A DNA stretch of 38,701 nt from a virus. Both the position numbers and the translations under genes were made by a program. The notes under the pieces were generated by a model, which did no database searches, was not told the origin of the DNA, and was given only the letters and a program-made list of their open reading frames with translations. The stretch spans positions 1 through 38,701 of the IMG/VR virus record IMGVR_UViG_3300010430_000208. One strand, written 5' to 3'. This document shows positions 1 through 38,701 of the stretch, one piece after another. Numbering within the stretch: position 1 is the first letter of the stretch; each line of letters begins with the position of its first letter.

Positions 1-89
1 ACTTCGAGCGTTGCGTTATCGGCGAATCCAGTCGCGTCGGACCAGTTGGCCGCAGCGAATGAGGTCGCCCCTTCGTTGAGAACTGCCAT
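1..89 (-). CDS. 5' fragment of beta-rich structural protein (duplicate of 38667 gene start)
   Basis: This is the amino-terminal part (MAVLNEGATS...) of the gene at 37840-38667, cut by the window edge because of the terminal repeat. The ATG at 89 is preceded by a strong AAGGAGG site nine bases upstream. It is not a separate gene; the circular map joins the gene at 102-431 directly to the full copy. Confidence 0.9.
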   Translation of the reverse strand, partial: MAVLNEGATSFAAANWSDATGFADNATLE

Positions 90-123
90 TATCTGGCCTC
101 CTTATTCGCTCCACGCCTTGAGC
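1..123. repeat. Direct terminal repeat, left copy
   Basis: The first 123 bases are identical to 38579-38701. The repeat contains the 5' end of the beta-rich protein gene (start codon at 89, minus strand), its AGGAGG ribosome site, and the last codons of the next gene. It sits inside coding sequence with no special structure, so an assembly overlap of a circular or circularly permuted molecule is likelier than a biological packaging end. Confidence 0.97.
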
Positions 124-431
124 GTCACGCGCGCCCTGGCGTTTGCCGTTCCTACCGTCGTCACCACCGCGCGAATCCACGAGGACCCGCGCACGTCGTG
201 GAGATTGCCCATTCCGTCAGCCGAGAGCGTTTCCGCCGCGTCCATCGCAAAGTATTCCACGCCGTCCAGAGACCGCTCGAGCGTGACCACCGCGGACCCG
301 TAGCTCTCGGCGGTCAGTACCATCTGCCAGCTCGCCGTGTGCGCGGAGTCCACGTTCAGGACTATCTCGTTCCCGGGCGTGTCGAGCTTCAGCCCCTCGA
401 GCGGTGTTTCTGTCGTGATCGGCGTGCCCAT
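102..431 (-). CDS. Hypothetical virion-associated protein, 109 aa
   Basis: I do not recognise a family. The protein is rich in beta-forming residues (Val, Thr, Ser) with an even charge pattern and no membrane segment, like small tail-tip or baseplate accessory proteins. It follows the 433-753 gene by one base and its stop codon lies just before the ribosome site of the next gene, so it is co-translated with the tail genes. Position between a C1q-like receptor-binding candidate and the beta-solenoid protein suggests a minor tail component; this is inference from order only. Confidence 0.75.
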   Translation of the reverse strand: MGTPITTETPLEGLKLDTPGNEIVLNVDSAHTASWQMVLTAESYGSAVVTLERSLDGVEYFAMDAAETLSADGMGNLHDVRGSSWIRAVVTTVGTANARARVTLKAWSE

Positions 432-432
432 A

Positions 433-753
433 TCAGGTTCTCACAATCTCGCTTCCGTCCTCGTTCCTGTCGGTGTCCCAGCCCCAGTCAAAGACGTGGA
501 TCTCGCCGACGCTGCCCCGGAGCAGCTTCACCGTGCCGAGGTACTGGAGACCGTCCGGGACGGATACGCCGTCCGTCTCGGCCATGAACAGGTAGCGGGT
601 CTCGTCCGCGCCCGGGCCGTTCGAGTAGAGCGCGATCCGGCCCGCCGGCCCCGTGTCAACCTCGGTCATCCCCGTGATCCAGCCACCCCTGGGCATGGAG
701 ACAGTGCGGACACCCTCGGAGACTGTGACGATGTGTTCCTTGACCTGTGCCAT
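433..753 (-). CDS. Hypothetical tail-region protein, 106 aa
   Basis: The ATG at 753 overlaps the TGA of the upstream gene by one base (TGATG), which decides this start over an upstream alternative codon at 768. The product (MAQVKEHIVT...) is beta-rich, ends with a basic tail and resembles no family I can name. Its sequence has the alternating pattern of small jelly-roll-like or immunoglobulin-like virion proteins. Tight coupling to the C1q-like protein upstream suggests a joint role at the tail tip. Confidence 0.75.
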   Translation of the reverse strand: MAQVKEHIVTVSEGVRTVSMPRGGWITGMTEVDTGPAGRIALYSNGPGADETRYLFMAETDGVSVPDGLQYLGTVKLLRGSVGEIHVFDWGWDTDRNEDGSEIVRT

Positions 754-1412
754 CAGTCGATGTTCCATCCCGAGATTGAGCAGGCGCCCGCAGCGCCCCG
801 CGTTGTGACGGACCCGCCGCCGTTGTGGAAGATCCGAAAGTCAACCGTATCTGTGGCTACGAGCGGGATCACGCCCACCCCCACGACCGCGTGCTCCTTC
901 GTGTTGCCGGCGCTGTGTCTCAGGCCCCGGATGTAGAGCGCCCCGTTCTTGTACCAAGCCCCCACCATGTCCACGGCGTTGATGATGCCAGCGATCTCCA
1001 CCGAGGTCTGGAAGTGGTAGTTGCCGTCCCCGCCGGTCGGGCAGGTGAAGACCCCCGCGCTGAACGCCGAGTCCGAGTCCACGATCTCCGAGTTGAACGG
1101 CGTCCCGTTGAGCGCCGTCCACGCGCCATTGGTCAGCGATTGCGTGGAGGTGTTCGAGAGCCGGGCCGCGAACCGTGTGGTGAACGGCTTGCGCTGGCCC
1201 GAGGGGATCAGGTTCATCGTCCCAGACTCGTCCGGGTGGATGATCGTCCGGTTAGCGGTCAGGGCACTCATATCAAACGTGTGCTGGCCCGTCACGCCAT
1301 TCTTGTGGGCGATTGACCGGAACCCTTGCGCCGCGGTCCAGTCGCCAACCACTGAATACCGGGCGTAATCCTCGCCCGATTGGACTAGTGTGTCCGAGCG
1401 TATCAGTGTCAT
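753..1412 (-). CDS. C1q/TNF-like trimeric receptor-binding or tail fibre protein
   Basis: The 219-residue protein has an amino-terminal portion of about 75 residues that may attach to the tail, followed by a segment that reads like a C1q-like jelly roll: a conserved Asn-x-Thr strand, then FNSEIVDSDSAF, then the hallmark FTCPTGGDGNYHF, then repeated beta strands to the end. C1q-like domains in phages form trimeric receptor-binding heads. The gene starts inside the stop of the upstream gene (ATGA overlap at 1409-1412) and its own stop overlaps the next start. Fold assignment is by pattern, so the exact receptor role is inferred. Confidence 0.6.
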   Translation of the reverse strand: MTLIRSDTLVQSGEDYARYSVVGDWTAAQGFRSIAHKNGVTGQHTFDMSALTANRTIIHPDESGTMNLIPSGQRKPFTTRFAARLSNTSTQSLTNGAWTALNGTPFNSEIVDSDSAFSAGVFTCPTGGDGNYHFQTSVEIAGIINAVDMVGAWYKNGALYIRGLRHSAGNTKEHAVVGVGVIPLVATDTVDFRIFHNGGGSVTTRGAAGACSISGWNID

Positions 1413-1762
1413 GGCGCACCCCCCAGATCCTCACACCGCGCGAAGTACGGGAGCTCTCGGGGCGCGATGATGTACGAGGTCTCTGTGCCTGGCCCCAGCG
1501 CCGTCCTGATGTCCACGATCGTCCCGACCGCGAACGGGAAGGTCCAGAACTCGTCCGTGGTGCCGGGAACCACGTCGGGCCACCGCACGTTCGGCTGGGG
1601 CGCTACCGCCGAGAACACGGTCAGCCCCTCCCCGTCCATCACCTGGATGTCGTAGTTGATCTTGGACGCCTGCGCCGCGGTGGTCACGTCGGAGTCCACC
1701 AGCCCCGTCTGCTCAACGTACCGCTTGATCACGATCCCGGTGTCTGTGCGGAACGTCGTCAT
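1409..1762 (-). CDS. Hypothetical tail protein, 117 aa
   Basis: The start MTTFRTDTGI at 1762 overlaps the TGA of the upstream gene, so the longer possible start at 1789 is rejected. The protein is soluble, of mixed strand content, with three closely spaced aromatic residues (DEFWTFPF) near the middle. No family recognised. It lies between a large tail-tip protein and the C1q-like fibre and overlaps the latter by four bases, so it may be a fibre connector. Confidence 0.72.
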   Translation of the reverse strand: MTTFRTDTGIVIKRYVEQTGLVDSDVTTAAQASKINYDIQVMDGEGLTVFSAVAPQPNVRWPDVVPGTTDEFWTFPFAVGTIVDIRTALGPGTETSYIIAPRELPYFARCEDLGGAP

Positions 1763-2685
1763 CACACCACCCCCGGAAGCGTCTGCCACCCGTTGAAGTC
1801 GGGGGTGTAGGTGAGGGGGAACCGGATCGCCGGCAGGTTCTCGATGTCGTCGGGGTCGGGGACCGTCTGGACAAACGTGAACGGGGGCCTGACGTACTCC
1901 TCGCCGCCCTGCTCGATGAAGGGGACGCGGATCTGGTCGTCACCCACCCAGAGCGGGCCGGAGCCGTAGTTGCCCTGTGTCGGCGCCGCGATGCCGCTGG
2001 CGGCCACGAACCCCCAGGGCAGGAGGAACGAGCCCGTGTCCTGCTCCCAGGAGTACCGGATCTGCCATCTCGGGTCATCGCCCGGCTCTGCCGACCCCTG
2101 GGTCCGCTGGTCCACGTTCTGGGGGCTGAACCCGTAGAGCCCGCCCTGGATCTGGTGGAGTTTGTTGGTCTGGGCCGCGATCGCCGCGAACTGCGGGAGC
2201 GAGGTGGGGATGCCAGAGACCGAGAAGGCCGCGTTCGAGGTGAGTACCTGGAGCGGGCGGATCTCGTTCACGCTCACAACGTGCGGGGTCCAGACCATCT
2301 TCTCGACGGGCGGGTCGTTGCCAAACGCCGGCAGCGTCTTCTTGACCCGCTTTAGCACCGGGATCGGCTGGCTGATCGGCTGGTAGCGGATCGACCAGGA
2401 GAACTGGCCCTCGATGATCGGAGGGTCCGACTGTTCCGGCGCTCCAAATCTCCCGTCATTCGAGTAGAGCACGTCCACGAACGAGTTGCCGTCAGGCGCG
2501 GCCCGGGCCGTCAGGGCATCCACGATCTGGCCGGGCTCGCTCGGGTGTGAGTCGCCACGATTGGGCAGATCGGTGTCCTGGAGCGCCGACTGCCGGGGCT
2601 GATTGACGTAGTAGACCTCGCGCGAGGCCCCGCCGCCGTCCTGCTCGAGCGTCTGACCCTCGAAGTGGAGCCGGGTAGCGGTCAA
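1762..2685 (-). CDS. Tail-tip/distal-tail type structural protein, 307 aa
   Basis: Directly follows the tape measure gene, where siphoviruses normally encode distal tail and tail-tip proteins. The most upstream in-frame start is TTG at 2685, overlapping the tape measure stop (TTGA), which suggests coupled initiation. The protein has no membrane segment and is rich in Pro, Gly and aromatic residues, with mixed beta character. I see no diagnostic Dit or Tal motif, so the name rests on position. Confidence 0.6.
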   Translation of the reverse strand: MTATRLHFEGQTLEQDGGGASREVYYVNQPRQSALQDTDLPNRGDSHPSEPGQIVDALTARAAPDGNSFVDVLYSNDGRFGAPEQSDPPIIEGQFSWSIRYQPISQPIPVLKRVKKTLPAFGNDPPVEKMVWTPHVVSVNEIRPLQVLTSNAAFSVSGIPTSLPQFAAIAAQTNKLHQIQGGLYGFSPQNVDQRTQGSAEPGDDPRWQIRYSWEQDTGSFLLPWGFVAASGIAAPTQGNYGSGPLWVGDDQIRVPFIEQGGEEYVRPPFTFVQTVPDPDDIENLPAIRFPLTYTPDFNGWQTLPGVV

Positions 2686-3749
2686 GGCGTCACCTGCCCA
2701 GACCCCTGCATCGGGACAACGGGCAGGTTGGACCGGATGTCTATGAGCTCGGCGATGATGCCCGCGCTGCTCCCGCCGGTGGAACCAAAGAGCCCGCCCT
2801 GCTCGTCACGGATCGCCCGGAGTGCGTCGATCATGGATTCCTGAAATGCACGGGCCTGGGCGTCGAGGGCTCGGCCTCGCTCGTCAGTAACCCTCTGGAT
2901 GGCATCGAGTTCGCGTTGTAGTGTTTCCTCTACCCGCCTCTTCTCTCGCTTCAGCTCGTCCTCGGTGAACTGGAGCCCAAGTTCTTGACGCCGCTTCGCC
3001 AACCTCTCCAGTTCCTCTAGGGCCTTCTCCGCGTTCTCTTTGGCTATCTCCCGCTCGGTCATCCCGGCGCGTCTGGCCGCGTTCTCCCGCGCTTCGAGTA
3101 GCGCCCGAAGGGCCACAAAGTCGGCGTCCCCCTGCCTTTTCCTGTCGGCGTTGTTGAGCCTGTCCCTCTGCCTTCGGAGTTCCCCGTCAAGCTGCGAGAG
3201 CTTGTCAAACTCGTCTTCCAACTCTCTGAGCCGTTCAGATGCACTCTTGCCGATTCCGGTTTCGCCAATGGTCAGAATCGGGTTATTCTGGTTCTCCCGA
3301 AGGAACTCAATCCTCTTCTGTAGGGCCTGCAACGCCGCCTCGGTTGCCCTGATGTTCTCCTCGATATTGACCACCGACTTGTCAAGACCGTCCGCCAGTT
3401 TGTCGGTGTCGCTTCTTGCGTCTTTGAGGCTCTTTGCAAGCGCCACCACACCGGCGGTAGCCAGTGCAACAAGACCTACGATCGCCGTGAATGCACCAAC
3501 GAGGGCGGTGGCAGCGCCGACCGCTCCACTGATCGCGCCAGAGAACTTCCGGGCCCCAGCCGTGGACCCGTCGATCTTGCTGCCAACATCCTCGAACGCC
3601 CCGCCCGCCTTCTTGCCCGCGGCCTCGGCGTCGGTCCCGAACTGGTTGACATCGGATCGCGCCTCGTCCAGCCCCCGCTTGAGCTGTGAGGTGTCCGCGG
3701 TAACGTCTACCCGCGCCTCGCCGACCTTTGATCCGCGGCCCTTTGGCAT
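2682..3749 (-). CDS. Tape measure protein (short)
   Basis: The amino end (ARVDVTADTSQLKRGLDEAR, residues 12-31) is the usual tape measure start. A hydrophobic Gly/Ala-rich segment follows at about residues 71-107, then a long Arg/Glu-rich coiled coil to about residue 320. This is the pattern of a siphovirus tape measure, which sets tail length and helps DNA entry. At 355 residues it is much shorter than most (usually 600-2000), which would predict a tail of only about 50 nm on the common rule of roughly 0.15 nm per residue. It sits directly after the tail tube gene; I do not see the frameshifted chaperone pair that often lies between. Confidence 0.85.
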   Translation of the reverse strand: MPKGRGSKVGEARVDVTADTSQLKRGLDEARSDVNQFGTDAEAAGKKAGGAFEDVGSKIDGSTAGARKFSGAISGAVGAATALVGAFTAIVGLVALATAGVVALAKSLKDARSDTDKLADGLDKSVVNIEENIRATEAALQALQKRIEFLRENQNNPILTIGETGIGKSASERLRELEDEFDKLSQLDGELRRQRDRLNNADRKRQGDADFVALRALLEARENAARRAGMTEREIAKENAEKALEELERLAKRRQELGLQFTEDELKREKRRVEETLQRELDAIQRVTDERGRALDAQARAFQESMIDALRAIRDEQGGLFGSTGGSSAGIIAELIDIRSNLPVVPMQGSGQVTP

Positions 3750-3759
3750 CAGATACCCC

Positions 3760-4563
3760 CTACGCCAGCGTCAGCGCGCCCGTGCCCTGCAGCTGGCCCG
3801 AGACCGCGATCGGCTGGCCCAGGTTGCAGGTGATCGACAACTGACTCAGGAAGCAGCTACCCGTGTGTGTCTTTGACCCGCCGACCGTGAACACCACCGT
3901 TCCCGCGTCGGCCCTGGCGACCGCCCCGGCGGGGAGCACGTTCGAGGACCCCACCACCGTCAGGTCGCCCGAGCCCGCAAAGTTGTACGGGATTCGGTTC
4001 GTGTCGCTCGATTCCACGTTGACACTCAGCGCCGACTGGTTGGCGATGATGTTGCCGGTGAACTCGTTGTCCGTCGCCCCCTCCTCGGTCAGCTTGAGCG
4101 TCGCCGCCGCCGCCGCGATCGCCGAGGGCAGAACCACGTCGGTGGTATCGGACACGCCCGCGTCGAAGGTCCCGCCCCAGGTGAGCAGACCAGCCGCGAA
4201 CGTGTTCCACGCCGGGGCAGAGGCCGCCATCTCCGTCGTGTTGACCACCGCATACCCCATATTGAGGCTCCATCCCTTGAGGTGGAGCGGGGTGATCGTT
4301 GAGTGGGTGACGTTCCCCTCGTACCCCGTCTGCGGCGCCGCCTTCGGGAACCGGCCCTGGAAAGACACGGACCAGGACGGGATACCCACGAACTGAGAGG
4401 CCGAGACCGGGGGGGTTGCCGCGAAGGCCGTGCCCCCGAACGCCGGCGCGTCGGTGGTCAGCGTGAACTGATACCCACCGACCCCGCCCGTATCGAACAG
4501 GTGTTCCAGTTGCGTCCCGGAACTGACCGAGATGTCGCCGTCAATGCCAAGTGAGACTGCCAT
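3760..4563 (-). CDS. Major tail (tube) protein
   Basis: A 267-residue beta-rich protein with the order expected for siphovirus tail tubes: after the tail terminator and before the tape measure. It opens with MAVSLGIDGDISVSSGTQ and has a strand-rich body, a two-Cys late segment (GSCFLSQLSITCNLG) and a final strand typical of tube subunits. Many copies would polymerise around the tape measure. Family membership is inferred from position, size and composition rather than from a single motif. Confidence 0.75.
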   Translation of the reverse strand: MAVSLGIDGDISVSSGTQLEHLFDTGGVGGYQFTLTTDAPAFGGTAFAATPPVSASQFVGIPSWSVSFQGRFPKAAPQTGYEGNVTHSTITPLHLKGWSLNMGYAVVNTTEMAASAPAWNTFAAGLLTWGGTFDAGVSDTTDVVLPSAIAAAAATLKLTEEGATDNEFTGNIIANQSALSVNVESSDTNRIPYNFAGSGDLTVVGSSNVLPAGAVARADAGTVVFTVGGSKTHTGSCFLSQLSITCNLGQPIAVSGQLQGTGALTLA

Positions 4564-4567
4564 CGGG

Positions 4568-5005
4568 TCAGCCCTCCGTTACCAGTACCTCGTACGTCTC
4601 GACGTAGGACCACACGTCCAGGTCGTGGGCCGTTCGCCCCCTGAGCCTCCGAACCGTCGAGGCCGTGTTGGCGCCCGCCAGCGTCGGCGTCCACCGATGC
4701 AGGAGCGCGAATATCTGGTCAAGCACCGCCCTCGCCGGCGCGTTCCCGTTCTCGTGGGCGTCGTAGACAACTACCTCATACGTCGCCGTGGCAATGTTCT
4801 CGGTGAAGGTGTCGTCCTGCTCATACTCCGCGTACTCAAAGACCACCCACGGGAGGACCCCATCGCCCCGCTTGGTATTGGGGTCGCCCGCCCCCCCGTA
4901 GATGGCCGGGTTCCCACCCACGTCCTGGACCAGCGCGATCAGCGTCACGTCCGTCGAGAGTCGGGTGTAGAGCGCCGCGTCCAGATCGGCGAGGTTCAGG
5001 CTCAT
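4568..5005 (-). CDS. Tail terminator protein (DUF3168-like)
   Basis: At 145 residues, with an amino-terminal helix (LADLDAALYTRLSTD), a central PWVVFEYAEYEQDDTF strand and a YEVVVYDAHENG strand followed by a helix LDQIFALLHRW. This is the layout of DUF3168/gpU-like terminators that cap the tube and join it to the head. It lies between the gp10-like protein and the tail tube, overlapping the upstream gene by four bases (ATGA). Confidence 0.75.
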   Translation of the reverse strand: MSLNLADLDAALYTRLSTDVTLIALVQDVGGNPAIYGGAGDPNTKRGDGVLPWVVFEYAEYEQDDTFTENIATATYEVVVYDAHENGNAPARAVLDQIFALLHRWTPTLAGANTASTVRRLRGRTAHDLDVWSYVETYEVLVTEG

Positions 5006-5433
5006 CGGCTGCCCCTCGCCAGGGCCCGCGCCATCCCCTTCGCAAACTCCTTCTGGGCCCGGCTCTTGAGACGGTGGGCCGCGACCTTGAGGTAGGGCCG
5101 CGCCGCCATCCTGGACGTTCCCTCCTCGAGGAACCGCCCGTACCGCACGTTGGTCCCGAACCCAGCCCGGAGACGCCCGAGCCGGTCCCAGGTCAGCGAG
5201 CCCCGGAGCCTGTTGGTCCGCACGCCCGGCGGCTGGCCCGGCGCGGACGGGGTGTAGACAAGCCGGCCCGTAGGCCCGGGGACAGCCGTAGCGCCCGAAC
5301 CCGGCATCGACTGAGCCGCCAGGTCGGCGCCCAGCGCCGCCACCCGACCCAAGCCCGCCTCCGCGGCCTTCTCGGCCCGCTCAGTGAACTCCTCGCCCTT
5401 CCACTCGGTCTCTACGTTCACAGTAATGGTCAT
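5002..5433 (-). CDS. HK97 gp10-like neck/tail completion protein
   Basis: Recognised by the YGRFLEEGTSRMAARPYL motif (about residues 97-114), which matches the HK97-gp10 family signature of an E-x-G-T-S segment followed by a PF/PYL strand. The family is a component of the head-tail neck. A Gly/Pro loop in the first half and a basic carboxy end are normal for it. It is flanked by head closure and tail terminator genes and overlaps both (ATGA junctions). Confidence 0.85.
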   Translation of the reverse strand: MTITVNVETEWKGEEFTERAEKAAEAGLGRVAALGADLAAQSMPGSGATAVPGPTGRLVYTPSAPGQPPGVRTNRLRGSLTWDRLGRLRAGFGTNVRYGRFLEEGTSRMAARPYLKVAAHRLKSRAQKEFAKGMARALARGSR

Positions 5434-5786
5434 CGGCTGGCCACCTCAAGCGGGGCCTTCTGCAACAGCCCCCGCCCGCCCTGGTCCTGCCCCTCACCCA
5501 TCACCCGGTAGACAACACCCCCAACCGTCACCGTCCAGTTCTTCTGGAGCGTCAGCGCCGTCCCGTCGTCCAGGAACATCGGGCAGTAGAAGTCAAACGA
5601 GGTCGTCCCCGTCTCCTTGCCCCAGACCAGCGCGTCCGCCGAGCTCATCGCCTGGATCGTGCAGCGGACCCCTGAGTACGCCGTCGAGTCCGCCGGCGAG
5701 GGGTTGCCCGTGGCGCTGATGGCGATCGTCTTGGTCGTGATCGTCGCCTCCGCGTTGAAGATGCCGCTGTCGAATACCTGGGTCAC
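5430..5786 (-). CDS. Head closure (stopper) protein
   Basis: A GTG start at 5786 overlaps the upstream TGA (GTGA) and gives 118 residues, the usual size of head-closure proteins. A longer reading to 5867 would be embedded in the connector gene and has non-coding composition. The product is beta-rich with a TVTVGGVVYRVMGEGQDQGG segment near the end, as in SPP1 gp16-type stoppers, where a strand pair around a Gly-rich turn seals the portal. Assignment is by position and size. Confidence 0.6.
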   Translation of the reverse strand: MTQVFDSGIFNAEATITTKTIAISATGNPSPADSTAYSGVRCTIQAMSSADALVWGKETGTTSFDFYCPMFLDDGTALTLQKNWTVTVGGVVYRVMGEGQDQGGRGLLQKAPLEVASR

Positions 5787-6409
5787 AGCGCGCCACTCCC
5801 CAGCCGGAACGGCCCGAAGTGCTCCTCCATGAGACCCTCGAGGGCGTCGAGGCCCCCCCGAGTCCACGAGTAGGAGCCCATGCTCTCGGATGACAGGGAC
5901 AGGTCCTGACCCCGCTGGGGCAGGAGCGCGTCCAGCATCCGGTAGTACGCCAGCTTCAGGTCGTCAGGGATCGTCGCCCAGCCGCCCTGGTAGACCACCA
6001 CGACGTTCTGATGGCCACGGGGGAATCGGACCCCTGAGAGGTTCCCGATCGTCTCATACGAGCCGTAGGCGTCCGTGGTGATCCGTGACGGGTCGCTCAC
6101 CGGGAGCCGGTGGAGCCAGCCGTTCAGCGTGTTCACCCGGTAGGTGGTCGAGTCCAGCGCCGTCGAGTTGCCCGAGTCGTCCAGGGTGGACACCGAGGTC
6201 AGCGTCCCGATCGGGGGCGACCGGAGCTGGATCAGTTGCGAGTCGTCCCCGTCGTAGGTCTCGGTCAGGGTCGCCTGCTCGAACGTCCGATTCGTGTACC
6301 GCTCGGCCTTGGCCGTGAGCTCGGCAATCAGGTTCGTGATGACCGTATCGAGGTCCGAGCCGGTGATCCCGGCGTAGGTCTTGTACTCGGTGTTGGTGAT
6401 GACGGCCAT
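5783..6409 (-). CDS. Head-tail connector (HK97 gp6-like)
   Basis: At 208 residues: an amino-terminal helical unit (TNTEYKTYAGITGSDLDTVI..., then LIAELTAKAERYTNRTF), the signature of gp6-like connectors in which short helices bind the portal ring, followed by a strand region and a VVVVYQGGWATIPDDLKLA segment that is highly typical of the family. It forms a ring under the portal. It starts after an AGGTG site and overlaps the closure gene downstream. Confidence 0.85.
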   Translation of the reverse strand: MAVITNTEYKTYAGITGSDLDTVITNLIAELTAKAERYTNRTFEQATLTETYDGDDSQLIQLRSPPIGTLTSVSTLDDSGNSTALDSTTYRVNTLNGWLHRLPVSDPSRITTDAYGSYETIGNLSGVRFPRGHQNVVVVYQGGWATIPDDLKLAYYRMLDALLPQRGQDLSLSSESMGSYSWTRGGLDALEGLMEEHFGPFRLGSGAL

Positions 6410-6418
6410 GAACGCACC

Positions 6419-6988
6419 TCAGATCGCCAGGATGTCGCACTGAATCGAGCCCGAGCCGCCGATCGTCGCTGCCGCGGTCTGAACCAGCACCGCCACCCAC
6501 TCCGCGCCCATCAGGTCCAGGGGCGTCAGCGTCGGCGGGTCCGAGTACGAGGTCGTCCCGTCGTCGATGTCGTGGGTGTGGTCCAGCGTGAACGTGAGCC
6601 CGCCCACCGCGTCGTCGTTGTCCGCGTTGTCGAGCCGCATGAAGTACGCATAGTTGGCGTCCGTGGGGGTGACGCTGAACCCGGACGCGATGTCTCGCGC
6701 CGCGTCCCCGTTCGGTGTCCATGCCCCGTACACCCGAACAACCGGCGCGGTGCCGATCGACGTGACCGTTGTGGCGTACCGCATCCGTAGCAGGAGGCTC
6801 GAGGCCGCTCTGCCGACCTGGACCCAGTGGACGCTCGAGTCGTCCACGGACTGCGGGTTCTGAAAGTCCGCGGTGACGTGTGCCACCGTCAGATCGGAGT
6901 TCGCCGTCACCCAGGACCCCTTGGCCGAGACCATCGTGGTCGAATCGGTGATGCCCGGGTTCACCGCCCTGTTCTCACCCAGCGCCAT
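6419..6988 (-). CDS. Hypothetical virion protein, 189 aa
   Basis: Beta-rich soluble protein lying between the capsid and connector genes, overlapping the small upstream gene by 14 bases with an AAGGCGG ribosome site. It contains an acidic stretch (RLDNADNDDAVGG, LDHTHDIDD) and ends in a hydrophobic strand. Such proteins in this position are often head fibres or decoration proteins, but I see no family motif. Confidence 0.7.
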   Translation of the reverse strand: MALGENRAVNPGITDSTTMVSAKGSWVTANSDLTVAHVTADFQNPQSVDDSSVHWVQVGRAASSLLLRMRYATTVTSIGTAPVVRVYGAWTPNGDAARDIASGFSVTPTDANYAYFMRLDNADNDDAVGGLTFTLDHTHDIDDGTTSYSDPPTLTPLDLMGAEWVAVLVQTAAATIGGSGSIQCDILAI

Positions 6989-7190
6989 TGGTCACCGCCT
7001 TGTTCTGGACCTTGGGCCCCTTGATCATCTTGGCCTTGGGCGTCACGTCCTTGGCGCGGCCACCCGTGACCAGGGCGTCGCAGACGCCGTATCCGATGTC
7101 GCCTGAGTCGAGTTTGTCGCCCGAGTTGTGGCCAGACCAGGGCTCGAGCAACTGGACGATCATGTGCGGGTTCTCTGTCGCGGTTGTCAT
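6975..7190 (-). CDS. Hypothetical small protein, 71 aa
   Basis: Starts after an excellent AGGAGGT site. Its layout, with a central GDKLDSG followed by DALVTGGRAK and then a Lys-rich tail, resembles the small head-region proteins that commonly follow the major capsid gene in phages, but no function is known to me. The carboxy end overlaps the next start. Confidence 0.7.
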   Translation of the reverse strand: MTTATENPHMIVQLLEPWSGHNSGDKLDSGDIGYGVCDALVTGGRAKDVTPKAKMIKGPKVQNKAVTNGAG

Positions 7191-7260
7191 CGCGTGACCT
7201 CCTCTGAGTTGGGAAAACCCGACGCCCGCGGTAGCAGGCGCCGGGGGAGGAAGAGAGAGA

Positions 7261-7719
7261 TCAGACGATGGCCTCGTTGGTCAGGCCGCGCTCAGCTGCG
7301 GTCGTCGGCGCTTCCTTGCCCCTGGAGAGGATGCAGAAGGCCGTAACGAACGCACCCGCCGTGCCGTCTCCGACCAGGCACTCGAGCAGGAGGTGGCGCT
7401 TCCGCCCTCTCAGGTCGATGTGGCAGACCCAGAAACCGTTGTCCTCGTCAGCCGCAGCCGCAGCGCCGAAGTCGGCGCCCGTGATCGCGGTGAAGTCGGA
7501 ATCGTCGGCCCCAGACGCCACGCTGTCGCCCTCGTACACCGAAGACGTGACAGCGATGTCCGTTGCCCCGATGTGCAGGTAGACGCTCGCGTAGTCGTAT
7601 CCGTTGGTGTCCACCGACACGGGGTTCGCGTCGCCGCGCGCCCCGACCGGATCGTCGTTGTCCACGATCGCCGCGGGGGCGACCATCTGGGCGATCTTCG
7701 TGTTTTGCATGTGAATCAT
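7261..7719 (-). CDS. Capsid decoration-like protein, 152 aa
   Basis: Directly downstream of the major capsid gene (14 bases) with a near-consensus AAAGGAGG site seven bases before the ATG at 7719; a second ATG nine bases later has no better site. The protein has a short amino-terminal extension and a jelly-roll-like body (SVDTNGYDYASVYLHIG, then LRGRKRHLLLECLVGDG), a pattern seen in head decoration or auxiliary capsid proteins. Role inferred from position. Confidence 0.65.
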   Translation of the reverse strand: MIHMQNTKIAQMVAPAAIVDNDDPVGARGDANPVSVDTNGYDYASVYLHIGATDIAVTSSVYEGDSVASGADDSDFTAITGADFGAAAAADEDNGFWVCHIDLRGRKRHLLLECLVGDGTAGAFVTAFCILSRGKEAPTTAAERGLTNEAIV

Positions 7720-7732
7720 TGATGACCCTCCT

Positions 7733-9229
7733 TTAGCTGGTCAGGCTCATGCCGACCACGGGGTCCGCTGTGGTGCTGACGCCATCGCCGTGAATGTTGA
7801 TCGCCACCCGCTCCTTGCCGCGGATTGCGATCAGGTCCTGCTCGAAGTACCGCTGGTCGCTCGTGGCCACCTCGTTGGAGCCCCGAACCTCGCCGAACTT
7901 CGCGCCCGCGGAGTGATCGCCGACCGTGCAGAACACGATGTCCTGGCCCGGATCGGTCGAGTGCTGAGACTGAACAAACTCCACCGGGTAGCCGAGGAAC
8001 TGGCGACCGCTCGAGTTGCCCAGGTCGCTCTGGGTGTTGCCGCCCGCGGCCCGCATAAGCCGGTCCATGACCTCGAAGAAGAAACGAGAGTGGCAGCCCC
8101 ACTTGATGTTTCCGCCGACATGAACGTATCCGGGGAGCAACGCCAGAAGGTTGGAGAACTCGGCCAGGGTGATGGAAGCGAAGTCGCCGCCCGCACTCTG
8201 GTACTCGCCGGGGCCAGTGCCCGAGCCGTCCGCGATCTGGTTGTTGAAGCCCTCGATGCCGCCGTAGGTGCTCGTGCCGTCGCCGAGGAAGGCCGCGAGG
8301 TCCTCCTTGTTGCCGACGCCGCGAGCCCAGGACCGGCCCCAGAAGTCCGCCACGCTGATCGCGGAGTCGTTCAGGAGCTCGGCGCTGATCTGGGTCAGGC
8401 CCATCAGCTTCTTGGCGACCAGTTCCACCGTGTCAGACTCTGGCTTGTTCTGAGCCGTCTCAGTCCCGGCCTCGGTCTGCCACGTCGGGGCCACGTCGCC
8501 CAGAGCGCGGGGGACCGTCATGCTGTCCCGGCTCATCGGCGTAACACCGATCAGCCTGCGGGCCGCCCCGTACTCCTCCTTGAGTTCGATCAGGTCCGCC
8601 GAGTAGTCGTCCGGGACCAGCCCACCCCCGAGGAGGTTGTTGTTGGTCACGAGCGTCTTGACGATCGTTCGGTCGTTCTCGAGTTCGGGGTAGTCGGCCA
8701 CCTGGCCGTTGCCCGTCACATGGAGCCGCATCTTGGCGCCGAAGAACTCAGCCGCCTCGGACGAGCTGAACGCAGGCTTCATCTTGCCCATTCCAGGGAC
8801 GTAGACGAGACCCCCGCTCTTGACGGCCTGGTCGTACTTTGCGCAGGCACGCCCGCGCTTGGTCCGCACAGCCGGAGACTCGACGCCGGCGTACGCCTTG
8901 CCGACTTCGGTACCCATCTGGCGGGTTCGGAGGTTGGTCCTCGAGGCTGAACGCCCCTGGATCTGCTCCTCAGCCGCGGCGCGCTCCTGCTCGGCCATCT
9001 CCTCTTCGGAGGGCTCGGCGCCCACGACCTCGAGGCTGTTCAGGCTCTCGCCCTCGTCAAGCGTCAGGACGGCCTTGGTTCCCCAGGCTTCGTCCACGTC
9101 CACGGACTTCCCATCGGGAGCCGTGATCTTCTCGATCCCGTTCTCAGTCATCCACGCCTTGATCTCGGCGAGGTTGCCGCCCTCGAACCCGTTTGCACGG
9201 GCGAGCGCCAGCAGTTGCTTTCGGTTCAT
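7733..9229 (-). CDS. Major capsid protein, HK97 fold
   Basis: At 498 residues, with the start MNRKQLLALA chosen at 9229 because it follows AGGAGG by seven bases. The amino-terminal quarter (to about residue 130) is charged and helical, as the HK97 delta/scaffolding domain removed by the prohead protease. The rest has HK97-type features: LVPDDYSADLIELKEEYGAA leading into the E-loop region, PTWQTEAGTETAQNKPESD, then helix-rich P- and A-domain sequence (LNDSAISVADFWGRSWARG) and the final YFEQDLIAIRGKERVAINIH strands. It has its own promoter (9350-9378) after a terminator, consistent with the highest-demand product. Confidence 0.93.
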   Translation of the reverse strand: MNRKQLLALARANGFEGGNLAEIKAWMTENGIEKITAPDGKSVDVDEAWGTKAVLTLDEGESLNSLEVVGAEPSEEEMAEQERAAAEEQIQGRSASRTNLRTRQMGTEVGKAYAGVESPAVRTKRGRACAKYDQAVKSGGLVYVPGMGKMKPAFSSSEAAEFFGAKMRLHVTGNGQVADYPELENDRTIVKTLVTNNNLLGGGLVPDDYSADLIELKEEYGAARRLIGVTPMSRDSMTVPRALGDVAPTWQTEAGTETAQNKPESDTVELVAKKLMGLTQISAELLNDSAISVADFWGRSWARGVGNKEDLAAFLGDGTSTYGGIEGFNNQIADGSGTGPGEYQSAGGDFASITLAEFSNLLALLPGYVHVGGNIKWGCHSRFFFEVMDRLMRAAGGNTQSDLGNSSGRQFLGYPVEFVQSQHSTDPGQDIVFCTVGDHSAGAKFGEVRGSNEVATSDQRYFEQDLIAIRGKERVAINIHGDGVSTTADPVVGMSLTS

Positions 9230-9248
9230 GGCTGAACCTCCTGTTTGT

Positions 9249-9262
9249 GTGAGATAACTCAC
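9249..9262. promoter_or_regulatory. Small palindrome in the capsid mRNA leader
   Basis: GTGAG-ATAA-CTCAC, a perfect 5-bp stem with a four-base loop, lies in the predicted capsid leader about 20 bases before the start codon, just upstream of the AGGAGG site. It could be an mRNA stability hairpin or an operator. No protein is assigned. Confidence 0.4.
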
Positions 9263-9349
9263 GCCAGGAGGTCGTCGGACAACCCGGGGGGCCTAGAGGG
9301 CCTGAGGCGGATTGCGGGCGAGTCGCCGGTCAGCGTCTACGTCGGGGGG

Positions 9350-9378
9350 AGTATACCGACCCCCCATATGTTGTGCAA
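9350..9378 (-). promoter_or_regulatory. Late promoter for major capsid operon
   Basis: Minus-strand TTGCAC (9378-9373), a 17-base spacer and TATACT (9355-9350): five of six matches to the sigma70 -10 and four of six to the -35, at ideal spacing. It lies after a terminator and about 120 bases before the capsid start. Its -35 begins TTGCACAAC, identical to the other late promoter at 18066-18095. Confidence 0.8.
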
Positions 9379-9395
9379 CCTGCACGCGGGCACAC

Positions 9396-9430
9396 AAAAA
9401 CCCGCCCCCGCAACGCACGAGGACGGGCCG
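9396..9430 (-). terminator. Rho-independent terminator before the capsid promoter
   Basis: Read on the minus strand, CCCGTCC (9427-9421) pairs with GGGGCGGG (9408-9401) and is followed by TTTTT. It ends transcription coming from the terminase-portal-protease genes, just upstream of the separate capsid promoter. Confidence 0.75.
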
Positions 9431-9459
9431 AATCGAGAGTGCAGCGCACAGTGTACAGA

Positions 9460-9642
9460 TCAGTCCCCACTCGCCGCCCTCGCCACCCCAGCGCTCGCCG
9501 AGTCGATGTCCTGGGCCAGGCCCCGGATCGTCCCGCAGCCCCCCAGGGCCACCGCCAGGAACCCGCCCAGCAACACCCCCATCACCGCCCACAGCCAGCG
9601 CGTGTACGGGTCCGCCAGGTACGCCTTGATCGCCTGTCGCAT
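9460..9642 (-). CDS. Entericidin-like small lipoprotein
   Basis: Sixty residues: a hydrophobic segment (about 17-34), a lipobox LGGC with Cys36, then GTIRGLAQDIDSASAGVARA. The sequence after the Cys is the classic entericidin layout (Gly-Cys-x-Thr, an R-G-L/I segment, then a small amphipathic helix). Entericidins are tiny outer-envelope lipoproteins linked to bacteriolysis. A GGGAGG site precedes the ATG by seven bases. In a phage it could act as an Rz1-type or lysis-accessory lipoprotein, or be a captured host gene. Family likeness is visible; the role is inferred. Confidence 0.65.
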   Translation of the reverse strand: MRQAIKAYLADPYTRWLWAVMGVLLGGFLAVALGGCGTIRGLAQDIDSASAGVARAASGD

Positions 9643-9710
9643 GGTTCAACCTCCCAGGGCGTGATTGCCCAGGGGAGTCATCGGCACGATCCAGGGGACA
9701 CTTGAGGCCG

Positions 9711-10457
9711 CTAGGTACAAACCTTCGTGATCGCCCCCAGGCCCGCGTGAATGTACGTCTTGCGGGCTATCGGACTCTCAGCCGCCGGGAACAGGGACCG
9801 ATCGGGCAGGCCCAGCGCCCTCGCCGACGCCTTCTGGATCTTGCCCTTCGTAACCAGCGCCTCGAGGCTTGCGGCCCGGGTGTCGTCCAGGACTTCCACC
9901 CGGCTCTGGCAGGACACGTTGCAGGGCATCGCCGTGAACGAGAGCTCGATCCAGTCCCACGCCCGCACGATCGAGGCCGGCGCCCCACGCTTGCCCTCGT
10001 ACCGCTTGGCCTCGTCCTCGGTCGGGGGTCCCACGTCCGTAGCCGCGAACCCGATGGACACCCCGATACCCACCTCACGCGCCACGGACAGGATGTCGTC
10101 GGGCACCGGGCTCGAAATCTTCAGCATCCCGATACGGGCCAGCCAGCCCTTCTGCTCCGCGAACGAGGGGTAGGCGCTCAGGCCGTTCCTCCGCAAAGAC
10201 CCGACGTGCGAGCCCATCGTGTAGTCGTGGTCCACGAACACCTTGCGATTGGACTCGAAGTACGACCGATCGGCCCCCGAGGGGATCACCACCTCGTTGT
10301 CCAGGTCGATGTCGTCGGTGTTGGCGACCACGGTGATGTCCCGGTTGCCGCCCTCGGTGTCCACCGTGGTGTCCTTGCCGAACGACGCCCACACCCCGAT
10401 CTGGGCGTCCCCGCCCAGTTCCGGGTGCTTGCTTCTAATCTTGTCTACGAGCTTCAT
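9711..10457 (-). CDS. Prohead protease (HK97 gp4/S78-like)
   Basis: At 248 residues. The catalytic His motif VDHDYTMGSHVGS (His77) and the Ser motif VGIGVSIGF (Ser134) have the spacing of phage prohead proteases, which cut the capsid amino domain and internal proteins during maturation. A later WDWIELSFTAMPCN segment is also family-typical. The start follows a GGAGGT site and overlaps the portal stop by four bases. Its position between portal and capsid is canonical. Confidence 0.9.
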   Translation of the reverse strand: MKLVDKIRSKHPELGGDAQIGVWASFGKDTTVDTEGGNRDITVVANTDDIDLDNEVVIPSGADRSYFESNRKVFVDHDYTMGSHVGSLRRNGLSAYPSFAEQKGWLARIGMLKISSPVPDDILSVAREVGIGVSIGFAATDVGPPTEDEAKRYEGKRGAPASIVRAWDWIELSFTAMPCNVSCQSRVEVLDDTRAASLEALVTKGKIQKASARALGLPDRSLFPAAESPIARKTYIHAGLGAITKVCT

Positions 10458-13400
10458 TCGTCACCTCCGAAGTCCCCGAGCAGGTTGCACCGGCAGTTCG
10501 ATGCTACAATGCCGTCCGCAACTATCAGCCCGGACTCGGTTGAAAGGTCATACACATGCCCGGAATAGTGACGGATGCTCTTGTGGACCAGTGGGTCCAG
10601 GGTCACCACGCGGGACAATCGGTCAAGAAGATGGCCGAGGAATGCGGGATCTCCCGCGTCACGATCGGCAAGTACCTGAGGCTGGCCGGCGTCACCCCCC
10701 GCAACCGCAGCAAGGCGATGTATGCCCGCATGGCCCAGACGACGCCCGACGAACGGGCCCGACTGACCGAGAAGGCCCACGCCGCCGTCCGCGGCAAGCC
10801 GCAGAGCGATCAGCATAGATGCCTGATTGCCCTCGGACGCGAGCGAGTCGGCAAGCCCGACAGCCCCGAGGAGGCCCAACTGCTCGCCCATCTCCGCGAG
10901 CGGGGCGTTGATCCTGTCCCCCAGAAGGCAATCTATCGCTACAACGTCGATCTGGCCCTCTGTGAAGACCGCATCGCCGTGGAGATCTTCGGGGGCAACT
11001 GGCACCGTGGCGGCAGACACGCCCAGAGACACCGAAAGCGAATCGAACACCTCCGCGATCGTGGTTGGTGCGTGGTCATCGTCTGGTGCAACTCCCGCGC
11101 CGCCGGGCCAATGACCGAGGGAGCCGCAGACCAGATCCTCGCCATCGTTGATCTGACCCGCCGGGACAAAGCCGCCCGCCGTCAGGATTGGATGCTCAGG
11201 GGTAACGGTCAGCCTGCGACCGGACGCGGTTTCAAGATCCACGACGGGGCCTGAGTACGCCGCCCGCATCCCCGCAAACGTCCCGATTCTCCCGACCCTG
11301 GTATCAGGCACAAAGCAGTTTGGGTGGGCCGGGGGAGCCAGCACGGGCCCCCGCGGCGTGAAAGTCGATCCGTCCGCGCCGACGATCGGCACCCCCGCGG
11401 GCCAGAACGGGACCTGTGTGGACACCACCCCGGACTTCTGGCCCGTCCCGTCGTTCTCGTCCACGATCCGCTTGCAGATCGGGCACCCCCCAGGGGCCAG
11501 TTGCCAGATCTTCCCCGTGATCCCGATGTCCTCGAACCCCGCCAGCTTGCCGCCCTGTACCGCCGTCTGGACCTCGGTACGGGCGATCGTCTCGGCGCGG
11601 GCCTCGGTGAAGTCGTCCAGCCGCTTGGCGATGTCGTCTATGGACTCGCCCTCCTCGAGGCCCGTGGCCAGGGACGCCCGGGTCCGCTCCAGGGTCGTCT
11701 CCACGATGTCGCCGGCAAGCCTGAGCGAGTAGGCGTCCAGGAACGCCAGGGCCCGCTCGGGCACGATGTCAAACGCCCCGCCGGCCTCCTCGGCTGCGAG
11801 CTCCAGCCCCACCTCGGCGAACCCCTTGAGGGTCTCGCGGAGCAGCCTGGCGATCTGGTCCACGTCGTCCTTGCCCACCGGCTCGCCCGCGACCGCTCGG
11901 CCCTGGATGTCCGTCAGGTTGTCCCGAATCGTGCCAACGAGTTCCTTTTCTAGCTTCTGGATCTTGTCCGAGCGGAACGGGCCATCGGCGGCCTTCTCGC
12001 CCTCGTGGTCGCAACAGGGGGAACCCCAAGGGTCGTCCGTTTGCGCATCCTTACGCTCCGTTACGCCTATTTCGCTTCCCTTACGCTCGCTCACTACCCC
12101 GCCCACCTCCACCACCCCCTTGCCGTCCGGTTCGGGCGCCGCCAGGAACCCGCTGATCGGGATGGACCCGAACCCGCTGCCCATCGCCGGGGCGGGCTCG
12201 GGCGCACGGTCCAGCGTCTCGAGGCTCTGCCCGCTGATCCGCAGGGCGTCCCCGCCGTCCACCGGCTCAAGCCCCATCTCCATCCGCTCCTCGTTGATCG
12301 AGGTCAGACCAGCCGACACCCGCTGCGCCGCCAGGGTGGTACGCCGCTCCTCGTTCTGGGGCACCGGATCGTCGTACATGAACCGATAGATGGACGGGTC
12401 CAGCCCGAACATCGGCAGGAGCATCTCACTCTGCTGGTCCGCGTCCCGGTTCACCCGGGGCCTGACCGTCAGGTCCAGGTACTGGACGCCGTACCCCTGC
12501 TCGCTCGAGGCCAGGTTGGCGTCGTTCAGGGCCTCCATCGACTCGGGGATGCCGAAGGCCGTGCGGAGCACCTGGCGTAGCTCCTGCCTCTTCTCGAGGT
12601 CCTGGAGCTCCCTCGCCGAGAACTGGGGCGCCGTCACCGTGGACCCGTTGCGGAGGATCAGGGGCTCCGTGGACCCCCGCAGGCCGCCGAGCAGCTTGCG
12701 GAGGGTCAGCCGGATCTCCTCGATCTGGGTCGGGCTCGTCTTCTCGTCCACCGTCACGACGTAATCGGGCCTCATGCCCCGGCTCACGAACTCCTGGTCA
12801 TGGGTCAGGTTCGCCGCGATCAGATCCGCCTCGGCCACCACGAACGCCAGGGGCCCTATCCCGTTGTACGGGTTCACCGGGCTCGGCGAGTGCTGGAGGT
12901 GGATGATGTCCTCACGCTCGAACTTCCGCACGTCCTCGGACCCGCGCCCGAACCAGTACCCCCCGATCAGGGATTGCTCGTCGGGCTGGACCGTCACATG
13001 CTGGGGGTACAGGGGCCACTCGGCCACCGGGCCAGAGGCGTCCCGCTCGATGCCGCTGAACGACTGACCCGCCACCTCACGGAACCAGAACTTCTGGTAG
13101 ACGAGCGAGGAGCCCCCCGGCCAGTTGATGTTCGGGCAGTCGAGGAAGTCCAGCACCGGGTGATCCGTGATCTCCACCACGTCCCCGCCCCGAGACGCGA
13201 AGTCCGCGGCCTTGACCCCCGCGCGCCCGGCCTCCCACGCCTTCCGCCTGTGCTTGGGCACCGCGTTCGGGTCCGAGGCGACGGCCCGGTAGAGCCGCAT
13301 CCGTTGGCTCGAGCAGGCTGTCGCGTTCATGGCCGCGTAGACGGCCACCATCCCGGTGGCGCGGGCCACGAGCTCCATCGAACTCGAGACCGAGGACCGC

Positions 13401-13510
13401 CGGCGCCCGGTGATGTCCGAGACCGTGACCATCGGGCCGAGCCAGTCGTCCGTTGTGGTCACTGTCTTGACGCCCGCGAGGGCCTGAATGGCTTTCGTGA
13501 TCCGTCCCAT
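10454..13510 (-). CDS. Portal protein fused to MuF-like head morphogenesis domain, intein-containing precursor
   Basis: A 1018-residue precursor. Residues 1 to about 430 are an HK97-type portal: a GMVAVYAAMNATACS core start, a SGIERDASGPVAEWPLYP strand, NPYNGIGPLAF and an FGIPESMEALNDAN segment typical of portals. A flexible acidic/basic linker of about 80 residues follows, then a MuF-like minor head domain (about 510-731) ending in a GGCPICKRIVDENDG Cys pair and PPAHPN. The conserved PPAHPN-CRC motif is split by a 274-residue intein (732-1005), leaving CRCNLLGDFGGDE as the carboxy extein. After splicing the product would be 744 residues. Portal and MuF are usually separate adjacent genes; the fusion is natural here, without an in-frame stop. 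Confidence 0.9.
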   Translation of the reverse strand: MGRITKAIQALAGVKTVTTTDDWLGPMVTVSDITGRRRSSVSSSMELVARATGMVAVYAAMNATACSSQRMRLYRAVASDPNAVPKHRRKAWEAGRAGVKAADFASRGGDVVEITDHPVLDFLDCPNINWPGGSSLVYQKFWFREVAGQSFSGIERDASGPVAEWPLYPQHVTVQPDEQSLIGGYWFGRGSEDVRKFEREDIIHLQHSPSPVNPYNGIGPLAFVVAEADLIAANLTHDQEFVSRGMRPDYVVTVDEKTSPTQIEEIRLTLRKLLGGLRGSTEPLILRNGSTVTAPQFSARELQDLEKRQELRQVLRTAFGIPESMEALNDANLASSEQGYGVQYLDLTVRPRVNRDADQQSEMLLPMFGLDPSIYRFMYDDPVPQNEERRTTLAAQRVSAGLTSINEERMEMGLEPVDGGDALRISGQSLETLDRAPEPAPAMGSGFGSIPISGFLAAPEPDGKGVVEVGGVVSERKGSEIGVTERKDAQTDDPWGSPCCDHEGEKAADGPFRSDKIQKLEKELVGTIRDNLTDIQGRAVAGEPVGKDDVDQIARLLRETLKGFAEVGLELAAEEAGGAFDIVPERALAFLDAYSLRLAGDIVETTLERTRASLATGLEEGESIDDIAKRLDDFTEARAETIARTEVQTAVQGGKLAGFEDIGITGKIWQLAPGGCPICKRIVDENDGTGQKSGVVSTQVPFWPAGVPIVGADGSTFTPRGPVLAPPAHPNCFVPDTRVGRIGTFAGMRAAYSGPVVDLETASGRRLTVTPEHPILTAGGFVPAGQINDGEDLVCGSLGHWPGGAGVAPDDDHAPTTIAEVFDSLSVSLGVSAATVPVAPEDLHGDAVFTEGQIDVVAIDCLLGDRINAPLAEMGEQLGLLGAVGLADSLASEGNQASMLIALRLAADGGVGLLGQSGPFVGRRLGHAGIHRLAAVAGGDAGQPQVLADRDAGDPAFLGHLLDRLSRVVTLDPLVHKSIRHYSGHVYDLSTESGLIVADGIVASNCRCNLLGDFGGDE
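10485..10510 (+). promoter_or_regulatory. Extended -10 promoter for the antisense homing endonuclease
   Basis: Plus-strand TGCTACAAT (10502-10510) is an extended -10 (TGn-TACAAT). A TTGCAC lies upstream at 10485-10490 but with only a 14-base gap, so the promoter probably depends on the extended -10. It lies within the intein/extein junction codons and about 45 bases before the endonuclease ATG. The ten bases ATGCTACAAT recur at 29370-29379. Confidence 0.55.
10496..11317 (-). other. Intein (Hint domain) within the MuF domain
   Basis: Codons for residues 732-1005 of the precursor. Block A is CFVPDTRVG with the splice Cys732; block B is LTVTPEHP with the usual Thr770 and His773; block F is HVYDLSTESGLIVADG; block G is VASN ending at Asn1005, followed by Cys1006 (+1 extein nucleophile). 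The penultimate residue is Ser rather than the usual His, a known but less common variant. Between blocks B and F the minus-strand frame (about 780-980) has no recognised domain; that DNA encodes a homing endonuclease on the other strand. In the host protein it interrupts the conserved HPN-CRC motif. Confidence 0.9.
10556..11254 (+). CDS. Vsr-like homing endonuclease, antisense within the intein
   Basis: A 232-residue plus-strand gene wholly inside the intein coding region. Residues 21-46 form an HTH (SVKKMAEECGISRVTIGKYL). Residues 103-180 have the Vsr-like nuclease core: PEEAQLL helix (Glu106), YNVDLAL (Asp132), IAVEIFGGNWH (Glu143, His150), the HAQRHRKR helix (His155, His159) and GWCVVIVWC. 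This matches the Vsr-like (EDxHD) homing endonucleases known from introns and split inteins. Third codon positions are strongly G/C in this frame. Its ATG is the complement of His985 and its TGA of Ser753 of the precursor, so its codons register exactly with the intein codons. An AAAGG site precedes the start. Confidence 0.85.
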   Translation: MPGIVTDALVDQWVQGHHAGQSVKKMAEECGISRVTIGKYLRLAGVTPRNRSKAMYARMAQTTPDERARLTEKAHAAVRGKPQSDQHRCLIALGRERVGKPDSPEEAQLLAHLRERGVDPVPQKAIYRYNVDLALCEDRIAVEIFGGNWHRGGRHAQRHRKRIEHLRDRGWCVVIVWCNSRAAGPMTEGAADQILAIVDLTRRDKAARRQDWMLRGNGQPATGRGFKIHDGA

Positions 13511-13519
13511 GCGATACCC

Positions 13520-14821
13520 CTATCCGAAGGTCGGATCGTCCTCGATTGATACCCGGCCACGCCACTCCTCGAACGACACCGCCACGGGCTCGTGGACCGG
13601 GGCCCCACCGTAGACCGTCGTGCCTAGGTCGTGATCGACGTGCTTGATGACGTACCGGAGGCCGTCCAACGCGTGGTCGTGGGCCTTCTTCACCGTGTCC
13701 TTGGGCCGATCGGGGACCCATTCGTAGGTCTCGAACTCCCGGATCAGGTCCGCGCACTCGGGGTCTACGGTCAGCCTGGGCCTCCCATCGTCCTTGACCT
13801 CGAGCCGCTGGCGTACCCGCCCGATCCCGTCCAGGACCGAGTTGTCCCCCCCGATCGCGTGGATTCCCTCGTCCCGGAGGGCCTGGATGAACTCCGCGGC
13901 GCTCGGGTCGCAGATCACCGCCTCGTGCCCGTCGGCCAGGGACTTGACCGCCTCGATCTTCTCGGAGCGCTGGAGCCCGGACTGGTACACCATCGCCGAG
14001 ACGTGGGCCCGCCCGTCCCCGTCGAGCTCCACCCTCAGAACCGAGAACGGGTTGGTGAACCCGTCGTCCACCCCCAGGATGACCCTGGAGGGCGTCAGGG
14101 CCCTCGTCTTGACGTGGGTGTCTCTGAGCCAGTTGTCGTACACCACGCCGTCTGAGCCCACCCAGCGGCCCATGACGTACCGCTCGAAGTAGACGCCCGT
14201 GAGGTCCATCAGCGAGTCGATGTAGTCCTGGGGCAAACAGGGGTTGTCGGTCGTCTTGGTGTGGATCACCTCGTGGTTGTCCCAGGGGGTGTCCGTGCCC
14301 GGGGCGAGGCCGAACCGCTCCGCGAACCAGTGCGAGGGCGGGCCGGGGTTGCAGGCTGAGTAGAGCTGGCGGATCAGGCCGGGAACCGTCATCCGGACGC
14401 GCCCGTCCAGCATCCGGTAATCGTCCTCCGAGCACTCCACCACCTCGTCAATCCCCACGCCCGAGAGGTTCATGGAGGCGATCTTGCCAGGATCGTCCAG
14501 GCCGAAGTACATGATGGTCCCGCCCCCGTGGATTCGGATCTCGGCCTCGCCCTTGTTGTGGGTGTAGCTCCCCATCGGGAGGACCGGGGGCAGCTCGCCC
14601 TCGGGCTCGAGGAGGGTCTTGAGGGTGGACTTCTTGAGGCTGTTAAAGGTCTTCCGGCACAGCCCCTCACGGGAGCCGGGGACCGTCGCCCTGGAGAGCA
14701 GCTTCAGGCATAGCCCCCGGCTCTTGCCCGTGGCGAACGCGCCCGAATAGCCGACGTGCCGGGCCTCCGAGGCCAGGAACCGCATCTGCTTGGGCAGGGC
14801 TCGTTGGACCAGTTCAACCAT
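13520..14821 (-). CDS. terL: Terminase large subunit
   Basis: At 433 residues, with a variant Walker A GAFATGKS (27-34), Walker B GVGIDE (121-126) and the SACNPG coupling segment (155-160), followed by a nuclease domain with LGVDDGFTNPF, AVICDPSAAEF and DHALDGLRY acidic motifs. It packages DNA into the prohead by ATP hydrolysis and makes the cut. It starts eight bases inside the end of the small-subunit gene, and the portal gene follows nine bases after its stop, the canonical order. Confidence 0.95.
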   Translation of the reverse strand: MVELVQRALPKQMRFLASEARHVGYSGAFATGKSRGLCLKLLSRATVPGSREGLCRKTFNSLKKSTLKTLLEPEGELPPVLPMGSYTHNKGEAEIRIHGGGTIMYFGLDDPGKIASMNLSGVGIDEVVECSEDDYRMLDGRVRMTVPGLIRQLYSACNPGPPSHWFAERFGLAPGTDTPWDNHEVIHTKTTDNPCLPQDYIDSLMDLTGVYFERYVMGRWVGSDGVVYDNWLRDTHVKTRALTPSRVILGVDDGFTNPFSVLRVELDGDGRAHVSAMVYQSGLQRSEKIEAVKSLADGHEAVICDPSAAEFIQALRDEGIHAIGGDNSVLDGIGRVRQRLEVKDDGRPRLTVDPECADLIREFETYEWVPDRPKDTVKKAHDHALDGLRYVIKHVDHDLGTTVYGGAPVHEPVAVSFEEWRGRVSIEDDPTFG

Positions 14822-15188
14822 CGTCCACGATCCCCTCCATCGGGATGATCTTGACGAGCAGCCCGCCGTCCTGGCTTGTGACCTGGAGGGCGGCGTCCAT
14901 CGCGTCCGGGCGTCCCACGGTGTACTCCATCACCAGCTTGGCCGGGGGCACCCGCTCCTTGGCCGGGAGCTCGTCATCGGTGGCGAGCCCGTACATGGAC
15001 AGCAGCAGGGCCTCGAGTTGGGCGGGGGTGATGCACTTGCGGACCCGCTCGCGGAGGTCGCGGAGGTAGTCATCCCGTGGGCGGCCGCCGCTCTTGGCAA
15101 TCGTGTTGCCAGGCGCGAACCTTCCGCCCTCACCACGCTCTCGGGTTTCGCCGGTATGAACCCGACCGTTCCCATTCCCACCGCTCAT
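14814..15188 (-). CDS. terS: Terminase small subunit (probable)
   Basis: A 124-residue protein directly before terL. Its amino end GGRFAPGN...SGGRPRDDYLRDL is typical of a DUF5681-like DNA-binding small subunit, followed by a central helical oligomerisation region (ITPAQLEALLLSMYG, PPAKLVMEYTVG). It would recognise phage DNA and present it to the large subunit. No strong ribosome site is visible before the ATG at 15188. Confidence 0.7.
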   Translation of the reverse strand: MSGGNGNGRVHTGETRERGEGGRFAPGNTIAKSGGRPRDDYLRDLRERVRKCITPAQLEALLLSMYGLATDDELPAKERVPPAKLVMEYTVGRPDAMDAALQVTSQDGGLLVKIIPMEGIVDDG

Positions 15189-15215
15189 CGTCGTAAGTCC
15201 TTGCTGCTTGGGGTC

Positions 15216-17201
15216 TTAGCGTACCCGCATGTTCGCCGGTCTGTTCCTGGGTCGTGAGGGTCTGAGGTGTCCCGTGGCCTGTGCCGCGTACCCAGCGGGG
15301 AGTCCGTGTTGGTATGGGCCGTAGGAGCCGTCGTAGGCCCTGCCGTTGATTCCGATGATCCCGATCAGGTCTGTGTGGAGTGATGCCTTGGTGGTGGCGA
15401 GGTCGGCGCTTCCCGATGCGGGCGCGAGGTCCAGGTTGGCCTCGTCGGCAAAGTCGATCGTGGCGTCGTCCACGGTGTCACCTGTGTGGTAGGTGCTGAT
15501 CCAGGTGGCTCTCGAGGTCGATACCGGGCCTGTGCCCGCGCCGTTCTGGCGGATCGTGCTGGTGGTGCCCATATTGCCCACCCAGCAATCCTCCAGGTCC
15601 GACCATGTGTCATGCTGGGCCGTGGTCCACCGGCCCCCGTTGTAGCTCCAGCGGCCCTGGTAGGCGTCTGAGGTGACGTTGCAGGAGATCACGCACCCTC
15701 GGGCCTGGACGTAGAGGTTTGAGGCGTTGAGCCCGCCACCGAAGGCGATCCAGCCCGCGCCGTTGACGTTGCCTGTGGTGGGTTCCGTGTTGTAGAGCGT
15801 GCAGAGGTCGAACTTGAGGAGCTGGTCGTCGTTCGTGCCCGAGTCGATCCGGAAGCAGGCGCCGAGCGCCGAGCCGCCCACCGCGTCGTCCAGGCCGGTC
15901 CGGATGATCACGCAGCTCTGGAACCACGCCCCGATATGGATCAGGAGTTGGCGGTCCGGGCTCGTGGACCATCCCCGGGTGTCGTTCAGGTAGACCCGCT
16001 CGTAGTAGCAGCCGTCCTGGTAAATCTGCCGGGCACAGACGTAGCTCTCTCCGTGGCCGTAATACTGGATCGGGTAGGAAGTTGGATCGTCCGGGTCCGC
16101 CACCGTGTCTGTGCCATAGTTGGCGCTGATCGGTGGTCCCAGAGTGACCGTGTAGCTGCCACTGTGCTTGGCCTCGAGTTCGGCCTTGTAGTTGAACGGT
16201 CGGACATCCCGGTAAGTCACATCCTTGACCGTGCCCAAGTTGCTATCTGTGGCCGAGTCTGTGTGTGTTGTGGATATTGCGTGCTCGAGTGTGTCTGAGA
16301 CCGGGATCCCATCTGGGCCCAGGATCGGGTAGCAGTGAACCTCGACGCCGCCGTTGTGGAATCCTGTGTTGTTCTGAGAGCTTGTGGCGTTGTAGAGCAC
16401 CAGCGATGTGCTGGCGACGCCCAGTCCGTGGGTCATGCCCCAGAACTCACAGTCGGTTGTGCTGGCGGTGTTGTTGCCTGTCGAGTCCGCCCAACCGATA
16501 CCGTGGCCACCCTGGTCCTGAATGATGCAGCGGGTGGCCTTCGACCCAGACCCCTCCTGGAACTGGATGCCATAGCCACCGCTCAGGCCGACGTTGCCCA
16601 GGCCCCTGACGATCAGGCCGTCAGGCCACGCGTTCGCCCCCTTCCAGACGACTCCGTGACGCCCCTTGACCGCGTAACTAAAGTCCGTGTCTGGGGTCGC
16701 CGACTCTCCGGCGTTGGCATAGAGGGTGCCCGATGCCCAACTCCACTCGCCCGCCGCCGGGGTCGTGGTGGTCGGAACCGCCGCCTTTGTCAGCCAGCCC
16801 TTCATGCACCGGCGGTAGTCAGGGAGCCCCGCGAGGTACTGGGCTTTGATCTCGCCGACACCCGTGACTGTGCCCGCCGCGTCGTCGGCGCCGTACTGGT
16901 AGGCGACGTTCTCGGGCTCTACTGCAACAGCGACGCTGTAGATCGTCCCGCTGGGATTAGCCCAGCCGGTCTCGAAGTCCCGGCAGTCGATGATCGTCAT
17001 GCCCGTGGGGCCGCTGCGGGTGTTCCAGGTGAAGTTGTCGTAGCCCGTCGTCTGGTCGATCTGCTCGAAGAACACCCCATCGGTGTAGAGGGTCAGGTCG
17101 TCCCCGAGGGTCACAGCGCCCAGCGTCAGTTTGGCCAGCGCCCATGATGACCCGTCGTTGGAGTCGTTGCCGTTGTTGGAATCAACGTAGAACGTCGCCA
17201 T
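15216..17201 (-). CDS. Parallel beta-helix spike-like protein (possible depolymerase)
   Basis: A 661-residue protein starting ATFYVDSNNGNDSNDGSSW, a common opening of secreted or virion pectate-lyase-like beta-helices, followed by irregular Gly/Asn-rich repeats (GLIVRGLGNVGLSGGYG, CIIQDQGGHGIGWAD, CEFWGMTHGLGVAS) that look like right-handed beta-helix rungs, with about a dozen Cys. The carboxy end is basic. Such proteins serve as tail spikes or capsule-degrading enzymes. Its location upstream of the terminase genes, away from the tail cluster, is unusual. Confidence 0.7.
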   Translation of the reverse strand: MATFYVDSNNGNDSNDGSSWALAKLTLGAVTLGDDLTLYTDGVFFEQIDQTTGYDNFTWNTRSGPTGMTIIDCRDFETGWANPSGTIYSVAVAVEPENVAYQYGADDAAGTVTGVGEIKAQYLAGLPDYRRCMKGWLTKAAVPTTTTPAAGEWSWASGTLYANAGESATPDTDFSYAVKGRHGVVWKGANAWPDGLIVRGLGNVGLSGGYGIQFQEGSGSKATRCIIQDQGGHGIGWADSTGNNTASTTDCEFWGMTHGLGVASTSLVLYNATSSQNNTGFHNGGVEVHCYPILGPDGIPVSDTLEHAISTTHTDSATDSNLGTVKDVTYRDVRPFNYKAELEAKHSGSYTVTLGPPISANYGTDTVADPDDPTSYPIQYYGHGESYVCARQIYQDGCYYERVYLNDTRGWSTSPDRQLLIHIGAWFQSCVIIRTGLDDAVGGSALGACFRIDSGTNDDQLLKFDLCTLYNTEPTTGNVNGAGWIAFGGGLNASNLYVQARGCVISCNVTSDAYQGRWSYNGGRWTTAQHDTWSDLEDCWVGNMGTTSTIRQNGAGTGPVSTSRATWISTYHTGDTVDDATIDFADEANLDLAPASGSADLATTKASLHTDLIGIIGINGRAYDGSYGPYQHGLPAGYAAQATGHLRPSRPRNRPANMRVR

Positions 17202-17203
17202 CC

Positions 17204-18031
17204 CTACCCCTTGACCTTGAGTTTGACCCGATCAACCGTAGCGCGGACTACACCCTTGGCCCCGTCGTCCTCGCTCTTGATCGCGTCCGTGACCTTGGCC
17301 CGCGCCTCCGGGTCCGCGTTCTCCACGCCCTTGACCACCCGCTCGAGCGTGAACCGATCCTTGAACGCTTGGCGGTGGGCCCAGAGGAAGTACCCGCCCA
17401 CGCCCAGGCCAGCGGCCACGACCACCAGCCAGATCCAGGGGTAGGTGGCGATCGTCACCCCGACCCCGATGAACAGGGCGCCCAAGACGCCCGAGGCGAT
17501 CCCGAGCTTGACCTGCTTGGCCCAGAAGATCAGGCCCGCGCCCAGGGCGATGAACAGGGCCCCGATGGCGTAGAAGAACCCCAACCCGCCGGCCAGCTTC
17601 GAGAGGTCGGCGCTGATCGCCGTGGACCCGCCCTCGGTGCTCGACCCGTCTGGGAACGTCACCTGGGGGGTCTTGGACTCGAACGAGCTCGCCGCCTCGT
17701 CGCTGGTTGTGCTCAGGCTCGGGCCGGTGTACGTCACCGAGTTCTGGGTGTCCACGCTCGGATCGGTCTTGTTGACGTGGACCTCACCGTTCTGGGCGGT
17801 GATCGTGCCGTCCGGGGCGATCGAGACCGACTCGGCGTTGGTGATCACCGTGGATTCGGTGGCGGGCCGGGCTGTCCGGGTGGAGGTCACCGTCTGCCGG
17901 GGAGGCTGGATCACCGAGCGGCTCTGGGTCTGGCACCCGGGGCCAAACACCGCCACGGCGAGCAGCCCCCCCGCGCAGAGGGCGAAGAATGACCAGTCTG
18001 CCGTGGTTCGGGCTCGGCGCGGGATGGGCAT
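17204..18031 (-). CDS. Membrane lipoprotein with two to three transmembrane segments
   Basis: A basic amino end and hydrophobic segment with a lipobox ending at Cys33 (GPGC), a Ser/Thr-rich spacer, then hydrophobic segments at about 147-170 and 178-217 and a charged carboxy tail. It is the first gene of the late operon behind the promoter at 18066-18095, with an AGGAGGT site. The multi-helix core could be a holin or spanin-like lysis protein, but I recognise no family. Confidence 0.7.
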   Translation of the reverse strand: MPIPRRARTTADWSFFALCAGGLLAVAVFGPGCQTQSRSVIQPPRQTVTSTRTARPATESTVITNAESVSIAPDGTITAQNGEVHVNKTDPSVDTQNSVTYTGPSLSTTSDEAASSFESKTPQVTFPDGSSTEGGSTAISADLSKLAGGLGFFYAIGALFIALGAGLIFWAKQVKLGIASGVLGALFIGVGVTIATYPWIWLVVVAAGLGVGGYFLWAHRQAFKDRFTLERVVKGVENADPEARAKVTDAIKSEDDGAKGVVRATVDRVKLKVKG

Positions 18032-18065
18032 ACGGACCTCCTGTGAAGGGTCGGCCCCCGCCCGT

Positions 18066-18095
18066 AGTGTACGCTACCGCCAACAGGTTGTGCAA
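18066..18095 (-). promoter_or_regulatory. Late promoter upstream of the terminase-portal operon
   Basis: Minus-strand TTGCAC (18095-18090), an 18-base spacer and TACACT (18071-18066). The -35 is followed by AAC, giving TTGCACAAC, the same nine bases as in the capsid promoter. A start about seven bases after the -10 leaves a leader of roughly 28 bases with an AGGAGGT site. Confidence 0.65.
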
Positions 18096-18112
18096 ACGCC
18101 CACGCGCGTCCG

Positions 18113-18337
18113 CTATATGTGCGGCTTCTCGTGGATCATCTCCCGGAACTTGGCCCGGAGCCGGCCATCCGGCGTTCGGTCGTCGAATGTGGTGCCGGGG
18201 ATCACGACGTACAGGGCCTCGGTGCCCTCGCTCCGGGCGACGCGGAAACACTCGCCCGCGCACACGTCGCCCCCGATGTCAACGATTGCCCCGTCACAGG
18301 GCCCCCGCATCAGTTCGATCTTGCTCGCCCATGCCAT
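18113..18337 (-). CDS. Hypothetical protein, 74 aa
   Basis: A small soluble protein with a GGDVCAGECFRV Cys pair and a YVVIPGTTFDD strand, ending HEKPHI. No family recognised, though the pattern of short strands around a Cys pair recalls small phage proteins of the DUF-type found at operon ends. The GAGGAG site six bases upstream fixes the start. It overlaps the Tat-signal gene by 44 bases. Confidence 0.65.
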   Translation of the reverse strand: MAWASKIELMRGPCDGAIVDIGGDVCAGECFRVARSEGTEALYVVIPGTTFDDRTPDGRLRAKFREMIHEKPHI

Positions 18338-18548
18338 CCATAACTCCTCGTCTAGAGGGTTGGGTCTGGGGGTATTGTGGCATATCTGGGGCCCGCCCGC
18401 CGCCGATCAGGTTCTCAATCCACTCCCTCCGTACCCCGTCACCCCTGCCCTTGAACGGCTCAAGCTTCGGCTTGGGCTCGAGGCTCGAGAACGGGCTGGC
18501 CGCGATCAGGGCCAGCGCCGCGGTCTTGGTGAAGTCTCGGCGGTTCAT
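18294..18548 (-). CDS. Tat-signal miniprotein
   Basis: Eighty-four residues opening MNRRDFTKTAALALIAASPF, a textbook twin-arginine signal (RRDFTK, then a hydrophobic stretch with Ala-rich cleavage region). The mature part is short, Pro- and Arg-rich, with WIENLIGG and YPQTQP. Tat substrates are normally exported in folded form; a phage gene with one is odd. It follows AAGGAG by seven bases and overlaps the neighbouring starts. The mature domain has no recognisable function. Confidence 0.6.
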   Translation of the reverse strand: MNRRDFTKTAALALIAASPFSSLEPKPKLEPFKGRGDGVRREWIENLIGGGRAPDMPQYPQTQPSRRGVMDGMGEQDRTDAGAL

Positions 18549-19081
18549 GGCTTCTCCTTGAGTTTGCCCTGCGCCAGAAGTACCTGACGACAGTGGGACA
18601 GCAGCGAGGGGAGGGTGTCTCCGTCCTCGGGATGACACCAAAGGCCGTTGACACCAATGAGCATCGACCGAGAATTCAGCATCGCCCCATGGCGCGCTAC
18701 GCCGTGCATTCTCGTAAACAACCACTCCACCGCCACCCCGATCTGGGCGGCTAGGTCGATGGGTTCGGGGTTCTCTGGGTCTGCGTATACCGTTCGATTG
18801 CCCGTGTACGGCCCAACGAACGACCGCTCCCAGTCGCCGAGCGCGTTCTGCCCCGGCGGCGGCTCTTGTCGCGCCCACCCAGGAGGAACCAGCTTCGGCT
18901 CGACCTCCCAGAGTTCTACCCAGGCTTCGAGTGTTTCAGTCTTGGGCATCGGGTGTCTCCTGTTGTGATTGAGAAGGGCCACGGTATTGTCGGGCATCCA
19001 ATCCGCCGTCAGGATCGGCACGCCCAGGATGGTTCGCCCCGTGTCTCGGCACACCCCCCTGCTGTAGTAGTGCCTGCCCAT
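18545..19081 (-). CDS. Hypothetical protein, 178 aa (alternative internal start at 18949, 134 aa)
   Basis: The longer start at 19081 overlaps the TGA of the HNH gene (TGATG). An in-frame ATG at 18949 is preceded by GGAGACACCCG, the ribosome cassette shared with four other starts, so translation may begin at either. The shorter product begins MPKTETLEAWVELWEVEPKL and has a VEWLFTRMHGVARHGAML segment; the extra 44 residues have coding composition. No family recognised. Confidence 0.6.
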   Translation of the reverse strand: MGRHYYSRGVCRDTGRTILGVPILTADWMPDNTVALLNHNRRHPMPKTETLEAWVELWEVEPKLVPPGWARQEPPPGQNALGDWERSFVGPYTGNRTVYADPENPEPIDLAAQIGVAVEWLFTRMHGVARHGAMLNSRSMLIGVNGLWCHPEDGDTLPSLLSHCRQVLLAQGKLKEKP

Positions 19082-19599
19082 CACTCCCCCTTGCTCTTGT
19101 GGTGTTCGAGGTGAATCTTCGATGCCGGTCCGCCTCGCCAGTGGCCCCAGTCGGTCGCGCGATAGACCGTGGTATCACTTACACCCAGGTCCTCTGCAAT
19201 CGCCACAACTGACTCACCGCGCCCCCTTCTGTTGCGGGCGTCTAATACTTGGCCACTGCTCAACTTCGACACCAATCCAGACCGGACAGCGTGGTGGACG
19301 TTCTCTCGCCTGCCGACCCATTCCAGGTTCGATGCGTGTGAGTTCTGCTTGTTCCCGTCGATATGGTTCACCTCTGGCTTGCCGCTACGAACTGGGACAA
19401 ACTGCTCTGCCACCAATCGGTGAGTGAACTTCTGCGCCCTGGTCCCGTCACCCCTATACAGAACCACGGCGGGGTACCTGCCGTTTCCGTTCAGTGACCC
19501 GTTGATGAACTTGCCCGACTCGGTGTTATGGACGTGGCCGTACTCTGACACACGGTATCTGGGGAACCCAGGGATTTCAGACCACATGATTTCAGGCAT
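19081..19599 (-). CDS. NUMOD4-HNH homing endonuclease, free-standing
   Basis: 172 residues. NUMOD4 strand region (MWSEIPGFPRYRVSEYGHV, then a GRYPAVVLYR strand), an HNH core with VNHIDGNKQNSHASNLEWV (His79, Asn91) and a carboxy-terminal HTH (about 113-152: LSSGQVLDARNRRGRGESVV...DTTVYRATDWGHW). The start at 19599 is chosen since upstream codons lie in the preceding gene. It encodes a site-specific mobility endonuclease between two early genes; no intron or intein is visible at its borders. Confidence 0.88.
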   Translation of the reverse strand: MPEIMWSEIPGFPRYRVSEYGHVHNTESGKFINGSLNGNGRYPAVVLYRGDGTRAQKFTHRLVAEQFVPVRSGKPEVNHIDGNKQNSHASNLEWVGRRENVHHAVRSGLVSKLSSGQVLDARNRRGRGESVVAIAEDLGVSDTTVYRATDWGHWRGGPASKIHLEHHKSKGE

Positions 19600-19930
19600 C
19601 AGAATCCCTTTCGATGATCGCCCGCGCGAATGCCTCCATGTCCTCGGCTCGGATACACACAAGCCACTCCTCGCGGTTGGGGCGGAAGGCGACAACGGGG
19701 ACAATGTTCGGCCCAGCGTCCGAGATCGCCTTCTTCATCCAAGCCCTCGGGCTCTCTCGCTGAACTCGCTTGACCTCGAAATGAATGCCGTCGATGTCAG
19801 ACACGACATCGGGCGCGTCCGGGTTGCCGGCGTACTGCTGGCCCCTTCGGGCCTTGATCCCCAGGTGCTTGCGCAGCCAGTCCCGCCACTCGAGTTCGCC
19901 CCGGATTCCTTTTTCCCTGCTGTTGATCAT
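19592..19930 (-). CDS. PD-(D/E)XK-type nuclease / Holliday junction resolvase-like
   Basis: 112 residues with the nuclease pattern KGIRGELEWRDWLR (Glu12, Glu14), NPDAPDV (Asp38, Asp41) and IHFEVKRVQR (Glu52, Lys54). This is the layout of archaeal-type or phage resolvase-like Mrr/PDDEXK enzymes. The remaining half is helical. Its position in an early operon of recombination genes fits a role in resolving replication or recombination intermediates. It overlaps the downstream HNH start by eight bases. Confidence 0.7.
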   Translation of the reverse strand: MINSREKGIRGELEWRDWLRKHLGIKARRGQQYAGNPDAPDVVSDIDGIHFEVKRVQRESPRAWMKKAISDAGPNIVPVVAFRPNREEWLVCIRAEDMEAFARAIIERDSDA

Positions 19931-20868
19931 CTGACCAGCTCGTACTTCTCAGAGATGTGCTTCATCAGGAGGCTGGCCCGGTCGTAGTCCTCGTTTGTGC
20001 CCCAGAGTTGCATCTGCTTGGGTCCCCGGATCGCGTTGTAGAGGATGTTAAACTCTGTCATCGGGTCCAGTTTCAACTCCACCATCGGGCGGAAGGCGTA
20101 GCGGATTTGGCAGTTGTAGGCGGCGCGGTTGATGTCGCTCGCTGATTCCCACTTCCGCGCGACCGCTGTCTCGATCGCTGCGTTGCCGCGGTTGTTGTAG
20201 CACCAGAGCAACTGGAACGGGGGCCACGGGTTGTCTCCGAGGCGTTCGGCGATTTTCTCTCGGAAGCGGAAGGCGCTTTTGACCCGGTCGGCGGTCTCGT
20301 CGTAGCTCGGCACGTTCACAACATCGCAGTCCGTTCCGATCCCCACCACGCATCCGTTCGCCTCGCTGGCGCCCGCTGCCATGCCGCAATGAAAGAGGTA
20401 CGACTTGAGGGCGAGTTCGGATTCCTCGGGGCGACTGTCACCGGCAAGCCAGTACGACCCCGCCGCGCTCGTTGCGTGCAAACCCGGAACGCTCAACTCA
20501 TCGACGTAGGCGCGCCCGTTCGGTCCGTGCTGGCGAACGACCATCTGTAAGCCCCACCACCTGCCAGCCGAGTAAGCGCGGTCCATCGGGATAGCGACGA
20601 TGATGTCGCCGATTCCCTCCCTGACCTCTTTGGGCAGGTGTGGGTTGTCGTCAGGCATATGCGGGTGAACCTGATCCTCATAGATCAGATCGTACTGGTC
20701 CGCCAACTCCCGACCTTGGTTGCCGATGATGGCGACGGTCAGGTCGAGCCCAGGCTTGAGGGGTGTGACCACGACAGGCTCGGGCATCAGGCCACCCTCA
20801 ATCATCGCCCGCTCGTGCAGGGCGAGTCGTTGCTCGGCGGCGTTCATTCGTTCGTTCATGTCAGGCAT
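19927..20868 (-). CDS. Hypothetical protein, 313 aa, no family recognised
   Basis: The start MPDMNERMNA at 20868 overlaps the end of the small membrane-protein gene by eight bases; the longer reading to 20964 runs through that gene. It contains an alpha/beta core with LDLTVAIIGNQGRELADQYD (about 42-61), GDIIVAIPMDRAYS and a Trp-rich WWGLQMVV segment, Cys residues near the middle, and ends in a helical segment. It is the largest unassigned protein of the early region. Enzymatic character is plausible, but I see no known catalytic motif. Confidence 0.7.
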   Translation of the reverse strand: MPDMNERMNAAEQRLALHERAMIEGGLMPEPVVVTPLKPGLDLTVAIIGNQGRELADQYDLIYEDQVHPHMPDDNPHLPKEVREGIGDIIVAIPMDRAYSAGRWWGLQMVVRQHGPNGRAYVDELSVPGLHATSAAGSYWLAGDSRPEESELALKSYLFHCGMAAGASEANGCVVGIGTDCDVVNVPSYDETADRVKSAFRFREKIAERLGDNPWPPFQLLWCYNNRGNAAIETAVARKWESASDINRAAYNCQIRYAFRPMVELKLDPMTEFNILYNAIRGPKQMQLWGTNEDYDRASLLMKHISEKYELVR

Positions 20869-20971
20869 CGTCGTCGGGGCCTCCGTATTTGATCCAGTCG
20901 TATATGAGTGCGCAGAACAGGGTGAACAGGAGCACGATGGCGGCGCCAGGACATGCCACCTCAATCCACAT
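20861..20971 (-). CDS. Short membrane peptide, 36 aa
   Basis: Reads MWIEVACPGAAIVLLFTLFC then ALIYDWIKYGG, one transmembrane helix with a short charged tail. An AAGGAGACACCT site (variant of the repeated cassette) precedes the ATG at 20971. Its stop overlaps the next gene by eight bases, which supports it as a real coupled gene. Function unknown. Confidence 0.6.
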   Translation of the reverse strand: MWIEVACPGAAIVLLFTLFCALIYDWIKYGGPDDDA

Positions 20972-20989
20972 CAGGTGTCTCCTTGGGGG

Positions 20990-21205
20990 TTAGATCGCGC
21001 TGATAACTGCGATTGCCACGGCCCCGACTGTCACGACCGCCCACACCCGCCAGTCCGTGGGCAGAACATGAACCGTCACCCATCCTGTATTCCAAGCGTG
21101 GGTATCGTTGTGGTGGTGGCTATGGGTCGCGGTCTTGACATCAGGCCCGCTCTCGCCGCCGAACCCAATCTCCAAGTCTGCGAAAACGCTGGGTCCATTA
21201 TCCAT
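20990..21205 (-). CDS. Small protein with carboxy-terminal transmembrane anchor, 71 aa
   Basis: A soluble acidic amino half with a His cluster (THSHHHND) and a carboxy-terminal hydrophobic segment (VWAVVTVGAVAIAVISAI), a tail-anchored layout. The ATG at 21205 sits in the GGAGACACCCGATG cassette, which overlaps the end of the upstream gene. No family recognised. Confidence 0.65.
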   Translation of the reverse strand: MDNGPSVFADLEIGFGGESGPDVKTATHSHHHNDTHAWNTGWVTVHVLPTDWRVWAVVTVGAVAIAVISAI

Positions 21206-21614
21206 CGGGTGTCTCCTGTGGAGTGGTCTCGGCCTCGACCGGCACGAACATGGCCAGGATCTGCTGCTGCGTCTCTACCCTGAACTCCGGGTCCATGTCC
21301 GACCAGTCCATGCAATGAAGCGGTCGCAGGGCCTTCATCACGCTGCCGTCCGGGACGATGCGCGCCGACTCAAGAAGGCTGCTCAGGTCTGAGATCGAGA
21401 AGAACGACTTGTCCAGCAGCCGCTGGAGTCCGACCTGGACAGCGTCCTGCACGAACTCATGGGCGGGCTTCGGGTTGACCGTGACTGGACGAGAAAGGTC
21501 GGGCTTCCGTGTGGACCGGCCCTCTTGGATCATTGAGATGATCTGGAGTCCCATGATCGCGTCGTCGCGCTCTCGGGTCACTCGCGCGAGTTCCCGACTG
21601 CTGCTGCTAAACAT
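21198..21614 (-). CDS. Hypothetical protein, 138 aa
   Basis: Starts in the GGAGACACCCG-ATG cassette (21614) and ends with the residues ETPDG because the next cassette is translated within its tail. An amino-terminal helix (SRELARVTRERDDAIMGLQ) is followed by a helical region (AVQVGLQRLLDKSFFSISDL). No family recognised. Confidence 0.65.
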   Translation of the reverse strand: MFSSSSRELARVTRERDDAIMGLQIISMIQEGRSTRKPDLSRPVTVNPKPAHEFVQDAVQVGLQRLLDKSFFSISDLSSLLESARIVPDGSVMKALRPLHCMDWSDMDPEFRVETQQQILAMFVPVEAETTPQETPDG

Positions 21615-22008
21615 CGGGTGTCTCCCTCTTGGCTTGCTCGGCTGCTTCGGGGGTGGAGTAGCAGTCGGAAATCGGAAGGACAAGCCACTCTCTGATCCTC
21701 GGCACTTCGGAGTTGTCGGGGTGCTCATCATCCTCGCCGAAGTTCCGGTCTTGCTGGCAGTCAATCAGGTCGTTGGCGATATACCGGCGCCCTGTTGTTG
21801 GACCGTACACTGCGCCCAGCGGCCCAACCCTCACCCCATCAGCCGTCACCGGCAACGACTCCACCAGCCTGACGATCTCCTCGGGGGTGTGCTTCTCTAG
21901 GAGGGGGGCGAGGGCAGTCAGGATCGAATGCGCCTGTGCGGTCCACCCGTTGCTCTGGTACGACAACGACTCAAGCAACTCCCCGATGCCCACTTTCTTC
22001 TCACCCAT
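21607..22008 (-). CDS. Hypothetical protein, 133 aa
   Basis: Starts at ATG 22008, overlapping the upstream stop by eight bases, and ends ETPDV, the cassette-encoded tail. It has an amino-terminal helix pair (ELLESLSYQSNGWTAQAHSI, EEIVRLVESLP) and a DGVRVGPLGAVYGPTTGRRY strand region. No known family. Acidic, soluble. Confidence 0.65.
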   Translation of the reverse strand: MGEKKVGIGELLESLSYQSNGWTAQAHSILTALAPLLEKHTPEEIVRLVESLPVTADGVRVGPLGAVYGPTTGRRYIANDLIDCQQDRNFGEDDEHPDNSEVPRIREWLVLPISDCYSTPEAAEQAKRETPDV

Positions 22009-22186
22009 CAATCACCCCTCCAAACACGAGCACCATCACGGTGCCGCAAATCATGGCCACCGAGATGACAAGGGCGAGGCAGGCCATGCGGACGGACCAG
22101 CCGATCTCTTCTGCCCAAGCCTTCGATGCGTCGTGCTTGTTCGTGTCGTGGTCGATCTGTGCAGGCGTTGGTGTGTCAGGGGTCAT
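22001..22186 (-). CDS. Small membrane protein, 61 aa
   Basis: Soluble amino end followed by a transmembrane segment (VRMACLALVISVAMICGTVM, then VLVFGG). The start MTPDTP at 22186 is preceded by AAGGAACCCACCC and overlaps the upstream stop; the longer reading to 22237 lies in the upstream gene. Function unknown; could be one of several early membrane-active phage peptides. Confidence 0.65.
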   Translation of the reverse strand: MTPDTPTPAQIDHDTNKHDASKAWAEEIGWSVRMACLALVISVAMICGTVMVLVFGGVIDG

Positions 22187-22407
22187 TGGGTGGGTTCCTT
22201 GCCCGGCACGATCGCATAGGCGAGGGCTTCGCGGCAATCTGCAAGACTTCGTTTCAACCGCTCAACCTCTGCCTCCAACTCCTTGCAGCGGGGGCAGGGT
22301 GGGGTGGTTGCTGGAATCATCGCTCCGCACGCCACACACCATTCGGAGCTGTTGATAGATGCACAACTCTTCACCTTGCCGCAACTTGGGCACGTTCTCT
22401 CACTCAT
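22183..22407 (-). CDS. Zinc-ribbon protein, 74 aa
   Basis: Starts ERTCPSCGKVKS with CxxC pairs (CPSC, CVAC, then CPRC) and a coiled-coil tail (KELEAEVERLKRSL). The three CxxC pairs indicate a zinc ribbon, often used for nucleic-acid or protein binding. The gene overlaps the preceding stop (ATGA). Confidence 0.75.
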   Translation of the reverse strand: MSERTCPSCGKVKSCASINSSEWCVACGAMIPATTPPCPRCKELEAEVERLKRSLADCREALAYAIVPGKEPTQ

Positions 22408-22628
22408 CGCTCTGTGTCTCCTGTTGGGGGATCTCGCATCCAAATCTCGTGGCCCTCGGAGGTAGTACCGACCCAGTAGAGCGCCGCCGGGTCGAGCATC
22501 CTCGATGAACGAATCTCTCCCAGAACCGCCATCGAGACTGCGAGCAAGAGTGCGCCGCCGAGGAACCCGAAGAAAAAGCCCATGCCAACCGACTGATACC
22601 ACTCGGCCCGATATCTTGCCCCGCTCAT
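22404..22628 (-). CDS. Small membrane protein, 74 aa
   Basis: A transmembrane segment near the amino end (GMGFFFGFLGGALLLAVSMA, then VLG) followed by a short soluble tail. The ATG at 22628 follows GGGGAGACACACC, another variant of the cassette, inside the preceding gene's end. No family recognised. Confidence 0.65.
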   Translation of the reverse strand: MSGARYRAEWYQSVGMGFFFGFLGGALLLAVSMAVLGEIRSSRMLDPAALYWVGTTSEGHEIWMRDPPTGDTER

Positions 22629-23320
22629 GGTGTGTCTCCCCCCTGGGGTTCGAGGCGGGAGAGGGCTTCTTCCATTGTTCTCATCTCAGGGAACCAATCG
22701 TCAGGCTGGATGTGGTTCCGAGATACATACGATCGGTACTGCTCAAGAACCTTGCGGGCTGATCCCCTCAGCGCCTCCACCGCCTCGGCTGCTGGGGGGG
22801 AGGGGGTGCGGGAACACAGAACATCCCGGCACTTCATCAGCAGGGCATCAACGACCGCCGGGTCGCACGCGGATGACCCTTGGGAAAGCATCCCCTCCAG
22901 TTGCGCAACGATGGTCACGACCTCCGACGCCCCCGCCTCTGGGGGTGGGGGAGGTATTGGCTCAGGATCCCGCTGCGCTCGCAGCTTGTTGATGAGGTTG
23001 GCGACATCCTGTGCGTCTTTCGCATCTTCGACAGCAAGCGCAAACGCTGGTCCGCACAGCAGGAACCCGCCGTCTTCGTTCTCTGAAACATGCCACCGCT
23101 CCTCGGCCTCCACCGGAAGATAGCGAAGGTAGTAGTTTGCGAACAGGTGCAGTGCCCGCCACGAAAGATCGAACCGCATGGGCTTATCGTCTGGCTTGTC
23201 CGATGGCGAGTGCGCGACCTTGCAGGCCAATACCGCGTGCGAGAGAGCTTGCCGCACTCCTGGGCCGATCTCTGGTATCGCCCCGATTCCCGTCTCTCCG
23301 CTCTCTGGTGTGTCAGGCAT
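22625..23320 (-). CDS. Hypothetical protein, 231 aa
   Basis: Soluble protein with an amino half of mixed helices and strands (ALSHAVLACKVAH, RFDLSWRALHLFANYYLRYL), a Pro-rich linker (PEPIPPPPPEAG) and a helical carboxy half (VEALRGSARKVLEQYRSYVS). The two-part layout with a Pro linker suggests a fusion of two small phage domains; none is recognised. Confidence 0.7.
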   Translation of the reverse strand: MPDTPESGETGIGAIPEIGPGVRQALSHAVLACKVAHSPSDKPDDKPMRFDLSWRALHLFANYYLRYLPVEAEERWHVSENEDGGFLLCGPAFALAVEDAKDAQDVANLINKLRAQRDPEPIPPPPPEAGASEVVTIVAQLEGMLSQGSSACDPAVVDALLMKCRDVLCSRTPSPPAAEAVEALRGSARKVLEQYRSYVSRNHIQPDDWFPEMRTMEEALSRLEPQGGDTP

Positions 23321-23612
23321 TGGGGGACTCCTTGGGTGCTCGACAACTCAGCCTCATGTGTCGAGCGAACGCCGACCGCGATCGAGCGGGCACAAACCAC
23401 GATGGCCCGCGTGACGCGCGAAACTTCCCACCAACGCTCCGGCCCGGTTTCACTGAGACGCCAGCCAATCCGCCGTCATACCCTGGCTCGCCCGGCAGCA
23501 TGAGCCGCTCAACACGCAGCCAGTCACACGGGCCGTCCTTGCGCCACACAGCGCCGGGCTTGACGGATTCGACCCCGATTTCCTCGTTCTTCGTCTCTGG
23601 TGTGAGGGTCAT
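23313..23612 (-). CDS. Hypothetical protein, 99 aa
   Basis: Starts after CCAGGAGTAACCC at 23612. A small beta-rich protein (VWRKDGPCDWLRVERLMLPG) with a basic carboxy half. Its end overlaps the next gene. No known family. Confidence 0.65.
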   Translation of the reverse strand: MTLTPETKNEEIGVESVKPGAVWRKDGPCDWLRVERLMLPGEPGYDGGLAGVSVKPGRSVGGKFRASRGPSWFVPARSRSAFARHMRLSCRAPKESPNA

Positions 23613-23615
23613 GGG

Positions 23616-23945
23616 TTACTCCTGGAGTTCTAGGCACCTCAACTGCACGTCCACAGGCGCGCTGTAGATGACCAGCGCCGGTGAGTACTCGTGCTCGTAC
23701 TCGATCCGAATGTCCCAATCGCCCGGCATCTTGCCCTCCTCTTGGGGAGCCACGCCGATCATCCAGCCGCCGCACCCGCTCGGGCAGTGCTGGCCGACCA
23801 CGACGACCGCCAGTCCGTCCGCCTCTGACGACACCAGCCAGCGAATCGGTTTGCCCGATGCGCAGTTGTCGTAGTCGTCATTGGTCAGTTCGTACTCGCC
23901 GAACGTGTCGTCGCTGTGACCCTGAAACCTGAGTGTCTTACCCAT
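23616..23945 (-). CDS. Hypothetical protein, 109 aa
   Basis: The start MGKTLRFQGH at 23945 follows GAAGGAGAACAGGTG. The product has a GQHCPSGCGGWMIGV segment with a Cys pair and several strands, a compact beta domain of unknown role. Longer upstream reading lacks coding composition. Confidence 0.65.
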   Translation of the reverse strand: MGKTLRFQGHSDDTFGEYELTNDDYDNCASGKPIRWLVSSEADGLAVVVVGQHCPSGCGGWMIGVAPQEEGKMPGDWDIRIEYEHEYSPALVIYSAPVDVQLRCLELQE

Positions 23946-23979
23946 CACCTGTTCTCCTTCTCTGGGTTGGGTGGGGGGC

Positions 23980-24372
23980 CTAGACCTTGTGCGTGCCTTC
24001 AACGCCGCGGGATTCGCGCTGTCGCGTTCGGTGCAGAAGCCAGTGCATGGCCTCTTCGATCTTGGTGATCGCAAGGGCGTTCTCGCGGCATCGGTACTCG
24101 CCGGACTGGAAGCCTTCCAGCCTGTCCAACACAACCGCCAGCAGCGACTCGTTTGTTATGCCGTTGACTCCGACCTCGGCTATTGGACCGTTCTGGAAAC
24201 GCAGATTGACGCCGAACTGTGCTGCGACTCCAACCCCGCCGCCAAAGTCCTTGTCCGGCCCCTTCAAGATGTACTTGTGGCTGGCACCGCCAGGGCCAGG
24301 GCCGTCTTGAGCCTCGACGGTGATGTGCTCGTTGCAGATGTTGTGCTTGTGAGTCTCGATCGTCCGTGTCAT
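23980..24372 (-). CDS. Acb2/Tad1-hairpin-like phage protein (anti-CBASS candidate), 130 aa
   Basis: The carboxy half reads GEYRCRENALAITKIEEAMH (91-110) then WLLHRTRQRESRGVEGTHKV (111-130). The pattern of Arg-Glu, an Ala-Leu-x-x-Thr/Ile helix, Glu-Glu-Ala and Trp-Leu is the core of the Acb2/Tad1 hairpin family, whose members bind cyclic (oligo)nucleotides and block CBASS or Thoeris defence. A conserved LRFQNGPIAEVGVNGITNES strand region (57-76) precedes it, as in many phage homologues. The start at 24372 has an AAGGAGAACACG site; an in-frame ATG at 24411 lacks one but would add 13 residues. Family likeness is by eye. Confidence 0.6.
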   Translation of the reverse strand: MTRTIETHKHNICNEHITVEAQDGPGPGGASHKYILKGPDKDFGGGVGVAAQFGVNLRFQNGPIAEVGVNGITNESLLAVVLDRLEGFQSGEYRCRENALAITKIEEAMHWLLHRTRQRESRGVEGTHKV

Positions 24373-24432
24373 CGTGTTCTCCTTGTTTGGGTTCTCAGTT
24401 GCTTCACTCATGGGGATTGGTCTCGTTGGGGT

Positions 24433-25020
24433 CTACCAGCCTTGAATCTGCTCTCGATCGCGGAGTTTCAGCGCCCACCGCGTCGTCCAACTCGATTTCC
24501 AGAGCATCGCCGCGGACATGGCGTTGAACACACTCTCGGGCTGCTCGCAGTAGCGCGGCAGTCGCTTCATGCTCAAGCCGCTCCCGCGCCGCTCCAGCAC
24601 GCCCCAGAGTTCGGGCGCCTCTTCGAGCTTGCACACGCCGGGCTCGATCACCAGCCAATGCAAGTTGCCCGCAGGCTCCAGGCGGTTCTGGTGCTTCTCG
24701 CCAGGCCCGAACGTCGAGAGAAAATCGGATCGGCTCGCCTTCGCTTCGGTGATGTGAACACAGGCCCAGGGAGTATCGCCGGTCTTCTCCCACTTGCTCT
24801 TGTCAAAGGTTCGGCCCGACGTGTAACCCTCCGGGGATCGACCCCATCGCTTGCACCACGCCTCCCAGTGCCTCGTCTGCATTCCGCCAAGCGACACGCC
24901 ATCAGCGACGTAGCCCTCCGCGATCCGAAGCTCCGGGCAGCACCGATGCGATAGCGACGAGCGGTTCTTGATCCACCGCAGCGCGTAGGCGATTAGCTTG
25001 TCATGCGCGTCGCCGGGCAT
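24433..25020 (-). CDS. PD-(D/E)XK nuclease-like protein (MmcB-like), 195 aa
   Basis: An ELRIAEGYVADGVSL segment (Asp40) and VHITEAKASRSDF (Glu92, Lys94) give the PD-(D/E)XK core of MmcB-like or restriction-type nucleases. A helical amino end and a Cys pair (RCCPELR) lie in front; the carboxy half is strand- and helix-rich. The start follows a GGAGGGGGAGAGG stretch. Likely a DNA-processing enzyme of the early region. Confidence 0.65.
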   Translation of the reverse strand: MPGDAHDKLIAYALRWIKNRSSLSHRCCPELRIAEGYVADGVSLGGMQTRHWEAWCKRWGRSPEGYTSGRTFDKSKWEKTGDTPWACVHITEAKASRSDFLSTFGPGEKHQNRLEPAGNLHWLVIEPGVCKLEEAPELWGVLERRGSGLSMKRLPRYCEQPESVFNAMSAAMLWKSSWTTRWALKLRDREQIQGW

Positions 25021-25044
25021 CAGTCCCTCTCCCCCTCCTGTAAG

Positions 25045-25242
25045 TCAGTCTTTGTCATTGGGGGTCCCCGGGAGCCATCCATCTCGCTCGTTCCGATCCA
25101 CGATCGGGGCCAACCAACCCACAGTGTTCCGCCATGCACGCTCGCGGCGTTCCGAGCGGCGTCGCTCCAGCCACCAGCCGAACGCGCACGCGCAGCACAC
25201 GGCAGCCATCACCGAGAAAACGATCTGGTCTTGAGTGCTCAT
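25045..25242 (-). CDS. Small membrane-anchored protein, 65 aa
   Basis: Amino-terminal transmembrane segment (QDQIVFSVMAAVCCACAFGW) followed by a basic tail (WWLERRRSERRERAWRNTV). An AAGGGGATCGGGGT stretch precedes the ATG at 25242. Function unknown. Confidence 0.65.
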   Translation of the reverse strand: MSTQDQIVFSVMAAVCCACAFGWWLERRRSERRERAWRNTVGWLAPIVDRNERDGWLPGTPNDKD

Positions 25243-25283
25243 ACCCCGATCCCCTTCTTCTCCCCTTCATGTTGCTTGCTCAT
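25239..25283 (-). CDS. Possible 14-residue leader peptide
   Basis: Reads MSKQHEGEKKGIGV, with an AAGGAGTCCAAGAC site, and overlaps the following start (ATGA). A micro-gene or coupling leader; too short to be sure. Confidence 0.3.
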   Translation of the reverse strand: MSKQHEGEKKGIGV

Positions 25284-25300
25284 GTCTTGGACTCCTTGGT

Positions 25301-25972
25301 TCAGTTCTCGTCTATCCGAACCACATGCAGCGGCCCGCTCTTGTCCAGTACCATGTCCCCGCCGTGGCCCTTGGCGATCTGCTCGGAGACGATGGCCCGA
25401 ACCTGCTTTGGGGTCAGGCCGAATCTTCGGTTGATCGCTGACCCAACGTCTTTGAGCAGCAGTTCCCCACCCTGCTCTCGGACCCACGCCTCGGCTTCAA
25501 TCACGATCTGAAACGCCAGGGTTGATCCTCTCGGAGACTTCACGCCCGGGGACTGCTTCATCGCTCGAGAATCCATCAGGGCCTCCGTCACCTTGAACTC
25601 GTTGCCCTCGCCTGGCCTGCGCATCTCGCACTCAACCGCCGGGTAGAACTGCCCTGGGGCCCACCACCAGAGGCCGACCCTAGCCATCGCTGCGACCCTC
25701 TTGAGGTATTCCTTTATCGTGTCGTTCGCTGGCTCCGGCAGGACCGAGAAGGTCTGGTCAAACCAGGTGATCCGCTGCTTGGCCTGCGCTATGCACTTCA
25801 TCCCATCCCTGATCTTGCACTCAATGGCAATCCGATGCCCCTCGGGAACCACCCAGACCAGATCCACCCGGCCCCGGTAGACCTCGACCTCGGAGTAGAC
25901 CTCGCCGCCCTTGCTCTCGAGCGTGGCGCGGAGGTCCTCGCACATCTGGGTCTCGGTGATCTTGTCGGGCAT
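25301..25972 (-). CDS. PD-(D/E)XK nuclease with carboxy-terminal winged-helix-like part, 223 aa
   Basis: EVYRGRVDLVWV (Asp37), RIAIECKIRDG (Glu51, Lys53) and an IAQAKQRITW helix form a clear PD-(D/E)XK core of the restriction or phage recombination type. The carboxy third (VGSAINRRFGLTPKQVRAIV) looks like a helix-turn-helix DNA-binding unit. Its start follows the previous stop by 14 bases. It belongs to the unit transcribed from 26238. Confidence 0.75.
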   Translation of the reverse strand: MPDKITETQMCEDLRATLESKGGEVYSEVEVYRGRVDLVWVVPEGHRIAIECKIRDGMKCIAQAKQRITWFDQTFSVLPEPANDTIKEYLKRVAAMARVGLWWWAPGQFYPAVECEMRRPGEGNEFKVTEALMDSRAMKQSPGVKSPRGSTLAFQIVIEAEAWVREQGGELLLKDVGSAINRRFGLTPKQVRAIVSEQIAKGHGGDMVLDKSGPLHVVRIDEN

Positions 25973-25986
25973 AAATCGCTCACCGG

Positions 25987-26214
25987 CTATCGCTTGCAGT
26001 ACCAGGATTCAAGCTGCTTGAGCCCATCAAGGACAATCTGGATGTTGTGTTTGCCAACCTTTGTCTTGTCCTGCAACAACACGACGATGGCCTTCTCGTT
26101 CAGGCCGCTGTCAGACAGGGCCTTCGCCGCCTCACCGATACGAACGACCGCTTCGGCAAGAACAACCTTGGTTGTTGGCGGGTCTGTCTGCTCTACTCGG
26201 ATTCTTGTTCCCAT
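25987..26214 (-). CDS. Hypothetical protein, 75 aa
   Basis: First gene of the minus-strand unit that starts at the divergent promoter (26233-26261). The AAAAGGAGCAAGG site sets the ATG at 26214. A strand, then helices (EAVVRIGEAAKALSDSGL, EKAIVVLLQDKTKVG) with a final helix. No family recognised. As the gene nearest the repressor it may be an early regulator. Confidence 0.7.
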   Translation of the reverse strand: MGTRIRVEQTDPPTTKVVLAEAVVRIGEAAKALSDSGLNEKAIVVLLQDKTKVGKHNIQIVLDGLKQLESWYCKR

Positions 26215-26232
26215 TCCTTGCTCCTTTTCCCC

Positions 26233-26261
26233 ATCCTACCATCCCCTGCACTACAAAGCAA
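26233..26261 (-). promoter_or_regulatory. Minus-strand promoter of the divergent control region
   Basis: TTGCTT (26261-26256), a 17-base spacer and TAGGAT (26238-26233) read on the minus strand. The motif TGTAGTGCA (26255-26247) is the first half of the spacer, so a repressor there would block this promoter. The TAGGAT hexamer lies about 20 bases before the ATG of the 25987-26214 gene, giving a short leader. Confidence 0.7.
26247..26255. promoter_or_regulatory. Operator candidate O1, TGCACTACA
   Basis: One of five copies of TGCACTACA (or TGCACTACC). It lies between the -35 and -10 of the minus-strand promoter. The motif is itself an imperfect palindrome, TGYAsTRCA, matching its reverse complement at six of nine bases, as expected for a dimeric repressor half-site. 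Confidence 0.6.
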
Positions 26262-26266
26262 GGGGC

Positions 26267-26295
26267 TTGCCTCTTGTGGACGAATGCACTACCAT
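26267..26295 (+). promoter_or_regulatory. Promoter of the ribbon-helix-helix repressor gene
   Basis: TTGCCT (26267-26272), a 17-base spacer and TACCAT (26290-26295) on the plus strand. The -10 ends six bases before the repressor ATG at 26302, so transcription would begin at or near the start codon (leaderless mRNA). The second operator copy (26285-26293) overlaps the end of the spacer and the -10. Confidence 0.65.
26285..26293. promoter_or_regulatory. Operator candidate O2, TGCACTACC
   Basis: Eight of nine bases match the motif. It overlaps the -10 of the repressor promoter and lies 38 bases from O1, so one protein could control both divergent promoters and its own synthesis. Confidence 0.55.
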
Positions 26296-26301
26296 ACGCC
26301 C

Positions 26302-26448
26302 ATGCGCAGTTCCAAGCAGATCGCCGTCCAGGTCCGAATCACCCCCGCCCAAGACAAGGCGTGGAAGGCCGCAGCCGCCCGCAAGGGCCAGTCCTTCTCC
26401 GAGTGGGCCAGGACCGTCCTGGACCGGGCGAGCAAGGCCAAGCGGTAG
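26302..26448 (+). CDS. Ribbon-helix-helix repressor (Arc/CopG-like), 48 aa
   Basis: The only plus-strand early gene. The sequence KQIAVQVRIT (residues 5-14) is a beta-ribbon strand, then PAQDKAWKAAAARKG and QSFSEWARTVLDRASK form the two helices of an Arc/MetJ/CopG-like fold, dimers of which read DNA with paired ribbons. The basic carboxy tail and the small size fit. Two operator-like motifs flank its promoter, and further copies sit in other promoters, so it is probably an autoregulating master repressor. The start at 26302 is chosen since upstream frame has no better codon. Confidence 0.8.
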   Translation: MRSSKQIAVQVRITPAQDKAWKAAAARKGQSFSEWARTVLDRASKAKR

Positions 26449-26455
26449 TCAGCGG

Positions 26456-27100
26456 CTAAATCCCGCTCAAGACCTTATCAAACTGCTTCTCTTTGTTGTC
26501 CCCGATGAACTCGAGGAGTTTCTTGCACGCCTTCACGCTGCCGTCCTTTGGGTCAACGTCGGCTGCCTTGCGTATCTTGGCGCCGATGGATTTCAGGTCC
26601 GCGTCGTCCTGGATTCCCGTCCACTCCATGATCGCCTTGGCAACCGCGTGCCTCCAGGCTCCTGGGCTTCCCTCTGATGGGTTCGTGTTGTCACCCGCCA
26701 CCTCTCGGGTTCTAGGAGCCGGCGCGGCCCCACGGTTCGCGTCGTCGTCCTCGTCCGCCACGATCCCGAACACCGCGCACAGTGAGTACCGGCGCCCATA
26801 GGTCATCGCAGAGCCAACCGCTTGGGGGTTGTCCCTGACCGGGAGGTAGATGGTGCCCGCATCGTATGTTTCACCGCTCTCGGCGTGAACGATGATGGTC
26901 TGGAGCGCCAGCCCCCGCTCCGATTCCACTGAGCGCTGGATGTAGTAGATCCCGGCCTCAGCCAAGATCGGTCGAAGCGACGCCACAATGTTCGGCAGGG
27001 ACACAAACTTGGAACTGAAATGCGGGTTCTCCGCGTCCAGCGAGAGCGTTGGGATCTGCGACCAGACCTTACCAAGCGCCGTCAGTGCTTTGTTGCTCAT
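26456..27100 (-). CDS. erf: ERF-family single-strand annealing recombinase, 214 aa
   Basis: The motif GSAMTYGRRYSLCAVFGIVA (96-115), then DEDDDAN, is the ERF signature. ERF proteins anneal single strands during phage recombination and genome circularisation. The start at 27100 (MSNKALTALG) follows GAGGGGT; a longer upstream reading runs into the exonuclease gene. The carboxy part is a variable DNA- or partner-binding tail. It overlaps the upstream exonuclease by 32 bases and works as its partner. Confidence 0.9.
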   Translation of the reverse strand: MSNKALTALGKVWSQIPTLSLDAENPHFSSKFVSLPNIVASLRPILAEAGIYYIQRSVESERGLALQTIIVHAESGETYDAGTIYLPVRDNPQAVGSAMTYGRRYSLCAVFGIVADEDDDANRGAAPAPRTREVAGDNTNPSEGSPGAWRHAVAKAIMEWTGIQDDADLKSIGAKIRKAADVDPKDGSVKACKKLLEFIGDNKEKQFDKVLSGI

Positions 27101-27998
27101 CTGAATACCCCTCACAGTGGACTTGTACGTCACACAGCTTGCACCTGATCGGGTCCGGGCTCTTGGGCCACAAGCCCGCCCTGGCCATCCGGACGTGATC
27201 CTCGAAGTCTGAAAGCCAGCGCTTACGCCCCGACTCGTCAATGGTCGTCTGGTGGATGATCCGAGACAAGCTCCGGTCGTCACCCTTGGCGTACTTGCGC
27301 TTGCTGCCGTCCGGAGACGTAGACGATCCTCCCTGCTTGTACGGGAGGCACCGCATCATGTCCACGATTGCCACACGCGCAACGTCCGCCTCGAGACGTT
27401 GCCACTCCTCTCCAATCAACACGCGCCCGTTCGCCACCGAGTACCCGTAGGACCCCATCTGCAAGCTTCGCTCAGACGCCTCGCGTGTCGGGGCCTGCTC
27501 CTTGAACTTCCAGTCCCACGGCCGGACAACGAACTCGGAGTGGGCGTCCCAATACTCGGGGCCAACAAACAAAAGGTCGATATGACTGGCGAACTCGACC
27601 GGCTCTCCGTCCACGCTGATCGTGCATCGGACCGGGACCTCCACGCCGAGCAGGTGGCACTGAGAAAAGTATTCCTTGAACCGCCGGATATAGTGCTGGA
27701 CCAGGACCTCCACCTCGCCCGCGATCTTGAGAACGTCACGCTCCACCGCAGCCGATATGGGCCTCTTGTCCTCCTCGGCCTTCTGGTGCGCGATCTTGAT
27801 CCCAGCACACACACACTCGGACCCAACATCCTCGTCCCAGTCTGCCGGGTCGTAGTCCCGGTGCAGGGTCTCGAGAGCGCCGTGCCCGAGGTTCCCCCTG
27901 AACAACGCGGTAGTCGTAAACCCGACCGAGAGTGACTGGAGTTCCAAGTGCCGCTGCCGCTTACACTCCCTCGTCAGGTCTGTTGTGTGGATCTCCAT
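27069..27998 (-). CDS. RecB/Cas4-like Fe-S exonuclease, 309 aa
   Basis: Cysteines at 12, 286, 289 and 295 (CKLCDVQVHC) fit the four-Cys iron-sulfur site of AddB/Cas4-type nucleases. The PD-(D/E)XK core has FASHIDLLF (Asp141), WDWKFKE (Asp162, Lys164) and LQMGSYGY (Gln180). It would resect DNA ends for the ERF annealing protein. It starts after AGGAACCG with a promoter -10 eight bases upstream, so the mRNA is almost leaderless. Confidence 0.8.
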   Translation of the reverse strand: MEIHTTDLTRECKRQRHLELQSLSVGFTTTALFRGNLGHGALETLHRDYDPADWDEDVGSECVCAGIKIAHQKAEEDKRPISAAVERDVLKIAGEVEVLVQHYIRRFKEYFSQCHLLGVEVPVRCTISVDGEPVEFASHIDLLFVGPEYWDAHSEFVVRPWDWKFKEQAPTREASERSLQMGSYGYSVANGRVLIGEEWQRLEADVARVAIVDMMRCLPYKQGGSSTSPDGSKRKYAKGDDRSLSRIIHQTTIDESGRKRWLSDFEDHVRMARAGLWPKSPDPIRCKLCDVQVHCEGYSDEQQSTDGAW

Positions 27999-28006
27999 CG
28001 GTTCCT

Positions 28007-28035
28007 ATTGTAGTGCAACCACCCCCACCCGTCAA
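28007..28035 (-). promoter_or_regulatory. Promoter of exonuclease-ERF unit
   Basis: TTGACG (28035-28030), 17-base spacer, TACAAT (28012-28007). The -35 contains the stop codon of the DnaA-like gene. The motif TGCACTACA (28017-28009) overlaps the spacer end and the -10. The exonuclease ATG lies only eight bases after the -10. Confidence 0.75.
28009..28017. promoter_or_regulatory. Operator candidate O3, TGCACTACA
   Basis: Exact copy of the motif, minus orientation, overlapping the -10 of the exonuclease-ERF promoter. Confidence 0.55.
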
Positions 28036-28511
28036 CCCGTGTGGACGCCGTTCTTCCACTCGTTCACGAACTTGTCCCGCAGGCGACCGCTCACCAGATC
28101 ATCGTCCACGGGCCGAGCCGCCCTGTCCCCGTTGCGTCGCCTGGACCGGGTTGACGCCAGGTACTCGAGGCTCGCCATCGCAAGGTCCACCACACCCTCG
28201 AACGGGGTGCGCTGGAACCTCCCGCCCCGAATGACTTGGGTGTCCCGGTTGTGCAGGACATGGGCCCGCGCCTTCCTTGCCGATCCGAGCGGGCCAGAGT
28301 GACTCTTCTTGCCAAGCGCCTTCGTGATCTCTGGGTACGAATAGCCGGCGTAGTCGTGGCCGATCATACAGATGGCTTGCAGGCATCCCAGCTTCTCGGC
28401 CTGCCGGTTTCTCTTGTCATACACCTCGGTGATGCCAATGCCCCATGCCTTCGCGCACGCGCTGATGATTTCCTGCATCGTTACGAGTCCGTCACCTATA
28501 TCGCTGCTCAT
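28032..28511 (-). CDS. Stand-alone DnaA domain IV-like protein, 159 aa
   Basis: Residues 13-80 match the DnaA DNA-binding domain: EIISACAKAWGIGITEVYDK, then RNRQAEKLGCLQAICMIG, YSYPEITKALGKKSHSG, which corresponds to the SYPEIG...FGGRDHST signature of DnaA domain IV. There is no AAA+ ATPase, so it is a DNA-binding module only. A basic carboxy half (RSRRRNGDRAARP) follows. It could bind DnaA-box-like sequence at the phage origin or regulate promoters. Confidence 0.75.
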   Translation of the reverse strand: MSSDIGDGLVTMQEIISACAKAWGIGITEVYDKRNRQAEKLGCLQAICMIGHDYAGYSYPEITKALGKKSHSGPLGSARKARAHVLHNRDTQVIRGGRFQRTPFEGVVDLAMASLEYLASTRSRRRNGDRAARPVDDDLVSGRLRDKFVNEWKNGVHTG

Positions 28512-28684
28512 CTCTTCGCTCCCTCAGTCTTGACCCGTTCCCGGACCTCCTCGCGGTCAACCCGAACATGCTTGGGCGCTTCCACCCCGATCCGAACCCG
28601 CTCGCCCTTGATCATCTCCACCGTCACACGGATGTCGTCCCCGATCAGTATCGCCTGGCCCTCGAATCTTTGCAGTACGAGCAT
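28508..28684 (-). CDS. csrA: CsrA/RsmA-like translational regulator, 58 aa
   Basis: Reads MLVLQRFEGQAILIGDDIRV then TVEMIKGERVRIGVEAPKHV and RVDREEVRERVKTE: the full CsrA beta-strand sequence with the conserved MLVL start, the GxxI-IGDDI strand and the VRIGVEAPK-x-VRVDREEV motif, in which Arg44 of the last segment is normally RNA-binding. CsrA dimers bind GGA motifs, often in ribosome sites, and repress or stabilise mRNAs. A phage copy could seize host control of translation. It overlaps the DnaA-like gene (ATGA). Confidence 0.9.
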   Translation of the reverse strand: MLVLQRFEGQAILIGDDIRVTVEMIKGERVRIGVEAPKHVRVDREEVRERVKTEGAKR

Positions 28685-28696
28685 CGGAGTCCTTTC

Positions 28697-28909
28697 CTAA
28701 AACAATGGGTCATCAATCCCGCCCGGCGTCTTGCGCACATGGATCTGCTGGATCTTCGCGGCCTGCTTGTCTGAGAACCGAGTCTGCTTCTTGCGTACCA
28801 GACTCTCGATGAAATCCTCCTCCCACTCGCTCAGACCCGTAGCCTCGTTGTAGATGTCAATGAGCTGCTCGAGCGTCCTCTTGTTGTCGGCCTTTGACCT
28901 GGATGGCAT
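28697..28909 (-). CDS. Hypothetical protein, 70 aa
   Basis: Start at 28909 after AAAGGATTCCG. Helical: LEQLIDIYNEATGLSEWEED, then FIESLVRKKQTRFSDKQAAK with a positively charged segment. It could bind nucleic acid. First gene of the csrA unit; the longer reading to 29476 crosses the structured non-coding stretch and has poor codon composition, so it is rejected. Confidence 0.6.
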   Translation of the reverse strand: MPSRSKADNKRTLEQLIDIYNEATGLSEWEEDFIESLVRKKQTRFSDKQAAKIQQIHVRKTPGGIDDPLF

Positions 28910-29120
28910 CGGAATCCTTTCGATTCTGCGCGAAAAAAATGCGCGCGCTGCGCTTCTTGTCGCTTCGGTCGGTCGGGTCGCGGAGCTACGCCTATCGGCT
29001 CCGCTCCCCTCCCTCCCTCGCGTGCCACGCCCCTGGTTGTTGTTTTTCGGAGTTTCGCTGGCGCGACTACAGGGCCGCTGCGCGGCGTGACTCAACCTGA
29101 GTTCAGACTGGAGGCAGCGA

Positions 29121-29137
29121 CCCCCCAGAGCGGGGGG
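29121..29137. other. GC hairpin
   Basis: Perfect 6-bp stem CCCCCC/GGGGGG with a five-base loop AGAGC, without a T-tract on either side, so it is not an obvious terminator. Confidence 0.5.
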
Positions 29138-29141
29138 CCGC

Positions 29142-29176
29142 GTAACGCTCTCAACCTTGAGACGAGCTATCGTTAC
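29142..29176. repeat. Inverted repeat GTAACG...CGTTAC
   Basis: Six-base arms GTAACG and CGTTAC flank a 20-odd base interior that has its own TCTCAA/TTGAGA pair. It could form a cruciform or RNA structure. Confidence 0.5.
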
Positions 29177-29370
29177 GCCCTGAGACGCCTGTGGCGCTAC
29201 TTCTGCCTGCCCTGGCCCGGTTCTCAGGGTTTCACCCAACCGGCCCCCTAGCGGGCTCTGAGAGCCCACACACGGCCTGTTCGTCGTACACCTTGACCGC
29301 TGCGAGGGAGGGGCCACCCGGAAAAGGTGGCATCTGGCGGGGGTGACTGTACGCACGCGCTCGGCACTCA

Positions 29371-29379
29371 TGCTACAAT
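29371..29379 (+). promoter_or_regulatory. Extended -10 promoter for a short plus-strand RNA
   Basis: TGCTACAAT, an extended -10 identical in ten bases (ATGCTACAAT) to the endonuclease promoter at 10501-10510. No good -35 is visible at the proper spacing. The start would be near 29386. Confidence 0.5.
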
Positions 29380-29385
29380 CGTGGC

Positions 29386-29443
29386 GGCGACTAACCGTTG
29401 ACAACGCCCCTGACCCGCCAGGATTTGGGGCGTTGTCATTTTT
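29386..29443 (+). ncRNA. Candidate small RNA of about 58 bases
   Basis: Between the extended -10 and a perfect terminator on the plus strand, with no open reading frame. The RNA would be a short leader plus a single 12-bp hairpin. Whether it acts as a regulator, a replication-priming RNA or a transcription road-block is unknown. Confidence 0.4.
29399..29443 (+). terminator. Strong rho-independent terminator on the plus strand
   Basis: TGACAACGCCCC (29399-29410) and GGGGCGTTGTCA (29427-29438) form a perfect 12-bp stem with a 16-base loop, followed by TTTTT (29439-29443). On the minus strand the following bases are not T-rich. It can stop plus-strand transcription before it enters the minus-strand genes. 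Confidence 0.85.
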
Positions 29444-29496
29444 CCAGACCAGAACCTTGTACCAGATCCGAGGCATGGGCGATTCCTTTCGCCGAG

Positions 29497-29505
29497 TTAT
29501 CCACC
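29497..29505 (+). other. DnaA-box-like site
   Basis: TTATCCACC, one base different from the classical TTATCCACA box. A single site is weak evidence, but it sits in the gene-free region next to the gene for a DnaA domain IV protein. Confidence 0.35.
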
Positions 29506-29531
29506 GAACTCCCTGTCTGCTATCGGGGCCC

Positions 29532-30143
29532 TCACGCCGGCCCGCCCCACTGCTCCGCCATCGCCTCAGCGATGCCCTCGAACGTCACACTCGCCTCGCT
29601 TGCCGTTTGAACTACGCCCGGAGAACTCTGCTGCCCCGCCCTCCTGCCCTCTCCTGTGTTGGATCTCAGGTACGGCTCGTGAGACTCCAGGACGTTTGTT
29701 GGCTTCAGCTCAGGGAGTCCGCGGAGCCAGAGAAGTGTCCGTTTTGAGTAGGGGTGCCCGAACTGGTACGGCTCGATCGCCTGCGTGTGCTCGGGCAACG
29801 CGAATAGCCGCATGGGCGTGGGGTTCTCAACCGCGACCCTGGGTATCGGGGCGTGCAGCATCCGGTCAAAGAATGCTCGCGCCCGGATGCCAGACGTTAC
29901 GCGGGTTTCGTTCAACACTCCACCCCGGTAGGTGTGACGAGCTCCGGCTCGAGATAGAAACCGGCATGGTGGATGTGCCACCATCAGATCCCAACCGTCG
30001 TTGAGAATGTCGAGAGCGTCACCTTGGATATGCTGTCCAGGCTCATTGCTCGGGAGCAGGTCACACGACCAGGCATCATGCCCCCGGCGCGTGAATGCGT
30101 CACGAACCCTACCGCTGCACTCGCAGGCGACGAGTACTCTCAC
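29532..30143 (-). CDS. Cytosine methyltransferase-like protein, 203 aa
   Basis: A GTG at 30143 overlaps the upstream stop (GTGA), which sets this start. The sequence VRVLVACECSGRVRDAFTRR, then GHDAWSCDLLPS, resembles motif I and II of C5-cytosine methyltransferases, and AHPPCRFLS (Pro58-Pro59-Cys60) is the PPC motif IV with the catalytic Cys. This phage family is common and lacks a clear large target-recognition domain; it may protect DNA from restriction. The carboxy half is short and basic. Confidence 0.75.
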   Translation of the reverse strand: MRVLVACECSGRVRDAFTRRGHDAWSCDLLPSNEPGQHIQGDALDILNDGWDLMVAHPPCRFLSRAGARHTYRGGVLNETRVTSGIRARAFFDRMLHAPIPRVAVENPTPMRLFALPEHTQAIEPYQFGHPYSKRTLLWLRGLPELKPTNVLESHEPYLRSNTGEGRRAGQQSSPGVVQTASEASVTFEGIAEAMAEQWGGPA

Positions 30144-30619
30144 GCCGATCCCCCTCGGGTCCTGGCGTACTCGTCCCAGTATTCCTTGTCGAAATAGACA
30201 CCCCGCACACCCTCGATCATTATGGCTGTCTGGGCTCGTTTCACGACGCCCCCGCCCTTGACCGTGATCCACTCGGGAATCCCGCTCTTTCCTCTCAAGA
30301 ACCGGACGCCGTATTCTGTGACCCGGTACTCCGGGCTCCGCTTCTTCCGATGCTCGAGCAGCCCAAACCAACTCAGCCGCAGCGCGTGTACGTCGTCCGA
30401 GTCGTCAATCGTCCGGGCCGCGTCCTCCGCTGTCGTCGCTCTGGCCGACCTCCTGACAATCGCCCAGTCGTGCCGGCGATTGATCTCGGCCACCCGTTGG
30501 AGGAGGATCACCTTGGCCTTGTCCATCCTGTGCGGGTAGGAGCGGGGCAGTTTCTGTTGACAGCATGGGCATACGCCGTCCTCGGATGGGTCTAGGGCGA
30601 ACAGGATTGCCTCACTCAT
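30140..30619 (-). CDS. Hypothetical protein with amino-terminal CPCC zinc motif, 159 aa
   Basis: An amino-terminal VCPCCQQKLPR motif suggests a small metal-binding unit, then a helix (KVILLQRVAEINRRHDWAIV) and strands ending with YWDEYARTRGG. The stop overlaps the methyltransferase start. No family is recognised. Confidence 0.65.
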   Translation of the reverse strand: MSEAILFALDPSEDGVCPCCQQKLPRSYPHRMDKAKVILLQRVAEINRRHDWAIVRRSARATTAEDAARTIDDSDDVHALRLSWFGLLEHRKKRSPEYRVTEYGVRFLRGKSGIPEWITVKGGGVVKRAQTAIMIEGVRGVYFDKEYWDEYARTRGGSA

Positions 30620-31254
30620 GGCGTGGCCTCAATCTTCTTGAACGTGACGACCCAGACCCAGGGATTCGACGCCCAGCCGGCCCCGCGTTTGTCGTTGATG
30701 GAATCCCAGAGGTCTTGGAACACGCCCACCGATGTTCGATAGGACCGCTCGCGCCCAAGGTGCCCAGGCCGATCGCCAAGCAACACCGGCTTGCAACCCT
30801 CCGAGCGAGCGTCAGTCTCTCCTATCTCCTGCAATCGCTCGACCCGCACCCCAGTTACCTCAAGCGAGAGCCGGGACGCCCAGCGGGGCATGTGGATCGA
30901 GGGGCGTGAACGACCCCAGATCGGAGCCTCGTCAAACTCCGATACCGGGCGCTCGCCATCGACCAGATACCAGATCGGCGCGCCTTCTGGGATATCGCGC
31001 GGCGGTGTGTCGTCGAACTCCGGTCCGGCACACCAAGCCTCCCTCACCCAGAGCCGATCCCCCGGCTGGCCGTAGGGGCAGGCCGCAACAGCGTCGGGGT
31101 CGTCGGGATGCCATCGTCGATGCCCGCTCGGCTCTTTGACATGACCGCCGTGCGTGAGCCTGGCGACGCGGCGCGTCTGGGTCTTGTGCCCGTCGATGAT
31201 CTTGCGAACCATCGGGCCAGAGAACAGGATGGGTCTCTCGCGTGCCTCTGTCAC
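30616..31254 (-). CDS. ASCH/PUA-like domain phage protein, 212 aa
   Basis: A GTG at 31254 overlaps the preceding TGA. The opening RPILFSGPMVRKIIDGHKTQ then TRRV is the signature of phage ASCH-type proteins (RPILFS...I..G.KTQTRR). It further has the PYGQPGDRLWVREAWC and MPRWASRLSLEVTGVRVERL segments of the family. ASCH domains bind RNA or modified nucleotides; the function of this phage family is not settled. It overlaps the next gene by four bases. Confidence 0.85.
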   Translation of the reverse strand: MTEARERPILFSGPMVRKIIDGHKTQTRRVARLTHGGHVKEPSGHRRWHPDDPDAVAACPYGQPGDRLWVREAWCAGPEFDDTPPRDIPEGAPIWYLVDGERPVSEFDEAPIWGRSRPSIHMPRWASRLSLEVTGVRVERLQEIGETDARSEGCKPVLLGDRPGHLGRERSYRTSVGVFQDLWDSINDKRGAGWASNPWVWVVTFKKIEATP

Positions 31255-31970
31255 ACCACCACCCCCCAACCCCAGCGCCCGTCCTGGGCGAGTATCTGGG
31301 CCGTTGATCCTTGGCCGATCTGTAGGATGGGGGTGGGTTGTTTCAGGCGCCGACCATTGAGATGGCGTCGATCAGGTCCGGGACAGGAGAACCAGTGGGC
31401 CCAGATGGGCGGATGGCCTCGGTTGGCCAGAGAACACGGTTCGCCATTGTGATGCAGACAGGGGCCGATAGCTGCACTGTCCACGTTTGGCTTCCGATCG
31501 TGATTTCCGCGCGGTCGTAAAGTTCTCTGTAATCGTCGCTCATCGTGATTCTCCTGTCTAAAGGGCTGCCCCGGCCTTTCACCGGGGGATCTCAAAACAT
31601 CGGAGGCGAACCCGACGCCTGCTGGGTTGTCCCCAGCCGCCAGCCCTGCCGATCCCTGACGCGCTCGGCATGGGGGGCGCACTTGGTTTCGGCCCCCGCG
31701 CTGCCCCTCAACTGGCGTGATGCCATCAACGGGGGCAAGTGTTGAAGACGCCGAGCCAGGGTCAGCGGGCCCGGCGCCGTGAGAGGGGATGAAAGGGGGC
31801 GCGCCAGCCGTGCCGGCTGCGCCCCCGAGGGGGGAGTGATGATCCTGATCGCTCGGGCCCACCCCCGCGAGTTCTCGAGCGAGTTTCAGCCTGCGGAGCA
31901 GCCCGATCAGTTCCCCGGGCTTCACGTCCTGGTCTTCCGCGTGCGTCCGTGCTTTCCTTGGCTCTGTCAT
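31251..31970 (-). CDS. Uncertain open frame; amino-terminal 36 or so residues look coding
   Basis: The ATG at 31970 lies about 20 bases after a promoter. The first 36 residues (MTEPRKARTHAEDQDVKPGE, then LIGLLRRLKLARELAG) look like a real small protein with a helix, but after that the frame crosses a strong hairpin (31795-31826), a second hairpin (31569-31587) and the 31343-31543 gene, and its composition becomes Pro/Gly-rich. It may be a short gene broken by a frameshift or stop lost, or just a leader frame. I cannot place its true end. Confidence 0.3.
   Translation of the reverse strand: MTEPRKARTHAEDQDVKPGELIGLLRRLKLARELAGVGPSDQDHHSPLGGAAGTAGAPPFIPSHGAGPADPGSASSTLAPVDGITPVEGQRGGRNQVRPPCRARQGSAGLAAGDNPAGVGFASDVLRSPGERPGQPFRQENHDERRLQRTLRPRGNHDRKPNVDSAAIGPCLHHNGEPCSLANRGHPPIWAHWFSCPGPDRRHLNGRRLKQPTPILQIGQGSTAQILAQDGRWGWGVVV
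31343..31543 (-). CDS. Hypothetical protein, 66 aa
   Basis: Start at 31543 after AGGAGAATCACG. Small strand-rich protein (AEITIGSQTWTVQLSAPVCI). Its C-terminal region ends PDLIDAISMVGA. No family recognised. The 89 bases to the ASCH gene may carry a further 30-codon frame with an unusual start, which I do not call. Confidence 0.6.
   Translation of the reverse strand: MSDDYRELYDRAEITIGSQTWTVQLSAPVCITMANRVLWPTEAIRPSGPTGSPVPDLIDAISMVGA
31795..31826 (-). terminator. Strong hairpin, possible terminator or attenuator
   Basis: GGGGGCGC/GCGCCCCC with a second stem AGCCG/CGGCT, and on the minus strand followed by TTT. It would form a long GC stem in the leader of this unit, as an attenuator or weak terminator. 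Confidence 0.45.
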
Positions 31971-31989
31971 CCTGAACCCCCTTGTTCTA

Positions 31990-32018
31990 CGTTACCGGTC
32001 CTGTAGTGCAGTTGTCAA
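31990..32018 (-). promoter_or_regulatory. Promoter of the 31970-29532 unit
   Basis: TTGACA (32018-32013), a 17-base spacer and GTAACG (31995-31990), or TAACGT at 18 bases. The -35 is a perfect match. The motif TGCACTACA (32010-32002) is within the spacer. Confidence 0.6.
32002..32010. promoter_or_regulatory. Operator candidate O4, TGCACTACA
   Basis: Exact copy of the motif, minus orientation, within the spacer of the promoter at 31990-32018. Confidence 0.55.
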
Positions 32019-32072
32019 GGGGTGTATCGGTGATTATTCGGAAAGACTTGAGCGAATCTTGAAACCCCCAAG

Positions 32073-32095
32073 CCGGGCGACAAGCCCGACCGGGA
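32073..32095 (-). terminator. Weak terminator-like hairpin
   Basis: CGGGC/GCCCG with a TTGTC loop on the minus strand after the 32150-32431 gene, followed by GCTTGGGGGTTTC. It has only a short T run; a weak candidate for ending the upstream unit. Confidence 0.35.
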
Positions 32096-32149
32096 GCACG
32101 ATAAGGAATCCCCCCGCCCGGTCGTCAACTAGACGGGGGTGTTCACCGG

Positions 32150-32431
32150 CTACGCGCCGGTGGTGGATGGACTGTCCTTGGCGAGTTCTTCGAGGAGGGC
32201 GTCGGCGTGCATGGTTGCCCATATGGACCAAATCTGCGCCAACACTTCGCACTTCTCCCGATGTGTCTTGTTGGGGTTGTCACAGTCCGCGTGCTCTTGG
32301 GCCATGTGGATCATGTCTGGAGGCATCGGCGGCGCCTTCCCAGCCAGGTAGGTGCGGAGATCCATGCCTGGGCTGTCGTAGCTTTCGGGGACGGGGAACG
32401 CTGCCTCCCGCCCCAGTTCCTTCGCGTCCAT
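32150..32431 (-). CDS. Hypothetical protein, 93 aa
   Basis: ATG at 32431 in a GGAGACAAGTGATG cassette. Contains a helix with HxxxxHxxC-like residues (MIHMAQEHADCDNPNKTHRE) and a helical carboxy end. The pattern of His and Cys could bind metal, but no family is seen. Confidence 0.65.
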   Translation of the reverse strand: MDAKELGREAAFPVPESYDSPGMDLRTYLAGKAPPMPPDMIHMAQEHADCDNPNKTHREKCEVLAQIWSIWATMHADALLEELAKDSPSTTGA

Positions 32432-32721
32432 CACTTGTCTCCTGGCAGGTCGGCAACGGCGCTCACGCCATGAGCGAGGCAATCGCCGATCAGTTTCGAG
32501 TATCCATTGATCTTCGGCCTGCGCTTCGTGTAGTGGGTCTCAGTCACGTCCTCAACCGAGAGCAGCAGCCGAGTGCCATCCGTGTAGAGGATCGACCCAA
32601 GCCTCTCGCAGTCATCCGCGCGCCTCTTCGACTTTGTGTACTCCCGGTGAACGTGCCGGGTGTATCCGCCAGCCGGGCTTGATGGGCCTGTCCATTCGCC
32701 TTCGATCATGTATGTCGCCAT
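32431..32721 (-). CDS. Hypothetical protein, 96 aa
   Basis: Starts in a second copy of the GGAGACAAGTGATG cassette at 32721. Beta-rich (RLLLSVEDVTETHYTKRR). Its last residues GDK are encoded by the next cassette. No family recognised. Confidence 0.65.
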   Translation of the reverse strand: MATYMIEGEWTGPSSPAGGYTRHVHREYTKSKRRADDCERLGSILYTDGTRLLLSVEDVTETHYTKRRPKINGYSKLIGDCLAHGVSAVADLPGDK

Positions 32722-33662
32722 CACTTGTCTCCTTTGAGAGCGGCGAGGGCTGCGACCGCTATCGCCTTCATGTCCTCAACCGTGTTGTTGGCGTGCGTGA
32801 GTTGGTCACGGCTGAATCGGCCCTCACCCTTGGCGATCTGCTCCAGCGCTTCGATCGCCTTCTCCACCGCCTCGTTCTCGGGGGAGGGGGAGGACGCCAG
32901 ATGCTCTAGGAATCGGGCGTCTCGCTCGATGGAGCCTGCGACCTGTGTTCGGCCCTCGGCTTCGTGGGTCTTGGCGTACGCGCGCAGAACCGGAGCCATC
33001 TTCATCGCGTGTTCGCGGAGCGTGACCCCCTCCCCGATTCCCCCATCTCCCTCTGGGGAAGGGGGCAGAACGGGATTGCCGAACTGTGGTCTCGTTGACT
33101 CCGCAGGGGTCGAGCCGACAACGCTGCTGATCGCGTCTACGTCGAGAGCGCCCCCCTCTGGCGCTGGGGTGTCGGAGAGGGCTGCGTCGAGATTGTCAGC
33201 CCACGCAAACATGGTCATCGCAGCGCCTTCGTGCCGGGGTTGAATGTCAACCGCGATCTTTCGGAGCGTGTCCGTACACGGAACCGCCTCCCTCATCCCC
33301 CTGATAGCGCTCTCTGGGTTGGGGAGTCCGGCGGGCTCGATCGACATGACGCAGAGGTTGTCGGGAAGACCCCATGCGCCGCCGATTGTGAGGTGCGTCA
33401 CGTTGACGAGAATCTCTCGGCCAGTGTGCTTGTAGTACATCTCGTCCCACTCTTTGAGCAGGAGCTGGTCGCCGGGTTGGAAGTTTCGGTCGTTGACGCG
33501 AACCTCGTGTCGCTTCTCGCCGGACTGGATTGCCGCGAACGGCCCGAGCCACGTTTTCAGTTCGTGAATAACCCCTCCCCCAGACACTCCCTCGGGCTTG
33601 GGCTGGTTCAGGGCCTTCGCTGTCATGTCCAACGCTTTCTGGTCGATATCGTTTCCATCCAT
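32721..33662 (-). CDS. DUF3850/ASCH-like domain protein, 313 aa
   Basis: Residues 33-112 (HELKTWLGPFAAIQSGEKRH, then FQPGDQLLLKEWDEMYYKHT, then LPDNLCVMSIE) match DUF3850, an ASCH-superfamily RNA- or nucleotide-binding fold common in phages. The carboxy two-thirds is low-complexity with helices, ending ALAALKGDK. Second ASCH-type protein of the genome. Confidence 0.8.
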   Translation of the reverse strand: MDGNDIDQKALDMTAKALNQPKPEGVSGGGVIHELKTWLGPFAAIQSGEKRHEVRVNDRNFQPGDQLLLKEWDEMYYKHTGREILVNVTHLTIGGAWGLPDNLCVMSIEPAGLPNPESAIRGMREAVPCTDTLRKIAVDIQPRHEGAAMTMFAWADNLDAALSDTPAPEGGALDVDAISSVVGSTPAESTRPQFGNPVLPPSPEGDGGIGEGVTLREHAMKMAPVLRAYAKTHEAEGRTQVAGSIERDARFLEHLASSPSPENEAVEKAIEALEQIAKGEGRFSRDQLTHANNTVEDMKAIAVAALAALKGDK

Positions 33663-33674
33663 CGTCTTCCCCTT

Positions 33675-33941
33675 TCAGAAGTTCTCAGGCGCCAGGATCG
33701 TCCGCACACAGATCCCGATCTGCCTCCGCTGGTGTGGCTTGGCGCTCTTGTACGCCTCGCCGTGCTCGAACCTGTCGGCCCACAGGCGCATCCACGCCAG
33801 GGCCGTATCCTCGCTATCGGCTGTTCCGTCCCCCGGCATGTACCCAACCACGAACGCGGTGTAAACCATGCGGACGTGGGGCTCGAGGCTGAACCCGTCA
33901 GCCGCTCGGGACGAGAGGGATTTCAGATCATCGCGCGTCAT
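33675..33941 (-). CDS. Hypothetical protein, 88 aa
   Basis: Start at 33941 after AGGTGGACG. Helical, aromatic-rich (LAWMRLWADRFEHGEAYKSA) with a basic carboxy end. No family recognised. Confidence 0.65.
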   Translation of the reverse strand: MTRDDLKSLSSRAADGFSLEPHVRMVYTAFVVGYMPGDGTADSEDTALAWMRLWADRFEHGEAYKSAKPHQRRQIGICVRTILAPENF

Positions 33942-33948
33942 CGTCCAC

Positions 33949-34212
33949 CTACCCCGCGATAAAGGATGTCAGAAGAATCCATCCGTTCGGGTATTCCTTT
34001 GACGCCGCACGGCCTTCATACGGGCCCACCATTTCACACGTTGTCTTGGACTCATCCAACCAAATCGGGCCCTCGTCAGCCCGGTTGTCCTGCGCGATCA
34101 TGCGGGCGCTCTCGCTCGACCTAGCAACGATCACAAACCCATCATTCGAGTCCCAGACGTTCCCGCGCTTGGACAAAAACTTCTGGTCCAGCCCGAGCAG
34201 GTAGATGTTCAT
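33949..34212 (-). CDS. Hypothetical protein, 87 aa
   Basis: Begins MNIYLLGLDQKFLSKRGNVW, with a DGFVIVARSSESARMIAQDN strand-helix unit: the layout of small phage proteins that alter host metabolism, but not assignable. Overlaps the upstream stop by four bases (ATGA). Confidence 0.65.
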   Translation of the reverse strand: MNIYLLGLDQKFLSKRGNVWDSNDGFVIVARSSESARMIAQDNRADEGPIWLDESKTTCEMVGPYEGRAASKEYPNGWILLTSFIAG

Positions 34213-34379
34213 CGCTCTTCCCTTCCTTGGTTGTACCGATCGCGCAGCTCGTCCTCGCCGATCGGCTCGTCACGCTGGTTGATCCTGCAATCCGGGCACC
34301 ACCACGACTGCCCAACCTCGTCAAAGGTCCGAACAGTCCCGCACTCGGGGCACTCTGGATGTTGCACTGTCACTCCCAT
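34209..34379 (-). CDS. Zinc-ribbon protein, 56 aa
   Basis: MGVTVQHPECPECGTVRTFD followed by SWWCPDCRINQRDEP: two CxxC pairs, a compact zinc ribbon, with an acidic/basic tail. It is the first gene after the promoter at 34386-34414, with a -10 only six bases before its ATG, so its mRNA is likely leaderless. Possibly a transcription factor-like or Sir-type early protein. Confidence 0.75.
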   Translation of the reverse strand: MGVTVQHPECPECGTVRTFDEVGQSWWCPDCRINQRDEPIGEDELRDRYNQGREER

Positions 34380-34385
34380 GCCCCC

Positions 34386-34414
34386 AGCCTACATGCTTTG
34401 TAGTGCAGAGTCAA
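34386..34414 (-). promoter_or_regulatory. Promoter of the early unit starting at 34379
   Basis: TTGACT (34414-34409), a 17-base spacer and TAGGCT (34391-34386). The -35 overlaps the stop of the upstream gene. The motif TGCACTACA (34407-34399) lies one base into the spacer. The -10 ends six bases before the ATG. Confidence 0.65.
34399..34407. promoter_or_regulatory. Operator candidate O5, TGCACTACA
   Basis: Exact copy of the motif in minus orientation, inside the core promoter of the first early unit. Followed by AAAGC as at O1. Confidence 0.6.
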
Positions 34415-34734
34415 GGGGGAGGGGCCACCATTTCGTCGTATTCCGTAAAGGCGTCCGGCCTAACGGCTTGCAGGGCCGACTCCAGCCGGCGCAGCCGCTT
34501 CTCCGCGTTCTGCATCGGCACACCCAGCAGAACCTCACGGGTCAGCTTCGCCTCCTCGGCAAGCGCCTTGAACTGACGCTCCATCTCCCGCTCATGCTGC
34601 ATCAGGCGGGCGCCCGGGGCCGTGGGGTAGTGCCGCACGATCACGATGGGCTCACTCGTCAGGGCGAGCCAGCACACGACGCAGAACATCGCTGTCAGCA
34701 AGCAGTCCGCAACCCTGGAGTCACGACTCTCCAC
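34411..34734 (-). CDS. Membrane-anchored coiled-coil protein, 107 aa (possible i-spanin)
   Basis: GTG start at 34734 overlaps the upstream gene by 14 bases. An amino-terminal hydrophobic segment (LLTAMFCVVCWLALTS) is followed by a long charged helix (HEREMERQFKALAEEAKLTR). That is the layout of an inner-membrane spanin (Rz-like), though no Rz motif is visible. It ends the late unit. Confidence 0.55.
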   Translation of the reverse strand: MESRDSRVADCLLTAMFCVVCWLALTSEPIVIVRHYPTAPGARLMQHEREMERQFKALAEEAKLTREVLLGVPMQNAEKRLRRLESALQAVRPDAFTEYDEMVAPPP

Positions 34735-35062
34735 ACGGGCAACTCTCGAGTTGGATCAGGTAGTAGGCGTGGACCGTGTTGATGCACGCCTGCTGCTCCG
34801 AGGGCCCGAGACTCAGGCAGATGGCGATCCCCAGGACGTACCACGCCTCGGCCTGGAGGTAGCAAAGCTCGCACTCGGGGGACGCCCCGTCCGGGATCGG
34901 CTCGGGGAGCGGGACGTGCGGGGTCTGGCCAGACTTGGCCGACGACTCCGACGCCGCCTGCTCGATCCAGTGCATGAACACCGGATTCGTGTCGGGCGTC
35001 TCGTTGATGATCGCCCGCTGGATCTGGATCAGGACTTGATACTGTGCTTTGGTCAGGCTCAT
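34721..35062 (-). CDS. Hypothetical protein, 113 aa
   Basis: Helical, with several Cys (CELCYLQAEAWYVLG, then the end LIQLESCPCGES) that could form disulfides or bind metal. Soluble. It overlaps both neighbours. No family recognised. Confidence 0.65.
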   Translation of the reverse strand: MSLTKAQYQVLIQIQRAIINETPDTNPVFMHWIEQAASESSAKSGQTPHVPLPEPIPDGASPECELCYLQAEAWYVLGIAICLSLGPSEQQACINTVHAYYLIQLESCPCGES

Positions 35063-35451
35063 GGGTTACGCCTCAACTCAACAAGGACCTCCCGGAAGGC
35101 GGTGGTGGTCTCTCGCATCTCGCTCGAGAGCGTGGCCACCATCCCCTCCACCCGGTCCAGGGACTTCTCGCTGTTCTCCAGCCGCGTCATCACCTCGCCG
35201 CGGTCCTGGGCCCAGGGCGCGTGCATGGACACGATGTCGGGCATGTCTTGGCGGTTCACGAACCGCTCGTCCAGGATCTCGTTGTGGGCCCGGATCGCCG
35301 CTTTCACGTCGTCCGCCGTCGCGTTGGCGCGGCCCCAACTAAACACGTTGCCCACGCCGGCGGTCCCTAGGCCGATCACGCCGACAACGACCGATATGAC
35401 CGTGAACTGGATCTTGGAGATTCTCACGGTGCCTGCGTCTACGTCTGCCAT
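35059..35451 (-). CDS. Membrane-anchored coiled-coil protein, 130 aa (holin/XhlA-like candidate)
   Basis: Start MADVDAGTVR at 35451 overlaps the upstream TGA. A hydrophobic segment (IQFTVISVVVGVIGLGTAGV) is followed by a long heptad-like helix (TRLENSEKSLDRVEGMVATL). This resembles phage holin-associated or XhlA-like proteins, but the order (TM first) is also that of a spanin. Role not settled. Confidence 0.55.
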   Translation of the reverse strand: MADVDAGTVRISKIQFTVISVVVGVIGLGTAGVGNVFSWGRANATADDVKAAIRAHNEILDERFVNRQDMPDIVSMHAPWAQDRGEVMTRLENSEKSLDRVEGMVATLSSEMRETTTAFREVLVELRRNP

Positions 35452-35762
35452 CACGGGCCGCCAGTCGAAAGATCCGGCCACGGTGACACCGGAAGGTCGT
35501 GTTCGTTCCTGAGCTCCATTATACGATCGCGGGCCCAGCCGTGAAGCCGCCAGTGCTTGGTATCGGTCCCGTCTTGCCTCGCGTCCTGCTCGTCGTCCTC
35601 GGCCATCGCCTCTAGCCTTTGCTCCATGAGCGCGAGGGCTGTGGCGTTGTTGGAACTGGTGACAAGGGTGTAGGTCGTCAGGCTCAGCGCTATGACGATA
35701 AGTAGACTCAGAAGGGCGTTCACCGCGAACCACAGGCCCTTGTTGCTTTCTCCGTTCGCCAT
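35451..35762 (-). CDS. Membrane protein, 103 aa
   Basis: Start at 35762 after AAGGAGCAACCG. Amino-terminal transmembrane segment (LWFAVNALLSLLIVIALSLT) then a polar helix (LALMEQRLEAMAEDDEQDAR). With the two genes downstream it forms a cluster of membrane/coiled-coil proteins in the position of a lysis cassette. Confidence 0.6.
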   Translation of the reverse strand: MANGESNKGLWFAVNALLSLLIVIALSLTTYTLVTSSNNATALALMEQRLEAMAEDDEQDARQDGTDTKHWRLHGWARDRIMELRNEHDLPVSPWPDLSTGGP

Positions 35763-35772
35763 CGGTTGCTCC

Positions 35773-37839
35773 TTAGTTTCCGCAGCCCCGGCACCGCCGG
35801 AACACCGCGCCTTGGATCAGATCGTCTGGGATATTGCCTCGGCCCCCTCCGTTTGGGGGGTTCTCACTCGGCCTCGCCGCACCCGGATCGCCGGGGCCCT
35901 GCGCCTCAGGCTGCTGGATGATTGGGCGGTCTGGGACAACCGGGGGCTCGGGGTCGGGGCCACCGCGACAGACAGTGCTATTGCACCCGTTGAATACCCA
36001 CCTTGCTGTGTACCGCGGATCGGCTGGCCCGGTCGTCGGAACGTCCGAGACCTTGTAGCACTTCTGCGCCGACACCCCGTCGTTCCTGACGGCCATGAGC
36101 ACCCAGCCGGCGCCCGGGGACGCGCCCGCCGGGGCAACGTCCACCACGATTGTCCTCGAGCCGACGCAGGCGTTACCGACAAAGAACTCCGGATCTGGCG
36201 GGTCGAAACACGGCGGGTCCATGCACCCCGCGTCGTGCCACGCCAGGTCTAGATCGGGCGGGAGGCTCTGGTCCGAGACCTTAACCGTGTAGCACCGGAT
36301 GGTCCCGGCGTCGTCCTTGAATAGCGTCTGGGCGTCCGGGGGCCTGGAGTCAAAGAGGGTCTGAGACACCCCCAACTCGGGCCCCTGGCCGTCGCACGGG
36401 ACCGCGATCAGGAACTCCCCGGTGCAGTCGGGAGACTCACACTCGGCCTCGATCCAGTCAACCACCGCCAGCCGCGTGAATGACGACGCCCCGTAGACCG
36501 TGCCCAGGCCGACGCCCGACTCCTCGGTCGGGGTGTAGCAGACCGGCACAGGGTTCCCGTTCTGGTCCGGGACGATGACGAGAATCCGGTTCGCTCCCGG
36601 TGGCCTCCGCTCCCAGGCATCCTTCGTGTACCCGACCTCGGACGGCGCGGACACCGAACTCTCGGGTTCACACCGTGTCGCCTTGAACACGCACAGGGGT
36701 CCGGTGTTGATGTCATCCCGCTCGCCGCACGGGAAGAACTGGCAGACCGGATCGTTCATCACGACCTGATGGGACGTTTGCAGCGCGTACGCCGCGGCCC
36801 CAGACGTTCCGCTGTTCACGACGAGCTCGGATCGGACCACGCTCGCGTCGCCGGTGAGGGATTCCACCTCCACGATCTCGGTGACGTTGGAGGGGAGCGG
36901 GGTCGGCGAGTCATACGTCAGCGTCCCGCCGTCGCATCGGTGATCGGTGGACGGCGCGTCCTTGTACGGGTAGTTGGCGCCCCAGAACGGCCTGCCAGGC
37001 GTGGGCCCGTCGAAACTGAACGGGTCCGAGAAGTACGAGATCGCCTGGTACACCCGCTCGTGCAGGACCAGGCCGTGCGTCCATGAGACACTGCAGGCGC
37101 CCTCGTCGATGACCAGATACGGGTCTGGGCTGGGATCGGGAGACAGTGAGAAGTAGAGGAAGTCCGCGACAAACGACCCGGAGTACGAGCGTTCGGTGAC
37201 CCCGGCCAGGAGGTTCTCGACGCCAACCGTATCGAGTGAGCCGTTCGGGGGTTGGAACGCCGTGATATTGGCGGTGGACCCGGTGAGCCTGACAAACCCG
37301 ATCCCGCCACCGCTAAACTCCAGCAGCGTGTCCAGGTCCCAGTACAGCCGGTCGATGTAGGCGATGTATTCCGTGCTCGAGGCCGTGAGTTGCACGCCGC
37401 CGATCTGCGTGATGTACGCAGATGCCAGCGCCGGGTCGGGCGTAGTGAACCGCACAAACTCGACGCTCCCCGCAACAGTCGAGACCCGACCGTCCCGTGT
37501 GTACGTCGCGTTGACGAACACCTCCCAGCGTCCGCCCTGGGTGATCTCCTCTCCGATCTGAATAGTCTCGGACTCGCAGCCACCGAAGTAGAACCCAGTA
37601 CCCCGGAACACCCCGAGTCCTTCAACGCCCGCGTTGAGCGTGTTGAAGTAGTTGCCCGGCGCGCGCATCGGGAAGTAGAAGGCCGGCGGAACACCCTGGG
37701 TCGGGGACGAGCCGACGTACCCCCAGCTTGGGTTGTGGCAACAAACACCGCCACAGCAACACCCGCCGCCGCCGTGGGTGGTCGCCAACCCGCCGCCGAA
37801 CGCTCCGAGCCCGCCGCCGCTCGAGATGATCCCAGGCAC
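35773..37839 (-). CDS. Large Cys-rich tail-region protein, 688 aa
   Basis: GTG start at 37839 directly after the preceding stop (TAAGTG). The amino end is a Gly/Cys cluster (GGGGCCCGGVCCHN). The body is beta-rich with about 25 Cys; the carboxy half repeats a unit of strand, Trp, then paired Cys: DWIEAECESPDCTGEF, AWHDAGCMDPPCFDPPDPE, RWVFNGCNSTVCRGG. The end is a Pro/Gly-rich tail with RRCRGCGN. Disulfide-bonded repeats would suit an exposed tail fibre or adhesin. No family recognised. Confidence 0.7.
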   Translation of the reverse strand: MPGIISSGGGLGAFGGGLATTHGGGGCCCGGVCCHNPSWGYVGSSPTQGVPPAFYFPMRAPGNYFNTLNAGVEGLGVFRGTGFYFGGCESETIQIGEEITQGGRWEVFVNATYTRDGRVSTVAGSVEFVRFTTPDPALASAYITQIGGVQLTASSTEYIAYIDRLYWDLDTLLEFSGGGIGFVRLTGSTANITAFQPPNGSLDTVGVENLLAGVTERSYSGSFVADFLYFSLSPDPSPDPYLVIDEGACSVSWTHGLVLHERVYQAISYFSDPFSFDGPTPGRPFWGANYPYKDAPSTDHRCDGGTLTYDSPTPLPSNVTEIVEVESLTGDASVVRSELVVNSGTSGAAAYALQTSHQVVMNDPVCQFFPCGERDDINTGPLCVFKATRCEPESSVSAPSEVGYTKDAWERRPPGANRILVIVPDQNGNPVPVCYTPTEESGVGLGTVYGASSFTRLAVVDWIEAECESPDCTGEFLIAVPCDGQGPELGVSQTLFDSRPPDAQTLFKDDAGTIRCYTVKVSDQSLPPDLDLAWHDAGCMDPPCFDPPDPEFFVGNACVGSRTIVVDVAPAGASPGAGWVLMAVRNDGVSAQKCYKVSDVPTTGPADPRYTARWVFNGCNSTVCRGGPDPEPPVVPDRPIIQQPEAQGPGDPGAARPSENPPNGGGRGNIPDDLIQGAVFRRCRGCGN

Positions 37840-38667
37840 TTACAGCCCGACCGGCTGCCGCACGTCTGATGCGCCCAGGTATGCGACGTTCGAGATAGTC
37901 GTGCCGGACTTGATGCCCGAGATCCGACCGCCGTAGGAGTTGAAGGCGGTCCCTCCGTAAGTGATGTCCTCCTGCTGCTGCGAGAAGTCCAGCAAACCGC
38001 CGTGGAGCGTGTACGTCGGGACTGCCCCGTACATTGGGAAGACCTTTCCGCCCCACTGTTCCACCTCGGTCAGCGTGCCGAGTTCGCCGTGAAGCGTGAC
38101 TGTGGCAGTCCCGCCCACGATGATCTTGGTAAAGCCGCGTTTGATGAGCCAGTTCCCCGCAAGGAAGTGGGCGAGCGTGAACCCGGTAGCGTTGTACTCG
38201 ATCACGCCCGAGCCGCGCGAGCCCGTCACCGCGTTCTCGGTCGAGTAGAGGTTGGTGATCACGCTCGAGGCGTTCGCGTTGAGCAGGCCCCCGTCGATCG
38301 TCAGGTCCGTCACCGTGCCCCCGGTCAGGAACGTGCGCTGACGCCCGCCCAGGTCGAGGTTCTGGATCTCCGTCCCGCCGTCCGTCAGGTAGAGGTCCAC
38401 CCGGCCACGGTTGCGGATTCGCTCCGTACCCGTGCTGTTCGCGTCCACTTGGAGCGAACCGTCCGTGCCGCCCCCGACCTGGCCCGTGGCCCCCTCGTTG
38501 AAGTCGAGGGAGTCGATGCCCGTGGCCGAGAGGCCGGACTGGTCCAGGCCCGCGGTGATACGCCCGAAGGGCTTGTTCACTTCGAGCGTTGCGTTATCGG
38601 CGAATCCAGTCGCGTCGGACCAGTTGGCCGCAGCGAATGAGGTCGCCCCTTCGTTGAGAACTGCCAT
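37840..38667 (-). CDS. Beta-solenoid-like virion protein, 275 aa
   Basis: Short repeated Gly-Gly-Thr/Asp turns and strands through the sequence (LDFNEGATGQVGGGTDGSLQ, TFLTGGTVTDLTIDGGLLNA, ATVTLHGELGTLTEVEQWGG) suggest a beta-solenoid. Start at 38667 after AAGGAGG. It lies between the tail-tip and Cys-rich genes. A role as fibre or spike is inferred. Its first 29 codons are repeated at the window start. Confidence 0.65.
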   Translation of the reverse strand: MAVLNEGATSFAAANWSDATGFADNATLEVNKPFGRITAGLDQSGLSATGIDSLDFNEGATGQVGGGTDGSLQVDANSTGTERIRNRGRVDLYLTDGGTEIQNLDLGGRQRTFLTGGTVTDLTIDGGLLNANASSVITNLYSTENAVTGSRGSGVIEYNATGFTLAHFLAGNWLIKRGFTKIIVGGTATVTLHGELGTLTEVEQWGGKVFPMYGAVPTYTLHGGLLDFSQQQEDITYGGTAFNSYGGRISGIKSGTTISNVAYLGASDVRQPVGL

Positions 38668-38701
38668 TATCTGGCCTCCTTATTCGCTCCACGCCTTGAG
38701 C
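38579..38701. repeat. Direct terminal repeat, right copy
   Basis: Exact copy of 1-123. One copy should be removed to obtain the unit genome of about 38,578 bp. The gene that starts at 38667 is intact in this copy; the left copy carries only its first 29 or so codons. Confidence 0.97.

What the first reader, a model, noticed from the sequence alone, without database searches (positions are those of the whole stretch)
10496..11317. Homing endonuclease encoded antisense and in exact codon register with its own intein
Seen: the minus-strand frame has Hint blocks A, B, F and G (Cys732, TPEHP, HVYDL, Asn1005, +1 Cys1006) interrupting the conserved HPN-CRC motif of a MuF domain; the plus strand of the same DNA (10556-11254) has an HTH plus Vsr-like nuclease core with strongly G/C third positions. 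Plus and minus codons coincide exactly; the endonuclease ATG is the complement of block-F His985, its TGA that of Ser753. Known: inteins usually carry LAGLIDADG or HNH endonucleases in the same reading direction; Vsr-like homing endonucleases are known from split inteins and introns. Inference: in this register the nuclease only has to avoid TTA, CTA and TCA for the intein frame to stay open, which a GC-rich gene does easily, so the two genes can share DNA. This may be a distinct intein-endonuclease architecture.
Basis: partly seen in the sequence, partly recalled or inferred. Interest (0 to 1): 0.88.

Follow-up and report, generated by a model that had tools for sequence, protein, structure and literature searches.

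The report
Intein with antisense homing endonuclease gene
In many phages one stretch of DNA codes on one strand for a self-splicing protein insert inside a head protein and, on the other strand in exact codon register, for the DNA-cutting enzyme that should spread the insert, so two selfish functions share the same bases.

Summary
The minus strand encodes a 274-aa intein (10496-11317) at the HPN|CRC site of a portal-MuF protein. The plus strand of the same DNA encodes a 232-aa HTH + Vsr/I-Bth0305I-like endonuclease (10556-11254), codon for codon in register.

It is not a one-off. I examined about 75 homologous loci closely, and a Hint-based survey gave 62. All intein-embedded copies encode the nuclease antisense, in this register, in an open intein. 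Over 100 phage records have matches, mostly unannotated.

74 nuclease genes use TTA/CTA/TCA 0 times (444 expected). Two relatives beside intein-free MuF genes use them 3 and 12 times. Both frames are under purifying selection. Intein block F doubles as the nuclease's ribosome-binding site and start codon. Gordonia phages carry unrelated inteins at one MuF site with near-identical flanks, and many have the empty site. One of those inteins carries an antisense LAGLIDADG-like enzyme instead, so the architecture probably arose at least twice.

Splicing, expression, cleavage and homing were not tested. I found no published description in the held library, but two relevant papers (Gosselin 2025 preprint; Gorbalenya 1998) could not be read.

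The parts
10454..13510 (-). Precursor ORF: portal-MuF fusion protein interrupted by the intein (1018 aa)
   Evidence: PF04860 2.3e-29, PHROG 2662 portal 3.8e-60, PF04233 6e-4
10496..11317 (-). Intein, residues 732-1005 (274 aa), inserted at HPN|CRC of the MuF domain
   Evidence: PF14890 1.4e-4; AF2 Hint ends pLDDT ~86-98, Foldseek top hits are inteins; homologous inteins at the same site
11315..11317 (-). Block A Cys1 (Cys732), invariant in the 50-intein alignment
11189..11203 (-). Block B TPEHP (T39 and H42 of the intein invariant)
10544..10558 (-). Block F HVYDL; its complement holds the nuclease start codon and the Shine-Dalgarno region
10493..10498 (-). Block G Asn274 (Asn1005) and +1 Cys of the C-extein
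10556..11254 (+). Antisense homing-endonuclease gene, 232 aa, codons coincide exactly with intein codons
   Evidence: PF18741 1.4e-8; AF2 pLDDT 91.2; Foldseek 3r3p/Vsr
10542..10547 (+). Shine-Dalgarno-like GAAAGG, 8 nt before the ATG (weaker here than the GGAGGT of many homologues)
10574..10684 (+). N-terminal helix-turn-helix region of the nuclease
   Evidence: HTH families; helices
10865..11095 (+). Vsr/EDxHD-like catalytic core (YN.D ... VEIFGGNWH ... R; Y129, D132, E143, G146, G147, W149, R162 invariant)

Best explanation
This is a mobile class-1-type intein in a phage portal-MuF (head morphogenesis) gene whose homing endonuclease is an independent gene on the opposite strand, overlapping about 85% of the intein in exact codon register. 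The minus-strand precursor is translated and the Hint ends (blocks A/B and F/G) splice out, restoring HPN-CRC of MuF (inferred from conserved motifs and fold). The plus strand is translated on its own from a Shine-Dalgarno and start codon that are the complement of intein block F, giving an HTH + Vsr/I-Bth0305I-like nuclease (sequence, fold and selection shown; expression inferred). The nuclease most likely cuts intein-free MuF alleles at or near the insertion site in co-infecting phages, so that repair copies the whole element (inferred from occupied and empty alleles, unrelated inteins in near-identical flanks, and free-standing relatives sitting beside intein-free MuF genes). In this register the nuclease only has to avoid TTA, CTA and TCA for the intein to stay open. 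The central intein stretch mainly has to stay open, while the ends obey both proteins.
For: Register and ORFs. Families. Conservation: 59/59 IMG/VR loci open in this frame only; complete inteins with HxxC...NC junctions and 0 stops; 62 of 80 loci found with a generic Hint query have the antisense nuclease, all register 0, whereas classical inteins in the same set have 3-23 antisense stops. Codon avoidance 0 vs 444 expected, with 3 and 12 in the free-standing relatives. Selection in both frames with control; the intein constraint is strongest at the Hint-overlapping ends in two of three groups (dNN/dNS 0.11-0.18 against 0.40-0.60 in the middle), equal in the third. SD energy -6.6 vs -2.8 kcal/mol for synonymous shuffles. 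Block-F His codon is CAT (=ATG start) in 52/58 against 169/370 in exteins, p=7e-11, and start offset 0 in 59/73. Where block F lacks His/ATG, some loci carry a shifted SD+start: L011/L016/L020, L033/L036. Structures. Mobility: exteins 92-99% identical around unrelated inteins in Vividuovirus phages; empty site in 68 Gordonia and 13 Salmonella records.
Against: No experiment: splicing, antisense transcription, cleavage and homing were not shown. No convincing promoter for the nuclease was found in the window (the one sigma-70-like match overlaps the start codon). Two homologues have a nonsense codon in the nuclease with an intact intein (L017, L045). The target site was not determined. The central intein region is modelled with low confidence. 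The codon-position tests use few groups and simple counting; the shuffles and P values ignore relatedness except for the 54-representative recount.
Confidence: 0.9

Rival explanations
1. The nuclease is real, but its main role is not homing of this intein: it is a free-standing-type nuclease or an antisense regulator of the MuF gene that happens to lie here.
For: Free-standing relatives exist next to intein-free MuF genes (L127, L198). An antisense transcript could affect head-gene expression. The target site is untested.
Against: Apart from those adjacent free-standing copies, the relatives examined lie inside an intein in MuF; at least three insertion sites within MuF are used; same-site inteins in near-identical exteins and many empty sites fit homing. 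The free-standing copies sit where a MuF-site cutter would be expected.
Confidence: 0.07
2. The minus-strand Hint domain no longer splices (or only cleaves) and is kept open only to allow MuF read-through; the plus-strand nuclease is the functional gene.
For: The window's penultimate residue is Ser rather than His; the middle of the intein is modelled with low confidence.
Against: C1, block B T/H and Asn274 are invariant in 50 aligned inteins, and +1 Cys follows Asn wherever a C junction was found; Hint-overlap ends are under strong intein-frame constraint; Ser-Asn-Cys recurs across the family, so it is not a local decay. An unspliced insert in a head gene would probably be costly.
Confidence: 0.05
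3. The open antisense frame is a by-product of GC-rich codon bias, with no second gene.
For: GC-rich phage; long antisense ORFs are common in this window.
Against: The family spans locus GC 0.36-0.71 with no forbidden codon, including 13 AT-rich representatives; nuclease dNN/dSN 0.10-0.28; invariant catalytic-core residues; confident nuclease fold.
Confidence: 0.01

Closest known systems
Canonical endonuclease-bearing inteins (e.g. TliVMA, PhoVMA; PMC8966425)
   Same: Hint splicing domain in a conserved host gene plus a homing endonuclease; fold match
   Different: Canonical endonuclease domains are in-frame, same-strand domains between blocks B and F; here the enzyme is a separate opposite-strand gene overlapping blocks B and F
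Escherichia phage Snoke / Salmonella phage LSPA1 intein in the capsid morphogenesis gene (PMC6776784)
   Same: Same intein family, site and gene (L195); the paper notes that K1ind2 lacks it
   Different: The announcement passages found describe only a large self-splicing intein; the antisense nuclease is not annotated in the record
EDxHD homing endonuclease I-Bth0305I and Vsr (3r3p, 1cw0; PMC3943268)
   Same: Catalytic fold and profile match
   Different: I-Bth0305I is an intron-encoded enzyme; here the core is fused to HTH units and encoded antisense to an intein
ShiLan domain: out-of-frame HNH in a phage methylase (PMC11855218)
   Same: Hidden endonuclease ORF overlapping an insertion that stays open in the host frame
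   Different: Described as a shifted frame of the methylase gene, no splicing domain found, no RBS; here a full intein, opposite strand, in-register, with an RBS
Antisense homing endonuclease genes in nuclear group I introns (PMC9548176)
   Same: Endonuclease gene on the strand opposite to the splicing element
   Different: The overlapped intron is RNA and non-coding; here both strands are protein-coding
Gosselin et al. 2025 preprint on actinobacteriophage inteins with 'non-canonical architecture' (10.1101/2025.01.02.630785); Gorbalenya 1998 'Non-canonical inteins'
   Same: Titles, and their citation in PMC11855218 beside 'overlapping reading frames', suggest related arrangements
   Different: Could not be read; overlap with the present finding is unknown

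Membership tests
Class 1 intein | Nucleophile at position 1, block B TxxH, C-terminal Asn, +1 Cys/Ser/Thr | tested here: met
   C1, T39, H42, N274 invariant in 50 inteins; +1 Cys at the C junctions
Class 1 intein | Hint fold | tested here: met
   AF2 ends pLDDT ~86-98; Foldseek hits are intein structures, prob 0.98-1.00 at the top
Class 1 intein | Protein splicing activity | not testable with these tools
   needs expression of the precursor
Class 1 intein | In-frame insertion in a conserved site of a host protein that exists without it | tested here: met
   68 Gordonia and 13 Salmonella records match the joined flanks over at least 80% of the query
EDxHD / Vsr-like homing endonuclease | Vsr/I-Bth0305I catalytic fold | tested here: met
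   Foldseek 3r3p E 1.3e-3 and Vsr, prob 1.00; profile 3r3p 8e-4
EDxHD / Vsr-like homing endonuclease | The exact EDxHD catalytic residue set | tested here: inconclusive
   D132 and E143 invariant and H150 nearly so, but the residue-by-residue match to 3r3p is weak
Homing element | Site-specific cleavage of empty alleles and copying | not testable with these tools
   only indirect: empty alleles and unrelated inteins in near-identical exteins
Canonical HEN-containing intein | Endonuclease in the same reading frame and strand as the Hint domain | tested here: not met
   opposite strand, coincident codons
Dual-coding overlapping gene pair | Purifying selection in both frames | tested here: met
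   with single-gene controls; the intein signal in the middle is weaker

The most novel reading that the evidence does not exclude
A widespread class of phage inteins encodes its homing endonuclease on the opposite strand in exact codon register, with intein block F doubling as the endonuclease's ribosome-binding site and start codon. It arose at least twice, with unrelated nucleases (Vsr/EDxHD-like, and LAGLIDADG-like in Gordonia phages), probably by capture of a free-standing nuclease gene convergent with the MuF gene.
Probability: 0.75. Interest if true: 0.9.

Novelty: new variant of a known kind. Interest (0 to 1): 0.86.

Why it matters
It changes how an intein and its homing endonuclease can be joined: not as a fused domain but as a second gene on the other strand, independently translated, in the register in which only three codons are forbidden. 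It is one of the cleaner natural cases of large-scale antisense dual coding (about 200-300 codons, dozens of deep lineages, both frames testable, free-standing relatives as controls), so it lets one measure how two proteins share DNA. It also shows that endonuclease genes in well-studied phages (Jersey-like Salmonella phages, Gordonia phages) have gone unannotated, probably because gene finders reject full antisense overlaps, and that inteins taken to be endonuclease-free may not be.

Tried and rejected
GC-bias artefact: rejected (AT-rich homologues, selection tests, free-standing controls). Window-only oddity: rejected. Free-standing copies as misassembly: L198 is an annotated gene in an isolate phage genome with an intact intein-free MuF. 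Promoter search for the nuclease: inconclusive. Searching viral contigs for the LAGLIDADG-like enzyme found no relatives and the phage records gave close relatives only in Gordonia phages, so the second family rests on a few phages. Profile search of genome contigs: only one relative (L122), so the family looks phage-centred. The profile re-scan of viral contigs returned the same 59 contigs. Pfam does not recognise the Gordonia LAGLIDADG-like protein above its cut-off (LAGLIDADG_3 E 0.26); its label rests on the FIDGEG motif, a short I-MsoI match (5e-4) and PHROG 5046, named 'HNH endonuclease' (3e-15). Reading the Gosselin 2025 preprint, Gorbalenya 1998 and a guessed DOI for Dassa 2009 failed: not held.

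Full report
WHAT IS THERE. The minus strand of the window carries a 1018-codon ORF (10454-13510) with a portal domain, a MuF domain and an intein; the plus strand of the intein DNA carries a 232-codon ORF (10556-11254). Codons of the two coincide exactly; the plus ATG is the complement of block-F His985 and the plus TGA that of Ser753. The intein is residues 732-1005, 10496-11317, between HPN and CRC of MuF. Pfam, NCBIfam and PHROGs recognise the portal, MuF, intein and, on the plus strand, HTH and MTES_1575/DUF559 (Vsr-like) domains. AlphaFold2 gives the nuclease with pLDDT 91; Foldseek finds I-Bth0305I and Vsr first (prob 1.00). The intein model has a confident Hint core at both ends and a poorly modelled middle, and matches known inteins.

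IT IS A FAMILY. A search of viral contigs with the nuclease gave 59 loci, 29-100% identical. In all of them the antisense frame in exact register is open across the nuclease, while the other two antisense frames hold 2-28 stops. Further searches raised the set to about 75 loci, with MuF HxxC...NC junctions and no stop in the intein wherever a complete intein could be read. Annotated phages show the same: the nuclease is unannotated and antisense to the MuF/minor capsid gene in Gordonia, Vibrio, Salmonella, Pseudomonas, Pantoea, Escherichia, Klebsiella, Haemophilus (Aaphi23), Edwardsiella, Idiomarinaceae and Helicobacter-prophage records; 121 phage records have matches. A generic Hint-domain query, made independently of the nuclease, brought 80 inteins; 62 of them carry this nuclease antisense, all in register 0. 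Loci with classical inteins in the same set have 3-23 antisense stops. That query is biased to TPNHP-type block B and may overlap earlier samples, so 62/80 is not a prevalence.

CONTROLS: FREE-STANDING RELATIVES. Two relatives are not in inteins. In L127 the gene lies convergent and immediately downstream of an intein-free portal-MuF gene ending DHSLCRC..., and its antisense frame has 3 stops. In Acinetobacter phage IME285 the gene is annotated, overlaps the end of an intein-free MuF gene (PMCKCRA) by a few bases, and its antisense frame has 12 stops. So in these cases the antisense frame stays open only when an intein needs it. Their position suggests a route: a nuclease gene convergent with MuF near its own target was captured by an intein (inference).

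CODON AVOIDANCE AND SELECTION. In 74 intein-embedded nucleases, 1,397 Leu and 1,288 Ser codons include no TTA, CTA or TCA; 444 are expected from the local gene codon usage. In 54 representatives below 50% identity the count is 0 of 2,013, including 13 AT-rich loci with 522 Leu/Ser codons. Counting substitutions by their effect in both frames, the nuclease has dNN/dSN 0.19 (Guernseyvirinae), 0.20 (Gordonia), 0.28 (a metagenomic trio); the intein frame has dNN/dNS 0.40, 0.31 and 0.37, whereas the same measure for the antisense of the flanking MuF extein, a single-gene control, is 0.90, 1.09 and 0.73. Constraint changes place along the gene: at the ends that overlap blocks F and B the intein ratio is 0.18, 0.11 and 0.36, in the middle 0.60, 0.40 and 0.37; the nuclease ratio is lower in the middle than at the ends in two of the three groups. 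Hence dual coding is clearest at the ends; in the middle it is mostly the nuclease plus an open frame, with a weaker intein signal.

TRANSLATION SIGNAL INSIDE BLOCK F. In most homologues the nuclease start is the complement of block-F His, and often a GGAGGT-type Shine-Dalgarno is the complement of the following (D/N)-L-Q codons. Block-F His is CAT, giving ATG, in 52 of 58 inteins against 169 of 370 His codons in exteins (p = 7e-11). Predicted Shine-Dalgarno pairing averages -6.6 kcal/mol against -2.8 for synonymous recodings. Where block F has Tyr, Pro, Phe or another residue, the start is shifted by a few codons, and in L011/L016/L020 and L033/L036 an AGGAG/GGAGGTG appears just before it. 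In the window itself the signal is weaker (GAAAGG). Promoters remain unknown; in L196 and L199 clusters of plus-strand genes end just upstream of the nuclease and could drive it.

MOBILITY. Vividuovirus phages of Gordonia share MuF exteins 92-99% identical in DNA around the same HEVIN|CRC site but carry three inteins without overall DNA similarity to each other. The joined, uninterrupted site is matched over at least 80% of its length in 68 Gordonia records and 13 Salmonella records. Inteins of the family occupy at least three positions within MuF. Two homologues (L017, L045) have a nonsense codon in the nuclease and an intact intein, as expected when homing endonucleases decay after fixation.

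A SECOND NUCLEASE FAMILY. In Gordonia phages Nordenberg, Lennon, Thing3 and Barsten the intein at the same MuF site is of another kind, and its in-register antisense frame encodes a protein with a LAGLIDADG-like AAYVAAFIDGEGTV motif, a short match to I-MsoI and PHROG 5046 'HNH endonuclease'. Between Nordenberg and Barsten this frame has dNN/dSN 0.10 (0.05-0.18). So the layout probably arose at least twice; the family label of this enzyme is less secure than that of the Vsr-like one.

LITERATURE. Inteins of this family have been noted in Snoke/LSPA1, UPWr Salmonella phages and probably vKMB36, without an antisense endonuclease in the passages found (PMC6776784, PMC8425127, PMC11162368). The nearest published idea is the ShiLan domain, an out-of-frame HNH in a methylase without splicing domain (PMC11855218). 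Antisense endonuclease genes are known in nuclear group I introns (PMC9548176), where only one strand codes for protein. A mycobacteriophage intein survey has no mention of antisense, opposite, MuF or Vsr (PMC5050341). Gosselin 2025 (10.1101/2025.01.02.630785) and Gorbalenya 1998 were not available and may anticipate part of this; hence 'new variant of a known kind' rather than categorically new.

SHOWN AND INFERRED. Shown by computation: both ORFs, register, conservation, codon avoidance, two-frame selection, folds, conserved RBS/start, empty and occupied sites, free-standing relatives. Inferred: protein splicing, nuclease expression, cutting at the MuF site, homing, and the evolutionary route.

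Noticed in passing
L212 (Gordonia phage Nordenberg) 2995-3675, minus strand; also Barsten L215, Lennon, Sitar, Thing3, SchottB: A different intein at the same MuF site with an in-register antisense LAGLIDADG-like protein (dNN/dSN 0.10 between Nordenberg and Barsten).
   Followed up: partly
L127 2306-3226 + and L198 (Acinetobacter phage IME285) 455-1348 +: Free-standing relatives of the nuclease, convergent with and directly beside intein-free MuF genes; a likely ancestral or escaped state.
   Followed up: partly
L213 (Mycobacterium phage Sejanus) and L214 (Escherichia phage fEg-Eco06): Same intein/antisense-nuclease family at two other positions of MuF, so the nuclease seems to have changed target within one gene.
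   Followed up: partly
L017 (intein 3911-4732) and L045 (intein 3893-4714): Nuclease frame interrupted by one internal stop while the intein stays open.
   Followed up: partly
L236 and L217 sense ORFs: Classical inteins whose sense frame weakly matches the nuclease profile (E 4e-8 and 1.7e-6): possibly sense-encoded Vsr-like endonucleases.
   Followed up: no
L196 (Klebsiella phage RCIP0054) 147-1888 + and L199 (Edwardsiella phage MSW-3) 1-1857 +: Clusters of small plus-strand genes end just upstream of the antisense nuclease and might supply its transcript.
   Followed up: no
L021, L028, L038, L052 and others, nuclease 3' ends: In 6 loci the nuclease gene runs past the intein N-junction into extein DNA, so it overlaps MuF extein codons as well.
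   Followed up: no
window 7733-9262, 9711-10457, 13520-14821, minus strand: Major head protein, an unassigned 248-aa gene between it and the portal-MuF gene, and large terminase flank the finding; a tailed-phage head module.
   Followed up: partly
L010 (around 915, minus strand): The N-terminal end of this intein (HPG-VAFGPVS) lacks the expected Cys1, perhaps a deletion or an assembly error.
   Followed up: no

Follow-up and report, generated by a model that had tools for sequence, protein, structure and literature searches.

Genome and locus

At the locus studied here a 48-residue protein is encoded on the plus strand, and two copies of one short word, differing at a single position, lie in the opposing promoters beside its gene:

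26233..26261, minus strand: promoter TTGCTT-17-TAGGAT; the unit it heads runs on the minus strand from 26214
26247..26255, plus strand: candidate operator TGCACTACA of the divergent region, immediately following the -35 hexamer of promoter 26233..26261
26267..26295, plus strand: promoter TTGCCT-17-TACCAT of the 48-residue protein gene, with the ATG 6 nt past the -10
26285..26293, plus strand: candidate operator TGCACTACC, overlapping the -10 of that gene's own promoter
26302..26448, plus strand: gene of the 48-residue, very probably ribbon-helix-helix (RHH) protein, the proposed repressor; monocistronic, the sole plus-strand gene among the units

The window was the whole IMG/VR record IMGVR_UViG_3300010430_000208 (38,701 bases). 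Positions 1-123 recur as 38579-38701; this direct terminal repeat of 123 nt indicates a complete or circularly closed genome of ∼38.6 kb. Gene content is that of a tailed phage, and nearly all genes lie on the minus strand. The landmarks used below are as follows:

7733-9262: HK97-type capsid
10454-13510, minus strand: portal
13520-14821: terminase
26456-27283: Erf recombinase

The portal gene codes for 1018 residues, a portal fused to a Mu F-like head protein, and the C-terminal third of the fusion has a weak match to an intein-splicing profile (E 0.003). The phage also encodes a CsrA-like RNA-binding regulator of 58 residues (28508-28684, minus strand; PHROG 9500, E 1.4e-18). No similar phage record was found at the DNA level with the 23.7 kb of the genome that were searched; three near-identical IMG/VR contigs represent the same phage and add assembly support only.

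A rare word confined to promoters

The word TGCACTACA occurs in four exact copies in the whole genome (26247, plus strand; 28009, 32002 and 34399, minus strand) and nowhere else, as the first-pass annotation had stated from scanning; its count of five exact sites has to be reduced to four, the copy at 26285-26293 (TGCACTACC) being the single near-exact one, with one mismatch. Dinucleotide shuffling gave an expectation of 0.04 copies, and four were reached in no shuffle. In a ranking of all 9-mers by over-representation, TGCACTACA came first with order-3 and order-4 models and second with order 2. Scored in the 60 nt upstream of gene starts it reached 9e-12, while the best score over all words in 1000 order-2 simulated genomes was 2.6e-9; thus, after correction for all possible words, none of the 1000 simulated genomes was as strong as the observed one. 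The strength arises because the word is rare as well as repeated; by a cruder statistic, the maximal number of copies of any 9-mer, the genome was not significant. Other over-represented words (AAGGAATAC, GACGTAGAC) were wholly or almost wholly intragenic. The motif observed in the first pass is confirmed, with strong statistical support.

The motif is a 9-bp near-palindrome, TGYASTRCA (TGCA-C-TACA), with TGCACTGCA/TGTACTACA as its symmetrised forms; all five early sites retain one asymmetric form, TGCACTAC. Every one of the five copies lies inside a promoter of the form TTG-N17/18-TANNNT. Random occurrence within genes, which would have spoken against a regulatory role, was thus not what we saw: all five are in core promoters instead. 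Besides the pair at the divergent region, the sites are:

28009..28017, minus strand: candidate operator TGCACTACA in promoter 28035-28007 (TTGACG-17-TACAAT), where it overlaps the -10
32002..32010, minus strand: candidate operator TGCACTACA in promoter 32018-31989 (TTGACA-18-TAACGT), following its -35
34399..34407, minus strand: candidate operator TGCACTACA in promoter 34414-34386 (TTGACT-17-TAGGCT), following its -35
18086..18094, minus strand: possible variant operator TGCACAACC in promoter 18095-18066 (TTGCAC-18-TACACT), where it overlaps the -35; putative member
9369..9377, minus strand: possible variant operator TGCACAACA in promoter 9378-9350 (TTGCAC-17-TATACT), where it overlaps the -35; putative member

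Position within the promoter is of three kinds. At 26247 (read for the minus-strand promoter), 32002 and 34399 the motif follows the -35 by 0-2 nt; at 28009 and 26285 its distance from the -35 is 12 nt and it runs into the -10; at the structural sites 9369 and 18086 it covers part of the -35. The earlier placement in the spacer or core is corrected by the first two of these, all five sites still being inside promoters. With its offset to the hexamers varying in this way, the motif is what one would expect of an operator and not of a core promoter element.

Promoters and transcription units

A scan of the whole genome with the pattern TTG-N16-18-TANNNT, blind to the motif, produced 11 candidate promoters, of which seven head transcription units; the remaining four showed no sign of being promoters. 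An annotated gene start was present within 80 nt at six of the 11 places (the five early promoters and 18095-18066), and the seventh unit-heading promoter, 9378-9350, is situated between a terminator-like hairpin and the capsid gene. Besides the gene of the 48-residue protein, the genome was segmented into these units:

34379 to ∼32.0 kb, minus strand: unit headed by promoter 34414-34386
31970 to 28032, minus strand: unit headed by promoter 32018-31989
27998 to 26456, minus strand: exonuclease-like and Erf unit, headed by promoter 28035-28007
26214 to ∼18.1 kb, minus strand: unit headed by promoter 26233..26261
18031 to 9711, minus strand: terminase and portal unit; promoter 18095-18066 is upstream of it and of gene 17204-18031
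9262 across the genome ends to ∼34.4 kb, minus strand: capsid and tail unit; promoter 9378-9350 is upstream of the capsid gene, just past a strong 14-bp terminator-like hairpin (9429-9399)

The claim that sites 28009, 32002 and 34399 belong to promoters heading minus-strand units is confirmed by this placement.

All seven unit-heading promoters contain TGCACWAC, a pattern found nine times in the genome against 1.1 expected, seven of the nine being at these promoters. The two structural promoters share TTGCACAAC in their -35 (9370-9378 and 18087-18095), which is found nowhere else in the genome. Both the W of the pattern and the two structural sites were recognized post hoc, and the scan itself selects in part for the TTGC letters; membership of these two sites is therefore suggested only. 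As the structural promoters carry TGCACWAC, the motif pattern may be genome-wide rather than limited to early genes; the regulon of early units proposed in the first-pass annotation was perhaps drawn too narrowly, having missed a variant site at two structural promoters.

At three starts, 26302 (plus strand), 27998 (minus strand) and 34379 (minus strand), the ATG is 6-8 nt past the -10, which implies leaderless mRNAs; the mRNA of the 48-residue protein would thus probably be leaderless. Other genes of the phage have clear Shine-Dalgarno sequences, and a start sequence of the ACAGGAGACACCCGATG type, with its Shine-Dalgarno, recurs at several gene starts (18947-21628 and 31541).

The 48-residue protein

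The protein, MRSSKQIAVQVRITPAQDKAWKAAAARKGQSFSEWARTVLDRASKAKR, is encoded by a gene with coding-like GC3 (0.92). Several RHH profiles match it at 3e-4 to 0.1, all below gathering scores: the best Pfam match was NikA-like (3e-4), followed by RHH_10 (5e-4) and ParD (1e-3); in a one-genome search RHH_10 gave 2.8e-6, also below cut-off. A single-sequence AlphaFold2 model (pLDDT 78) has an extended N-terminus followed by helices 15-28 and 32-47. Matches of this model in Foldseek and VIA were mostly RHH proteins (ParG, NikA, FitA, VapB, AtaR, CopG, Arc, AmrZ), with modest scores (best Foldseek E 0.37, best Z 5.3). Judging from profile matches, predicted fold and helix pattern, the protein is very probably an RHH protein, as had been proposed from the letters alone.

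In the N-terminal strand, QIAVQVRIT, hydrophobic residues (I7, V9, V11, I13) alternate with outward ones (A8, Q10, R12); the latter we take to align with the DNA-reading positions of Arc (Q9, N11, R13). The alternating strand and the near-palindromic motif are consistent with a homodimer that would insert a beta-ribbon into the major groove, and a 9-bp near-palindrome is a plausible footprint for one RHH dimer.

No relative of the protein was found in viral_contigs, genome_contigs, phages or PDB. Phages with the same head module (terminase identity 40-57%) have only structural genes in common with this phage and gave no RHH match; the TGCACWACM matches checked in them were within open frames of 100-717 codons. 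In the collections searched we found no relative in which the 48-residue protein and the site could co-vary. A composite promoter and operator pattern retrieved 19 stretches from viral_contigs, this phage included; 18 have one motif copy and one has two, and, with single copies prevailing, the result looks like chance.

A type II antitoxin of the ParD/VapB/FitA type was considered and rejected: no co-transcribed toxin gene is present beside the RHH gene, the downstream gene being the convergent Erf gene (26456-27283), and a gene alone on its strand is not an antitoxin with a partner.

Proposed regulation

We consider it rather probable that an autoregulated RHH repressor blocks RNA polymerase at the promoters with the motif. 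The sites, their rarity, their placement in promoters and the RHH-like protein encoded next to them were seen directly; from these we infer binding by the 48-residue protein and, with it, repression, timing and the possible extension to late genes. Dimers would read the near-palindrome TGCA-C-TACA with the beta-ribbon, and a dimer seated on one of the hexamers, -35 or -10, or in the spacer between them would exclude the host RNA polymerase of sigma-70 type. Targets would be the promoters of the replication and recombination units and the RHH gene's own promoter. When DNA enters the cell, transcription would start unrepressed; the repressor would build up from its own, probably leaderless, mRNA and would then silence the early units and itself, a timer with negative feedback. 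Late genes may come under the same control through weaker variants of the site (TGCACAAC) in the promoters of the two structural units. No terminator-like site was found in the minus-strand early region around the RHH gene; as this gene is antisense within the region, one could speculate that early read-through delays production of the repressor.

In favor of a repressor is a rare word recurring only in promoters, with two sites flanking the RHH gene's own divergent promoter region; autoregulation, an element of the first reading, is supported by the promoter-embedded operator set, which includes the sites at the own promoter (26285, 26247). Several observations are against it. RHH dimers usually bind adjacent half-sites cooperatively; the sites here are single, and second matches nearby are weak only. 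The constant asymmetry, TGCACTAC, does not by itself follow from a symmetric dimer, although one RHH protein, MobC of RA3, is known to prefer an imperfect operator. None of the RHH profile matches reaches its curated cut-off, and the phage encodes a second candidate DNA binder:

28032..28511, minus strand: 159-residue protein with a DnaA domain-IV-like (Bac_DnaA_C) region

The main alternative is a different phage protein as owner of the motif, most plausibly this one. Its box would then control phage promoters or couple transcription with replication, the RHH gene being a neighbor by coincidence. The protein has a Bac_DnaA_C profile match of 3.8e-4, below cut-off, and a DnaA-signature-like stretch, GKKSHSGP, in its translation; its gene ends just upstream of site 28009, and DnaA boxes are asymmetric 9-mers, which fits the one asymmetry shared by the early sites. 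Identity of the motif with the classical DnaA box was rejected: TTWTNCACA was not found in the genome, and TGCACTACA and TTATCCACA have only 5 of 9 positions in common. Since, moreover, the pair of sites flanks the RHH gene and not the DnaA-like gene, and placement in core promoters suits a repressor, we regard a DnaA-like owner as unlikely. We saw no AAA+ domain in this protein, and the quality of its structure model was too poor for use.

Two further explanations dispense with a phage-encoded binder of this sort. Some phages place host operators in their own promoters, use of host LexA being an example, and with such precedents the motif might be the box of a host regulator through which the phage senses the state of the host; a phage RHH gene sitting exactly in the divergent region with two copies, as well as head-module relatives having promoters free of the motif, makes this quite improbable. 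The motif might also belong to the promoter proper, either as an extended -10 or as an element of the spacer that a special sigma factor or activator reads. It does supply the -10 in two promoters (TACAAT, TACCAT) and overlaps the -35 TTGCAC in the two structural ones; yet three promoters have it 0-2 nt past the -35 and a -10 hexamer of their own at 17-18 nt, one of the three with the motif reversed, and whereas core elements keep fixed mutual positions the motif moves relative to the hexamers. We find this reading very improbable.

The autoregulated RHH repressor could have a wider reach. One 48-residue protein would then run every recognizable promoter, the early ones through strong TGCACTAC sites and the structural ones through weaker TGCACAAC sites, as a graded timer of the whole genome or as a carrier-state repressor in a phage without integrase, its leaderless mRNA being exposed to antisense read-through from upstream units; such a scheme we consider doubtful. 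The first-pass annotation had also offered a lytic/lysogenic switch. No Phage_integrase or Resolvase match was found in the genome, control searches being positive, and an HTH_3 (cI-type) domain was not found either; a lysogeny switch is thus unsupported; extrachromosomal lysogeny is possible.

If the repressor is confirmed, a complete small circuit (one repressor, five to seven operators and the promoters containing them) would be readable from sequence in an uncultured phage without close relatives. The candidate operator sequences are directly testable, and the promoters segment the genome into transcription units.

Comparison with known systems

Viral control of the proposed kind is well known, and the phage described here is a new and unrelated case. 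CopG of plasmid pMV158 is likewise a single-domain RHH autorepressor, of 45 residues, and its structure 1ea4 ranks with the best matches of the model (Z 5.2; 40 residues superposed at rmsd 2.8); CopG differs in serving plasmid copy control, at one promoter and with a longer pseudosymmetric element. The best Pfam match of the 48-residue protein, NikA-like, points to relaxosome RHH proteins such as MobC of RA3, whose binding site, an imperfect palindrome, lies between the -35 and the -10 of its own promoter, which it represses; perfecting the palindrome lowers affinity, the imperfect operator being preferred (PMC4175270). MobC and NikA-like proteins are, however, conjugation auxiliary proteins encoded beside a relaxase, and none of the phage proteins that were scanned matched a relaxase.

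Arc and Mnt of phage P22 are phage RHH repressors of ∼50 residues acting at a divergent promoter region, and Arc structures (1bdv, 1baz, 1b28, 1myl) are among the fold matches; Arc and Mnt have no significant sequence similarity to the 48-residue protein, and Arc acts at one operator (ant/arc), whereas here one motif extends over five to seven promoters. The small RHH proteins of archaeal viruses, F55 of SSV1, SvtR of SIRV1 and AvtR of AFV6, act on several viral promoters including their own by occlusion; SvtR and F55 have been described as repressing their own and other viral promoters in this way (PMC5569661). They differ in their archaeal promoters and viruses, F55 binds tandem ATAGATAG, and there is no sequence link. 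Still, the distribution of predicted sites, over the RHH gene's own promoter and several more promoters of the phage, matches that of F55 and SvtR; if the proposal is true, a bacterial tailed phage would join the autoregulated multi-promoter RHH repressors of archaeal viruses.
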